Shown here piece after piece: positions 1 to 45,174 of a stretch of 45,174 bases of DNA. The notes beneath the pieces were generated by a model. The model ran no database searches. It was not told the DNA's origin and saw only the letters and a program-made list of their open reading frames with translations. The position numbers and the translations under genes were made by a program. Positions within the stretch are counted from its first letter, which is position 1. Each line of letters begins with the position of its first letter. The DNA is from a virus. The stretch lies in the IMG/VR virus record IMGVR_UViG_3300031772_000062, positions 1-45,174 of that record, one strand, 5' to 3'.

Positions 1-201
1 CACCGTGACCCGCTAGCCGTCGTCAACTCGCTTGTCGGGATAGGCTTCTTCGACCCGGCCATAGATCACGGACCATACCGAGAGTTTGCCCGCCAATGGT
101 GCCCGCAGGCGTTCCAGACAGCCGACCCGGTAGAAGCGGCCACCACTTTCGTTATCTGGTGGGATAGCCTGATCCGCCCCTACGCCGACATGAGCGTCAA
201 A
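1..201. repeat. Terminal direct repeat, left copy (pairs with 44974-45174)
   Basis: The 201 bases are identical to the last 201 bases of the window except at position 75 (A here, T at 45048). The difference is synonymous: both codons are proline. An open reading frame runs through the join without interruption. The simplest explanation is a circular assembly whose ends overlap, with one strain variant or read error. A true short terminal repeat is possible but would not be expected to carry a mismatch or to lie inside a gene. Confidence 0.97.
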
Positions 202-402
202 GTCGAAGGGCTAGACCCCATCATCCTCCACCAGATGCTCCACCTGGTGGGCGCGGAACCGTCCCTAGCCTACGTGCAACAGCATTTCGGCGAAGTCCCC
301 CACGATGTCAACACCCGGCGGCGGGCCACCCTCACCTGGGATGACATGCCCGAAGCGCTCGCCGACCATGCGGAGGAACTCGGATATGGTACTGCTACCT
401 AG
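1..402 (+). CDS. Glycosyltransferase-sulfotransferase fusion, C-terminal part
   Basis: This is the 3' end of the gene that starts with GTG at 44116; position 1 corresponds to codon 287 of a 419-aa protein. The frame is open from base 1 to TAG at 400-402, and the first 67 codons duplicate the right end of the window. It begins inside the motif HRDPLAVVNS, which matches the 3'-phosphate (PAPS-binding) Arg...Ser element of sulfotransferases, and continues with a helical region containing FVIWWDSLIRPYA. The P-loop and the glycosyltransferase domain are in the right-end piece. An ATG at 190 is internal and should not be used as a start. The next gene starts within its last 17 bases. Confidence 0.85.
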   Translation, partial: HRDPLAVVNSLVGIGFFDPAIDHGPYREFARQWCPQAFQTADPVEAATTFVIWWDSLIRPYADMSVKVEGLDPIILHQMLHLVGAEPSLAYVQQHFGEVPHDVNTRRRATLTWDDMPEALADHAEELGYGTAT

Positions 403-718
403 CGACTACAAGAAACGGACCCGCACCCGAGAGATCGGCCGGGCCAAGACGGGCCAAGTATCGAAACAGGGACTGGTCCTCCAAACCGAACATTGGGATG
501 GTTCAATGGACGCTAACGTGCATCCCGCACCCTTCCACATGCGGATCAAAGGCAACACGCCGGACGGGCGGACCGTTCTCCTAGTTAACGAATTAGAGAA
601 GGCTATACGTGAGCATGAGATTGCGCTAAAATCAGGAGACGTGGGGTGGATTAGGCGCACCACCGCACAGGTAGAAGGGGCGAAAGCCCGACTGGTGGCA
701 CAACAGGGGGTAGGGTAA
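386..718 (+). CDS. Hypothetical phage protein, 110 aa
   Basis: I do not recognise the family. The start at 386 was chosen because GGAGGA lies about 8 bases upstream inside the end of the preceding gene; an ATG at 305 in the same frame would overlap that gene far more and has no such site. The N-terminus is basic (many Lys/Arg between residues 7 and 25). The C-terminal half is helical and charged (ELEKAIREHEIAL, then TTAQVEGAKARL). Its TAA overlaps the next ATG by one base (TAATG). Its position between the sugar-modifying enzyme and tail genes suggests a virion or accessory protein of the late operon. Confidence 0.75.
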   Translation: MVLLPSDYKKRTRTREIGRAKTGQVSKQGLVLQTEHWDGSMDANVHPAPFHMRIKGNTPDGRTVLLVNELEKAIREHEIALKSGDVGWIRRTTAQVEGAKARLVAQQGVG

Positions 719-1176
719 TGGCGATCACAGCATCAGCCATGTATGGGCTGACACTAGAGAAGATATTTCGCAAGACGCAGACCGACGACTTGGAGTCGGA
801 GACGGCGGTCTGGTGTCTCATGGTCCTGGACGCTGAGGCGCCCAACTTTGAGACCCACGACTTCGTGGCCGACATCGCCCAGGAGGTCGCCGACGGGTCC
901 GGGTACACGGATGGTGGCAAGGCGCTCACCACGACCGAACTGACAGTAGGCGCACCCGCCGCAGGACAAATCAAGTACGCTACGGCGAACCCGGCGTGGA
1001 CGACTTCGACCATCACAAACGCGATGGCCGCAGTCCACTACTTCACGACCGGTTCGACGGCGACCGCGCAACTGATCTTCCTCAGCGACTTCGTGACAGC
1101 GGCCACATCCAGCAACGGCACGTTCACGATCACCGTCCACGCTAACGGATGGTGGTACCTCGATTACACGCCGTAG
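718..1176 (+). CDS. Putative virion structural protein, 152 aa
   Basis: The protein has a helical N-terminus and a segment DGSGYTDGGKAL followed by alternating beta-strand and Thr/Ala/Gly-rich stretches, ending in TFTITVHANGWWYLDY. The GYT-GGK-L element and the closing strand pattern resemble small phage tail or fibre-associated proteins that I know only as virion structural proteins. No enzyme motif is visible. The start overlaps the preceding stop by one base. A short inverted repeat follows the stop, and the giant fibre gene begins 117 bases later, so this may end one transcription segment. Confidence 0.7.
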   Translation: MAITASAMYGLTLEKIFRKTQTDDLESETAVWCLMVLDAEAPNFETHDFVADIAQEVADGSGYTDGGKALTTTELTVGAPAAGQIKYATANPAWTTSTITNAMAAVHYFTTGSTATAQLIFLSDFVTAATSSNGTFTITVHANGWWYLDYTP

Positions 1177-1195
1177 AGTGGTCGTCTGACCGCTC
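1176..1195 (+). terminator. Weak hairpin after the 718-1176 gene
   Basis: GAGTGGTC-gtct-GACCGCTC forms an 8-bp stem with one G-T wobble, beginning on the last base of the stop codon. No T-run follows. It could be an intrinsic terminator of the high-GC type or merely a processing or attenuation hairpin. The 117-bp gap to the next gene holds nothing else I can identify except a G-rich stretch just before the ATG at 1294. Confidence 0.35.
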
Positions 1196-1293
1196 CCAGT
1201 GATGGGGGGTGTAGTTGCCTAATCGTGCTGCCCTGTGGCTGTCTAGGGTTGCTGCCGACCGTGGCGGCTTCGAGGTGTTGGGTGGGGTGACGG

Positions 1294-4200
1294 ATGGCTA
1301 GTTATCTCGCGGTCTCCCACGGCGCCAGTCCGTACATAACGATCTACGATACGTCGGACTGGTCTAAGGTCGCGAACCCGTCCACCCTGCCCCCCGCCGA
1401 CGGATACGGGGTGGCGTTCAATGCGGCGGGCACACTGCTCGCCGTCGCCCACGACAACAGTCCGTACATAACGATCTACGATACGTCGGACTGGTCTAAG
1501 GTGACGGACCCGGAGGACCTGCCTGCCAGCTACGGCCAAGGGGTGGCGTTCAATGCGGCGGGCACACTAATGGCCGTCGCCCATCACAACAGTCCGTACA
1601 TAACGATCTACGATACGTCGGACTGGTCTAAGGTCGCGGACCCGGAAACCCTGCCCCCCGCCGACGGATACGGGGTGGCGTTCAATGCGGCGGGCACACT
1701 AATGGCCGTCGCCCACGACGACAGTCCGTACATAACGATCTACAACACGTCGGACTGGTCTAAGGTCGCGGACCCGGAGGACCTGCCTGCCGGCTACGGA
1801 CGGGGGGTGGCGTTCAACCCGGCGGACACACTAATGGCGGTCGCCCATTCCGCCACCCCCTACGTGACGATCTACAACACGTCGGACTGGTCGAAGGTGG
1901 CGGACCCGTCCACCCTGCCCACCGACTACGGCACGGGGGTGGCGTTCAACCCGGCGGGCACACTAATGGCCGTCGCCCACGGCACCACCCCCTACGTGAC
2001 GATCTACAACACGTCGGACTGGTCGAAGGTCGCGGACCCGGAAACCCTGCCTGCCGGTACCGGACGGGGGGTGGCGTTCAATGCGGCGGGCACACTGCTC
2101 GCCGTCGCCCATTCCACCACCCCCTACGTGACGATCTACAACACGTCGGACTGGTCTAAGGTGGCGGACCCGTCCACCCTGACCCCCTGGCCCTACGGGG
2201 TGGCGTTCGGGGCCACGGCCGCAGGCGGCACCCCGGCCACCGTCACGCCCGCCGCCGCCGCCCTCACCCTGACGAAGAACACGCCGACCCGTCAGGCCAA
2301 CGCTGGGCGGACCAACACACCTGCCGCCCTCACCATCTCCACGCCCCAAGCGTCCGCTAAGGGGATACGCAATGCGACCGTCACCCCCGCGCCCGCAGCG
2401 TTCGCCTCCCTTGTTTCCGCGCCGACTCGAAGCGCCAATGCGGCCCGCGCGCCCCCGGCACAAGCGATCTCCACGACCATTCCGCAGGCAGGACACACGG
2501 CTGCTGCTGCCCGTGCGCCCGCCGCTAGCCCCCTCGTCTTGGCCGCCGACTTGGCGGCTACTTCTGCGTCCGCTACCCGCACTCCCGGCGTTGCCGCCCT
2601 CGCCCTAACGGCCCCACAGGCCACGGCGGAAGGCGTCACCCACGCGACCGTCACACCAGCGGCAGCAACCTTCGCCGTCACCGCACCCACCCAGAGTAGA
2701 AGTGCCAACGCCGGGCGTGCCCCCGACCCTGCTGCGTTCGCTACAACCACAGACCAGGCCACTCGCAGCGGTGCGGCCACCAAGATCGCCGGGACAGCGG
2801 CCCCGATCCTGTCGGCGCCACAGGCGACCGCCGAAGGGGTCACCCACGCTACGGTAACCCCCGCTGCCGCCGCGCTGACCCTAACCACCCCCGCCGTCAC
2901 CCGTACCGGCAATGCGGGACGCACTCCCGACCCGGCAGCACTCGCCATTGCTGCCCCCCAGGCGGGCCACGAAGAAGACTGGGTAGAAACACCCGCCCCC
3001 GCAGTCCTAACCCTCAGTGCCCCGCAGGCGGGACATGCTGCTGATGCGAATGTTGCACCCGCCCCGGCCACTCTCGCCGTTACTGTTCCTGCTGCCAGTC
3101 GTGCCGGTAGCGCGGGCCGCACCCCCAATGCCGCCACCCTCATTCTTTCCGCTCCGACGATCAGCCATGCCGAAGATGTCCAGACCATACCCGCCGCCGC
3201 CGCCCTGACCGTCTCCGCACCCCAGGCGGGCCACACGGCGGACGCTACAGCATCCCCCGCCCCTGCCGCCCTATCTCTCGTAATACCGCAGACAGAAGCG
3301 GCGATCAGCGTAACCGCCACCCCGGCACCCGCATCCCTGGCCCTCTCTACCCCGCAGATAGGTCACACCGCCGACGCTGGCCGTGTCCCCGCCTCGGCCC
3401 TCGTAGCCCTCAGCGCACCACAAGTAACCATCTCCGGGGGCACGACGGCGGCCGCCACCTCCGCCGCACTAACGCTCATCACACCACAAGCAGGGCATAC
3501 CGCAGACGCGACCGTCACTCCCGCCCCCGCAATCCTCTCACTCGCCGCGCCGCAGGCCACGCGGGCAGGCACGGCAACCGCCACCCCCGATCCCGCACCC
3601 CTGATCCTGGCGGCTCCTCAAGTGGGCCACGAAGAAAGCGTCCAAACCCTCCCCGCCGCTGCCGGACTCGCCGTGTCAGTCCCGCAGGCGGGACATGCAG
3701 CAAACGCTGGCAGAACCCCCACACCCGCAAGTCCGATCCTCACCTGCCCAACGGTCACCATAACCGCCGACGCTACCGTTACCCCCGACCCTGCGGTCCT
3801 AACTTTGACCGTCCCACAGGTCGGACACCAAGAAGGTGTCCAAGTCAGGCCCGCCTCCGCGGCCCTAGTCTTGACCGCCCCGAAGGCAACGGTCGTAGGC
3901 AACGCGAATGTAACGCCCGTACCCGCAGCTCTTGTCCTCGCCGCACCACTGGCCCCCCCTGCCGCCACCGCCACCACCGCGCCCGCACCGGCCGCGCTCT
4001 CCCTTAACATACCACAGGCCACGCGGACCGCCGACGCTGACCGCACGCCGCCTCCCGCCCTACTCGTCCTCACCGCCCCACAGGTACAACACGCCGAAGG
4101 GGCCACCGTCGCTGCGGTCCCGGCCCCATTTGCCCTGACCGCACCACAAGCCGGGCGTGCCGCCGATGCCAAAGTGGCCCCTGCCCCCGCCGTTCTGGCT

Positions 4201-5700
4201 TTGTCTGCCCCGCAGGTGGCACATGCCGAAGGCGTGACGATAGCGGCATCCGCCGCCGCCCTGGCGGTCACCGTCCCACAAGCGGGACACACGGCAGGCG
4301 CGAATGTGGCCCCCGACTCCGCAGCCCTCTCCCTGACAGCGCCACAAGTCCAACACGCCGAAGACGTGGTAGTAACACCTGCCGCTGCGGCCTTCGCCCT
4401 CACAGCGAACCAGGTGGGACACACGGCGGACACTACCCATACGCCCACCCCTGCGGAACTGTGCCTCACTAGCCCAGCAGTCGCCACGACAGGCGGAGCA
4501 ACCGTCGCCCCCGACCCTGCCCCGCTTGCCCTAAGTGCGCCAACAGCGGACGCTACCGGCGGTGTCACCGTATTCCCCGACGCTGCCGCTATCACTGTCG
4601 CCATACCCGCCGCCGGTAGAGCCGCTAACGCTGGCCGCAGTCCCGACCCCGCAGAACTCGTCCTCACGGCCCCGCAAACAACCCACGCTGGGGGTGCGAC
4701 CGTTGCCGCCATACCAGCCGCCCTAACCGTCAACGCACCACAAGCCACGACGGGTGCCACCGCTACCGTCGCCCCAGCATCCGCTGCCCTAGTTGTCGCC
4801 ACCCCGCAGGCAGAACACGCGGGCGACGCTACCCGCACCCCGACGACAGCCGCCCTAGTTCTAACCGCCCCGACAGCCGACGCTACCGCAGGACTAGCAG
4901 TCGCCGCCACACCCGCCGTCCTTGCCCTAACTACTCCGCAAGCCACAGTCTCGGGCAACGCCACAGTATCCCCGCCCGCCGCCACACTCGCCCTGACCGC
5001 GCCACAAGCCGCACCCTCCGCCGTAACCGATACCACGGTCACCCCCGCCCCGGCTGCCCTAATCCTGAATGCCCCGCAGGCCGAACCTGGCGCGAGCGTG
5101 GCCGTCGCGCCAGCCGCAGCAGCGCTCACGATCACCGCCGACCAGGTTGATCGTTCGGGCAAGGCTGGACGCACCACCATCCCCGCCGGACTGATCCTCA
5201 CAACCCCGCAAGTCACCCTGACCATAGGTGACGATGCTACGGTAGCGCCCGCCCCCGCTGAATTTACCTTCTCGGCCCCACTCGCCGACGCTACAGGCGG
5301 GGTCACTGTCACCCCGGCCCCCGCAGCCTTCGCCCTCGGCGCACCCCAGGCGGCGACAGGCGCTAACGCCACAGTCGCCCCAGACCCGGCGGCGCTAACA
5401 CTCACCACACCGCAGGTCACTAGGAGTGGTGAGGCCACGGCCGCCCCAGCCGCAGCCGAACTCACCCTCACCACCCCGGCCGCCACTAGAAGTGGCAATG
5501 CGGGGCGCACCACGGTATCGGCAATCCTCCGCCTCACCGCGCCCGGCGTATCCGAAATCGGTGTCGTTTATGCCGAATACACCTTCACCCTAACCGCCGT
5601 TCAGATAGAAGAATGGACCGCTGACAGCCAACAGATAGAAGCGTATACTGTAACCGCAACCCAAGTCGAGGCGTGGGTTGCCCACCCGTTGGAGGACTAG
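1294..5700 (+). CDS. Giant propeller-plus-repeat fibre/adhesin, 1468 aa
   Basis: Residues 4-311 are seven near-identical 44-residue units (core SPYITIYDTSDWSKV, then GVAFNAAGTLMAVAH), the number and size expected for a seven-bladed beta-propeller. Residues ~315-1425 are roughly 45-50 degenerate units of ~23-24 residues built on TPAPAALTLTAPQAGHTAD. They are Ala/Pro/Thr-rich with alternating hydrophobic residues, predicting an elongated beta-type stalk. The last ~45 residues (YTFTLTAVQIEEWTADSQQ...) leave the repeat pattern and are acidic and aromatic. There is no signal peptide or catalytic motif. It is followed directly by a baseplate-type protein and the lysis genes, so a tail fibre or host-binding adhesin is the best guess. 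The long open frames on the opposite strand are repeat-driven shadows. Confidence 0.88.
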   Translation: MASYLAVSHGASPYITIYDTSDWSKVANPSTLPPADGYGVAFNAAGTLLAVAHDNSPYITIYDTSDWSKVTDPEDLPASYGQGVAFNAAGTLMAVAHHNSPYITIYDTSDWSKVADPETLPPADGYGVAFNAAGTLMAVAHDDSPYITIYNTSDWSKVADPEDLPAGYGRGVAFNPADTLMAVAHSATPYVTIYNTSDWSKVADPSTLPTDYGTGVAFNPAGTLMAVAHGTTPYVTIYNTSDWSKVADPETLPAGTGRGVAFNAAGTLLAVAHSTTPYVTIYNTSDWSKVADPSTLTPWPYGVAFGATAAGGTPATVTPAAAALTLTKNTPTRQANAGRTNTPAALTISTPQASAKGIRNATVTPAPAAFASLVSAPTRSANAARAPPAQAISTTIPQAGHTAAAARAPAASPLVLAADLAATSASATRTPGVAALALTAPQATAEGVTHATVTPAAATFAVTAPTQSRSANAGRAPDPAAFATTTDQATRSGAATKIAGTAAPILSAPQATAEGVTHATVTPAAAALTLTTPAVTRTGNAGRTPDPAALAIAAPQAGHEEDWVETPAPAVLTLSAPQAGHAADANVAPAPATLAVTVPAASRAGSAGRTPNAATLILSAPTISHAEDVQTIPAAAALTVSAPQAGHTADATASPAPAALSLVIPQTEAAISVTATPAPASLALSTPQIGHTADAGRVPASALVALSAPQVTISGGTTAAATSAALTLITPQAGHTADATVTPAPAILSLAAPQATRAGTATATPDPAPLILAAPQVGHEESVQTLPAAAGLAVSVPQAGHAANAGRTPTPASPILTCPTVTITADATVTPDPAVLTLTVPQVGHQEGVQVRPASAALVLTAPKATVVGNANVTPVPAALVLAAPLAPPAATATTAPAPAALSLNIPQATRTADADRTPPPALLVLTAPQVQHAEGATVAAVPAPFALTAPQAGRAADAKVAPAPAVLALSAPQVAHAEGVTIAASAAALAVTVPQAGHTAGANVAPDSAALSLTAPQVQHAEDVVVTPAAAAFALTANQVGHTADTTHTPTPAELCLTSPAVATTGGATVAPDPAPLALSAPTADATGGVTVFPDAAAITVAIPAAGRAANAGRSPDPAELVLTAPQTTHAGGATVAAIPAALTVNAPQATTGATATVAPASAALVVATPQAEHAGDATRTPTTAALVLTAPTADATAGLAVAATPAVLALTTPQATVSGNATVSPPAATLALTAPQAAPSAVTDTTVTPAPAALILNAPQAEPGASVAVAPAAAALTITADQVDRSGKAGRTTIPAGLILTTPQVTLTIGDDATVAPAPAEFTFSAPLADATGGVTVTPAPAAFALGAPQAATGANATVAPDPAALTLTTPQVTRSGEATAAPAAAELTLTTPAATRSGNAGRTTVSAILRLTAPGVSEIGVVYAEYTFTLTAVQIEEWTADSQQIEAYTVTATQVEAWVAHPLED
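1303..2226 (+). repeat. Seven tandem 132-bp propeller-blade repeats
   Basis: Seven consecutive 132-bp units encode the 44-aa blades. Nucleotide identity between units is very high: the stretch encoding YITIYDTSDWSK is almost letter-perfect in blades 1-4, and a second subtype (YVTIYNTSDWSK) runs in blades 5-7. This suggests recent amplification by unequal recombination or gene conversion. Confidence 0.93.
2227..5560 (+). repeat. About 45-50 degenerate 70-bp Ala/Pro repeats
   Basis: This is protein-level tandem repetition within the giant fibre: each unit has a strand-like core (AALTLTAP), a linker (QAGHTADAT or QATRSGNAGR) and a TPAP-type turn. Units diverge much more than the blade repeats upstream. 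Two linker classes alternate irregularly: His/acidic (GHTADA, QHAEG) and Arg/Gly (RSGNAGR). The count is an estimate from length divided by period. Confidence 0.85.
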
Positions 5701-6012
5701 ATGGCCGAAATCCACTTGGGCTACATAGGGCTAATCCTGCGGCCCACGATCAAAGACGAAGACGACGTGGTCGTCAACGTGTCCACGGCCACAACCAAAC
5801 AGATCAAACTGGAAAAACCGGACGGCACCCAAATTGCCAAAACTGCCGCCTTCTACACTAACGGCTCCGACGGCATCATCCAATACACGACCATCGCCGC
5901 CGACATCGACCAAGTAGGCCGCTGGAAAGCCCAAGGCTACATTGTCACCCCGACACGTACCTTCGGCACCAGTATCCACACTTTCGACGTGAAAGGCAAC
6001 ATCTACACCTAG
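5701..6012 (+). CDS. BppU-type baseplate/tail protein, 103 aa
   Basis: The protein is a single small beta-sandwich-like domain: an N-terminal strand (GYIGLILRPTIKDEDDVVVNVS), then ATTKQIKLEKPDGT, then GIIQYTTIAADIDQVGRWKAQGY. This strand order and the motif 'D-G-I-I-Q-Y ... G-x-W' are typical of the N-terminal domain of phage baseplate upper proteins (BppU-like), which sit at the tail tip. It begins immediately after the TAG of the giant fibre (no gap), so the two are translated together, and it may anchor that fibre. The assignment rests on motif resemblance only. Confidence 0.7.
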   Translation: MAEIHLGYIGLILRPTIKDEDDVVVNVSTATTKQIKLEKPDGTQIAKTAAFYTNGSDGIIQYTTIAADIDQVGRWKAQGYIVTPTRTFGTSIHTFDVKGNIYT

Positions 6013-6032
6013 CCTGCTAACATGGGAGGACC

Positions 6033-6842
6033 ATGACACGCGACCCGTACCCCATGCTAGAGAAGGTGTGCCGCATCTACACACCGAAAAAGATCGTCGG
6101 CGTAGACTTGGACGACCCGGCCGTCTGGTCCCACCCGCCCATCGAGGATTACCGGTATCTCAGCGTCCACTGGGGGGGTGGTGCGAACATTGCTGGCTGG
6201 CCGATAGAGGAGCCAGCGCTTACGCTAGGCCAGAAGATGGCCGTCCAGTTGGGCCGCATCCGCTCGGTCCTCAAGGGCTGGCTCGCCTACCACAAGTCGA
6301 AAGGCATGTCAACGATAGCGTACTGCACCTGGGTGGACATCTTGTTCGGCCGCATTGGCAGGCTGAGGGGCCACAGGTTCAGCGGTGGACAGTGGGGCAG
6401 CATCAACGGGATCGCCCACGCGTTGGTCCTCGTCATGGGCTTCGGCCAGAAGGCGTCACGGAAAGCGTGGCAGGCTGTCGGCCTGGTCTGGTTCTGTAGC
6501 GGCGGGCCGCAGGTGGTGGGTCACCGTTTCTTCAACGACTGGTCCGAAACGCAGACCACTACTTCCTGTCCCGGCGACGAGAACTCTAAGATCATCGCCG
6601 ACGAAGGCTACATCGGGGCGCTCGGCGTGCTCCGCTACCGGCCGCTGGGTCTGTCGTCGAAGGGCCGCTGCGTGAAGGCCGCCACCCTCAAATTGGCGGA
6701 GCTCGGCTACCAGTTGAGGCCGTCCCGCAACTACGGTAAACTGGCCCAGTCGGTGGTCATCGACTTTCAGATCAACCACGATGGTCTGATCCCTGACGGT
6801 AGGGTCGGACCCTCTACCTGGAAGGCATTGGCCCGAGCATGA
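6033..6842 (+). CDS. Endolysin: N-acetylmuramoyl-L-alanine amidase with PG-binding domain
   Basis: Residues ~38-182 fit the Amidase_2/PGRP fold: H46 in LSVHWGG, H164 in VVGHRFFNDW and C179 in TTTSCPGD are the expected zinc ligands, and the GHR...T-CPG spacing is classical. Residues ~205-268 (VKAATLKLAELGY ... VVIDFQINHDGLIPDGRVGPSTWKAL) form a PG_binding_1 repeat that holds the enzyme on peptidoglycan. It cleaves the amide bond between MurNAc and the stem peptide at lysis. GGGAGGA lies just before the ATG at 6033; a later ATG at 6054 is possible. The next gene overlaps its stop (ATGA). There is no signal peptide, so a holin is needed for export. Confidence 0.9.
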   Translation: MTRDPYPMLEKVCRIYTPKKIVGVDLDDPAVWSHPPIEDYRYLSVHWGGGANIAGWPIEEPALTLGQKMAVQLGRIRSVLKGWLAYHKSKGMSTIAYCTWVDILFGRIGRLRGHRFSGGQWGSINGIAHALVLVMGFGQKASRKAWQAVGLVWFCSGGPQVVGHRFFNDWSETQTTTSCPGDENSKIIADEGYIGALGVLRYRPLGLSSKGRCVKAATLKLAELGYQLRPSRNYGKLAQSVVIDFQINHDGLIPDGRVGPSTWKALARA

Positions 6843-6958
6843 CTTTCCCCTTCGACCCCGACTGGGCGCACAAGTGGCGGTGGCGTATCTACCGGCGCCT
6901 ACTCCGCGCCTACCTGGTGTTGGCCTGCGCCTGGATGCGACTACGGAGGAAACGATAA
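6839..6958 (+). CDS. Small membrane peptide after the amidase, 39 aa
   Basis: Translation gives a basic 39-residue peptide with one short hydrophobic segment (LLRAYLVLACAWMRL) flanked by Arg-rich stretches on both sides. It starts at ATGA overlapping the amidase stop and its TAA overlaps the next ATG, so it is locked into the lysis operon. Its size, single hydrophobic stretch and position make it a candidate pinholin, antiholin or spanin-like accessory of lysis. The charge on both ends and the short segment (about 13-15 residues) leave true membrane spanning uncertain. Confidence 0.6.
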   Translation: MTFPFDPDWAHKWRWRIYRRLLRAYLVLACAWMRLRRKR

Positions 6959-7197
6959 TGGCTTGGAATTGTCCACAATGTGGTGCTTGCTGGTCTGACC
7001 TATTTATGGGGCCGTGCCCCCACCCGATACTTCACACAATGGCAACAAACGCGAACCCGCCCTGGCCGACCTGCGATCATGACTTCTACCCGTCTGACAC
7101 TTCAGTGGGCGGGTTGGTCTGCCGAAAATGCGGGTCTTGGCAACCGTCGTCGCCGACTACCTATATCAGTATGCTGGCTGTTGGGGAAACCGCATGA
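6958..7197 (+). CDS. Small zinc-ribbon-like protein, 79 aa
   Basis: Two Cys pairs, CPQC near residue 5 and CRKC near residue 57, with further Cys/His between them (CPHPILH, CDHD), make a zinc-ribbon-like fold likely. The start at 6958 has GGAGG nine bases upstream within the preceding gene; an upstream ATG at 6874 in the same frame lacks a site. It lies between the two lysins with overlaps at both ends. Function unknown. Confidence 0.72.
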   Translation: MAWNCPQCGACWSDLFMGPCPHPILHTMATNANPPWPTCDHDFYPSDTSVGGLVCRKCGSWQPSSPTTYISMLAVGETA

Positions 7198-7772
7198 TCC
7201 TGCTCACCCCCAACCAGAAACTCAGAGCGATGACCGCCAACCGTGATTATTGGAAGGCGCTAGCCCTCCACTACAAGACCCTCCCCCGCCTGCCCGGCCG
7301 CTTCATCTTCCCGCCGAAGGTGGAACGGTGGCGGGGCCTCGTCGTCTACTGCTTCGACATCTACTGTCAGCAGACCTTCGGCAGCGGAACTACAGCATCC
7401 GACTACGACGTGGACATGGGCCTCGGCATCATCAAAGGCGAGTCGGGGGGCGACCACCTTGCCATCTGCCATGTCGAATGGGTCGGCCCCCCACCCCCAG
7501 GCTACGACGGTACGCCCGCCACCCGAGCGACCGGCCTCTGCCAACACGTCCCCGCCTACTGGGTGGGGCGCTCCACCGCCGCCCTCGGCCACGTCGGCAA
7601 CATCTTGGACCCGGTAGACCAGTTGCTCGTCATGGCCTACCTGGTCTACCACAATGCGGCGAAGGCACCGAACTGGGGCCACTGGCCAGACGCTCCGAAC
7701 GGTGCGCACGGTAGCGCCACGAAGGCCAGGGAACTGCTCGCCCCCTTCTACGCGGGGAGCGAGAGGACATGA
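7194..7772 (+). CDS. Lytic transglycosylase/lysozyme-like lysin, 192 aa
   Basis: Residues ~72-150 fit a transglycosylase/lysozyme core: the candidate catalytic Glu83 is in GIIKGESGGD, followed by RATGLCQHVPAYW and the helix LDPVDQLLVMAYLVYH, the usual order in SLT/RPF-like muralytic domains. It would cut the glycan strand, complementing the amidase encoded just upstream. The start (ATGA overlap with the preceding stop) was preferred over an upstream ATG at 7128, which would bury most of the zinc-ribbon gene; an internal ATG at 7230 is a weaker option. No signal peptide. A long hairpin-rich gap follows. Confidence 0.78.
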   Translation: MILLTPNQKLRAMTANRDYWKALALHYKTLPRLPGRFIFPPKVERWRGLVVYCFDIYCQQTFGSGTTASDYDVDMGLGIIKGESGGDHLAICHVEWVGPPPPGYDGTPATRATGLCQHVPAYWVGRSTAALGHVGNILDPVDQLLVMAYLVYHNAAKAPNWGHWPDAPNGAHGSATKARELLAPFYAGSERT

Positions 7773-7923
7773 GGTATCATTCTTTCCCGTCGAATGATAC
7801 CGAACGGCCAGAAGGTACCGAATGAGTGCCACAGGACACGCGGAACTATACGATCCGTATAGTATCGCGTACCCGGCGACAACCAAACTACAGTTTCCGT
7901 GTAGTTTCACCGCAGGGGTGAAA
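7773..7923 (+). promoter_or_regulatory. Intergenic array of four consecutive hairpins
   Basis: In 151 bp there are four perfect inverted repeats with different sequences: GGTATCATTC/GAATGATACC (7773-7782/7792-7801), ACTATACG/CGTATAGT (7845-7852/7856-7863), AAACTACA/TGTAGTTT (7885-7892/7900-7907) and TTTCACC/GGTGAAA (7905-7911/7917-7923). The last overlaps the third by three bases and encloses the ribosome-binding site of the next gene, so hairpins 3 and 4 compete and hairpin 4 could block translation. TATAGT at 7858 could also serve as a -10 box. It lies between the lysis genes and DUF1353. Confidence 0.7.
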
Positions 7924-8384
7924 TGATAGTTAATGGTAAACTAAGCATCACGGAGAGGCTAAAGGCCTATCGCCACCCCAATTTGCCCCGCCTGTCGTGG
8001 ATGGAAGACCCGTCCGTCAAGGGGAAACGCCGATGGTCGTGGATCGTCTGCGACCCGTGGACCCACCGAGTAGACGGCGCCGTCATACATGTCCCCGCCG
8101 GGTTCAGGACCGACCTCGCGAGCATTCCCCGCTGCCTGTGGTGGATTCCCGGCTATGCCCCGATGGAGCTGGGCAGCGAGGGGCCGATAGCGCACGACTG
8201 GCTGTACCGGCATGGCGGCGTGGCCCGCAGTCCCGCAGGCCGTCCCCGCTGGTTCAATCGACGGCAAGTAGACCTTATCTTTCGTACTCTCATGGTGGAG
8301 GCGGGGGTGGGCCGGGTTAGACGGACGGTGGCGTGGCTAGCGGTCAGGGGGTTCGGATGGCTGTGTTGGAAGAAGGCAGGGTAG
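7923..8384 (+). CDS. DUF1353 family protein, 153 aa
   Basis: The central motif VPAGFRTDLASIPR (residues ~59-72) followed by the aromatic WWIPGYAP and AHDWLYRHGG (the conserved His-Asp pair) and a C-terminal helix-rich part is characteristic of DUF1353, a family widespread in tailed-phage late regions. Its biochemical function is not established. The conserved His/Asp residues hint at a metal site, but that is speculation. The start has AGGGGTGA immediately upstream, inside a hairpin that may regulate it. It overlaps the next small gene by 28 bases. Confidence 0.85.
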   Translation: MIVNGKLSITERLKAYRHPNLPRLSWMEDPSVKGKRRWSWIVCDPWTHRVDGAVIHVPAGFRTDLASIPRCLWWIPGYAPMELGSEGPIAHDWLYRHGGVARSPAGRPRWFNRRQVDLIFRTLMVEAGVGRVRRTVAWLAVRGFGWLCWKKAG

Positions 8385-8512
8385 GGGTCACGGTTCGCGC
8401 CTGCGCGGGCGACGAGATCACGACCGACAACTATGATGACCCAGCGGCCGGTAGGGAGGATCTTGACGATCCCGACTCGGGCGACGCCGCCGAGTGGGAA
8501 TGGGACACGTAA
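8357..8512 (+). CDS. Small acidic protein, 51 aa
   Basis: An open frame begins inside the end of the DUF1353 gene after an AGGGGG stretch and encodes a strongly acidic peptide, with a C-terminal half rich in Asp/Glu (NYDDPA, EDLDDPDSG) ending EWEWDT. The composition is unlike random frame translation of this DNA, which gives Arg/Pro/Gly-rich shadows, and it fills an otherwise empty gap. I do not recognise it. Acidic small phage proteins can be DNA mimics or enzyme inhibitors, but nothing here proves that. Confidence 0.6.
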   Translation: MAVLEEGRVGVTVRACAGDEITTDNYDDPAAGREDLDDPDSGDAAEWEWDT

Positions 8513-8538
8513 TGCTCCGTTTGGTGCTGCCAGTCTGC

Positions 8539-8551
8539 TAAACTTTTCCTT
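8539..8551 (+). promoter_or_regulatory. -10 box of a probable leaderless promoter
   Basis: TAAACT at 8539-8544 sits seven bases before the ATG at 8552, so transcription would start on or next to the start codon. There is no Shine-Dalgarno sequence in front of this gene. No good -35 is visible. The same arrangement occurs at 9943 and at 21506-21520. Confidence 0.5.
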
Positions 8552-9265
8552 ATGCCACAATCAACGGTGACAGCAGACCAGCAGGAACGGATCATCCTTC
8601 TCCGCCAGCAACGCTTGGGCGGCAGGGCGATAGCCAAGCAGGTTGGTATCCCCTACGGTCGGGTCCGTCGCTACTTGGAACGCCTGGACCCGCCACCCCC
8701 GGACGGGCACCTGCAACCGGGCCAAGCCACCTTCCGTGCCCTAGTCTACGACCTTGAATGCTCAAATCTCAAGTCGGACCTGGGGTTGCTACTGTGCGCC
8801 GCCTTCCTGGACCTGGCCGACGGTAGTATCCTGTCGAAGACGATAGACGACTTCGGGCCACGGGTCAGCGGCGAACATCGCCTAGTCCTCTGGGTCAAAC
8901 AGCAAGTCGAAGCCGCCGACTGTCTTATCGGCCATAATGAGACAGGCTTCGACCGGAACTTCATCAACGGTGTCCTCTCCCGCTACGGGGAAACACCCCT
9001 ACCCAAACGCATCCACATTGACACTTACATGGCGGCACGGTACGGGTGGACGGGCCTACCCTCATCGTATTCGCTGCGGAACCTGAGCAACTTCTTCGGC
9101 CTCTCCGAAGAGAAGGAGTCTTTGGACAAGGACGAGTGGCGGACAGCGTTGGCCGACCCTGAGGCGTTGCGGGCACTGCGAGTCCACTGTGAGCGGGACG
9201 TTGCGGTGACCGCCCTCCTGTGGCAGCGGATCAAACCCTACTATTTCTCTTGGAGGGGCCGCTGA
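8552..9265 (+). CDS. HTH-fused RNase H-like 3'-5' exonuclease, 237 aa
   Basis: Residues ~10-43 form a resolvase-type helix-turn-helix (RLGGRAIAKQVGIPYGRVRRY). Residues ~62-230 carry the three exonuclease motifs of the DnaQ/RNase H-like superfamily: D67 and E69 in LVYDLECSNL, D134 in IGHNETGFDRNFI, and D216 in HCERDVAVTALL. This matches the RNase_H_2/YprB-like and DNA polymerase B-type exonuclease group, with His where many members have Tyr before the last Asp. It is probably a DNA nuclease acting in recombination, repair or host DNA degradation. The domain pairing suggests sequence- or structure-targeted cutting. It is apparently translated from a leaderless transcript and is the last large gene of the late arm. 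Confidence 0.85.
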   Translation: MPQSTVTADQQERIILLRQQRLGGRAIAKQVGIPYGRVRRYLERLDPPPPDGHLQPGQATFRALVYDLECSNLKSDLGLLLCAAFLDLADGSILSKTIDDFGPRVSGEHRLVLWVKQQVEAADCLIGHNETGFDRNFINGVLSRYGETPLPKRIHIDTYMAARYGWTGLPSSYSLRNLSNFFGLSEEKESLDKDEWRTALADPEALRALRVHCERDVAVTALLWQRIKPYYFSWRGR

Positions 9266-9284
9266 GTTAACCGCCGTTACGGTA

Positions 9285-9320
9285 TTGTGGCCCTACGGTA
9301 GGACCGTACTATGGTAGTAC
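9285..9320 (+). promoter_or_regulatory. Promoter with overlapping palindromic operator
   Basis: TTGTGG (9285-9290), 17-bp spacer, TACTAT (9308-9313) fits a sigma70-type promoter. The perfect palindrome GTACTA-tgg-TAGTAC (9306-9320) covers the -10 and the expected start site, where a repressor would act. A direct repeat TACGGTA flanks the spacer start (9279 and 9294). The expected transcript has a ~24-nt leader with GGGAGGAG before the ATG at 9344. Confidence 0.55.
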
Positions 9321-9343
9321 TGTTCGGGCAGAAGGGAGGAGAC

Positions 9344-9655
9344 ATGACACGCAAGAACGACCCCCACACCGACTTGGTGTTCGACCGTCGCAGACTCGAA
9401 TCCTATGATGCCGGCTCCGTGATCGACGACCTGCGCGACGCCCAAAAGGCGGGGTGGACCGTAATCTGTTTGGAGCACGACGAATACGCGATTGACATCA
9501 CGGGCTATCGGCCGATGACCCGAGCCGAACTTGACGCGGCCGAAAAAAAGCGCCGCAAGACGGCGGAGGTCAAGAAGGCGAAGCGGCAGGAACAGATCGA
9601 ACAGGACAAGAGACTCTTGGTGCGCCTCATCTCCAAATACGGGCAACCGCAATGA
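9344..9655 (+). CDS. Hypothetical protein with basic coiled-coil tail, 103 aa
   Basis: GGGAGGAGAC immediately precedes the ATG. Residues 1-60 look globular (DLRDAQKAGWTVICLEHDEYAIDI). Residues 61-95 are a Lys/Arg/Glu-rich helix (AEKKRRKTAEVKKAKRQEQ), probably a coiled coil or nucleic-acid-contacting tail. No known family is recognised. It overlaps the next gene by ATGA, making a two-gene unit under the promoter at 9285-9313, separate from the late arm upstream. Confidence 0.75.
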   Translation: MTRKNDPHTDLVFDRRRLESYDAGSVIDDLRDAQKAGWTVICLEHDEYAIDITGYRPMTRAELDAAEKKRRKTAEVKKAKRQEQIEQDKRLLVRLISKYGQPQ

Positions 9656-9906
9656 TCGAACCGCCTGACTATCCGAAGATGATGCTCACCCTCGCCATCC
9701 AAGACGAGAGGATCGCCAGCATAGGGGGCCAGACCCGACCCGGTAGGGCGACGGCCGCCCGTTGCGACCAGATGCTCGAAGTGCTGGCCCGACTGTGGGA
9801 CTGTCCCGTCCACGAATTCTGGCATGATGTTATGGACGCTGCTGGGGGTGGCCTACCCGCACCATTGGAAGCGGAACGGCTGCTCGCCACACTGAGGGAA
9901 CGGTAA
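9652..9906 (+). CDS. Hypothetical protein, 84 aa
   Basis: The start is coupled to the preceding gene by ATGA. The protein is helical with motifs IASIGGQTRPGRATAARCDQ and LARLWDCPVHEFWHDVMDAA. No family is recognised and no membrane segment is present. It is the second gene of a short operon of likely regulatory or accessory function. Confidence 0.7.
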   Translation: MIEPPDYPKMMLTLAIQDERIASIGGQTRPGRATAARCDQMLEVLARLWDCPVHEFWHDVMDAAGGGLPAPLEAERLLATLRER

Positions 9907-9942
9907 GGAGCAATGTTCTAGCCAAATCTTGACCATTCGCAG

Positions 9943-9954
9943 TATACTTTCTCT
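9943..9954 (+). promoter_or_regulatory. -10 box of a probable leaderless promoter
   Basis: TATACT at 9943-9948 followed six bases later by ATG at 9955. No ribosome-binding site precedes the ATG. TTGACC at 9929-9934 is too close (8 bp) to be the partner -35, so this may be an extended or activator-dependent promoter. Confidence 0.45.
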
Positions 9955-10077
9955 ATGAGTCCCTTCAAGTCGGCGAAGCAGCGGCGTTTCATGTACGCAC
10001 GCCACCCCCGTATCGCGGCCCGGTGGACCCGCAAGTACGGGTCTAAGATACGCAAGACGAAGAAGAAGCGCCGCTAG
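9955..10077 (+). CDS. Small Arg/Lys-rich phage protein, 40 aa
   Basis: The translation begins MSPFKSAKQRRFMYARHP, continues with IAARWTRKYG and ends in a Lys/Arg cluster. It belongs to the tiny 'FKS-x-AQRRxMxAxHPxIAxRWTxxYG' proteins that recur in many phage genomes and metagenomic contigs. Their role is unknown; the charge suggests nucleic-acid or ribosome binding. It is too short for ordinary gene-finding cut-offs. Its last 35 bases overlap, tail to tail, the end of the leftward gene 10043-10297. Confidence 0.8.
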   Translation: MSPFKSAKQRRFMYARHPRIAARWTRKYGSKIRKTKKKRR

Positions 10078-10297
10078 ACCGCCGGAACTGGTTGCCGCAA
10101 CGGACCCCGCAAAACCGCTGCCACCCATACTTCTGCCGATACTCCCGCCCACACTCCAAACAGCGCGTAGTGCCAGGCGTCGTCGGCTCGTTCGGCGGAT
10201 AACAGAACAAGCTCACATGATCGCGGAACAGCAACCCGCACTCATGGCACACAACAGGGCCAAAACCATAGCCCTTCGACCAGCGACCATTGCTCAT
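10043..10297 (-). CDS. Double zinc-ribbon protein, 84 aa
   Basis: Last gene of the leftward arm. CHEC near residue 17 and Cys32, then CLEC near 46 and CGVRC near 62 give at least six cysteines in CxxC-type pairs, consistent with one or two zinc-binding knuckles (the second resembles 'RCLECGREY...RFCGxRC'). The C-terminus is Ser-rich. The start at 10297 overlaps the upstream stop by ATGA; a longer open frame to 10465 is a shadow of the upstream gene. It converges with and overlaps the rightward gene 9955-10077. Confidence 0.72.
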   Translation of the reverse strand: MSNGRWSKGYGFGPVVCHECGLLFRDHVSLFCYPPNEPTTPGTTRCLECGREYRQKYGWQRFCGVRCGNQFRRSSGASSSSCVS

Positions 10298-10485
10298 ACT
10301 ATCAGATGGGGGAAGCGGGCTTTCAACGTGCGGGCATGATGGTCGCACATGAGGTCGCCGACCGTGTACGACTGCCATTTGACGGGGACACGGCCGGTGC
10401 GGTCGCATCCGTTGCGGGAGCATTTGCCTTCTGGGCGTTGCCATCTCATCGTTTCGCCGTTCCACACGGCGTCATGTTCTTCCAT
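10294..10485 (-). CDS. Small protein with Cys/His cluster, 63 aa
   Basis: The segment CSRNGCDRTGRVPV ... LMCDHHARTLKARFP has a Cys/His arrangement (C-x4-C ... C-D-H-H) typical of small zinc-binding phage proteins. The start is the second of two adjacent ATGs after GGGGGAGGG; the first (10488) would be too close to that site but gives an ATGA overlap. The upstream open extension to 10614 is antisense/shadow sequence. Function unknown. Confidence 0.7.
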   Translation of the reverse strand: MEEHDAVWNGETMRWQRPEGKCSRNGCDRTGRVPVKWQSYTVGDLMCDHHARTLKARFPHLIV

Positions 10486-10739
10486 CATCCCTCCCCCAAA
10501 TCGAGAAGCCACCGCAATCCGCATCGTTCGTGATCCTTGCGGGGCCGCGGGTTCCTGCCACCAATCCGACAAACCTCGCGGGGGACTTCCTCGTTGTCGG
10601 CCGCACACCACCATGTCGGCTCACCGCCTCGTTCTCGCAGTAGGGCCAGCACAGCGTCGGCGGCCTCAAAGGAGCGGACGCTCCCGTAGGCGTCGGTCTT
10701 GTCTTGGACGATCTTGGCGATCTCGTGGCGCAGGATCAT
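10485..10739 (-). CDS. Hypothetical protein, 84 aa
   Basis: The N-terminal ~55 residues are helical (MILRHEIAKIVQDKTDAYG ... FEAADAVLALLRERG), followed by a Trp/Cys segment (TWWCAADNEEVPREVCRIGG) and a C-terminus ending in GEG, which is simply the coding of the GGGGGAGGG ribosome-binding site for the next gene. The start has GGGGAGGG five bases upstream, part of a 26-bp start cassette repeated at 16138 and 16337. No family recognised. Confidence 0.75.
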   Translation of the reverse strand: MILRHEIAKIVQDKTDAYGSVRSFEAADAVLALLRERGGEPTWWCAADNEEVPREVCRIGGRNPRPRKDHERCGLRWLLDLGEG

Positions 10740-10762
10740 CTCATCCCTCCCCGACAGCGGCA
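10737..10762 (-). repeat. 26-bp start cassette, copy 1 of 3
   Basis: Identical 26-base segments lie at 10737-10762, 16138-16163 and 16337-16362. Each covers the last codons of one gene (AVGEG or similar), its TGA, the GGGGAGGG ribosome-binding site and the next ATG. Identity extends upstream of what translation needs, so the copies look duplicated rather than independently selected. Confidence 0.85.
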
Positions 10763-11013
10763 CGAAGCGCGTTCTCCGCGATGCCCGCCACATCCTCGAC
10801 CGTGTACCCAGGACCGAAGATGCTGTCGAGGTAGAGGGCTATCCGTTCGATGGCCTGGTCGGGATGTTCTATGAGTAGCGCCCCCCCAGGCACGCGGATC
10901 AGACCAGGATGGTCGCCGCGGGCGCAGTCAGCACACCACCATTCGTCGTCTGCCGTGGGAATGCCGCCCGTCCCCTTGCAGTTCTCGCATCGTTTCCACA
11001 GTTCGGGCATCAT
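10741..11013 (-). CDS. Zinc-binding protein with DnaJ-like knuckle, 90 aa
   Basis: CENCKGTGG near residue 9 and CADC near residue 27 form a CxxCxGxG/CxxC knuckle as in DnaJ zinc-finger modules. Residues 45-85 form an amphipathic helical region (DQAIERIALYLDSIF ... AGIAENALRAA). The C-terminal VGEG encodes the next gene's ribosome-binding site. The first of two ATGs (11013) overlaps the upstream stop as ATGA and has GGGGGAGGGG at good spacing. Function unknown. Confidence 0.72.
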   Translation of the reverse strand: MMPELWKRCENCKGTGGIPTADDEWWCADCARGDHPGLIRVPGGALLIEHPDQAIERIALYLDSIFGPGYTVEDVAGIAENALRAAVGEG

Positions 11014-11261
11014 GTCCCCTCCCCCAACGCAGTGACCAGCAGGCGCTCGGCCACCTCCCGCGCCATTTCCACCGTAGCCAGGTCGGCCCCTTTCGGACGC
11101 AAGAGGGAACGCAGCAACGGCAGCATCCTCTCTACCGTGCCGTCTGGTATGCGTCGCAGCCAGCCGCCAGCATCAGCACAGTCCACCATCGTCGGATCGG
11201 CGCGGGTGGCCGCATAGTCAGCGTAGGCGGGTTGCGGTTCCACGAACACGAAGAGTTCCAT
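11010..11261 (-). CDS. Hypothetical protein, 83 aa
   Basis: The start at 11261 is supported by GGGAGG five bases upstream; an upstream in-frame ATG at 11432 would swallow the neighbouring gene. The C-terminal half is helical (VERMLPLLRSLLRPKG, VEMAREVAERLLVTALG), related in style to helices in the neighbouring small genes (compare 10741-11013). No family recognised. Confidence 0.72.
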   Translation of the reverse strand: MELFVFVEPQPAYADYAATRADPTMVDCADAGGWLRRIPDGTVERMLPLLRSLLRPKGADLATVEMAREVAERLLVTALGEGT

Positions 11262-11407
11262 CAGAACCTCCCGTTGAGATGCAGAACACATTGGGAGCAG
11301 AGCATCGACTGGCGCGGTAGGCGCAGGTGCCCGCACCGCACACACCAGAGCAGCCGTGCCAGCCAGGACGAAAGGCGGTTGCGGCACCAGATGCAGCGAT
11401 GCTCCAT
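11261..11407 (-). CDS. Tiny zinc-ribbon protein, 48 aa
   Basis: Three CxxC pairs in 48 residues (CIWC, CVRC, CSQC) with Arg/Leu-rich spacers. Coordinating two metals would need more ligands (there is one His near each end). GGGGAAGGATA precedes the ATG. The stop and the next start overlap (TGATG). One of a family of metal-knuckle microproteins in this arm. Confidence 0.65.
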   Translation of the reverse strand: MEHRCIWCRNRLSSWLARLLWCVRCGHLRLPRQSMLCSQCVLHLNGRF

Positions 11408-11751
11408 TATCCTTCCCCTTCTGGTACTCCACCGAGCAGGTAGCGGGCGAGGCGCACCCACCCGATGAAGGGTTCGACTCGGCCCTCGTAGGTGGTCTCC
11501 CCGACCGCCAACTTCATGGCCTGTTTGGTCGGCACTACGCCCGCCCCGCCACAACAGAGACACGGCATCCACGTACCCTTCGTCAGTAGGCCACCATGCG
11601 TAACCTGGGGGGCGCGCCCCAACCCTTCACAGTCGGGGCAGTCGTCGAACAGGGCGGCCACACGGCGGGCCACCAGAGTCTTGCTGCTCAAGTGTTCATC
11701 AAGCACTCCGTCATAGTCGGTCGGGTAGTCTCGAAGGTCTTGTAGTCTCAC
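11407..11751 (-). CDS. DnaJ-type zinc-finger protein, GTG start, 114 aa
   Basis: Residues ~40-75 contain CPDCEGLGRA ... MPCLCCGGAG, the paired CxxCxGxG motif of DnaJ-like zinc fingers (the first with G-L-G, the second with G-G-A-G). The N-terminal ~35 residues are acidic and helical (DYDGVLDEHLSSKTLVARRVAALF). The start is GTG at 11751, behind a GAGGGGGGGG run; there is no suitable ATG, and a 290-aa open frame to 12279 is composed of shadow sequence upstream of this point. GTGA overlap with the preceding gene. Confidence 0.7.
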   Translation of the reverse strand: MRLQDLRDYPTDYDGVLDEHLSSKTLVARRVAALFDDCPDCEGLGRAPQVTHGGLLTKGTWMPCLCCGGAGVVPTKQAMKLAVGETTYEGRVEPFIGWVRLARYLLGGVPEGEG

Positions 11752-11933
11752 GGTTCCCCCCCCTCGTCGTCTGGTCCCTCGTAGCGGCAGCAGCCACCAC
11801 ATGCCGGGCAGTAGTCCGCCCCCCTCTCCGCTTCGTCGCCCGCCGTGTAGTGGAAGCCGCACCACATGACGATGGCGAGCAGACAAGTCCATGCTGTTGC
11901 CCCCACAATGAACTGCCAGAGAGAAATGTCCAT
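11748..11933 (-). CDS. Single-span membrane protein with Cys cluster, 61 aa
   Basis: Residues 5-30 (LWQFIVGATAWTCLLAIVM) form one transmembrane helix near the N-terminus. It is followed by an acidic, Cys-rich tail (YCPACGGCCRYEG), expected in the cytoplasm or outside depending on topology. AGGAGGAGGGC precedes the ATG. Possible roles include superinfection exclusion or membrane recruitment, but none can be assigned from sequence. Confidence 0.7.
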   Translation of the reverse strand: MDISLWQFIVGATAWTCLLAIVMWCGFHYTAGDEAERGADYCPACGGCCRYEGPDDEGGEP

Positions 11934-11942
11934 GCCCTCCTC

Positions 11943-12311
11943 CTATGTGAGTGAGTCTAGCCAATCTTCCAAGTCGATTACAACTACGGGGCGGCCCACG
12001 GCGGTACGCCGCTCGTTGCCCCCCTTCTTCTCTAGCCGCTTCCAAGCGATGACCGTCGAATACGGGACGAACGGCAGGTCCGCTCGGGCGGTCTGCTCTT
12101 TGGCTTTCGCGAGTTCCCGGTGGACGCCCATCTGTTGGCGCTGCCGGGCCTCGACAACCCAATGGTCGCCGTTCTTGTCTACCACGACGAGGTCGCCGGG
12201 GTCGGATGGTCCCCGCCTTGCGAGCGGCCACGCTTGCAGTCCTTTGGCGAGGGCGTCGTGGATGATGGCCTGTTCCCAATCCGTGCCCTCGGCCTTGCGA
12301 GGATTACTCAT
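11943..12311 (-). CDS. Holliday-junction-resolvase-like nuclease, 122 aa
   Basis: The pattern GTDWEQAIIHDALAKG ... GDLVVVD ... HWVVEARQRQ ... ELAKAKEQT matches archaeal Hjc-like/PD-(D/E)xK nucleases common in phages: an N-terminal Glu helix, Asp in the GDLVV strand (about residue 40), and E-x-R/K in VVEARQ (Arg replacing the usual Lys). It would resolve branched DNA made by the RecT-like protein encoded nearby. The Lys-to-Arg change could lower activity. Its ribosome-binding site is weak (GGGCAG), so translation may depend on the upstream gene, with which it overlaps by 8 bases. Confidence 0.68.
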   Translation of the reverse strand: MSNPRKAEGTDWEQAIIHDALAKGLQAWPLARRGPSDPGDLVVVDKNGDHWVVEARQRQQMGVHRELAKAKEQTARADLPFVPYSTVIAWKRLEKKGGNERRTAVGRPVVVIDLEDWLDSLT

Positions 12312-12537
12312 CGTCTGCCCTGATAGTGATAGTCCAGTCCAACGAGTCGGCGAAATGGAGGCGCTTGCCGTTGATTATCTGCTCGATGTCGATGGGACAG
12401 TGGATGCTACCCACCGCGCCGACGCCCCGGATGAGGGTGTGCGAACAACCCGGCCCTTCTAGGGTAACGTAGGTGCTGCGTTGTCCGTCTTCGTATCCGC
12501 AGTCGTAGCCGCGCTTTCTCTTAGTCGTTTCGCTCAT
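12304..12537 (-). CDS. Hypothetical protein, 77 aa
   Basis: Strong ribosome-binding site (AAGGAGGAGAA) directly before the ATG. The N-terminus is basic (TTKRKRGYDCGYEDG); the C-terminal strand-like region (LHFADSLDWTITIRADDE) is acidic. Cys/His residues at 13, 31, 33 and 47 are possible metal ligands. No family recognised. Confidence 0.75.
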   Translation of the reverse strand: MSETTKRKRGYDCGYEDGQRSTYVTLEGPGCSHTLIRGVGAVGSIHCPIDIEQIINGKRLHFADSLDWTITIRADDE

Positions 12538-12893
12538 TTCTCCTCCTTCGTTTCGATGGTGACGCCGCCGTCTCTCGACACCACAATCTCGTCCGACCCA
12601 ACGGTCGCGATCCGCAAGAACGGCGTGTCCACCGGGGAAAGGTCGAACAGATGGCCGAGAATCTTCTCAAAACCGATATTGAACTTGCCTCCCGGCCCGC
12701 CCTCGAACAGATCGTACAGGGCGGCACCATACTGTTTCCACTGTCTCGCCCTCACCGGATGGCGCAGACAAGCAAAACGCCGCACCCAATGGTACCGCCA
12801 TTCCGAAGCGTCGCGGCGGGACAGTAGCCAACCATCCGCATGGCAGTCGTAGCATTGGTTCCGTTCCCAAACCCAACCGAACCCCAACCTCAC
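12534..12893 (-). CDS. Hypothetical protein, GTG start, 119 aa
   Basis: It begins with GTG at 12893, overlapping the upstream TGA (GTGA) and preceded by AGGAGGGAGGAGAA. CYDCHADGW near residue 14 and Cys42/His45 (ACLRHPVRARQW) suggest a small zinc site. The region GGKFNIGFEKILGHLFDL may be a helix pair; the last 30 residues are strand-like. The C-terminal TKEEK encodes the next gene's AGGAGG. Function unknown. Confidence 0.72.
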   Translation of the reverse strand: MRLGFGWVWERNQCYDCHADGWLLSRRDASEWRYHWVRRFACLRHPVRARQWKQYGAALYDLFEGGPGGKFNIGFEKILGHLFDLSPVDTPFLRIATVGSDEIVVSRDGGVTIETKEEK

Positions 12894-13063
12894 TTCTCCT
12901 CCCTCCTAGGAATCCACTTCCAAGACTCACGCAAAGCCCCAGCGACCATAGCCGAAACAGACCGGAACCCGTATTCGGCGTACCGTTGCGCCTTCTCCTT
13001 CAAGTCCAGGTCTTTCGGACCGAGATACACGCTGAGGACCGTGTGTTTCAGTTGGTCGGCCAC
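12890..13063 (-). CDS. Ribbon-helix-helix DNA-binding protein candidate, 57 aa
   Basis: The start is GTG at 13063, with GGAGGAGTCGCT upstream within the end of the recT-like gene (16-base overlap). The short protein has a strand (HTVLSVYLG) followed by two helices (LDLKEKAQRYAEYG and SVSAMVAGALRESWKW), the order and size of a ribbon-helix-helix (Arc/MetJ-like) dimer. It is a likely transcription regulator of this arm or of the late genes. A longer ATG-started frame to 13144 would be almost entirely inside the upstream gene. Confidence 0.6.
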   Translation of the reverse strand: MADQLKHTVLSVYLGPKDLDLKEKAQRYAEYGFRSVSAMVAGALRESWKWIPRREEK

Positions 13064-14355
13064 AGCGACTCCTCCACTTTCGGCTTCTCGGCGGGCTGCT
13101 GCCTCTGATGGGCGACCCGCTTCGCCGCTTCCCGCACAATCCAACCAGCGAACAGGCGGATGTTCTTGTCCGACCCTAACTGGTCCCAGCGGGTTATCGC
13201 CCCAGGCTTCAACTCGTCGGGCTGGCAGCCAGGGAACTTGGCGGGACTGCCCCGCAGGTGGGCGGCGAACAGTTTCAGCGACGACTCGACGATACCCTCA
13301 GGCCACCAGTCGGCCATCACTAGCGCACCAGCAAGGGCGCCCACATGCTGCTCAACCTTGCCGACCGGGCCTTCCCGTATGATGCGTGCCGCACCCTTGA
13401 TGAGCCGTTCCGCCTCCGCGAGGGCGGCGGACTGGACATCAAAAGGGCCAGCCGCCTCCGGTTCCGACTTCTGCGTTCGCGGTTGGGCGAAACAGTTCGT
13501 ATCCCACGACGCCCACGGCCATTTGCCTTTAGCGGGCGGCTTCTTGTCGGCGCCACCCTGGCAGGTGCTGTTCGAGCATTTCCATATGGGCTTCTTGTCG
13601 TCGTCGTCCTCCTTGTCGTGGTGTTGGACGGCGGAACCACAGGCGGGACATTTGGGTGTCTGCGCTGTGGCGGGCGGCGCCTTCTTCGCTGGGGGCGTCG
13701 TCGGGGGTTGGGCGGAGGGTGCGGGTTCGTCGGCTGGTGGCTCGTCGGGCCACGGCTCCCCGTCGGGAATGTAGCCGACCTCGACTACCGGGTCCGCTGT
13801 CAACACTTCCGCATCTACAACCGCCAGCGCTTCGGGTGGCCCATCGTCACCCAACTCGTCAGCCGTGTACGCTAGGCGGCCCACCGTGAGCAGATCAGCG
13901 AACATGAACCGGGCACAGATAGTCACTGCCCGCCACGCATACATGGACTGCGGGTAGGTCCGCCAGTTCGCCTTGCCCAACAGGCCGGCACGCTCGGCGT
14001 CCTGCTCAGTGAATGAGAACTCGCCCGACTCTACGACGACACCGCCCTCGACCCGTTCTCCGACGACGGTGGCCCCGTTGTCGGCCATTATGGTGACACG
14101 GACCCGGTGTCCTGCCCTCCTGATGAGAGCCATCAATGTCTCCCCGCTCAGGTGGGGCGCACCCTCGATCATGTCGATACCCCGCAACGAGGCCATCGGC
14201 CCCAACCCCAACTCGCGGCCCGTGTAGATGGCGGCGAGCATCGCGCTCGGATTGCCACGCAGTCCTCGGGGCACGAACTCGGTGTCGCTAATCGACTCTA
14301 GGGCCTTCCAGGTGAACGGTGCCGACTCCAATGGCACCAGGGCAGTCTCGGTCAT
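13048..14355 (-). CDS. RecT-like single-strand annealing protein with zinc ribbon, 435 aa
   Basis: Residues ~25-170 match RecT-like annealing proteins of actinophages: NPSAMLAAIYTGRELGLGPMAS, HLSGETLMALIRRAGH, ANWRTYPQSMYAWRAVT and ARFMFADLLTVGRLAYTADEL. These proteins anneal complementary DNA during phage recombination. A Pro-rich linker (~200-233) leads to a zinc ribbon (C236-x2-C239 ... C260-x4-C265) and then a helical C-terminal domain (~298-420). GAGGAGAGGACA precedes the ATG. The extra ribbon and C-terminal domain make it longer than usual RecT proteins. Its nuclease partner is not adjacent; the exonuclease at 8552 or the Hjc-like protein may serve. Confidence 0.8.
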   Translation of the reverse strand: MTETALVPLESAPFTWKALESISDTEFVPRGLRGNPSAMLAAIYTGRELGLGPMASLRGIDMIEGAPHLSGETLMALIRRAGHRVRVTIMADNGATVVGERVEGGVVVESGEFSFTEQDAERAGLLGKANWRTYPQSMYAWRAVTICARFMFADLLTVGRLAYTADELGDDGPPEALAVVDAEVLTADPVVEVGYIPDGEPWPDEPPADEPAPSAQPPTTPPAKKAPPATAQTPKCPACGSAVQHHDKEDDDDKKPIWKCSNSTCQGGADKKPPAKGKWPWASWDTNCFAQPRTQKSEPEAAGPFDVQSAALAEAERLIKGAARIIREGPVGKVEQHVGALAGALVMADWWPEGIVESSLKLFAAHLRGSPAKFPGCQPDELKPGAITRWDQLGSDKNIRLFAGWIVREAAKRVAHQRQQPAEKPKVEESLWPTN

Positions 14356-14594
14356 TGTCCTCTCCTCGACTCGCAGATGGCTTCAGCATCGAACGGCCAC
14401 TGTGGCTCAAGCGGATCGTCCTCCCACTGGTGGCAGACCGACTCCTCCCAATACGGGTCGTCGGGATCGTCGAACACATGCTCGGATGCCAAACAGGCCG
14501 CATGTTCCCGCCGCCGGTCGCCGGCATCCTCGTCGGGCATCATCGTGACCCCCAACTGGCCGTCACAGTAGACCGTAACAACGTGGTCGCTCAT
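14352..14594 (-). CDS. Acidic hypothetical protein, 80 aa
   Basis: GGGAGGAGGAGCA lies directly before the ATG, and the stop overlaps the recT-like gene's start (ATGA). The protein is acidic with a central run of Asp/Glu and Trp (FDDPDDPYWEESVCHQWEDD). No family recognised. It may be co-regulated with the recombination protein. Confidence 0.75.
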   Translation of the reverse strand: MSDHVVTVYCDGQLGVTMMPDEDAGDRRREHAACLASEHVFDDPDDPYWEESVCHQWEDDPLEPQWPFDAEAICESRRGQ

Positions 14595-14782
14595 TGCTCC
14601 TCCTCCCTGTTCTGTGGGGCCTCACGCACCAACACTAGACGATCCCGGTCGTCCTCACTGTCCAGCAGGACACGCTCCACCGCGTCCTCCAAGGTGGGCG
14701 CCCAAACTTCTAGTTCCTGTAGGCGCTCCCAGTTCGGCTTGTCCACGTGGACTATCCAGCGGCGCTGCACACGGTCAGGCAT
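14591..14782 (-). CDS. Hypothetical protein, 63 aa
   Basis: A compact strand-helix-helix-strand pattern (RRWIVHVDKPNW, LQELEVWAPTLEDAVERVLL, RDRLVLVREAP) starting after AAAGGGGACAACG. The acidic C-terminus NREEEQ encodes the downstream GGAGGAGGAG site. Function unknown. Confidence 0.75.
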   Translation of the reverse strand: MPDRVQRRWIVHVDKPNWERLQELEVWAPTLEDAVERVLLDSEDDRDRLVLVREAPQNREEEQ

Positions 14783-15416
14783 CGTTGTCCCCTTTCGTGT
14801 CGGCCCCTACTAGTTCGAGTAGCCGCCCGTACTGCCAGCGACGCTCCTTAGCGTTGGCGCCGGCGGCGTAGGCGGCGGAGACGGCGGCGTCGGCGGCGGT
14901 GGCGTAGGCGGCGGAGACGGCGGCGGCGGTGGCGTAGGTGGCGTGGGCGGCGTAGGCGTCGTAGGCGGCGTAGTAGGCGGCGTCCAGTTCCTCCTTCGTC
15001 GCCTTGCCCACAGCGTAGAGGCGGGCTATCCGAACACACTCCCAACTAGCGGCGTCGGGTTCCCGACCCGCTTTGCGTTCCCGCCGCAAGGCCCGTTCCG
15101 CACAGTCACAGGCGAACAGGCGCAACACGCGGGCATCGAGGACAAACGTGCGGACGATGCGTAGGCGGCACGACACCGCCTTGGTGTCGCCCCGCAACGG
15201 CTTGTGCTCTGCGCACCGTTCGACCTCGCACAACAAGCCCTCCCGCAACCATTCGAGGACTTGTGGCCCCTCACAGTAATGGTAGCCCCGCTCGCAGAGG
15301 ACCATCTTCGACGGGTCGAGATGCCTAGTCCACGCCCTCGCAGGATACCGGTACTTGGTGCCTGACACTAGGCTCTGCCGCTTAGCGCCCAACACCTTCC
15401 ACAAGCGTTCAGCCAT
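14775..15416 (-). CDS. DUF7666/Imm5-like protein, paralogue A, 213 aa
   Basis: The N-terminal ~90 residues (LWKVLGAKRQSLVSG ... CERGYHYCEGPQVLEWL) look like the phage DUF7666 module. The C-terminal half starts RLFACDCAERALRRERK, then IARLYAVGKATKEEL, an Ala/Tyr-rich repeat tract (AAYAAYDAYAAHATYATAAA) and a closing helix ERRWQYGRLLELVG, a layout seen in Imm5-like putative immunity domains. The tract encodes an alpha-helical repeat and is built from GCC/GTA-type codons prone to slippage. It is a near-duplicate of 16550-17167. The second of two adjacent ATGs was chosen as start for spacing from GGGGAGGG. Confidence 0.75.
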   Translation of the reverse strand: MAERLWKVLGAKRQSLVSGTKYRYPARAWTRHLDPSKMVLCERGYHYCEGPQVLEWLREGLLCEVERCAEHKPLRGDTKAVSCRLRIVRTFVLDARVLRLFACDCAERALRRERKAGREPDAASWECVRIARLYAVGKATKEELDAAYYAAYDAYAAHATYATAAAVSAAYATAADAAVSAAYAAGANAKERRWQYGRLLELVGADTKGDNDA

Positions 15417-15988
15417 CATCCCTCCCCTCTCCCTATCGGCACCCCTACGGGCGCTTCCCGCACAAACTTCGGGCAGCGACGATCATCGAGACGCACCCGA
15501 TCCAGCGTGACCTCACCCCACTCCGTCCAGAACAGGGTGTCCTCCAACGCTTGGACCATCGCCCTCCCCTCCGCTTCGGGCAGATCAGCGACCCGGCGGC
15601 GGGCCACAGCCCGCAACGCACCGATACGCACCGGATCGGCGCCCTCCAAATTCACGACCTCCCCAGCATCCGAACCCAGCCACAACAGCAACTTCACCGG
15701 GTCGGTAGCGAACCGGCGATGCTTCCGGGTAGGACGATACGCCCACTCCCCATCATGCACCCCCTGACTGCCCTCCAAGACACTCAGCAGCCGGGACCGC
15801 AACTCGCCAGCGACCATTTTCCAACGGGCAGAATAGCGTTCTGCCTCCCACATCAGGTCGGCTAACGGTAGGGCGTCGGCGGGTAGTTGGTCGGGCCATT
15901 CTGGTTCTTCGCCGCTCCCTTCGGCGGCGCACACGGCCGGATAGCAGAGCGAGAGTAGCAGGTTCCGTTCGGTCGATGTCAGGCTCAT
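15416..15988 (-). CDS. Hypothetical helical protein, 190 aa
   Basis: The start at 15988 has GGGGAGGGAGAG upstream; a longer frame to 16117 would overrun the small zinc-ribbon gene. The N-terminus is helical (SLTSTERNLLLSLCYPAV), with repeated Trp and charged helices (LADLMWEAERYSARWKMVAGELRSRLL) and a C-terminal region rich in Arg/Glu. No family recognised. The C-terminal GRGEG is the next gene's ribosome-binding site in codon form. Confidence 0.75.
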   Translation of the reverse strand: MSLTSTERNLLLSLCYPAVCAAEGSGEEPEWPDQLPADALPLADLMWEAERYSARWKMVAGELRSRLLSVLEGSQGVHDGEWAYRPTRKHRRFATDPVKLLLWLGSDAGEVVNLEGADPVRIGALRAVARRRVADLPEAEGRAMVQALEDTLFWTEWGEVTLDRVRLDDRRCPKFVREAPVGVPIGRGEG

Positions 15989-16140
15989 CTCTCTCCCTCC
16001 CCGAATCGAACGGTCGGATGTTCCCGTGCCCGCCCACACGACGGACACTTCTCGGGTAGCCTTATGCCGCATATCTCGCACCACTTCTCGGGTCCAAGGT
16101 GGAACGAATCGCGGCACCCCCAGTACGCCGTCAGGCTCAT
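15985..16140 (-). CDS. Tiny zinc-ribbon protein, 51 aa
   Basis: The frame from ATG at 16140 to TGA at 15985 encodes a protein with CEICG (about residue 21) and CPSCG (about residue 32), a clear four-Cys ribbon. The preceding 26-bp start cassette supplies GGGGAGGG. Its stop overlaps the next start as ATGA. It shares the first residues MSL with both neighbours because all use the copied cassette. Function unknown. Confidence 0.72.
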   Translation of the reverse strand: MSLTAYWGCRDSFHLGPEKWCEICGIRLPEKCPSCGRAREHPTVRFGEGER

Positions 16141-16163
16141 CTCATCCCTCCCCGACAGCGGCA
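16138..16163 (-). repeat. 26-bp start cassette, copy 2 of 3
   Basis: Identical to 10737-10762 and 16337-16362; it holds the stop of the 16142-16339 gene and the ribosome-binding site and ATG of the 15985-16140 gene. Confidence 0.85.
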
Positions 16164-16339
16164 GCTACACGGATCAAAGTCAGGGCGACATGCGGACACA
16201 CATGGTAGATTCGACCACGCTTGAAGGCCCGCTCCCGGCTCCATTGCCCACCGACTCCATCAAGGTAGTTCCCGTAGTCCTTGAGCATCCTCACCGAAGT
16301 GGTGGGGGTGGACCGGCAGACATCATCACACAGGCTCAT
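16142..16339 (-). CDS. Hypothetical protein, 65 aa
   Basis: It starts at 16339 within the third start cassette (GGGGAGGG five bases upstream). The protein contains Cys4/Cys8 at the N-terminus and CPHVALTLIRVAAA near the C-terminus. It is basic in the middle (SRERAFKRGRIYHVC). C-terminal AVGEG is the coded ribosome-binding site. No family recognised. Confidence 0.68.
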   Translation of the reverse strand: MSLCDDVCRSTPTTSVRMLKDYGNYLDGVGGQWSRERAFKRGRIYHVCPHVALTLIRVAAAVGEG

Positions 16340-16362
16340 CTCATCCCTCCCCGACAGCGGCA
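16337..16362 (-). repeat. 26-bp start cassette, copy 3 of 3
   Basis: Identical to the copies at 10737 and 16138. It joins the 16341-16553 gene to the 16142-16339 gene. Confidence 0.85.
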
Positions 16363-16553
16363 CGCCACAGATCCTGCGCCCGCGCCGTGTCTCTCGCATG
16401 ATGCTTACTGCTCGCCAGGTCGGTGCTCTGGCGACAGCGAGAGTGGAGTCGCCGCGCCATCCGTTCTACCGCCTCATCGGACGGCACGAATCGTAGCCCC
16501 CGCTCGCCCGGTTTGCCTGTCACAACCCACAGCTTGGGATTACCCATAATCAT
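16341..16553 (-). CDS. Hypothetical protein, 70 aa
   Basis: ATG at 16553 overlaps the upstream TGA (ATGA) but is only two bases from TAGGAGC; the in-frame ATG at 16547 has better spacing and may be the real start. Basic and helical (DEAVERMARRLHSRCRQ, HHARDTARAQDLWRAA). No family recognised. C-terminal AVGEG encodes the next ribosome-binding site. Confidence 0.68.
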   Translation of the reverse strand: MIMGNPKLWVVTGKPGERGLRFVPSDEAVERMARRLHSRCRQSTDLASSKHHARDTARAQDLWRAAVGEG

Positions 16554-17167
16554 GCTCCTACTAGTTCGAGTAGCCGCCCGTACTGCCAGCGACGCTCCTT
16601 AGCGTTGGCGCCGGCGGCGTAGGCGGCGGAGACGGCGGCGTTGGCGGCGGTGTAGGCGGCGGAGACGGCGGCGGCGGTGGCGTAGGCGGCGTAGGCGGCG
16701 GCGTCGGCGGCGGCGTGGGCGGCGGCCAGTTCCTCCTTCGTCGCCTTGCCCACAGCGTAGAGGCGGGCTATCCGAACACACTCCCAACTGCGAGGGTCGG
16801 GTTCCCGGCCCTGCTTGCGTTCCCTCCGCAAGGCCCGCTCCGCACAGTCACAGGCGAACAAGCGCAACACGCGGGCATCGAGGACAAACATGCGGACGAT
16901 GCGTAGGCGGCACGACACCGCCTTGTTGTCGCCCCGCAACGGCTTGTGCTCGGCGCACCGTTCGACCTCGCACAACAAGCCCTCCCCCAGCCAGTGGAGG
17001 ACTTGTGGCCCCTCCGCGTAGTGGTAGCCCCACACACAGAGGGCCAGACTCTCAGGGTCGAGGTGCTTGGTCCACGCCTTCGGCGGGTATCGATACTCGG
17101 TGCCAGACACTAGGCACTCGCGCTTGGTACCCAGCACCTTCCACAGACGATCAGGCTTCCTAGCCAT
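16550..17167 (-). CDS. DUF7666/Imm5-like protein, paralogue B, 205 aa
   Basis: Paralogue of 14775-15416, colinear over the whole length: LWKVLGTKRECLVSGTEYRYP, LLCEVERCAEHKPLRGDNK, RLFACDCAERALRRERK, IARLYAVGKATKEEL, an Ala-rich tract of different length, and ERRWQYGRLLELVGA at the end. It is the first gene of the long leftward operon, with AAGGAGGAGTG before the ATG and a clear promoter at 17187-17216. Nucleotide identity with paralogue A is very high, so the pair is a recent duplication. Being first after the promoter suggests early, strong expression. Confidence 0.78.
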   Translation of the reverse strand: MARKPDRLWKVLGTKRECLVSGTEYRYPPKAWTKHLDPESLALCVWGYHYAEGPQVLHWLGEGLLCEVERCAEHKPLRGDNKAVSCRLRIVRMFVLDARVLRLFACDCAERALRRERKQGREPDPRSWECVRIARLYAVGKATKEELAAAHAAADAAAYAAYATAAAVSAAYTAANAAVSAAYAAGANAKERRWQYGRLLELVGA

Positions 17168-17186
17168 CACTCCTCCTTCTCCCACA

Positions 17187-17216
17187 ATCCTAACATACCC
17201 CTAGTGGCCCCGTCAA
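17187..17216 (-). promoter_or_regulatory. Sigma70-type promoter of the long leftward operon
   Basis: Reading leftward: TTGACG (17211-17216), 18-bp spacer, TAGGAT (17187-17192). Both hexamers are close to consensus for high-GC hosts, and the first gene starts about 20 bases after the -10. The sequence around the spacer contains CTAG. It would drive 17167 down to 10043. Confidence 0.75.
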
Positions 17217-17269
17217 GCCGAAACACCGTTCGCACATCCAGCCCAAGCAGCAACCCCCGTTATGGTATG

Positions 17270-17563
17270 CTACGAGTGGTGGTGGGCTACCGTCCCGGCG
17301 CTTTCTCCTCCCTCCGGGATATTGCGAGGTGGCCCACCACCGGCTTTACGCTTGTACGCTCGTTTGGTCCTCACTGTCGGCCGTTCCCGCAGCCTGTCCG
17401 GACGGCACGCCCTAAACCCTTCACGCTTGTTCCAGCGACCATCGCCATCACAGGGCAATACCCAAACACAGCCCGAGCCGGACTTGCACCACGAATGGAC
17501 ACGCCACAGGCCCTTCCAGCCTTCGACGGTGACCACCTGACCGGGCGTAGGATCAGCGACCAT
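17270..17563 (-). CDS. KOW-like small basic protein, 97 aa
   Basis: The N-terminal half reads PTPGQVVTVEGWKGLWRVHSW ... GCVWVLPCDG, a small SH3/KOW-like barrel pattern (G-Q-V-V-x-V ... G-x-W-R-V). The C-terminal half is very basic (RTKRAYKRKAGGG) with a His tail. Start at 17563, overlapping the upstream stop by 11 bases; the ribosome-binding site (AAAGGTG) is rather far, and an ATG at 17623 is an alternative. Nucleic-acid or ribosome binding is plausible but unproven. Confidence 0.65.
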   Translation of the reverse strand: MVADPTPGQVVTVEGWKGLWRVHSWCKSGSGCVWVLPCDGDGRWNKREGFRACRPDRLRERPTVRTKRAYKRKAGGGPPRNIPEGGESAGTVAHHHS

Positions 17564-17741
17564 CGGAGTTGTCACCTTTGGGGCATTGTGGCCCGTGGGG
17601 GTCGTTGCCGAGAATGTCCGCACCGCACAGCGGGCAGAAACGGCTAGTCGTCTCGGCCACGATACGGCGGGCGAGGGCGTCGGCTAGGGCCGGACGGTCC
17701 TCAAATCCCATAAGTTCGACCTTTAGGGGTAGGTGGCTCAT
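17553..17741 (-). CDS. Small zinc-ribbon protein, 62 aa
   Basis: The C-terminal part has CPLCGADILGNDPHGPQC (Cys pair, His, Cys), a compact metal knuckle. The N-terminal part is helical (RPALADALARRIVAETTS). GGGAGGCGCAGACC precedes the ATG. The open frame upstream of it (Gly-Arg-Thr-Ser repeats) is a shadow of the pentapeptide gene. Confidence 0.7.
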   Translation of the reverse strand: MSHLPLKVELMGFEDRPALADALARRIVAETTSRFCPLCGADILGNDPHGPQCPKGDNSDGR

Positions 17742-17766
17742 GGTCTGCGCCTCCCTTGCGCTAGCC

Positions 17767-18498
17767 CTACTTTCTAATGCTGACACCCGCAGCCTCCGGA
17801 TCGTAACCGCAAGGCCATACCGTCCCTTTGTCCGCATACGCCCCGTCGAGGTCCGCCCCGCCGAGGTGCGCCCCACAGAGGTCCGCCCCGCCGAGGTACG
17901 TCCCGCCGAGGTGCGCCCCACAGAGGTCCGCCCCGCCGAGGTGCGCCCCACAGAGGTCCGCCCCGCCGAGGTACGCCCCGCGGAGGTCCGCCCCGTCGAG
18001 GTACGCCCCGCGGAGGTCCGCCCAGCCGAGGTCCGCCCAGCCGAGGTCCGCCCCGCCGAGGTACGCCCCGCGGAGGTCCGCCCCGTCGAGGTACGCCCCG
18101 CGGCCGAACTTCCGAACGGACCCTTCCCCGTCTACCACAGCAGCCACCAGGCCGCACCGCACCCGCACCTTTTCGCAATCCTCGCCCAACAGGTCGCCGG
18201 GCAGCCATCCGACGATGAGCACCGTCCGTGCGGGCCTACCGCCCTGCGCCATACCCGCGAAGGTCAGGCCAACCGACAGGCCGTCGCCCGGCATGGACGG
18301 GCAAGGCCCCTTGTTGTGCCAGTCGATGTCCGTTTCTTCGACGGCCCAGCCGCCGGGGAATGGCCAGCGGTAACCGTTGCGGGCAGTGAAGTCGGCCCGC
18401 ACCGTTTTGACGCCCCACCGCATCGACCGTATCTGGTCAGCGGTAAGGGAGTCTAGGGCGGTTCCGGCCTGCCATTCGGTGTTGAACGGGCCAATCAT
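17767..18498 (-). CDS. Pentapeptide-repeat protein, 243 aa
   Basis: Residues ~135-222 contain about 17 tandem pentapeptides of the A(D/Y/H)LxG type (AYLDG, ADLRG, AYLGG, ADLCG, AHLGG), which fold as a right-handed quadrilateral beta-helix. Residues 1-130 form a separate domain (MRWGVKTVRADFTARNGY ... GDGLSVGLTFAGMAQGG ... TVLIVGWLPGDLLGEDCEKVRVRC) that I associate with phage pentapeptide proteins of unknown role. GGGAGGCGGCA precedes the ATG at 18498, and a promoter lies 34 bases further upstream. Some pentapeptide proteins mimic DNA and inhibit gyrase, but that activity cannot be inferred here. Confidence 0.85.
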   Translation of the reverse strand: MIGPFNTEWQAGTALDSLTADQIRSMRWGVKTVRADFTARNGYRWPFPGGWAVEETDIDWHNKGPCPSMPGDGLSVGLTFAGMAQGGRPARTVLIVGWLPGDLLGEDCEKVRVRCGLVAAVVDGEGSVRKFGRGAYLDGADLRGAYLGGADLGWADLGWADLRGAYLDGADLRGAYLGGADLCGAHLGGADLCGAHLGGTYLGGADLCGAHLGGADLDGAYADKGTVWPCGYDPEAAGVSIRK

Positions 18499-18531
18499 TG
18501 CCGCCTCCCTTGCGCTCGCCTTGTCCCCCAC

Positions 18532-18560
18532 ATTCTCACACATCCCGTTCGGCCCGTCAA
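18532..18560 (-). promoter_or_regulatory. Promoter for the pentapeptide-repeat operon
   Basis: Leftward TTGACG (18555-18560), 17-bp spacer, GAGAAT (18532-18537). It resembles the 17187-17216 promoter (same -35, followed by GG and CC). The transcript would cover 18498-17270. Confidence 0.6.
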
Positions 18561-18677
18561 ACAGAAACCCTGCCCCAACATGGCAGCACCCCGCCACAAA
18601 ACTGGCAGACCGCCAGCGACCATTGCCGAAGCAGAAACCCCCTCAGGCCCAGGTCGGCCCACCAGCTTGTGCACTCG

Positions 18678-18743
18678 TGAAAGAGCGAACGCCCGTTCGG
18701 TCGGTGAAGTCCGCCCATTCTTGAAAGACCCAAACGGCCGTTC
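18678..18743. repeat. Two 21/22-bp direct repeats, 44-bp spacing, with palindromic cores
   Basis: TGAAAGAGCG followed by AACGCCCGTTC (18678-18698) and TGAAAGACCC followed by AAACGGCCGTTC (18722-18743). Each copy has a TGAAAGA head and an AACG-CC/GG-CGTT dyad; starts are 44 bp apart, four helical turns. They lie between the divergent operons starting at 18498 (-) and 18839 (+), a natural place for a repressor or activator site or for iterons of a replication origin. Apart from these repeats and the promoter at 18532-18560, the gap 18499-18838 shows nothing I can support; a 71-codon rightward open frame (18580-18795) has no start signal. Confidence 0.6.
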
Positions 18744-18769
18744 ACAAGTCCTTTTCTCTAGGGTCTTTC
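18723..18769 (+). promoter_or_regulatory. Long-armed inverted repeat
   Basis: GAAAGACCC (18723-18731) and GGGTCTTTC (18761-18769) are perfect inverted 9-mers separated by 29 bases that include the palindrome AACGGCCGTT. As RNA it would form a stem-loop upstream of the rightward operon; as DNA it could be an operator pair. Confidence 0.45.
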
Positions 18770-18838
18770 GGCCCCTATGCGCTAGACGGCCCTAGCGGGA
18801 CAATGGTGGCGCATGGTCAAGCGAAGAAGGGAGAGACC

Positions 18839-19309
18839 ATGAGCGAGGAGAAAGCGTGCCGGAGAGCACTACGCCTAGCCTACATCGAGGGCCAGAAGGC
18901 GGGATGGGGCGCGGCTGGCTGGACAATTCAGGAGCTGTCGGGCGGCGGCCGAAACACTCAGAACGTCAAGTATGGGGCGGCCGACGCGAAGCTGCAACTC
19001 AAGGCTATCGAAGATGGCGGTGCCGACTGGTTGCCATTCCCCGACTTTTCGGGCGAGTGGGCCGGTGGTGCCGACTGGGACGAGACGGCGGACGACATTC
19101 TGGGCGCGTCAGGCTATCCGTGCTCCTGCGGGGACGAATCGGGCGACTGGGATCCGACGGACTGCACTGCGGAGTGCGAATGCTGGCGCCACCACTCCGC
19201 TGACGGCTGGATCGACTTGCTCAACGAATACGAGTTCGGCTTCTGTCACGCTGCGGAGACCGCCATCGTCCGGCACCTTCGGCACTACATCGCGGACGCG
19301 CCATGCTGA
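18839..19309 (+). CDS. Acidic Cys-rich hypothetical protein, 156 aa
   Basis: GAAGGGAGAGACC precedes the ATG. The N-terminal third is basic/helical (CRRALRLAYIEGQKAGWGAAGW). The remainder is strongly acidic and Trp-rich, with a Cys cluster CSCGDESGDW ... DCTAECECWRHH and a C-terminal segment CHAAETAIVRHLRHYI that could coordinate zinc. No family recognised. First gene of a three-gene rightward operon between two leftward arms, in the position of an early regulator. Confidence 0.72.
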   Translation: MSEEKACRRALRLAYIEGQKAGWGAAGWTIQELSGGGRNTQNVKYGAADAKLQLKAIEDGGADWLPFPDFSGEWAGGADWDETADDILGASGYPCSCGDESGDWDPTDCTAECECWRHHSADGWIDLLNEYEFGFCHAAETAIVRHLRHYIADAPC

Positions 19310-19500
19310 GCCTCATTCCCGAACCGTGGGATCAGATCCGTGCCACCGACGCCGACTTAGCAGAATGTCGAAGCCTACTCCGCAAACTGCGTGCCCGGCT
19401 GGTCCGTCTGGCACGGCACGACGGCGCAACCCTCGCCGACATCGCTGCCGATGCGGGAGTGTGCTGGCAGAGGGTCCAGCAATGGGAGAGAGAACGATGA
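19303..19500 (+). CDS. Small helix-turn-helix protein, 65 aa
   Basis: An N-terminal helix (DADLAECRSLLRKLRARLVRLARHDG) is followed by ATLADIAADAGVCWQRVQQWERER, a standard helix-turn-helix of the sigma-like/TrfB kind in which the second helix reads VCWQRVQQWE. It is probably a DNA-binding regulator. It overlaps the upstream gene by 7 bases and the downstream gene by ATGA. It is close to the direct repeats at 18678-18743, which would be a natural target. Confidence 0.7.
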   Translation: MLSLIPEPWDQIRATDADLAECRSLLRKLRARLVRLARHDGATLADIAADAGVCWQRVQQWERER

Positions 19501-19682
19501 GCCCCAAACCTCGAAGTCGCTGGAACTGCCAATATGTGAAGGTGCTGGCCCTGCCGTCGTGCTGGGTCGAATGGCATGTGAAAGACTGCGACTGTCAGCC
19601 CAATCACACGGCGGGGTGCATAGAAAGCGAAACCCAACGCATCGCCCAACAGCGAGCAAGCCAAGCCCAGACCACCAGCTAG
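19497..19682 (+). CDS. Small Cys-rich hypothetical protein, 61 aa
   Basis: Coupled to the HTH gene by ATGA. Cysteines at about 10, 22, 31, 33 and 41 with His27/37 (CQYV, CWVEWHVKDCDC, HTAGC) could bind zinc. The C-terminus is Gln/Ala/Ser-rich. Unrecognised. Last gene before a strong hairpin. Confidence 0.65.
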   Translation: MSPKPRSRWNCQYVKVLALPSCWVEWHVKDCDCQPNHTAGCIESETQRIAQQRASQAQTTS

Positions 19683-19698
19683 CCACCACCAACCAACC

Positions 19699-19725
19699 GT
19701 GCCCAGGGACCACTAACCTGGGCAC
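19699..19725. terminator. Strong hairpin after the rightward operon
   Basis: GTGCCCAGG (19699-19707), nine-base loop, CCTGGGCAC (19717-19725): a perfect 9-bp GC-rich stem, 16 bases after the stop at 19682. No T-run follows on either strand. As a symmetric hairpin it could end the rightward operon and also stop leftward transcripts coming from 20062-20090. A weaker hairpin ATGATA-gggga-TATCAT lies at 19766-19782. Confidence 0.6.
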
Positions 19726-20055
19726 AACCACGCCACCACCCTTTAACCCGACCAAACCGATCAGCATGATAGGGGATATCATCTTGCTCTACTTGCTCTC
19801 CTAGTCTCACTGAGATTACAGTCTACTAGAAGGTTAGGGGGTGGGGTAGGCTCTCAACCACCGGGGGACTCAAAGTGACCCCCCGCCAAATGGGGGGAAG
19901 AGTTCTCTTGGGTGTGTGTGGTATAGGGTTTCTGGTTGGGGGTGTGGTGGGGTTGTGTTGTTGGGAGACTTTTTTCCTCTGGTAAAGAGTGGGGGAGGGT
20001 GGGTTGGTTTAGGTTTCGGTGTTTGGTGGGGTCTGTTTCGGGATAGTCAGGATGT
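19726..20055 (-). ncRNA. Candidate leftward non-coding RNA, strand-skewed region
   Basis: About 330 bp without a credible gene. From ~19840 to ~20055 the plus strand is almost purely G/T and the minus strand A/C, unlike any other part of the window. A near-consensus leftward promoter sits just upstream, and the strong hairpin at 19699-19725 lies at its far end. Within it are the stem CCCCCC/GGGGGG with a 7-base loop (19879-19897), TCTCA-c-TGAGA near 19805, and ATGATA/TATCAT (19766-19782). A 78-codon open frame exists on this strand, but its start would fall inside the promoter and its composition (Pro/Thr/His/Asn) merely mirrors the A/C bias. Alternatives: replication origin or entry region. 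Confidence 0.45.
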
Positions 20056-20061
20056 CCTGCC

Positions 20062-20090
20062 ATTATCTTGTGGGTTGGGGGTCTTGTCAA
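20062..20090 (-). promoter_or_regulatory. Near-consensus leftward promoter
   Basis: TTGACA (20085-20090), 17-bp spacer, GATAAT (20062-20067): the best match to consensus in the window. It points into the non-coding, A/C-rich stretch. GTTAAC occurs twice just upstream (20101-20106 and 20111-20116), forming the palindromic pair GTTAAC-ggtg-GTTAAC that could be an operator. Confidence 0.75.
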
Positions 20091-20101
20091 GGGGGTAGTT
20101 G

Positions 20102-20155
20102 TTAACGGTGGTTAACTTGTGTCGTGGAGGGCTTGTCCCGCCGGTTGGGACTCAT
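20102..20155 (-). CDS. Possible 17-aa leader peptide
   Basis: ATG at 20155 follows GGAGGGTGAGCA and overlaps the stop of the upstream gene (ATGA), giving a 17-residue peptide MSPNRRDKPSTTQVNHR that ends at the TAA within the GTTAAC repeat. The start signals are as good as those of real genes here, but a peptide this short may have no function beyond coupling or attenuation in front of the promoter at 20062-20090. Confidence 0.35.
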   Translation of the reverse strand: MSPNRRDKPSTTQVNHR

Positions 20156-20325
20156 TGCTCACCCTCCTGGCAGACTTCGAGGTCGGTCTTGTAGACGCGC
20201 CCGCTTGGCCACAGCCATCCCCGGAACGCGGGGTCCCGTTTGATCCCTTGAGGGACCTTCCGACAGAGCGCGTAGCCTTCTCTGACTTTGGGGTCGCTGG
20301 CCTCACCACCCTCATGCCAGGTCAT
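20152..20325 (-). CDS. Small basic protein, 57 aa
   Basis: The frame from ATG at 20325 gives a protein-like sequence (KVREGYALCRKVPQGIKRD, FRGWLWPSGRVYKTDLEVC) ending in CQEGEQ, which encodes the ribosome-binding site for the next start. It overlaps the upstream gene by 14 bases. The competing frame 20112-20315 gives a Ser/Arg/Gly/Thr-rich shadow-like product. No ribosome-binding site of its own is visible, so it may depend on translation of the upstream gene. Function unknown. Confidence 0.6.
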   Translation of the reverse strand: MTWHEGGEASDPKVREGYALCRKVPQGIKRDPAFRGWLWPSGRVYKTDLEVCQEGEQ

Positions 20326-20632
20326 TTGAGTATCCCGAGGAAGTCTTCGAGGGCGAGAACGACGATGGTGCCTTGCGGAGGGCCTGTTTCCAGGTTCGGC
20401 GGGCCGTCTTGTCCATGTGGGTCCAGTGTTTGTGGCCGGGCTGGGTTTGTTGGCGGTACTGGTCGATGAGGTTGGAGGCGTGGCCCCGCGACCGTATCGT
20501 AGGGTGGGGGCAGCCGGTGACGTGGACGAACTGGCGGATGATGGCCCGCTGCGAGGGGCTGGCCGGCTTGTCCCGCCAGCCGTCGGAGTAGGGTCTGGGT
20601 GGGGGTTTAGCGAACGGTTCGGAGAGGTCCAC
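20312..20632 (-). CDS. Hypothetical basic protein, GTG start, 106 aa
   Basis: It starts with GTG at 20632 (AGGAAAG eleven bases upstream). The middle part (KPASPSQRAIIRQFVHVTG, then RSRGHASNLIDQYRQQ) has the 'P-x-S-x-x-Q ... ASxLID' pattern of a small domain found in phage and bacterial proteins of unknown function. The C-terminal helix is basic (DKTARRTWKQALRK). Its 160-nt leader, from the promoter at 20802-20831, is able to fold into competing stems. Confidence 0.65.
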   Translation of the reverse strand: MDLSEPFAKPPPRPYSDGWRDKPASPSQRAIIRQFVHVTGCPHPTIRSRGHASNLIDQYRQQTQPGHKHWTHMDKTARRTWKQALRKAPSSFSPSKTSSGYSNDLA

Positions 20633-20650
20633 TGTTGGTCTTTCCTGTGG

Positions 20651-20737
20651 GTAGGGCCGGAGCGTGTCCGGCTCGTTCGGCGGGGACGGGGATTGTCTTG
20701 TCCGCCCAGGTTAGGGTTCCGGCTTGTCCGGCCCTAC
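20651..20737 (-). promoter_or_regulatory. Structured 5' leader of the 20312-20632 gene
   Basis: GTAGGGCCGG (20651-20660) and CCGGCCCTAC (20728-20737) are perfect inverted 10-mers that can close a 67-base loop. Inside or overlapping are the hairpin GCCGGA-gcgtg-TCCGGC (20656-20672) and CCGG-cttgt-CCGG (20719-20731). The long stem and the small hairpins share bases, so they are alternative folds, as in attenuators. The rest of the gap 20633-20840 holds the promoter and no gene. Confidence 0.5.
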
Positions 20738-20801
20738 GCCACTTCTTCCCTCACTCTGCTCCCCGCTGTCCCGGCGATACCGGTTCGGGTCACACTCACG
20801 G

Positions 20802-20831
20802 ATCGTAGCACGGGCGGGTGGGGGTAGTCAA
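20802..20831 (-). promoter_or_regulatory. Sigma70-type promoter, leftward
   Basis: TTGACT (20826-20831), 18-bp spacer, TACGAT (20802-20807). It starts just after the end of the 20841-21296 gene and would drive the small operon 20632-20102 with a ~160-nt leader. Confidence 0.7.
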
Positions 20832-20840
20832 GTGGGCTGC

Positions 20841-21296
20841 TCATGGGGTGCCGCTGTCGGTGCCGCTACCCGTGTAGTAGCGGTGGGGGTCGGGCTTGTA
20901 ATCGTAATAGGACGACGATGGTGCGGGCATTTTGACATCGGCTGTCCCGCCGCCAGGGTTGCAGGAATGGTTGCAGTCCACCCTAATGTGGAGGGGGCGC
21001 TGACGCAGGTCGTCCACTAGGGTTTCGAGGTCGCCGTTCCTTTCCCGCACGTAGTTGAGCGCCCCTTCGAGGTCTTCGATGCGCTGACGGTCCAAGAACT
21101 CGGGATCGTTACATTCGTCACAGCCGCATCTCGTCTTCGTTTCCTTCCTATCTTCTAGGGCACGCACCCGCAGTTCGAGGCGGTTATTTCTTTCCTCGGC
21201 ATTGTGGTCAAGGGCGTTGCTCAAGTCTACCAACACTTCGAGGCTTCTCATTTTGGAACGCAACAATTCGATACGTTCGCGATCAGACCGCCGCAT
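20841..21296 (-). CDS. Coiled-coil protein with Cys motifs, 151 aa
   Basis: Start at 21296 after GAGAGGAGACGACG. Residues 1-55 form a charged helix with heptad character (RIELLRSKMRSLEVLVDLSNAL ... NNRLELRVRALEDRKE), followed by CGCDECNDPEF (zinc knuckle-like), a second helix (IEDLEGALNYVRERNGDLETLVDDL), another Cys/His group (VDCNHSCNPGGG) and a Tyr/Ser/Pro-rich disordered tail. No family recognised. Probably oligomeric. Confidence 0.72.
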   Translation of the reverse strand: MRRSDRERIELLRSKMRSLEVLVDLSNALDHNAEERNNRLELRVRALEDRKETKTRCGCDECNDPEFLDRQRIEDLEGALNYVRERNGDLETLVDDLRQRPLHIRVDCNHSCNPGGGTADVKMPAPSSSYYDYKPDPHRYYTGSGTDSGTP

Positions 21297-21309
21297 CGTC
21301 GTCTCCTCT

Positions 21310-21504
21310 CTACATTCCGGTCGGATAGTTACAGTACACTCCCGCCACATGGTTCCGCAAGCAGCCGGAACCGTGAGCGTCGCATTGGATGCACCAGTAG
21401 CAGCGGGTCGGCCCGCCTGGGAAGTGGACCCAGCGGGACAGTGGTTGGCCGCACGTCGAGCAGGGTTCCCGTGCGGGCTGCTGCTGCGACGGATGTAGGC
21501 TCAT
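21310..21504 (-). CDS. Zinc-binding small protein, leaderless, 64 aa
   Basis: Start at 21504, directly divergent from the terminase gene. CSTCG near residue 14, CYWCIQCDAHGSGC around residue 34 and a later Cys give three CxxC-type groups for zinc. There is no ribosome-binding site; the palindromic -10 element at 21506-21520 would place transcription start on the ATG. The frame continues to 21606 but only through the terminase start region. Expressed together with 20841-21296. Confidence 0.65.
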   Translation of the reverse strand: MSLHPSQQQPAREPCSTCGQPLSRWVHFPGGPTRCYWCIQCDAHGSGCLRNHVAGVYCNYPTGM

Positions 21505-21505
21505 C

Positions 21506-21520
21506 GTGCTATGATAGCAC
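21506..21520. promoter_or_regulatory. Palindromic bidirectional leaderless promoter
   Basis: GTGCTAT-G-ATAGCAC is a perfect 15-bp palindrome in the 18-bp gap between divergent genes. Rightward it gives -10 TATGAT (21510-21515) with ATG of the terminase seven bases later at 21523. Leftward it gives TATCAT (21516-21511) with ATG of the zinc protein at 21504. Neither gene has a Shine-Dalgarno sequence. No clear -35 on either side, so an activator or a phage factor may be needed, or the dyad may be an operator. Confidence 0.6.
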
Positions 21521-21522
21521 CG

Positions 21523-23556
21523 ATGTCCGTAGCCGCGGCCAATCGCCGCACAAGAATCTGTGCCGCCGACGGATGCGGCAACCTCATCGGTCCCGAAGCC
21601 CACCATCGGCGCCTGTTCTGCTCGCCCACCTGTCAGAAACGCACTAGGGAACGCCGCGCCCGTGCCCGCAAGAAAGGCAAGCCGGAACCCCGCCTGAAAG
21701 ACATGCCCGCCTTTCTCAACCCCCGCCGGGGAGAACTCTACGAAAGGCTAGCCACTGACCCCGTAATCGTAGACGGTTTGCTCAAAGGCAACATCAGTCA
21801 GAAAGAGGCCGCCACCCTCCTCGGCACCACCCAAGCGAACGTGAGCCGCACTATCGCCGCCCTCGTCGAGGACGCCCAGTTGGAGAAAGACCGGGGTGTG
21901 TGGGCCGCCGACCCGACCAACCTGGAACTTCTCGGCCCGTCCGGCGATCCGCCCGAAGGCCGCGAGCAGGAATGGCTGGACGCCCTCATCGCCGCGTTCA
22001 CCCTGTTCAGGGAACGGTTTTTCCGTGACGAACGCGGCAATTATTACATAACTAAAGCATTTCACGCTAACTGGATCAGGGCCATATGCGAAACGGTTTA
22101 TAAGGGTGGGCAGAGACTCATCCTCAGTCCGCCCCGGCATGGAAAGACCGAACTGCTCATCCATTTCTGCGTGTGGATGATGATGCGCAACCCGAACATC
22201 CGTATCCTATGGATTGCCGCTAATGCCACCCTGGCGGGCGACTGGATCGTCCACATTAAAGACCACTTGGAGAACAACACGGCGCTACGAGCAGCGTTCC
22301 TCCCGCCGGGCCTTGACTTTAAGCCCGCCCGCAAGACGGGGAAGCCGTGGAGCAAGGACCAGATCATCCTCGCTACCCGCACCATTCCGCTAAAGTCGCC
22401 GACCCTACAGGCCGTTGGTCGGGGCGGGCAGATCAGAAGTCGGGACGTGGACTTGATGGTCATGGACGATATTGAGAACACGGATTCGACGGCGCAGGAC
22501 TACATGCGTGTGTTGACCCGTACTTGGTTTGCCGAAGTGGCGACCCGCGTCATGCAGAACACGGGTTTCATTGTCATCACTTCCCGCGTCCACCCGGACG
22601 ACTTGGCGGGTTACCTGTTGGAAAACACGGAATGGGATTCTATCGTCGAGGCCGCCCATTCGATTGCCTGCGAACTGGACCCCAATGACGAGGATATCCA
22701 CGTTGACTGCATGTTGTTTCCCGAACTGCGGTCATACAGGTGGCTTATGGGTCGTCGTCGTACTGTCGAAGTGGCGGGCGAAGGCTACTTCCAGATGGTC
22801 TACCAGAACATCGCTTCTGGTGAGCGGATGGCCCCCACTTTCATCATGGCCGACCTGCGGGACTGCCTGGACCGTAGCCGCACGCTGGGGCCACCCCACA
22901 ATGGGTGCCGCCTAGTCGCTGGTCTAGACCCCGCTTCGGCGGGCTTCCAGGCGTCGTTCCTGTGGGCCTACGATCCGCTGACCGGCCGACAATATATGGC
23001 CGACCTGGACAACATGTTGGGCGGGGGAATACAGGGCGCACGCCAGATCATTGCCGCCTGGTACGACAGGTACCGTTGCGACCATTGGGTGATCGAAGAA
23101 AACGCGTTCCAGCGGGCCATCCGTCTCGACGAGAAGCTGCGGGAATACTGTAACGAGCGGCAGATTCTTTTGGAGGGCGTGCAGACCTACCGGCAGAAAA
23201 CGGATGAGGATTTCGGGGTCGGCGCGTATGGCGGCCTGTTCTCCGAATGGGTTTGGGTAGAGGACCGTGGACAAGAGACTACCAAAGTGCGTAGAATGAG
23301 TCTACCCTATAAGGATGGTGAGGCGCAGGCGAAGACGGACCTTTTCTTGCGGCAAGCGAAATGGTTCTCCGATGGTGCTAGACCTACACATCGTACCGGA
23401 AAGGGTATACAGTTGGATGTGCTGATGGCCTCCTGGTTCCCGCAGAAGGTCATGCGTCGTTGGGCCGTGGACTTTCAGGGGGAGGTCGAGTTGGAGTACG
23501 AGCCGTCGTTCGCCAAGTGGGGTGAGCCTTCCCCCGTGAATGAGACACCGTGGTAG
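21523..23556 (+). CDS. terL: Terminase with fused zinc finger, HTH and large-subunit domains, 677 aa
   Basis: Residues 13-37 have a zinc finger-like Cys pattern (C13, C18 ... C33, C37). Residues ~85-115 form a helix-turn-helix (NISQKEAATLLGTTQANVSRT). Both would normally be in a separate small terminase. Residues ~195-360 are the packaging ATPase: Walker A PPRHGKT (203-209), Walker B VDLMVMDD (309-316) and the coupling motif ITSR (352-355). Residues ~462-635 are the RNase H-like nuclease: D469 in AGLDPAS and E525/E526 in WVIEENAF, with a later Asp632 in LDVLM. It cuts and pumps DNA into the prohead through the portal encoded next. The ATG at 21523 fits leaderless initiation; an ATG at 21511 would lie inside the palindrome. 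Confidence 0.93.
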   Translation: MSVAAANRRTRICAADGCGNLIGPEAHHRRLFCSPTCQKRTRERRARARKKGKPEPRLKDMPAFLNPRRGELYERLATDPVIVDGLLKGNISQKEAATLLGTTQANVSRTIAALVEDAQLEKDRGVWAADPTNLELLGPSGDPPEGREQEWLDALIAAFTLFRERFFRDERGNYYITKAFHANWIRAICETVYKGGQRLILSPPRHGKTELLIHFCVWMMMRNPNIRILWIAANATLAGDWIVHIKDHLENNTALRAAFLPPGLDFKPARKTGKPWSKDQIILATRTIPLKSPTLQAVGRGGQIRSRDVDLMVMDDIENTDSTAQDYMRVLTRTWFAEVATRVMQNTGFIVITSRVHPDDLAGYLLENTEWDSIVEAAHSIACELDPNDEDIHVDCMLFPELRSYRWLMGRRRTVEVAGEGYFQMVYQNIASGERMAPTFIMADLRDCLDRSRTLGPPHNGCRLVAGLDPASAGFQASFLWAYDPLTGRQYMADLDNMLGGGIQGARQIIAAWYDRYRCDHWVIEENAFQRAIRLDEKLREYCNERQILLEGVQTYRQKTDEDFGVGAYGGLFSEWVWVEDRGQETTKVRRMSLPYKDGEAQAKTDLFLRQAKWFSDGARPTHRTGKGIQLDVLMASWFPQKVMRRWAVDFQGEVELEYEPSFAKWGEPSPVNETPW

Positions 23557-25385
23557 TCGCAACCAAGTCTCCTAGTCTCTCCGTATTCTCCGGTTCCATA
23601 TGGGATCAGAAGTGGCCTGCGCCGAACAGCGAGATCATGTCCCGCCTCGACGCCCTTCGTGGCCTGTCCGCCCCCACCCTAGATGACCGTTCGAGAATCA
23701 AACAGATCATGGATGGTGGCGCCGACGGCATCAAAGCACTACTCGGCGACAAGGTGAAAGGGTTGGGTCGGGACATTCCCGCCCCGAACCTTATGGCGTC
23801 GGCGATGGAACGTTTGGGCCAGAAACTCGGCAGGCCGCCCACACTGCGCACCGACCCGCCCGAACATAAGGATACGAAGCAGGCGAAAGCGCAGGCGGAA
23901 CGGCGTCGCCGCATCGTCGCCGCATACGACGAGCAATGCCGCCTCGAACTGCAACTACCGCAGGCGGGACGCTGGCTGCCCGGCTACGGGTTCGCCGTCT
24001 GGGTTGTCCGCCCGTGGAAGGACCGGGACGGCAACTGGTATCCGCTCGCCGAACTCCGCGACCCTTACGACTGTTTCTGCGGCTGGTTCGGGCCGACCCA
24101 GCAGCCCGACGAGTTGGCTATCGTTCGTCGTATCCCGATCCAGGCGCTCATCAACCTGTACCCCGAACATGCGGACAGGCTAGCGAAACGTCCCCTGGCG
24201 GGCAACACGAACCTTATGGGAACCGATTCGGCCCGCGCGGGATGGGAAAACCAGTCTGGCGAAGGTCTAGAAGTCGCCGAATACTACGCTCCCGACGGGA
24301 CTTGGATCATCATACCCGAACGGGAATTGGTCGTCGATTGGTCGCCCTCTATACTCAAGTCTGGTCCCCCATTCGTCGTGGCGAAACGGTTCTCGTTCAA
24401 CCAGTTGCAGTCACAGTACCATCATGTCATCGGCCTGATGGCACAAATGGCGAAGATCAATGTGCTAGAAATGATCGCAATGGAAGATGCCGTGTTCACG
24501 GAGACGAATATAATCGGCGAGCCGACGGGCCGCAAATATCAGCGGGGACGGTTCGCGGTGAACGTGTTCCCGCCGGGCACGGAGATCAGCAAGCCGATGA
24601 ATCAGACCCCATACCAGTTGTTCTCGGCGATCAGCCAGGCGGAACGCCAGTTGCGTATAGGGGCCGCGTATCCGGTGACCGACGATAGCGAGTCGCCGAC
24701 CCAGTGGACGACGGGTCGGGGTATTGAGCAGTTGCAGGTTTCGGGGATTTCTAATCACATTAGGGAATACCAGACAGCGATCCGCTATGCGTTGCAGCGC
24801 CTGGATGCTGTGCGTTTGGAAATGGATGAGACATTGTGGCCGGGCGGGCAGAAACCGTTGGTCGGTTCTTTGGACGGGGCGCCGTTCGCCGAGAAGTACC
24901 GTCCGTCCGAGATTCAAGGATCGTATAGGACTCGTCGCATCTATGGGGCGATGGCCGGCTTCGACGATGCGTCGAAGATCATTGCGGGCATCCAGTTGAA
25001 GGATGCTGGGATTATAGACGCCGAAACGTTCCAAGAGAACTTGGATGGGTTGGAGAACCTGCCCCGCATCCGCGATAGGATTACTAGGAGTAGGGTGGAG
25101 GAAGGTTTGTTCGCTATGCTGGCGCAGGCGGCGCAACAGGGTGAACCTAAAGCCCAGTTGGCTATCGTCGAGATTCACCGCAGTCCCGGCGACATTGACA
25201 TGATCTTGGACAAGTATTTCACGCCGAAAGAGCCGCAAGTTTCGCCAGAGGAACAAGCATACATGCAGCAGATGATGCAGCAGCAGCAGATGGCGCAGCA
25301 GGGACCACAGCAGATGCCTGCCGCCCCGTCCGTGATGTCTGCGTTGACGAGGCTAGAGTCGAATAGAGGAGGAACCCCACGATGA
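23550..25385 (+). CDS. Portal protein, GTG start, 611 aa
   Basis: It follows the terminase with a 7-base overlap. Middle region: EYYAPDGTWIIIPERELVVDWSP, HHVIGLMAQMAKINVLEMIAMEDAVFTE, ISQAERQLRIGAAYPVTDD and RGIEQLQVSGISNHIREYQTAIRYALQRLD, the last a long helix, as in dodecameric portals of tailed phages. The C-terminal 70 residues are Gln/Met-rich (YMQQMMQQQQMAQQGPQQM), a common portal tail. It forms the DNA channel at one head vertex and docks the terminase and the adaptor. No ATG fits the start; GTG overlaps the upstream frame. Confidence 0.88.
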   Translation: MVVATKSPSLSVFSGSIWDQKWPAPNSEIMSRLDALRGLSAPTLDDRSRIKQIMDGGADGIKALLGDKVKGLGRDIPAPNLMASAMERLGQKLGRPPTLRTDPPEHKDTKQAKAQAERRRRIVAAYDEQCRLELQLPQAGRWLPGYGFAVWVVRPWKDRDGNWYPLAELRDPYDCFCGWFGPTQQPDELAIVRRIPIQALINLYPEHADRLAKRPLAGNTNLMGTDSARAGWENQSGEGLEVAEYYAPDGTWIIIPERELVVDWSPSILKSGPPFVVAKRFSFNQLQSQYHHVIGLMAQMAKINVLEMIAMEDAVFTETNIIGEPTGRKYQRGRFAVNVFPPGTEISKPMNQTPYQLFSAISQAERQLRIGAAYPVTDDSESPTQWTTGRGIEQLQVSGISNHIREYQTAIRYALQRLDAVRLEMDETLWPGGQKPLVGSLDGAPFAEKYRPSEIQGSYRTRRIYGAMAGFDDASKIIAGIQLKDAGIIDAETFQENLDGLENLPRIRDRITRSRVEEGLFAMLAQAAQQGEPKAQLAIVEIHRSPGDIDMILDKYFTPKEPQVSPEEQAYMQQMMQQQQMAQQGPQQMPAAPSVMSALTRLESNRGGTPR

Positions 25386-25555
25386 GCGACAAAGAAATCC
25401 AGCTCACCATTACCATTGTCGGCCACTTCATAGAAGGAGAACTGAATCGCCCCGGCAGGGTGGCCGGGCTGGGTGGCGACGTTATCGGATATACTGAGGA
25501 TTTTCCCGAGATCGTGGAGGGAATATATGTGGTAACGCGCGAGGAGGAGAAGTGA
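25382..25555 (+). CDS. Small hypothetical protein, 57 aa
   Basis: GAGGAGGAA lies before the ATG, which overlaps the portal stop (ATGA). The product is strand-rich (KEIQLTITIVGHFIEGEL ... FPEIVEGIYVVTREEEK); the final REEEK is the coded ribosome-binding site of the next gene. Too short for standard cut-offs but with clear start signals at both ends. Possibly a small structural or head-completion factor. Confidence 0.72.
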   Translation: MSDKEIQLTITIVGHFIEGELNRPGRVAGLGGDVIGYTEDFPEIVEGIYVVTREEEK

Positions 25556-26094
25556 CAACTTTCTTGAACTATGGTCCCAGTCAGGGGGCCACTACTCTAG
25601 AACAGGTCGGCCCAGTATCGTTGTGGTCGGACGGGCAGGGCAATGTTCTGCGCGCCGTGCAGGCCAACCGATATGTGCGGGTTGAGACTAGGGGCGGCTG
25701 TTTCTCGGCGCTGAACAGTGACTTCGTGGTGGAGGGGCCGGATGGTCTGCGGGTGGTGCGCCGAGACGACTGGACTTATGTTCCGGTCGAGCATTACGAA
25801 GACCCGGCCAACCGGGAACCGTCGGGTCCGCCACAACGACAGATTCGTCCCGTACCAGAAGTGCCCCCCGTTGGCCCCATTGTGGTACTCGGCGTGGAGG
25901 AACCCGTCGAGCAGTTTCCTGCCCAAATGGGCAACAAACTGCCCATAGAAATCCCGCCCCGATGGCGACTAGAACGACAAAACCTCGAACCCATCAGGGC
26001 ACTATGCGACAAGGCGGGCCTCTCCCACCTCGGCCGCAGGCCCGACCTCATCAACAGACTGAGAGAATATGCCGAGAAAACGGCAGCCCGTTAG
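25552..26094 (+). CDS. SAP-domain virion-associated protein, GTG start, 180 aa
   Basis: Residues ~15-85 form a beta-rich domain (VGPVSLWSDGQGNVLRAVQ ... VVEGPDGLRVVRRDDW). Residues ~90-135 are a Pro-rich linker. Residues ~145-175 (NLEPIRALCDKAGLSHLGRR then DLINRLREYAEK) match the SAP helix-extended-helix DNA-binding motif. The GTG overlaps the upstream TGA (GTGA) with GAGGAGGAGAA as ribosome-binding site. SAP modules in phage head genes are thought to contact DNA near the portal; this is inference. Confidence 0.72.
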   Translation: MTTFLNYGPSQGATTLEQVGPVSLWSDGQGNVLRAVQANRYVRVETRGGCFSALNSDFVVEGPDGLRVVRRDDWTYVPVEHYEDPANREPSGPPQRQIRPVPEVPPVGPIVVLGVEEPVEQFPAQMGNKLPIEIPPRWRLERQNLEPIRALCDKAGLSHLGRRPDLINRLREYAEKTAAR

Positions 26095-26416
26095 GCTCGC
26101 CCCCGCCGCCGTATACGGTGAGCGGCAAGCGTTGCAGCAGCAACAGCAGGCCGCCCCGATGGGCGACGTAGACGCACAACGGCAACAGCAGTTCAAGACG
26201 ATGACGACCGGGCAACCCGCCCCATCGTATTCGGTGTTCGCCCCGACGCAGCGGCCGGGCGAGCCGATCACGGCAGGGACGAATGTGGGACCAGGATTGG
26301 GGGGTCCGCCCGCCCCGTCGGTGGGTAACGATCCGTTGCTGCTCGCCCAGGAAATGTACCGGATTTTGCCCCACCCGGAACTGCTTCGACTGTTGCGGTC
26401 GCTCGGGGCGCAGTAG
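26069..26416 (+). CDS. Gln/Pro-rich small protein, 115 aa
   Basis: It overlaps the SAP gene by 26 bases. The N-terminal 25 residues are basic, followed by a poly-Gln stretch (QALQQQQQAAPMG, RQQQQ), a Pro/Gly-rich middle and a C-terminal amphipathic helix (LLAQEMYRILPHPELLRLLRSL). Mostly disordered with one interaction helix, like head-tail accessory or internal scaffolding components. No family recognised. Confidence 0.7.
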   Translation: MPRKRQPVRLAPAAVYGERQALQQQQQAAPMGDVDAQRQQQFKTMTTGQPAPSYSVFAPTQRPGEPITAGTNVGPGLGGPPAPSVGNDPLLLAQEMYRILPHPELLRLLRSLGAQ

Positions 26417-29400
26417 TGCCCGACACCGACTTTCTCCGCATTTTCGCGGACCCCTGGTATGCGCTAGCCAAGTTGCAAGAGGATGAGGCAGCACGGCAAC
26501 GGCAATCCACCTTTGCTGACATGCTGAACACCGACTGGCTGGGCACCGCCGTCTCTCGGGGGGTCGAAAATGTGGGGAGAGAACGGGCGCAGAACACGAT
26601 CGATATTGCCCGCCGCTACCCGGACGCTCCCCCAGAATGGGTGACTGCTGCGGGTGCGGCTGGTGCTACTGCCGACGATTTCGCTACCTACATGGTGATG
26701 CGCCAGCGGGTCGAGCGCGGCGACAACATTCCGACCCGCATCGCGAAGGGGATTGTCCGAACCGGGATTGTGGGTGCCGACGCTATTTGGGAAAGCCTGT
26801 TTGCCATTCCCGCCCGCACAATTGCGGGAACGTTGGGGATAGGTAATGCGGGACCGATGAATCTAGTGGACGCTTTCAGGGCGGCGGGTGCGCCCATAGC
26901 CTCCGGTATTTTGCGGGAGCAACTTCATGGTCGCCCTGTCAACTTGGGGACCGGATGGACTCCGTACGGGGCGACCATACCGGAGGACACACAAGAGTAT
27001 GCCCAGTTGGTCCGCAACGGCGTGTCGCCGGAGGAGGCATCCCGCACCGTCCAGGAGCAAATCGGTATCCCTATCGGACCTTTGACGGTTCGACAGCGGG
27101 AGACGGGCATCACTATCGGTGCCGGGTCGGCGTCGCCTGGCCGTATTGTGGCGTCGTTGGTCCCGTTTCTGGAACCGGACACGACGGCGTTCAACGCCGT
27201 TTCGATGGGTTTGGACATTGCGGCGCAAATCAGGCTTGACCCCACGGCGCTCATGTTGCGGTCGAGCGCGGCGACACGGGAGGCGTCCCGCCTGTTTTCC
27301 ACCGTGGACGATGCTGCCGTCACAGCGGAACGCGCCGGTCTGATCCGGGGTCGATTCCTGAACACGGTCCACGGACCGACCGCCGAATCGTGGCTATCGT
27401 CCGAGGCGGGCCTGGCAACCACCCGATATGTTGACGATCTGGTCCGCGACCCGGCGGGCCTAACCGTCGTCCACGACTTCCTCACTTCGACGGCAGGCAA
27501 GGAACTGCCGATAGTAGACACGCTGAACCGACTGCGTAGCGGCACCTCGTATGACACGCTAGCGCGGGAACTAGTGAACGGCGGGATGATGCGGGAAGTC
27601 CCCGGCTCTACCTCCCGTATCTCTCGGGGTTTGGCCCGCGCGGCGACTAGGGGAACCCCAGCAGAGGAGTTCGCTGCCACTATTGGCACGAAGTTGGGGT
27701 TCCGTCGCCTGACTGGTCGGGGTGGGTTCCGCCAGTTGCGGGAAATGCAGAAGTCGTTGGTGAGCGTAGAGGACGCCGACGACCGGCTCCGCACCCTCAG
27801 CGATTTCATGGTGGCAGGCAAGTACGACGATGCGGCCCGTGGCGCCTGGATGGGTCGGTGGCTCGATTTGGGGCAGAATCCGTCGTCGAATGACGTGTTC
27901 CATCTGTGGCGCGAGTTCGGCGAGGATTTTTCGGGTCGTATCGGGGCCGAGTTCGGATGGTCGGCGGCGGAGGCGAAAGCGTTGTGGCGACCGATCAGCG
28001 AATACGCCGACTCGTCCATGTATATGAGCGACTTTACGGGGCGGCCACCCCTATATCCAGGCAGTCGGTTAGAGATGATGGCCGACGGTACCTACCGGGC
28101 GGTCCCTGGTCCTGTCGTCTCGACAGAGATGCTCGGTCACGACCTACTGCTACCCGACCCGCGGGAGTTGCGGCGGGCGGTCGGCGTGTTGGCCCCACTG
28201 CGCCAGCAGGCACCGTGGTTGTTCAGGGCGTCCGACCCGTTGGGCCGGTTCCGTCTCTTGTTGCCATTCGATATAGTGACTAAGGGTTGGAAGTGGCTGC
28301 ATCTGCTTCGCCCCGCCCTGCCGATGCGGGTCATCCCTGAGGAGCAGTTGCGGATGGCGGCCCTCGGTTTCGATTCTATGTTTTCTCATCCCCTCTCCTA
28401 CATTGCGTGGGTGGCCGGGAACGACGGATCGTGGCTGGGCCAGATTGCCCGCCGCCTGGGTGTCCCGGCCCGCGGTCGTTATCGGCTTCTCAAATATACG
28501 GACGAGGCGGCCGCCCTGCGGGCATTGGAGAAGGCCGACCCAGAAGATGTGTTGCTCACGATGGCGGATCATTGGCAGGAAACGACTTCTCGCGCCGCGG
28601 GGCACGGAGCGCTCACCGGCATTTATCGCGACCCGCGGCAACGTAGCGCGTGGCGTGCCGTAGCGGGAAACAGCAAGGAGGGCATGAAGGCCAGGACACA
28701 CGCGGTCGCCCGCCTCTCCTTCGACCCGCTGGCCCGCCGGATAGCGGCGGATGGGGTGGAGTCGGCGAAATTGTGGCTCCGGTCCCCGGAGGGTCAGGCG
28801 CTTATGCGGGCGAAGATGGGTGTGAACGCCACTACCGACAAGATTTTCGCCTCGTCCGCGGCGATGGACCGCTGGGCAGAAATGGTAGACGGCTACATTG
28901 ACAATCTGGCGGGCCGCAATGTGATCCCCATGATCGACGGGCGGGCTATCGACACAGCGGCCATTCCCGCCGACTGGGCGCGGGCCATCGAGAATGGGGA
29001 GTGGTCCCGCATCTCGTATGCCCGTGGTCCGGAACCGTGGGAACCCTCGATCCGCCAGATGATCGCCACGGGCCGCACCCCACCTACGGAACTGTTGCCC
29101 AATGGGTTGAAGATCAGCTCTGGCGAGGGTATCGCCGAGTCGTATAGGGCCATCGGCGAAGCGCTAGACGGTATGGCCGACGGTTTCCGGGGCACCCTTA
29201 TCCCCGCCCCGGCGACACCGGGTGGCAGTTGGAAGGGCATGATGGACCGTGGGGTGGACGCCCTTTTCGATCATACTCTGGGCCGCCGTACCGACATTCT
29301 GAGCCGTTTCCCCATGTTCAATCAGAAACGTTGGCAACGTTTGGAGGAGATTCTTCCACTTTCGTCGGCTAAGGTTCAGCGGCAGATTATCACTTCGGCT

Positions 29401-31227
29401 AGGGTGAACAAACTGCCGAAAGCGACAATAGCGCGGATGGAACAGGTCGCCGCCCGCGGCGCTGGCGTCGGCATAGACGACTTCCATCTTGCAGAAGATT
29501 TGGCCGGAACTTACGCCACTAGCGAAGTCAAAACCTACCTATATGATCTGAGCCGACGCCACCAGATCATGGACATACTCGGCACCACCCTCCCGTTCGG
29601 CGAAGTCACGGTAGAAGTAATGGGCACTTGGGCACGCATCCTACGCCGTGCCCCCGTCGCTGTCCGCCGGGCGCAGCAACTCTACGAGGGGCTGTCGGAA
29701 CAGGGTATCATTTTCCCCGACCCGCAGACGGGGGAACTCGTATTCCAAGCACCCCTCTTGGGTCCCCTTTTGGGTCTAGTGAAGGAACCTGTCGGCCCTA
29801 CCGGGTGGGCGGGACTGGTCGGCTTGCAGTCCATGAACCTCGTCGCCTCGTCGCCGCTTCCCGGCGGGGGGCTGTTCGCCCAATACGGTCTTTCCCGCTT
29901 CATTCCGAAATCGTGGCCCACCTTTCTACGCAGCCTCGTCCTTCCTTACGGGGATGTGACCGTAGATTCGCCAGGGGCTATAGTGGATCAAATGTTGCCC
30001 GCCTGGTTCCGCAAAGTGTTGGCTTCCGTCGGCGTGGGCAGTCCAGAATCTAATCAGCAGATCATGTCTTTGACCCACAACATTCTGATGCAGATGGTCG
30101 CTTCCGCACCGACAGAACCGCAGAACATGGGCGAAATCAATGCTATGGCGCGGGAAGCCAATTCGATAGCGAACCGGGTCACTTTCATCCGCGGTATCGT
30201 CCAGGCGATCATGCCTGCCGCCTTCTCGCCGACCTTCCGCACCGAGGATGCGCTGGGCCGGGTCTGGTATTCGGAGGCGCTCGCAGAGGAATGGTCTAAT
30301 GCTATCACCCGATACGATGGGGATGAACTCGCCGCATATGAATGGTTCTTGCGGGCCTTCTGTGTGGGCGAGGATGGGCAACTATCCGCCGACTGGTTAG
30401 ACCCCACTACCTTTGTGGGGCGCACTGTCGAAATAGTGAAGCGGCCCCTCACCGTGGAGGGCAACCGTTACGCCTACGCGAATGCCGATCTGTTCGAGAC
30501 GGTCGCCCCGCTCACCGCCTACTTCGCCCACCCGGACGAACCGGAAGAACTGGACGCCAACTTCTCGATGGCCGCGTGGAAACGGTGGATCGACGAGGGT
30601 GCCCGCGCCACCCTCACCCCAGCGCAGGCGGTGATCCGCCGCAACCAGACGATGGGGGCGATCCTATACGAACGGGCGACCAGGATGGCCGACAATGTGT
30701 GGGGATTGGAACCGTCTGGCGCTCAACTCGCGGCGAAACAAGCCTGGCTGCGGGAACAGCGGCTCATCCTCGCCACCCGATACTATGGTTACCGTCAGAC
30801 CAATCCGGGTGTGCCCTCCCGTCCCGACCTGGGTATGCTCATCCGCGAGTTCCAAACCGAATGGGTTGGCCCTGACGCCGATCCCCGCCTCGCCCAATCG
30901 CAGGCGGGAATAGGCGTGACCATGTATATGGCGATGCGGGATGCCGCGCTCCAACATGCGACCACCCAACTCGGCCTATCTACGGGCGACGACCCTTCTG
31001 GCGCGGAGAATGGAATGTGGCAGGCCCAGTCGGCCCGTTTCCTCCGCAACAATCTACGGACCTATGGGGAGAACCTGGTCGCCCAGTATCCCGATTTCGG
31101 ATTCGTGTGGCGGCTTATTTTGGCCTACGAGTTTCCCGATGAGGAAATGTTGCCATCGCAGGATTCTGCGCCGTATACTGATCCTTACCAGCTTGGTTGG
31201 CCCGTAACTAATGTAGGTGGGGGATGA
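26416..31227 (+). CDS. Giant internal virion protein candidate, 1603 aa
   Basis: The second-longest gene of the window after none other: at 4.8 kb it is the largest. GTG start overlapping the upstream TAG. The protein is mixed helical, with early segments KGIVRTGIVGADAIWESLFAIPARTIAG that look membrane-prone, and later helical stretches (VEVMGTWARILRRAPVAVRRAQQLYEG). No enzyme signature was recognised. Its size and position between portal and an M23 peptidase suggest a protein packaged in or under the portal and ejected into the host, as the large internal proteins of podoviruses are. A tape-measure role is less likely: it precedes the capsid genes, lacks the usual long heptad region, and no tail-chaperone frameshift pair precedes it. 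Confidence 0.7.
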   Translation: MPDTDFLRIFADPWYALAKLQEDEAARQRQSTFADMLNTDWLGTAVSRGVENVGRERAQNTIDIARRYPDAPPEWVTAAGAAGATADDFATYMVMRQRVERGDNIPTRIAKGIVRTGIVGADAIWESLFAIPARTIAGTLGIGNAGPMNLVDAFRAAGAPIASGILREQLHGRPVNLGTGWTPYGATIPEDTQEYAQLVRNGVSPEEASRTVQEQIGIPIGPLTVRQRETGITIGAGSASPGRIVASLVPFLEPDTTAFNAVSMGLDIAAQIRLDPTALMLRSSAATREASRLFSTVDDAAVTAERAGLIRGRFLNTVHGPTAESWLSSEAGLATTRYVDDLVRDPAGLTVVHDFLTSTAGKELPIVDTLNRLRSGTSYDTLARELVNGGMMREVPGSTSRISRGLARAATRGTPAEEFAATIGTKLGFRRLTGRGGFRQLREMQKSLVSVEDADDRLRTLSDFMVAGKYDDAARGAWMGRWLDLGQNPSSNDVFHLWREFGEDFSGRIGAEFGWSAAEAKALWRPISEYADSSMYMSDFTGRPPLYPGSRLEMMADGTYRAVPGPVVSTEMLGHDLLLPDPRELRRAVGVLAPLRQQAPWLFRASDPLGRFRLLLPFDIVTKGWKWLHLLRPALPMRVIPEEQLRMAALGFDSMFSHPLSYIAWVAGNDGSWLGQIARRLGVPARGRYRLLKYTDEAAALRALEKADPEDVLLTMADHWQETTSRAAGHGALTGIYRDPRQRSAWRAVAGNSKEGMKARTHAVARLSFDPLARRIAADGVESAKLWLRSPEGQALMRAKMGVNATTDKIFASSAAMDRWAEMVDGYIDNLAGRNVIPMIDGRAIDTAAIPADWARAIENGEWSRISYARGPEPWEPSIRQMIATGRTPPTELLPNGLKISSGEGIAESYRAIGEALDGMADGFRGTLIPAPATPGGSWKGMMDRGVDALFDHTLGRRTDILSRFPMFNQKRWQRLEEILPLSSAKVQRQIITSARVNKLPKATIARMEQVAARGAGVGIDDFHLAEDLAGTYATSEVKTYLYDLSRRHQIMDILGTTLPFGEVTVEVMGTWARILRRAPVAVRRAQQLYEGLSEQGIIFPDPQTGELVFQAPLLGPLLGLVKEPVGPTGWAGLVGLQSMNLVASSPLPGGGLFAQYGLSRFIPKSWPTFLRSLVLPYGDVTVDSPGAIVDQMLPAWFRKVLASVGVGSPESNQQIMSLTHNILMQMVASAPTEPQNMGEINAMAREANSIANRVTFIRGIVQAIMPAAFSPTFRTEDALGRVWYSEALAEEWSNAITRYDGDELAAYEWFLRAFCVGEDGQLSADWLDPTTFVGRTVEIVKRPLTVEGNRYAYANADLFETVAPLTAYFAHPDEPEELDANFSMAAWKRWIDEGARATLTPAQAVIRRNQTMGAILYERATRMADNVWGLEPSGAQLAAKQAWLREQRLILATRYYGYRQTNPGVPSRPDLGMLIREFQTEWVGPDADPRLAQSQAGIGVTMYMAMRDAALQHATTQLGLSTGDDPSGAENGMWQAQSARFLRNNLRTYGENLVAQYPDFGFVWRLILAYEFPDEEMLPSQDSAPYTDPYQLGWPVTNVGGG

Positions 31228-32504
31228 GCGCGGAAACGCAGGAGTATGCTGATCGCCTAGAAACTGCCGGCGTTTTGACCCCCGCCCAGGCCGACGAGGT
31301 TGCTGCCCAGCCGGACCTGGATGCTGCCATTGCGAAGGGCAACGAGTTCGTGAATCCGCAATCCGTCCAGACGACAGGGGTTCCCGCCCCATTGTCTCAG
31401 GCGGCGGCGGGTGGCACGATGCTCAGTCCCGACGAAGTTGTCCGCCGTATAGAAGCAGCCGGGACAGTCACCCTTTCCCCAACCGACAAGTCGAGTGCGC
31501 TCGCGGCGGCCGACGGTGCTGCGGCCATCGAATCCCTACTGCGCTCCAACAGTGTCCTCGCCGCTAACCATCAGGTGATCGCTGGCTCCCTCAAGGGGGA
31601 CAGCCTGGGTGTAGCCACCATTGCGGCATCCCTCACCCTCCAAACATCCGACACGATCAGGAACGATGCGCCCCTCTGGAACGCCATACAGCAACAGCTC
31701 CTATTCCAGCAGCAAACGGGGGCCGTTCGCCCCGGCACCCTGAGCGGTGGGGGGACGGCCACCGGGGTCGAACCCGTCTTCTATCGGGAAGATGTAGATT
31801 TTATGTTCGGCGGGATGCACCCGTCCGGCATTGCCGTATATCAGACGATGGCCGTCAACGCGGGTCTACTCCGGTCCGGCTCTTTCTCTCTGGGAGTTAT
31901 GAACGATGCGACCGAATGGGCGTTCTCCGCCTTCCTGTCCCGGTCGAACGACCGGGGTTATGTCACTCCCGGCGACCGGCAGACGATGGGTGAGCAGGCG
32001 GCGAAACTGCATGGCATCTTTTTGGCTGCCCAGGACTATGTGTTCGCTGCACCACCCCTGCCCCGCTACGTTCCGCCCATCCAGCGCAAGCCGACCCTAC
32101 TGGACATGCGGGAAACGGTGATGGCCCTGTTCGCCGAGGCGGGCGCCACCCCGTCGGCTACGGACCTGTCCGAGTTCGCCAAGTACCTGTCGGAACAGTA
32201 CGACACGCAGGCCCAGTTGGAGGCGCAGGCGGGGGAACTCGAATACATTCGTGAACAGGAGATGCGGGGCTATTCGCCGACCACTACGCAGGAGCAGACG
32301 GTGGCTGCGGCTGCGGAGACGGGGAATGTGGTCGCGCAGATTGATCCTGAGGGGGCGTTGCGCCGCAAGTTCCGCGAAGTGTTCGCCGGGCAGATCGCCC
32401 ACAATGAGAACGCTGCCGCAATACAGGCCCGCCAGAATTCGATTCTGGGCCGCCTGTTGCAGCAGCCTCGGGGTTCTGCCCCATATCTAGGATGGCCGGG
32501 ATGA
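31224..32504 (+). CDS. Putative internal virion protein, 426 aa
   Basis: ATGA overlap with the giant gene. Residues ~1-130 are Ala-rich and helical (ALAAADGAAAIESLLRSNSVLAANHQVI). Residues ~300-400 are helical and charged (LDMRETVMALFAEAG, SEFAKYLSEQYDTQAQLEAQAGELEYIREQE). No family recognised. It is tightly linked to the 1603-aa gene and the M23 peptidase, so all three probably act in one virion sub-complex. Confidence 0.68.
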   Translation: MSAETQEYADRLETAGVLTPAQADEVAAQPDLDAAIAKGNEFVNPQSVQTTGVPAPLSQAAAGGTMLSPDEVVRRIEAAGTVTLSPTDKSSALAAADGAAAIESLLRSNSVLAANHQVIAGSLKGDSLGVATIAASLTLQTSDTIRNDAPLWNAIQQQLLFQQQTGAVRPGTLSGGGTATGVEPVFYREDVDFMFGGMHPSGIAVYQTMAVNAGLLRSGSFSLGVMNDATEWAFSAFLSRSNDRGYVTPGDRQTMGEQAAKLHGIFLAAQDYVFAAPPLPRYVPPIQRKPTLLDMRETVMALFAEAGATPSATDLSEFAKYLSEQYDTQAQLEAQAGELEYIREQEMRGYSPTTTQEQTVAAAAETGNVVAQIDPEGALRRKFREVFAGQIAHNENAAAIQARQNSILGRLLQQPRGSAPYLGWPG

Positions 32505-33202
32505 GCGATTGGGGTAGTCCTGTTCCTGGCGCACCAACCGTGTCGGGCAGTAACCTGTTCGGAGAACCCCGCACCGGGCACACCCATGCGGGCTGGGACA
32601 TTAACGCACCCGGCTGGACGGGCGGCCCCGGCTTCGGGGCGGGCACGCCGATCCGCGCTGCGGGCGGTGGCACCGTTCACTACAACCATACTTCTAGCGG
32701 TGGCTATATCGTCAACATTGTTCACGATAATGGGTGGACAACTTCGTACATGCATTTGGGGACGAAGGACGGGTCGATTGGTCCGTACGCGGTGGTGGAT
32801 GGTGGCCGAGTGGAGGCGGGCCAGGTTATCGGCTATATGGGCGATACGGGGAATCCGCAGGCGGGCGCGTTCCACCTTCACTTCGAGATTCGCGATCCTC
32901 GGGGGTCGGCGGTCGATCCGGCGACCGTAGGCTTCGGGGGGACCGCTGGTGCGGCGGGAACGCAGTCCGACCAGTATGGCACTATCTTGCGGACCATGCT
33001 GGACGAAATGTCGCTAGCGGCAGCGAGGGGACAGCGCCTAACGCCCGAACAGGCGGGCGTGCAGCCGTGGGACGCCGCTTCCCTGTTCGCCCCAGACAAT
33101 CCGGAGGGGCCGCCGTTGCGGACAGCGCAGGAGGCTGCCACTGTGGCGGCCCAGGGATCACCGCCGTCTAGGCTGAAATGGTGGGGAAATAATGGGCGTT
33201 GA
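32501..33202 (+). CDS. Virion-associated M23 (LytM-type) peptidase, 233 aa
   Basis: All zinc-site elements of M23 metallopeptidases are present: H29 and D33 in THAGWDINAP, H85 in SYMHLG, and H125-x-H127 in FHLHFEI; the glycine-rich strands (AAGGGTVHYNHTSSGGYIV) fit the family. It cleaves peptidoglycan cross-bridges. Located among virion genes and not in the lysis cassette, it most likely opens the wall during DNA entry. The C-terminal ~90 residues are a separate helical tail (SLAAARGQRLTPEQAG). The ATG at 32501 overlaps the upstream stop (ATGA); an ATG at 32492 is an alternative. Confidence 0.86.
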   Translation: MSDWGSPVPGAPTVSGSNLFGEPRTGHTHAGWDINAPGWTGGPGFGAGTPIRAAGGGTVHYNHTSSGGYIVNIVHDNGWTTSYMHLGTKDGSIGPYAVVDGGRVEAGQVIGYMGDTGNPQAGAFHLHFEIRDPRGSAVDPATVGFGGTAGAAGTQSDQYGTILRTMLDEMSLAAARGQRLTPEQAGVQPWDAASLFAPDNPEGPPLRTAQEAATVAAQGSPPSRLKWWGNNGR

Positions 33203-34499
33203 TACCGGACTTCTTGTTCCACGTCCGCCGCCTGGGCTATTCCAAACCGGGGTGACCCCCACCGATCCTGCCGAACTGGTCCGGCGTCCCGGTTCTCCCA
33301 CCACGCCGCACACCGAACTCGCCCCTGTCGGCGTCGGCCCTTCCGTCGGCGCCATCCCCGGAACTAACCAGATATACGAGTTGTGGAATATCGGCGGCAT
33401 ACAGTACCTCGTCTATTGGATCGTCACGGGCGACGGCCCGAATGACCGTTTCCCCCTCGCCTACCAGTTTAAGCCCGGCGAGGTGCGCACCACATTCGCG
33501 GGTTCGCCCGAAGCGACGCCGACCATATTCAACACGGTAGGGTCTGGGCTGGATGCTGATGGGGCGTGGGCGGCGTTCGAGTCGATGGGCGGTTTCCTCG
33601 GCGGGTTCGTGTCGGAACTCGCCAACATGGAGGACGATCCGATACCCCAGATCGCCGAACAGATGCGCATTCTGCATCCCGAGATAACCGACCCTGCTTT
33701 CTGGGCAGTTGAGGCCGCCGCCTTTCTTGAAGGCAGAACGCCCACTGAACAGGAATTCCTCGCCAATAGTCCCTGGTATCAGAGCATGGATTCGTCCCAG
33801 CGGAACTGGTTGAACCTCCTTAACTCTGATCCGCAGGAAGCGCAGCGCCTACTCGAAGACAACCGCGTTTCTGCCGAACAGTTGCTCTCCAACGCTGGCG
33901 TGTTCCGCCCACCCGAAGGACTGGTCAACCTGCTGGCTGACCAGTATACGCATGGTACTTGGTCCGAAGTTTATTTGATGCGGCAGATCGAATTGATAGC
34001 CGACCCACTAGCACAAGGCGACCGTGATCCCACCGTACTCGAATGGTTGACGACGGGCGGTCCCCTCGACACGACCGTAGCCAATCGGGAAACGGTGAGG
34101 AATCTTGTCACGAAATGGCTCGGCCCCCAGTTGGGGGACTGGTCGAACCGGCAGATCGACAGGTGGGCGAGCCGGTTCCGCGAGGAGGAGGACGCCCAAG
34201 ATGAACTGGTCAGCGTGTTGCAGCGGCAGCGGGCGATCATGCTCCCAGGCTACGACGACCCGACCCTAACCTACGAGGACATCGCTAACCCGTTCCGTCA
34301 GATATGGCAGAACGAGTGGAACCAACCCGCCGACGAGATGGACCCCCTATTCTTGGAAGTGGTTAACACGCAGGACTATTCGGCGGCGAGCGAACTGCTA
34401 CGCCGCGAGGGGATCGCCCAGGGTGTCGGCTTCGTCCAGAACAGCCTGTTGGGTGACCTGTATAGGGCGATGGGCGGTGTGACTGTGAGGCCACAATGA
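33192..34499 (+). CDS. Putative virion protein, 435 aa
   Basis: The N-terminal ~130 residues are Pro/Gly-rich with strand-like segments (QIYELWNIGGIQYLVYWIVTGDG). From ~150 on it is helical and acidic (DDPIPQIAEQMRILHPEI, SQRNWLNLLNSDPQEAQRLLEDNRVSAEQLLSN), with a repeated style of short helices resembling the next gene's product. No family recognised. It overlaps the peptidase gene by 11 bases. Confidence 0.68.
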   Translation: MGVDTGLLVPRPPPGLFQTGVTPTDPAELVRRPGSPTTPHTELAPVGVGPSVGAIPGTNQIYELWNIGGIQYLVYWIVTGDGPNDRFPLAYQFKPGEVRTTFAGSPEATPTIFNTVGSGLDADGAWAAFESMGGFLGGFVSELANMEDDPIPQIAEQMRILHPEITDPAFWAVEAAAFLEGRTPTEQEFLANSPWYQSMDSSQRNWLNLLNSDPQEAQRLLEDNRVSAEQLLSNAGVFRPPEGLVNLLADQYTHGTWSEVYLMRQIELIADPLAQGDRDPTVLEWLTTGGPLDTTVANRETVRNLVTKWLGPQLGDWSNRQIDRWASRFREEEDAQDELVSVLQRQRAIMLPGYDDPTLTYEDIANPFRQIWQNEWNQPADEMDPLFLEVVNTQDYSAASELLRREGIAQGVGFVQNSLLGDLYRAMGGVTVRPQ

Positions 34500-35611
34500 C
34501 GACTAGGCCGACACCGATAGCGGAAGCGATCTCGGCGCTCGGGGTCGAGCGGGGCGAGTTCCGTGTCGAGTGGGGTCAGGCTAAGGCGGCGGCGCAGGCC
34601 GTAGCGGACATGCAGGCCCAGATTGCGGCGGCGAGAGCGGCGGGGGCACCACCCGCACAGATGGCCGCCCTGGCCCGCCAGATGGCCCCCCTGCGGACCG
34701 CCCTGGCTAGGGAACAGCGGGAGGCTACGGCGGCTCGCCAGGCGGTCGTGGCGGCGAGACAGGCGAAACGGAGTACGGTCGCCAACTGGCGGACTTTCAT
34801 TGGGAATGCCCGCCTCACTGTCCCCTACCTGCCGAACGCGCTCATCCGGGTCTACACGGAAGCATGGATTAGGACTAACGATCCGCTCCTAGCGATGGCC
34901 GCCGTCGAGCAAGACCCCCGCCTTGAGGAGTTCTTTCCCGGTATCCGTCGCGACAATGGGACGCTGCGTATGCCGATCAACGAGTACGGCGCTGTCGTCG
35001 AAGCGTTCGACGAGGCGCTACTCCGGGCGGGCATCAATCCGACGACGATGCGGGGCCGGTACGGCGAGCTGATTGAGGGCAATGTGAGCGCCGACGAGTT
35101 CCGTAGCCGGGTGGTCGCCATGTCGGAGCGGGTGTTGGCGGAGGAACCGGCGATGATGGAAATGTACGCTTCCTACTATGGGATCGAAATGAACCGGGGT
35201 TCCCTGATCGCTGCGGCCCTGGACCCGCAGATCAATGAGGCGATCCTGTCCCGTCAGATCAGTACGGCGGAGATCGGGGGGGCTGCCGCTATCGCCGGGT
35301 TCCGCCTGAGCCGGGATACGGCCACCGAACTCTACCAGTATGGTTTGACGGAGCAGACGGCTCGGGAGACTTTCATGGAGGCGGCGCAAAAGTTGCCTGG
35401 GTTTGGTCGGGCAGCGGAGCGCCAGCGGGAGGGCGAGTTCGGGTTGGGCGAGTATTTGGGGGCGGCGAACCTGTTGGGTACGGCGGAGCAGCGGCGTTTG
35501 GCGACGGAGAAGGCGGGCCGCATGTTGGCGGGTGAGGCGTCCCAGTTTACGGAGCAGGAATTCGCCGCCCAGGCGACCCCGTATACGCTGACCGGCCTGT
35601 CCGCAAGATAG
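34496..35611 (+). CDS. Putative virion protein, Ala-rich, 371 aa
   Basis: ATGA overlap. The first ~100 residues are an Ala/Gln/Arg-rich long helix (KAAAQAVADMQAQIAAARAAG ... LAREQREATAARQAVVAARQ) of coiled-coil type. The remainder is helical with acidic loops (NEYGAVVEAFDEALLRAG, RVVAMSERVLAEEPAMMEMYASYYG). No catalytic motif. Last gene before the promoter and long leader of the capsid genes. Probably part of the internal or ejection complex. Confidence 0.68.
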   Translation: MTTRPTPIAEAISALGVERGEFRVEWGQAKAAAQAVADMQAQIAAARAAGAPPAQMAALARQMAPLRTALAREQREATAARQAVVAARQAKRSTVANWRTFIGNARLTVPYLPNALIRVYTEAWIRTNDPLLAMAAVEQDPRLEEFFPGIRRDNGTLRMPINEYGAVVEAFDEALLRAGINPTTMRGRYGELIEGNVSADEFRSRVVAMSERVLAEEPAMMEMYASYYGIEMNRGSLIAAALDPQINEAILSRQISTAEIGGAAAIAGFRLSRDTATELYQYGLTEQTARETFMEAAQKLPGFGRAAERQREGEFGLGEYLGAANLLGTAEQRRLATEKAGRMLAGEASQFTEQEFAAQATPYTLTGLSAR

Positions 35612-35615
35612 GTAC

Positions 35616-35644
35616 TTGTGCGCTTGTGAAAAGCGTGGTAGTCT
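35616..35644 (+). promoter_or_regulatory. Promoter of the scaffold-capsid segment
   Basis: TTGTGC (35616-35621), 17-bp spacer, TAGTCT (35639-35644). It is the only recognisable rightward promoter inside the structural arm and gives capsid genes their own, presumably strong, transcript beginning near 35651. Confidence 0.55.
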
Positions 35645-35650
35645 AATGTT

Positions 35651-35906
35651 GGCCTGCGGGACTGTCCCCGCAATGTGGGCGGTAACGCCCCGCCGATAGG
35701 GACAGTGGCCGCCCGTGCGCCCCCGCAACGGGTGTGTAACCAAGTCGGGGTGTTGACGCCTAAGGGGCGCGGCAGCAGGCAGCGCACCCTCTGGGTTGTC
35801 TTGCGTTTAGCAAGGTTTCGTGTGGAACATCTGCCGCCGGTCGTGTGCTATTCCCCCGTAGCGCACAGTGAGCCGAACGATGGGGCGAGCAAGAGAGGGG
35901 ACAGCG
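35651..35906 (+). promoter_or_regulatory. Structured 256-nt leader RNA before scaffold and capsid
   Basis: No gene fits in this stretch. Stems: ACTGTCCC (35661-35668) with GGGACAGT (35699-35706) enclosing GGGCG-GUAA-CGCCC (35677-35690), a GNRA-type tetraloop; GGCC/GGCC (35651-35654/35707-35710) can extend it. GCGGG (35656-35660) can instead pair with CCCGC (35667-35671), which would break the first stem: two exclusive folds. Downstream: CCCGT/ACGGG (35712-35732), CTTGC-gttta-GCAAG (35800-35814) and an imperfect GTGTGCTA/TAGCGCAC stem (35844-35866). GAGGGGACAGCG provides the ribosome-binding site at the end. It matches no riboswitch class I know. Confidence 0.6.
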
Positions 35907-36386
35907 ATGTCCGACGAAACGACAGACATTGAGGCCGAGGACGAACCGGAAACGAAGCAGGGCCGCAACTGGAAGGCGCTGCGGGAACGGGCCGACGCTG
36001 CCGAATCTAAGGTGAAAGACCTGGAATCGAAGATGCGTAAGGGCGTGTTCCGTGAGGCCGGATTCGACCCCGAGTCTGGGGTGGGCAAAATGTTGGCGAC
36101 ACTGTACGAGGGTGATCTTGAGGTGGAGGCGTTGAAGGCGTTCGCTAAGGCCGAATACGGGGTGGAACCCGGCGAGCCTAGCGTAGCCGTTTCGCCCGCC
36201 GCCGACCAGATCGTCGCGGTTCAGGGCCGCATTGACAGACTGTCCGCCCAGTCGCAGCCGCTGGCCCCGCCCGGAGGGGATGATGCTATCGCCGCCCGTG
36301 TTGTCGAGTTGGAAGCGAAAGGCGATACCGAGTCCCTGATGGAAGCCATCGCCCTCAGAGATGAGTGGCGGAAACGACAAACGTAG
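35907..36386 (+). CDS. Scaffolding protein, 159 aa
   Basis: Very acidic N-terminus (DETTDIEAEDEPETKQGRN), central helix (WKALRERADAAESKVKDLESK), a Pro/Ala/Gln linker and a C-terminal helix (AARVVELEAKGDTESLMEAI) with basic residues at the end (RDEWRKRQT). This is the usual layout of phage scaffold proteins, whose basic C-terminus binds the capsid protein. It sits directly before the capsid gene (10-base gap). ATG at 35907 has GAGGGGACAGCG upstream; an in-frame ATG at 35868 lacks one. Confidence 0.82.
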   Translation: MSDETTDIEAEDEPETKQGRNWKALRERADAAESKVKDLESKMRKGVFREAGFDPESGVGKMLATLYEGDLEVEALKAFAKAEYGVEPGEPSVAVSPAADQIVAVQGRIDRLSAQSQPLAPPGGDDAIAARVVELEAKGDTESLMEAIALRDEWRKRQT

Positions 36387-36396
36387 GGGGTAGGCA

Positions 36397-37596
36397 ATGG
36401 GCGCTGTTAGTGGTGTTTCAACCACTTACAACCTAGTTAACTATCTGGGCACCTTGTTTAAGGTGACCCCAGATGATACGCCGCTGGTCACTATGATGGG
36501 CGGGCTGCGGGGGTGGGCGCCGGTCAATTCCAAGATTTTCACTTGGCAGACCGTCGATAATACTGCTGCCGCTCAGCCGGCCATCGTGGAGGCAGCGGAC
36601 CCGGATTACTATGAGCGGACCCGTTCGGAAGTGTCGAACTGTACGCAGATATTCCAGTATGGCGTGAAGATCGGCTATTCCCAGTGGGGGGCGACAGACC
36701 AGTTGTCGTCTACTGCTCAGACGATTCTGGGCACGCAGCCTATCGGCAACGAACTGACTTTCCAGAAGATGTTGACCCTGGAACGGTGCAAGCGGGACTT
36801 GGAGTATTCGTGCATCCGTGGCGCGTACCAGTACCCGACTGACAATAACACCGGCCGGAAGATGCAGGGCCTGGAAAACGCCATTTCGACCAACTCGGTG
36901 AGCCTGTTTACCACGATTGGCACCGTGACTGGTGCTAACGCTGGTGACTTGTGGACCCACGGGGACGCTCACGGTTTGGTGACTGGCGACGAGGTTCAGT
37001 TCTCTGCTGTCGGCACGGGTGGAACCGGGTTCGCCGTGGACACCCCGTACTGGGTGATCTATGTGGGTAGCGCGACCTTCACCTTGGCCTCGTCTCTTGC
37101 TAATGCCCTCGCGGGTACGATCAAGACGATGAGTGCGGACACGGTGGGTACTTGGACGCTGGTGAAGTCGGCGAAACTGGCGAAGGGTGATGTCAACAAG
37201 TTGCTTCGTACCATGTACGATGCGGGTGCGCCTTTCCGTCAGCCGGTGATCTTCTGCAACTCGTTCAACAAGCAGGTCATTTCCGACATTTACGGGTACG
37301 CCCCGGATAGTCGGAATGTCGGCGGTGTGAACATCAACCAGATCGAAACAGACATCGGGAACTTGGGTATTGTCATCGACCGGCACATTCCGGCCTCGAA
37401 ACTGATCGTGGCGGACATGAGCATCCTGCGCCTGCGGGCGATGCCGATCCCCGAGCGTGGTGTCCTGTTCTTCGAGGAAACCGCCAAGACTGGTGCCTAC
37501 ACAAGCGAGCAACTCTACGGCGAGTTGGGACTTGAGTACGGTTACGAGGCTTGGCATGGGATCATTAAGGGTTCTACGACCGACGAGCAGTCGTAG
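36397..37596 (+). CDS. Major capsid protein, SU10/DUF5309 type, with inserted domain, 399 aa
   Basis: N-terminal half fits the DUF5309 (SU10-like) capsid family: NLVNYLGTLFKVTPDDTPLVTM, SKIFTWQTVDN, SNCTQIFQYGVKIGYSQ and LTLERCKRDLEYSCIRG. Residues ~172-257 (WTHGDAHGLVTGDEVQFSA ... PYWVIYVGSATFTLASS ... GTWTLV) are a beta-rich insertion resembling the E1_FCCH-like domain seen in phage surface proteins. The family sequence then resumes (SAKLAKGDVNKLLRTMYDAGAPF ... FCNSFNKQVISDIYG ... LGLEYGYEAWHG). The insertion probably lies on the capsid's outer face. A GTAGGGGGTAGG stretch precedes the ATG. The strong hairpin after its stop may limit read-through. Confidence 0.9.
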   Translation: MGAVSGVSTTYNLVNYLGTLFKVTPDDTPLVTMMGGLRGWAPVNSKIFTWQTVDNTAAAQPAIVEAADPDYYERTRSEVSNCTQIFQYGVKIGYSQWGATDQLSSTAQTILGTQPIGNELTFQKMLTLERCKRDLEYSCIRGAYQYPTDNNTGRKMQGLENAISTNSVSLFTTIGTVTGANAGDLWTHGDAHGLVTGDEVQFSAVGTGGTGFAVDTPYWVIYVGSATFTLASSLANALAGTIKTMSADTVGTWTLVKSAKLAKGDVNKLLRTMYDAGAPFRQPVIFCNSFNKQVISDIYGYAPDSRNVGGVNINQIETDIGNLGIVIDRHIPASKLIVADMSILRLRAMPIPERGVLFFEETAKTGAYTSEQLYGELGLEYGYEAWHGIIKGSTTDEQS

Positions 37597-37609
37597 GCAC
37601 GGTAGGGAC

Positions 37610-37641
37610 GGTGTGGGGGAGGCTTCGCCCTCCCCCACACC
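37610..37641 (+). terminator. Very strong hairpin after the capsid gene
   Basis: GGTGTGGGGGAGG-cttcgc-CCTCCCCCACACC: perfect 13-bp stem with a six-base loop, starting 14 bases after the capsid stop. No T-run follows. It may act as a partial terminator that keeps capsid transcripts in excess, or as a 3' stabiliser for them, a common device downstream of capsid genes. Confidence 0.7.
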
Positions 37642-37666
37642 GGGCCAGACGGCAAAAGGAGTGGGG

Positions 37667-38776
37667 ATGGTTACGAAGGTTAAGGAACTAGCGTTCCAGC
37701 CTAAACTGAAGGAACTGTTGGCGAAGTTCCTGTGGGGTTATGGGTCTAGCGCCCCGGTTGATGGTTCGACTGGGGCGGGGTCTTGTCCGGTTGGTGGCCT
37801 GTATGTCCACACTACTTCGGGGACCGTGTACCGGAATGGTGGGACGAAGGCTTCGCCGACTTGGCTGACCGGGGTTGGTGTGGCGGTCGGCGATTTGGGC
37901 GACGATACGCCCATCACTTTCGGGTCTGGCGATATCGCCACCCTGACCTATGACAGTACCGAAAAGTGCATCATGTTCACGCCGACCCGTCCGAGCGCGA
38001 CAGACCCGGCATACGCTTACGGCCAACAGTGGGAGAATACCGATCTTTTCACTGGGACGGGCGCGGTTAAGGCGTTCGGCCTGTACCTGACGGGCGGGCG
38101 CGATTCGGCGATCCTGAACGGCGACGCCCACGACATGCAGTTGAAGGTCGATTACGTTAACGAGGCCGTCAACGTGGGCGGCTGCTATGCCCGTGGCCTG
38201 TCGTGCCAGATGAACAACAAGACTACCGGAGTCATCGGCTCATTGCAGGGCGGTTTCATCGGCGTGCGTCAGCGTTCGACGGCTGCTTGCCCGCAACTGC
38301 TCGGCTTGCAAATCGACGTGAAGGTCGATGCTGGCAAACTCGCACCTTCGACCGAGTTGACTGGGCTGCGGGTGGAGATGGACTTGGGCGATTCTGTCGC
38401 TTGCGCTGCCTCGTATGGGGTGGTTGTCCGCAACCGGACGGATGGTGCGAACGGGCCGCCGACGGCTGCGTTCAAGGCGTACAACGATGGGACGACAAGC
38501 TGCAAGGGCTTCCTCTACGGTCTGGACTTGATGTCCTCGCTCGCCATCGCTTCTGGTAAGACGGTGGTGGATGGCGATATCCGGTTCAGCCAGAAGGATG
38601 CGAACGAGTTGCCGTGCGTCCTGTTCACTGGGACGGCGACTAGCGACGGCACCATCGTCACCGATGTTGGTGCCGACACCTTGTGGGCGGACGGCTGCCT
38701 CTATATTAGTGTGGTGGATAGCGCCGGGAAGTTGTTCCAGAAGCAAGCGGACACTTGGATAGACCTCCAAGCCTAA
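37667..38776 (+). CDS. Head-associated/decoration-like structural protein, 369 aa
   Basis: AAAAGGAGTGGGG precedes the ATG. The short N-terminal helix (ELAFQPKLKELLAKFLWG) could anchor it to the head. The rest is beta-rich with the look of a phage fibre or tail-spike-type domain (GGLYVHTTSGTVYRNGG, VGVAVGDLGDDTPITFGSGD, SAILNGDAHDMQLKVDYVNEAVN, GLRVEMDLGD), with several cysteines. It ends in the motif 'DGTIVTDVGADTLWADGCLYISV...GKLFQK', common in tail and head fibres. Gene order after the capsid protein favours a capsid decoration or head fibre; a tail-attached role is possible. Confidence 0.7.
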   Translation: MVTKVKELAFQPKLKELLAKFLWGYGSSAPVDGSTGAGSCPVGGLYVHTTSGTVYRNGGTKASPTWLTGVGVAVGDLGDDTPITFGSGDIATLTYDSTEKCIMFTPTRPSATDPAYAYGQQWENTDLFTGTGAVKAFGLYLTGGRDSAILNGDAHDMQLKVDYVNEAVNVGGCYARGLSCQMNNKTTGVIGSLQGGFIGVRQRSTAACPQLLGLQIDVKVDAGKLAPSTELTGLRVEMDLGDSVACAASYGVVVRNRTDGANGPPTAAFKAYNDGTTSCKGFLYGLDLMSSLAIASGKTVVDGDIRFSQKDANELPCVLFTGTATSDGTIVTDVGADTLWADGCLYISVVDSAGKLFQKQADTWIDLQA

Positions 38777-38796
38777 CGGGAGGCCGTAAAGTCTGT

Positions 38797-38809
38797 TAGG
38801 ATAGGGGCC
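38797..38809 (+). promoter_or_regulatory. Possible -10 box before the 38810 gene
   Basis: TAGGAT at 38797-38802 lies seven bases before the ATG at 38810, the leaderless geometry seen elsewhere here. However AGGGGCC in the same interval could equally be a ribosome-binding site, and no -35 is evident, so this is weak. Confidence 0.3.
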
Positions 38810-39061
38810 ATGGCTAACATAACCTACCTTCATGGCGGGATCGGCAAACTGGACATTGAGGGCCGCCGCGCCGAACTCAATACGATGCTGGGCATCATGT
38901 ACGCCCGACGGCAGGACGCTGAGGCCGAGTTCAAACATGCCGAGGAAATGATCGCCCAGATCAAGGGTGGGTTGATCGAGGCGGAAATGTGGCTGGCCCG
39001 GATCAGTGGGGGGTCCGGGCCGGCCGCCGCGCCCGAACCGGAGGCCGATACCGATGCCTGA
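38810..39061 (+). CDS. Small coiled-coil protein, 83 aa
   Basis: Residues 15-65 form one long helix with heptad-like spacing (IEGRRAELNTMLGIMYARRQ, EFKHAEEMIAQIKGGLIEAEMWLARIS). The tail is Gly/Ala/Pro/acidic and probably disordered. Likely a structural or assembly component (head-tail connector accessory or chaperone). It overlaps the next gene by 8 bases. Confidence 0.72.
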   Translation: MANITYLHGGIGKLDIEGRRAELNTMLGIMYARRQDAEAEFKHAEEMIAQIKGGLIEAEMWLARISGGSGPAAAPEPEADTDA

Positions 39062-39287
39062 TCTGGTCGCCTATCTGGCAAAGTTGGAGGCGGGCCTGGC
39101 GCGGGCGGTGGCCCGTTTGCAGCAGGCTACACAGGCGGCGGATCGGGCGAGGGCTGACGCTAACGCTGCGGCGGGCGCGGTACAGGCGGTAAGGAGGTTA
39201 GTGGATGGCGAAACTGAAACCCCGAGTATTCCGGGCGGGGTCGGCGATGATCCTCCCGCCAGTGACGGAGAACGAGAATCCGGGTGA
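39054..39287 (+). CDS. Small coiled-coil protein, 77 aa
   Basis: Starts at ATG 39054 inside the end of the previous gene (an ATG at 39006 in this frame is less likely). Residues 3-45 form an Ala/Arg-rich helix (YLAKLEAGLARAVARLQQAT, ADRARADANAAAGAVQAVRRLV), then a Pro/Asp/Glu tail. Resembles the previous gene in layout (helix plus acidic tail). Its 3' end contains a third gene in another frame. Confidence 0.68.
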   Translation: MPDLVAYLAKLEAGLARAVARLQQATQAADRARADANAAAGAVQAVRRLVDGETETPSIPGGVGDDPPASDGERESG

Positions 39288-39306
39288 GGAACAGATAGAA
39301 CCTTAG
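39205..39306 (+). CDS. Nested 33-aa protein
   Basis: ATG at 39205 is preceded by AAGGAGG seven bases upstream, one of the best ribosome-binding sites in the window, inside the 39054-39287 gene but in another frame. The product begins basic (MAKLKPRVFRAG) and ends acidic (TENENPGEEQIEP), and its stop lies 11 bases before the next gene. The strength and spacing of the site make a real overlapping gene likely. Role unknown. Confidence 0.62.
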   Translation: MAKLKPRVFRAGSAMILPPVTENENPGEEQIEP

Positions 39307-39316
39307 GGGGTGTGGG

Positions 39317-39604
39317 GTGGCTAGCGGTCATTTGAGGGGTGGGCTAGAAACAACGATTTCGACTACGGCGGTGCAACTGTTGGGTGCTAACGCGGCCCGC
39401 AAGGCGCTGATCGTGCAGGAGACGGGCGGGTCGAACGACTTTACTTTCGGCGAGGACGATTCGTCGGTCGCCGACGGGTTGGGTATCCACGTTCCTGCGA
39501 ATACGACGATCATCTTGGACGGTGAGGCGTGCTACACGGGGGCCGTGTGGGCGATCCGTACGGCGTCAGGGGATGCGAAGGCGTCAGCGTCGGAGATCGT
39601 ATAG
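39317..39604 (+). CDS. Small virion structural protein, GTG start, 95 aa
   Basis: GTG start at 39317 after TAGGGGGTGTGGG. Beta-rich: TTISTTAVQLLGANAARKALIVQ, NDFTFGEDDSSVADGLGIHVPANTTIILDGEACYTGAVWAIR, a compact sandwich pattern frequent in phage head/tail completion and fibre-base proteins ('A-R-K-A-L-I-V-Q-E-T'). Located just before the adaptor. Confidence 0.7.
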   Translation: MASGHLRGGLETTISTTAVQLLGANAARKALIVQETGGSNDFTFGEDDSSVADGLGIHVPANTTIILDGEACYTGAVWAIRTASGDAKASASEIV

Positions 39605-39613
39605 GGAGGGCCG

Positions 39614-40543
39614 ATGAGTACGGTCGCGCAAGTCATCAACCGGACCCTCCGCGAGTGGTTGTACCCCGCCAACGAGCGGCCCATCGCCGCGCCCCTCGCC
39701 GCCAACATCTCGTCCACTTCGGCGACAACCTTCACCTACAAGGACGGGTTCTTCGCTGCCGAAGAAGAAGACCTGTTGGACGCTGGGGTGGTCGTAGAGA
39801 TCGACCGGGAACTCATGTTCACTTCCGGCATCGACACTGGCAGCCGCACCATCACTGTCCAAACACGCGGCTACATGGGTACCACGGCCGCTATCCATAC
39901 GGCGGGGGCGGACATTGTGCTGGCCCCCTTTTATCCCCGCCAGCATGTGTTCGACGCTCTCGGAGACACTATCGAAGGATTGTGGCCCGACCTGTATGTG
40001 AAAACGACGATGGCCGCAACCGCGCAGACCACGCCGCTAGAAGTCCCGGCCACGGTCGAAGATGTTGTACGGTACATTTACCCGGAGACAGACAGCACGA
40101 ACACCCGTTGGCTGCGGGGCACGATTGATCTGCTCAGAGACTTTCCCGGTTCGGGCGGCACCCCCACCCCTACTAGTGTGGCCGTCCAGTTCATCAACGT
40201 GCCATCAGGCCAGAACGGCTACCTGACCTATAAGGCCCGGTTCACTCGGCCCACCACCGAATCGGACGACCTGTCCACCTCGTTCGGTTGCCCGACCCGG
40301 TGGGATGAACTGCTGATCGCGGGTGCGGTCATGCGGATCATGGGTGGCCGCAACATGGATTTCGCTACAGCCGAATACTTGTCGGACCTGTTGGAGGCGC
40401 AGGGGTTCCCGGCGGGTACGGGCGAGCGCCTATTCCAGTCTATGGCCCGCCTCTACAATTGGCTGCTTGACCGGGCACGCAGGGACCAGTCGATCTACGA
40501 CGAGGTTGGTGTGCTGATGACAGAGGTAGTGGTGACTGGCTGA
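39614..40543 (+). CDS. Head-tail adaptor/connector candidate, 309 aa
   Basis: GGGAGGGCCG precedes the ATG. The N-terminus (AQVINRTLREWLYPANE) is an alpha helix followed by strand-rich segments (FTYKDGFFAAEEEDLLDAGVVVEIDRELMF, TITVQTRGYMGTTAAIH) and the helical PRQHVFDALGDTIEGLWPDL. The C-terminal half contains helices LLIAGAVMRIMGG and LFQSMARLYNWLLDRARRDQ. This alternation and the position before a large propeller-like protein recall the adaptor (gp11-like) that links portal to tail in podoviruses, but no signature is diagnostic. Confidence 0.6.
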   Translation: MSTVAQVINRTLREWLYPANERPIAAPLAANISSTSATTFTYKDGFFAAEEEDLLDAGVVVEIDRELMFTSGIDTGSRTITVQTRGYMGTTAAIHTAGADIVLAPFYPRQHVFDALGDTIEGLWPDLYVKTTMAATAQTTPLEVPATVEDVVRYIYPETDSTNTRWLRGTIDLLRDFPGSGGTPTPTSVAVQFINVPSGQNGYLTYKARFTRPTTESDDLSTSFGCPTRWDELLIAGAVMRIMGGRNMDFATAEYLSDLLEAQGFPAGTGERLFQSMARLYNWLLDRARRDQSIYDEVGVLMTEVVVTG

Positions 40544-42432
40544 TGTCTACCCTGCCCACAACGCAGAACACTCAGCGCCCTGTGGCCCGTGGCTACGGGG
40601 CGCTCATCACCTACGGGTCGGCGGAGGGCGACGACCTGTATGTGATGCTCGCCCCCACCCCGGACCAGCCGACCCGGCGGACGACGGGCCAGTCGGGTGC
40701 CCAAATGTTGCAGGTGGAGTCCAACCCTGAGGATTTCCGTCCCGAATCTGGCCGCATTTTCTCCCGCAGCCGGTTCACTGGTGGGGAGGGCTTGGACTAT
40801 GCGCACCGTGCGGGCGGCAATTCCGAATTGGATGCGACCCGTTTCTGGAACTCCCGGAACATTAGTGTGTCGGGTGTCGATCCTGGCGAGCAGGACCATG
40901 TGACCCTACTGCCAGAAACGGCGGCGATAGCGGACACGGGGGCGACGACGCCGATCATGGTGCGTCCGGCGAACACTACCACCGTATTCTGGGTTGACGA
41001 TACGGCCGTGAAGAACAGCACGAACCTCGCCACCGCATCGCCGACAATCAACACGGAAACCCCGGTGGGGGGTACCACCGTATCCGGTTTGTGTGCCCTG
41101 GGCCGCACCCTGTACGGCGCCCTGGGGGCGCACGGGATTCACATTCGCACTTGGGCGGGATCATGGCAACATTGGTCTGATCTGGCCGCCACGGCCGTAT
41201 GGTCGGCGAAGGGTCGGGTTCTGGCGTCTACGGGGGCGTCCCTATACGATGCTGCCGCCCTAGCGGCGTCTACCCTGCTGAAAACTTTGGACTCGAATGA
41301 GTCGTGGACCGATGTGATCGACGCTGGCGGGGTGATCCTCGCCGCCGCCACCGACGGTAAGGTCTACGCTTTCGCCGACGAGGCGACGGCCCTAGTGTTG
41401 CGAGGCGAGACAGAAATGCCGTTGGGCGAAGTGCCCTACTGTCTGGCATATTCGCATGGCCTCGTCCTCGTCGGGGTGGGGGATGTGACAACGAGCGGCA
41501 AGATTGGCCGCGTGTATGTGTCACAGTTGACCGGCAACCGGCTCCGCAACAGTCAGATGCTCCGCCAGTGGGGGTCCGACAACGCTGCCCGCGACTATTC
41601 GCCCCGCACTTTCCTGGTCACCAGGGACGCCGTGTATTGGGGCATCATCGAGGACGGGTCGGAAACCCACTTGTGGAAGTACCATTTGACTACGGCTGGC
41701 CTGACCCGCGACCTGATCGTCTCAGCGTCGAACCTGGTGCGGGGCATCGTCCAAGTGAACGACCATCTGATCGTCGGCTTGGACACTAGCGGCCTGTACC
41801 GGGAGGCGGACACTTTCGCATCGTCGGGCTATCTGATTACCCCGCTAGCCGACTTCTATTCGGCGGCGGACAAGGCATGGGTCGGGGTCCGCCTAGACAA
41901 CCTTACCCTAACGGCGGCGGGAGCACAGGTCACGCTAGCCTATTCGACGAACGCTGCCGCCATCCTAGACTCGGCCCATACGTCGTGGACGACGGCGATC
42001 ACCGTCACCCCCACCAATGGGCGGGTAACGACCGAGCAACCACTGTCCGACGTGACCGGCCGCTACATTGCGTTGAAGGTCGCGTTGACCCGCAGCACCG
42101 CACAGACCGCCTCTCCCGAAGTGACAACGATGGCGGCCCGCCAGTTCGAGCAGGCCGAAGATGTGGTCCTAGAGTTGCCGATCAATGTGGACGACATGGT
42201 GGAACGGTCGCACCGTATGGCCCTGCGGGTGCCGGGCCGGGGCAAAGCCGTGTTGGACAAACTCTACACGCTGGAAGGCAAACCTGTCCATGTCCATCTG
42301 CTCCGTAGCGGGGTGCGGGTGCGTGGCCGCCTGGAGGAGGTCGCTTCACCCTCCCCGTATCGGGCGAGGCGGGGATCGTCCGAGACGCTGGTAGCGATGG
42401 TGCGGGTGCGGGGAGCGAAGGTGACGGTCTAG
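40543..42432 (+). CDS. Propeller-like tail (nozzle/hub) protein, 629 aa
   Basis: Start overlaps the adaptor stop by one base. Residues ~150-450 contain about six or seven repeats of a strand pattern '(V/L)-hydrophobic-G-x-DG-(K/R)-(V/I)-(Y/H)': TVFWVDDTAV, TLYGALGAHGIHIRTW, VLASTGASLYDA, VILAAATDGKVYAF, LVLVGVGDVTTSGKIGRVYVS, YWGIIEDGSETHLWKY and LIVGLDTSGLYREA. This indicates a beta-propeller. The C-terminal ~110 residues form another domain (LDKLYTLEGKPVHVHLLR). Podovirus nozzle proteins have comparable propeller domains. A tail baseplate hub is an alternative. Confidence 0.66.
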   Translation: MSTLPTTQNTQRPVARGYGALITYGSAEGDDLYVMLAPTPDQPTRRTTGQSGAQMLQVESNPEDFRPESGRIFSRSRFTGGEGLDYAHRAGGNSELDATRFWNSRNISVSGVDPGEQDHVTLLPETAAIADTGATTPIMVRPANTTTVFWVDDTAVKNSTNLATASPTINTETPVGGTTVSGLCALGRTLYGALGAHGIHIRTWAGSWQHWSDLAATAVWSAKGRVLASTGASLYDAAALAASTLLKTLDSNESWTDVIDAGGVILAAATDGKVYAFADEATALVLRGETEMPLGEVPYCLAYSHGLVLVGVGDVTTSGKIGRVYVSQLTGNRLRNSQMLRQWGSDNAARDYSPRTFLVTRDAVYWGIIEDGSETHLWKYHLTTAGLTRDLIVSASNLVRGIVQVNDHLIVGLDTSGLYREADTFASSGYLITPLADFYSAADKAWVGVRLDNLTLTAAGAQVTLAYSTNAAAILDSAHTSWTTAITVTPTNGRVTTEQPLSDVTGRYIALKVALTRSTAQTASPEVTTMAARQFEQAEDVVLELPINVDDMVERSHRMALRVPGRGKAVLDKLYTLEGKPVHVHLLRSGVRVRGRLEEVASPSPYRARRGSSETLVAMVRVRGAKVTV

Positions 42433-43817
42433 TGGACCCGCTGAACGCTTTCCTAGAACGGTACAGGCTGACGGCGGCGGCTGAGGTCGCCGACGAGTTC
42501 GTCACCCACAAGCATGACGCATCGGACATTATGGGTCCGTTCGGCGATGTGACAATCACTGGGGACATCTGGTCGTCCAACTGGGACGGGGACGTTCCGG
42601 CCGACCTGTCCGCAGGGCCGGACGCTACGGCATCCGCCGGGTTCTACCTGGATTCGTCGGCAGGCGCCATACAGGGTCAGGCCATCTACGCGGAGGGCGG
42701 CGAACTCGGCACCCTCACCGTTGAGGAAGTGGTCTATTCGACCAATTGGGATGGGGTGGTCCCGCCCGACCTGTCTGGTGGGAAGGACGCTACGGCGGCT
42801 GCCGGGTTCGCTTTCGATGGGGCGTCGGGTGCGATCCAGGTTATGAACATCTTTGCGGAGGGCGGCGAACTTCACGACTTGGACATTACGGGCACTCTCG
42901 ATTTCGTGACTGGCGGTATTCTGCGTACCGCATCCGACGGCGGGCAGCGCATCGAGATTCGCACGGCGAACAAGGACCGCATCCTATTCTATTCCGGGTT
43001 CGTAAACGAAACCCTATCCGGCCACATGGAAACCGGGAACATCTCTGGTGAGGCCGCCATCAAAATCCAGTCGCCCACCGAAACGAAGATGTCTTGGATC
43101 AAGCTGGCCCCATCCGAAATCCGATTCAAGGTGGGCGACGGCGAAATCTTCCGGTTCACCGAAGACGGGGCCGACTTTCTGATGGGCGATCTCAATATGG
43201 CAGACGGCTCCTCGATTTGGGGATACACGGATTGGCTGACCGGCGGATTTTGGTTGGAGGGCGGCGACCCCGCCCTCCTCTTTGATCCGGGGATATGGTC
43301 CAACAATCCCGAAGGTGATCCCGACACGCAGGTTCCCGCCGGATGGGGTTATGTAATGGCTGACGACCTCACGGGTACCCATTACACGCCGGCCGAATAT
43401 CGTTACAATCTTCGTCTGGTCACACCCCAGCGGGGCCGGGCGTCTGGTGGTAGTTATGTTGACATGTCGCAAGAAACCTCACTGCGTGTAACCGATTTCC
43501 ATTCGACCCACGACGCCGCCGATGCTACCCTTTTTGCGATAGAGAAATGGCTGGGCGTAACGGCCCAGGGTTTCTATTTGGGGTTGACCGCCAATTATCG
43601 CCTCTATTTGGGTGCCGACTATGACACTTACCTCCAGTGGGTCGGTGCCGACAACTGGGCTTTCTATGTGGGTGGCCACAAGGTACTAGACCTCACCCAC
43701 AATGCCGCGAACCTTTCGGCCGCCACCGTACAGATACAAGATCAGACCGTCACCTTCGGCGCCAACGATTCCGCTGTAGCCGGATACCGGCACGTAATGG
43801 TACCCAACACGGCATGA
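42432..43817 (+). CDS. Tail fibre/tip protein with internal duplication, GTG start, 461 aa
   Basis: Residues ~46-96 and ~97-147 are two copies of a ~50-residue module (SSNWDGDVPADLSAG ... ATASAGFYLDSSAGAIQ ... YAEGGELGTL; STNWDGVVPPDLSGG ... ATAAAGFAFDGASGAIQ ... FAEGGELHDL), of the kind found repeatedly in phage fibre and central-tip proteins. After that come strand-rich domains rich in Asp/Gly/Thr, and a C-terminal head-like region (LGVTAQGFYLGLTANYRLY ... DNWAFYVGGHKVLDL). Probably host-recognition or tip protein. The GTG overlaps the preceding TAG. Confidence 0.75.
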   Translation: MDPLNAFLERYRLTAAAEVADEFVTHKHDASDIMGPFGDVTITGDIWSSNWDGDVPADLSAGPDATASAGFYLDSSAGAIQGQAIYAEGGELGTLTVEEVVYSTNWDGVVPPDLSGGKDATAAAGFAFDGASGAIQVMNIFAEGGELHDLDITGTLDFVTGGILRTASDGGQRIEIRTANKDRILFYSGFVNETLSGHMETGNISGEAAIKIQSPTETKMSWIKLAPSEIRFKVGDGEIFRFTEDGADFLMGDLNMADGSSIWGYTDWLTGGFWLEGGDPALLFDPGIWSNNPEGDPDTQVPAGWGYVMADDLTGTHYTPAEYRYNLRLVTPQRGRASGGSYVDMSQETSLRVTDFHSTHDAADATLFAIEKWLGVTAQGFYLGLTANYRLYLGADYDTYLQWVGADNWAFYVGGHKVLDLTHNAANLSAATVQIQDQTVTFGANDSAVAGYRHVMVPNTA

Positions 43818-44113
43818 ACATGAATATGGTGAAAGAAACAATCGAAACGAGCGCCTGGACCGACCGGGAAATACTGCTACGCACCTACTATCAGGTCGTA
43901 GAAACTAACGGTACCGTCCGACTGCACGACCGGGAAATCTATGGCGACCCGACTCATGGGCTAGTCGGCCTAAAGGTACAGGCGACGGCGAACACGGAGA
44001 GCAGGGTAAGACTGTCGGGCCAGTGGCGGATCGTGTGTGCCCTGGGCACCCTCATTGTCACGGCCGTCTTCGCCCTGCTCGGCATCATTCTCGCGAACGG
44101 GATGGGGGGCTAA
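43814..44113 (+). CDS. Small membrane protein, XhlA-type holin candidate, 99 aa
   Basis: ATGA overlap with the fibre gene. The soluble N-terminal two thirds are followed by one C-terminal transmembrane helix (WRIVCALGTLIVTAVFALLGIILANG). Soluble domain first and one C-terminal span is the layout of XhlA-type holin accessory proteins. In the circular genome it is upstream of the lysis cassette in the same operon. It could instead anchor a sugar-modifying complex, because the next gene is the glycosyltransferase fusion. Confidence 0.65.
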   Translation: MNMNMVKETIETSAWTDREILLRTYYQVVETNGTVRLHDREIYGDPTHGLVGLKVQATANTESRVRLSGQWRIVCALGTLIVTAVFALLGIILANGMGG

Positions 44114-44115
44114 CC

Positions 44116-45174
44116 GTGGGTAAAGTGGTGGTCGGCTGGCTGGACCCCGGACAGGTAGACGGCGTGTTCGCCGAATCGGTGATCGGCCTTATCGTCACCG
44201 GTACCCTGAACGGACTGGTCGAAGGGTGGATCAGGCTAGAAACCGGTCCCGTCTTGGACCGTGCCCGCAACGACCTGACCGACAGGTTCCTGACGACCGA
44301 CGCCGAGTGGCTACTCACTGTCGATTCGGACATGATGTTCGCCCCCGACCTCCTAGAACGCCTGCTCGCCATAGCCGACCCCGCCGAACGCCCCATAGTG
44401 GGTCCGCTCTGCTATTCGACGAACCACGACGGCGTGTTTCCCGTCGCCTACCGCATGGTCGGCGGCAGGTTCGCCTTCATCGCTAACCCGCCCGAAGATA
44501 CGCTGCTCAAAGTAGACGGGGTGGGTGCCGCCTGCCTCCTCATGCACCGTAGCGCATTGGAGAAGATACGGGACGACAAGGTGCTGCCCGGCCAATGGTA
44601 CGACCACCTGTTCCTGGGCGACAAGCCGGTTGGAGAGGACCTGGCGTTCTGTGTGCGGGCACGGTCCTCCGGTATCCCCATCTTCGTCCATACGGGTATT
44701 CCGATCCGCCACATTAAGGGCCGGATGGCCGTGGACCGCGACTCGTTCGTCCACTGGCGTAGGGGCCACAGGTTCGTCGTCACCGGGACTGGGCGTTGCG
44801 GCACCGGCTATGTGGCCGAACTGTTCAAGGCGATGCAAGTCTCCTGCGGGCATGAGACAGTGTACGGCCCTGAGGGGCCACGCGAGTGGGGTACGGGCAG
44901 GGGGGACTCGTCTTGGATGGCTGCGCCGTTCCTACGTGACCTGGCGGGCCAGGGAATCAAGATCATCCACCTGCACCGTGACCCGCTAGCCGTCGTCAAC
45001 TCGCTTGTCGGGATAGGCTTCTTCGACCCGGCCATAGATCACGGACCTTACCGAGAGTTTGCCCGCCAATGGTGCCCGCAGGCGTTCCAGACAGCCGACC
45101 CGGTAGAAGCGGCCACCACTTTCGTTATCTGGTGGGATAGCCTGATCCGCCCCTACGCCGACATGAGCGTCAAA
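44116..45174 (+). CDS. Glycosyltransferase-sulfotransferase fusion, N-terminal 353 codons
   Basis: GTG at 44116 has GGGGGG seven bases upstream. Residues ~1-215 are a GT-A glycosyltransferase: LLTVDSDMMFAPDLLERLL holds the D70-S71-D72 (DxD) metal site, VDGVGAACLLMHRSAL and VGEDLAFCVRA (GED 173-175) match the GT2 acceptor/base region, and H199 in IRHIKG is a probable metal ligand. Residues ~218-419 are a sulfotransferase: P-loop TGTGRCGTGY (223-232) for the 5'-phosphosulfate and HRDPLAVVNS (287-296) for the 3'-phosphate of PAPS. The coding continues at base 1 and stops at 402, 419 aa in all. It would add and sulfate a sugar on a virion or cell-surface glycan. The acceptor is unknown, and it lacks a membrane segment. 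Confidence 0.85.
   Translation, partial: MGKVVVGWLDPGQVDGVFAESVIGLIVTGTLNGLVEGWIRLETGPVLDRARNDLTDRFLTTDAEWLLTVDSDMMFAPDLLERLLAIADPAERPIVGPLCYSTNHDGVFPVAYRMVGGRFAFIANPPEDTLLKVDGVGAACLLMHRSALEKIRDDKVLPGQWYDHLFLGDKPVGEDLAFCVRARSSGIPIFVHTGIPIRHIKGRMAVDRDSFVHWRRGHRFVVTGTGRCGTGYVAELFKAMQVSCGHETVYGPEGPREWGTGRGDSSWMAAPFLRDLAGQGIKIIHLHRDPLAVVNSLVGIGFFDPAIDHGPYREFARQWCPQAFQTADPVEAATTFVIWWDSLIRPYADMSVK
44974..45174. repeat. Terminal direct repeat, right copy (pairs with 1-201)
   Basis: Same 201 bases as the start of the window, with T at 45048 where the left copy has A at 75. See the left copy for interpretation: circular closure of the assembly, with a silent variant. Confidence 0.97.

Follow-up and report, generated by a model that had tools for sequence, protein, structure and literature searches.

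The DNA analysed here, referred to as the window, is IMG/VR virus record IMGVR_UViG_3300031772_000062, with a length of 45,174 bp. Sequence comparison revealed a 201 bp end repeat (positions 1–201 and 44974–45174, identical at 200 of 201 positions) which closes the record, and a single gene on the plus strand was shown to run across this closure, as positions 44116–45174 followed by 202–402 form a frame of 420 codons, corresponding to 419 amino acids and a stop codon, with no internal stops. The sole mismatch between the repeat copies (A75 versus T45048) is silent, and the identical 419-residue protein is obtained whichever copy is used for joining, in agreement with the initial annotation, which had described one frame split across the window ends. 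The one-base difference between the copies suggests population variation or an assembly overlap rather than a fixed terminal repeat.

The predicted protein consists of an N-terminal GT-A glycosyltransferase (GT) domain (residues 1–216; positions 44116–44763, plus strand), assigned on the basis of a PHROG match, residue conservation and the fold of a homologue, which is followed by a sulfotransferase (ST) domain. The latter encompasses residues 217–353 (positions 44764–45174, plus strand), assigned by superfamily placement and sharing 47% identity with the ST half of a homologous protein encoded by viral contig L011, and, after closing of the record, the final 66 residues (354–419) and the stop codon (positions 202–402, plus strand). 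The gene starts with GTG, 2 nt past the stop codon of the directly upstream ORF (43820–44113, plus strand), which from sequence reading encodes 97 amino acids with a C-terminal hydrophobic segment, while the ATG of the next ORF, also identified by sequence reading (386–718, same direction), lies at position 386 and overlaps the end of the fusion gene.

The GT and ST domains meet at approximately residue 216 (nucleotide 44764), and the end repeat starts 210 nt further on. Since this border is reached in contiguous sequence, ahead of the repeat, joining of the ends cannot have produced the fusion; all named motifs of the protein are likewise in contiguous sequence, and the join is needed for the last 66 residues only. 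Furthermore, the same two-domain frame was found intact, and in an internal position, in viral contigs L011/L057 and L141/L142, with L011 carrying both domains in one frame at 43% identity to the window protein over the whole chain. Closure of the record through a 201 bp repeat with one mismatch could be taken to mean that the chain was assembled artificially from two genes, yet this explanation is refuted by the occurrence of the same fusion inside other contigs, as well as by the position of the border, and its probability is practically nil. The junction, for which misassembly had initially been considered, was in this way found to be genuine, and the motif positions given in the initial annotation (DSD at 70–72, GED at 173–175, H199, TGTGRCGTGY at 223–232 and RDPLAVVNS at 288–296) were reproduced.

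A family search of both halves, as proposed in the initial annotation, yielded a strong PHROG match for the GT half, whereas the ST half alone remained below every cut-off. Residues 1–221 matched PHROG 34859 ('glycosyltransferase') at 1.9e-27, a family that carries no curated cut-off, while Pfam GT2 models returned matches below their cut-off only. The DxD motif D70-S-D72 (44323–44331, plus strand), predicted from sequence to bind the metal and nucleotide-sugar, and the GED motif at residues 173–175 (44632–44640, plus strand), located in the catalytic region of GT-A enzymes, both belong to a set of residues (R51, N52, D70, D72, E174, D175, H199 and K201) that was invariant in 39 of 39 aligned relatives. 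The GT family is common in viral contigs, with at least 529 relatives among 600 stretches examined.

Protein structure prediction of the L011 homologue using AlphaFold yielded a model with a pLDDT of 92.6 and a pTM of 0.82 when 75 aligned sequences were supplied, as opposed to a pLDDT of 33 without an alignment. Residues 1–227 of this model matched solved GT-A enzymes with Z scores of 13–19.5 over 160–190 residues, the best solved match being STIV A197 (Z 19.5, 2.3 Å over 174 residues), and others including the GT domain of human LH3, mimivirus R699 and Mnn9. The GT of mycobacteriophage Che8 was also present, though weakly, among the viral structure matches of this model. The N-terminal half is well supported as a GT-A glycosyltransferase, both from its sequence and from the fold predicted for L011, a homologue with 43% identity. 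The GT-A fold and catalytic motifs are shared with phage GTs of the PHROG 34859 and phrog_1574 type, STIV A197, the LH3/PLOD GT domain and mimivirus R699; however, the usual PHROG 34859-type gene ends after approximately 220 residues without an ST domain, whereas the fusion carries one.

When the window ST half was searched alone, no match above Pfam, NCBIfam or PHROG cut-offs was obtained and family matches were sub-threshold only, which is the point in favour of this half being another P-loop NTPase or kinase. Homologues were gathered with a DNA pattern for GxGRxGT-x15-HE, resulting in approximately 100 viral sequences with 88 distinct domains. The predicted 5'-phosphosulfate-binding loop TGTGRCGTGY (residues 223–232, with GTGRCGT at 224–230; 44782–44811, plus strand), of the form GxGRxGT, and the invariant HE pair at residues 246–247 (44851–44856, plus strand), a candidate catalytic base region, were both part of this pattern, so that their conservation in the retrieved set arises by construction. 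The 3'-phosphate-binding Arg/Ser pair of PAPS sulfotransferases is spaced eight residues apart, and the corresponding motif in the window protein, R288-D-P...S296 (RDPLAVVNS, residues 288–296; 44977–45003, plus strand), has this spacing, while neither residue formed part of the search pattern; R288 is present in 100% and S296 in 99% of the 88 homologues.

Relatives of the window domain were placed by profile methods. Among 69 members of the ST family, Pfam matches at E≤0.01 were obtained for Sulfotransfer_3 (28 members), Sulfotransfer_4 (12) and Sulfotransfer_1 (11), and the curated Pfam cut-off was passed by L063 and L130 for Sulfotransfer_4 and by L088 for Sulfotransfer_1. A profile built from the window and L011 sequences only recovered L088 at 1.3e-26 and L109 at 5.7e-31. 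A profile of the 69 viral members matched 47 sequences in the PDB (best E-value 2.4e-4), which were mostly sulfotransferases and included no kinases, and the majority of these matches align away from the pattern region, several of them over profile positions 51–195. Single-sequence comparison of the window ST half with NodH (E-value 0.023, probability 2%) and with the APS-kinase part of NodQ (E-value 0.24) pointed in the right direction, yet was too weak to count, and structure searches of the PDB and of viral structures with the two-domain L011 model returned, among the matches listed, GT matches only, as the list was filled by the GT half, a result that does not count against the ST half. 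The conserved Arg/Ser spacing, the relatives passing Pfam cut-offs and the kinase-free PDB matches make a P-loop NTPase or kinase identity extremely improbable. Sequence and profile comparison lend good support to the C-terminal half being a member of the PAPS sulfotransferase superfamily rather than of a kinase family, and the identities that the initial annotation had proposed for the two halves were both upheld.

With known PAPS sulfotransferases (Sulfotransfer_1, _3 and _4; CurM, SULT1A1 and TPST) the viral ST subfamily shares the 5'-phosphosulfate-binding loop, the Arg and Ser residues spaced eight apart and a relation at profile level. It is nevertheless divergent from these enzymes, being characterized by the motifs GTGRCGT, GHE and (D/E)(S/A)S(W/Y), and is here fused to a GT; no characterized member of the subfamily was found.

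The GT-ST order, with the same GT family, was identified in at least nine viral contigs including the window, the others being 3300024518_002083, 3300037515_000119, 3300037518_000168, 3300007960_000727, 3300017971_001793, 3300028840_001050, 3300028840_002412 and 3300017963_001997. The reverse, ST-GT order, also with the same GT family, was observed in 3300005832_000128 and 3300017987_000015, and the existence of both domain orders implies at least two fusion events. In three further contigs (L022, L027 and L063) the ST domain is joined to other GT2 enzymes, while in L047 and L123 the GT gene overlaps the ST gene in a separate frame. ST homologues are, however, mostly standalone, and the fused proteins are scattered over several places in the ST tree, which was read without branch supports. 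In another three contigs, a member of the same ST family is linked to an FkbM-type methyltransferase (L033, positions 4398–5762, minus strand; L085; and L072, positions 1924–3102), the FkbM assignment being based on a Pfam run on L033.

Among 50,697 phage records, no relative of the window ST half was detected, nor any place covering both halves of either the window protein or the L011 protein, and no named phage among those searched carries the GT and ST pair. No relative was recovered from bacterial or archaeal genomes in two scans, and a plasmid collection contained no relative of the ST domain. A remote standalone ST branch (L130; 28% identity) occurs in 184 records of Salinibacter ruber phages, which represent a cultured system; it is annotated there as 'hypothetical protein', one example being that of Salinibacter phage 4_20 (L219, positions 4992–5633).

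The open-access literature searched yielded no named GT-sulfotransferase fusion and no report of a phage-encoded sulfotransferase, although phage sulfotransferases have been noted before, with their function called unclear (PMC10580990). A single chain combining a GT and a sulfotransferase is undescribed in this literature and in named phages. The unfamiliarity of the single-chain pair, as remarked upon in the initial annotation, thus holds for the named phages searched, but the pair is not unique to the window: among uncultivated phages the architecture recurs, although it is still rare.

The genomic position of the fusion gene bears on its possible target. In the window, the terminase large subunit gene (21511–23556, plus strand; tblastn to annotated terminases at 1e-21 and better) and the major capsid protein gene (36397–37596, plus strand; tblastn to annotated Mycobacterium and Propionibacterium phage capsid proteins, to 5e-28) lie upstream, the capsid gene being approximately 6.5 kb from the fusion gene and not adjacent to it, while an endolysin-like gene (6033–6842, plus strand; PHROG endolysin families, 4.5e-7) is located downstream, beyond the closed end. 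In L109 the capsid gene is similarly found approximately 5.5 kb upstream. In two homologous contigs, the fusion gene follows the major capsid gene at a distance of 1–2 kb and adjoins a nucleotide-sugar epimerase gene. The gene order in L057 is terminase, portal, (protease), capsid, HNH, GT-ST, epimerase and GT-like genes, where the protease and the HNH-like frame were assigned by position and sequence alone, and that in L141 is portal, protease, capsid, HNH, GT-ST, epimerase, a second ST and a MobA-like nucleotidyltransferase. A second, standalone ST was observed approximately 2–3 kb downstream of GT-ST in the same phage cluster (L141, positions ~9048–9680; L024, positions 2658–3335), beside epimerase and nucleotidyltransferase genes.

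Relatives of the window capsid gene were located in 69 viral loci, and neither the GT nor the ST domain was present in the flanks available there, many of which are cut short. As capsid-gene relatives thus lack either domain nearby, the fusion gene appears to be accessory. For the neighbouring window protein (40543–42432), no relatives were found.

These neighbourhoods were compared with the proposed targets of the enzyme. Virion modification, already favoured in the initial annotation, is supported by the head-gene neighbourhoods of L057 and L141, a virion protein being the putative acceptor. Proteins of the virion represent the target with about an even chance, a reading based on the location of the gene among late structural and lysis genes in the window and within the head module, beside a nucleotide-sugar epimerase gene, in two homologous contigs, and on the known glycosylation of virions by phage glycosyltransferases. 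In mycobacteriophages Che8, Corndog and Myrna, for example, a phage GT acts on capsid or tail proteins (Freeman et al. 2023, as reported in PMC12363180), and that source mentions no sulfotransferase for virion glycosylation in these phages, unlike the fusion described here.

The same bifunctional enzyme could instead modify glycans on the host surface or polymers of the cell wall, which might, for example, mask receptors against superinfection. Solved GT-A matches to the model include the cell-wall and polysaccharide enzymes TarP, RmlT, GlfT2 and WrtF, and the ORF upstream of the fusion gene ends in a hydrophobic segment, both of which would fit such a role; this target is nonetheless considered unlikely in view of the late-gene position, the head-module neighbourhood in L057 and L141 and the apparent lack of transmembrane or export features in the fusion protein itself.

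A function in hypermodification of phage DNA, through bases that are both glycosylated and sulfated, was also considered. DNA base modification systems with a GT and a sulfotransferase have been predicted in phages (Iyer et al. 2013, cited in PMC10829341); they combine the same two activities, but a DNA-modification context was not found for the fusion. L011 displayed a sub-threshold match to a TET-associated GT family, while the late structural position of the gene, together with the absence of thymidylate synthase (PF00303) from the window and four other fusion-bearing records, in a search whose control was positive, renders a role in DNA modification very improbable. A Tet/JBP search produced no match, but as none was obtained in its control either, this result is uninformative.

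Taken together, the fusion protein probably combines two enzymatic functions for the synthesis of a sulfated glycan, the most likely carrier being virion proteins. Repeated fusion of ST and GT domains, in either order, suggests that the product is a sulfated glycan, and the location near head genes suggests that it is made on virions. Both domains would be active, with the sulfate placed on the GT-attached sugar and a virion protein serving as acceptor. The initial annotation had envisaged addition of a sulfated sugar in one step, which is corrected here to two coupled transfers. In the first, the GT-A domain, with a metal held at D70/D72, would move a sugar from a nucleotide-sugar to the acceptor, and in the second the ST domain would sulfate that sugar or its glycan; for each domain the identity is well supported and the activity is predicted. 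PAPS would be held by the R227 loop and R288/S296, with the H246/E247 region acting as the putative base. The APS kinase gene was absent from nine fusion-bearing records (with control genomes being positive), and because the phage record carries no such gene, PAPS is presumed to be supplied by the host. The benefit to the phage may be a negatively charged coat that alters adsorption, adhesion or recognition.

Alternatively, the two domains may have different substrates, or the sulfate may be placed on a non-sugar group (tyrosine or lipid), in which case the fusion merely co-regulates two virion- or host-modifying enzymes. This would be compatible with the occurrence of the ST family as standalone proteins and in fusion with an FkbM methyltransferase, and with the presence of protein-tyrosine sulfotransferases among the PDB matches of the ST-family profile. 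The repeated fusion to a GT in both orders is, however, most simply read as indicative of a shared substrate, and separate substrates are regarded as decidedly unlikely.

Synthesis of a sulfated glycan on virions, the preferred reading, can be extended to the lineages involved: it is conceivable, with a likelihood somewhat below even, that several unrelated phage lineages independently fused a GT to a PAPS sulfotransferase to decorate their own capsids with a sulfated glycan, using PAPS from the host pool. As the pairing is found repeatedly in environmental phages that are not related to one another, and frequently next to capsid genes, sulfated sugars may form a coat on the particles of some phages. 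Both halves belong to known families, and a sulfated virion glycan as their product would be new if shown; to our knowledge, no phage with such a sulfated-glycan particle surface has been described. If true, this would affect how particles adsorb, how they adhere to mucus or minerals and how they are recognized, and would represent a viral counterpart of sulfated surface glycans. The recurrent GT-ST fusion turns the open function of phage sulfotransferases into a testable question, namely whether virions carry a sulfated sugar.

Several repetitive features were also observed elsewhere in the window. Close downstream of the fusion gene, positions 1294–5700 encode a 1468-residue protein with six β-propeller-like repeats of 132 nt (44 amino acids; 'ASPYITIYDTSDWSKVADP'), followed by many 22-residue repeats ('PAPAALTLSAPQAGHTADA'); it corresponds to phrog_19311, to which no function is assigned, and is possibly an adhesin or a fibre with a long stalk. 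Positions 17794–18153 contain 17 register copies at 15 nt spacing, equivalent to a five-residue repeat, inside open frames on both strands. Finally, two similar frames on the minus strand (14775–15419 and 16550–17185) are 84% identical over 300 nt, indicative of a recent duplication.
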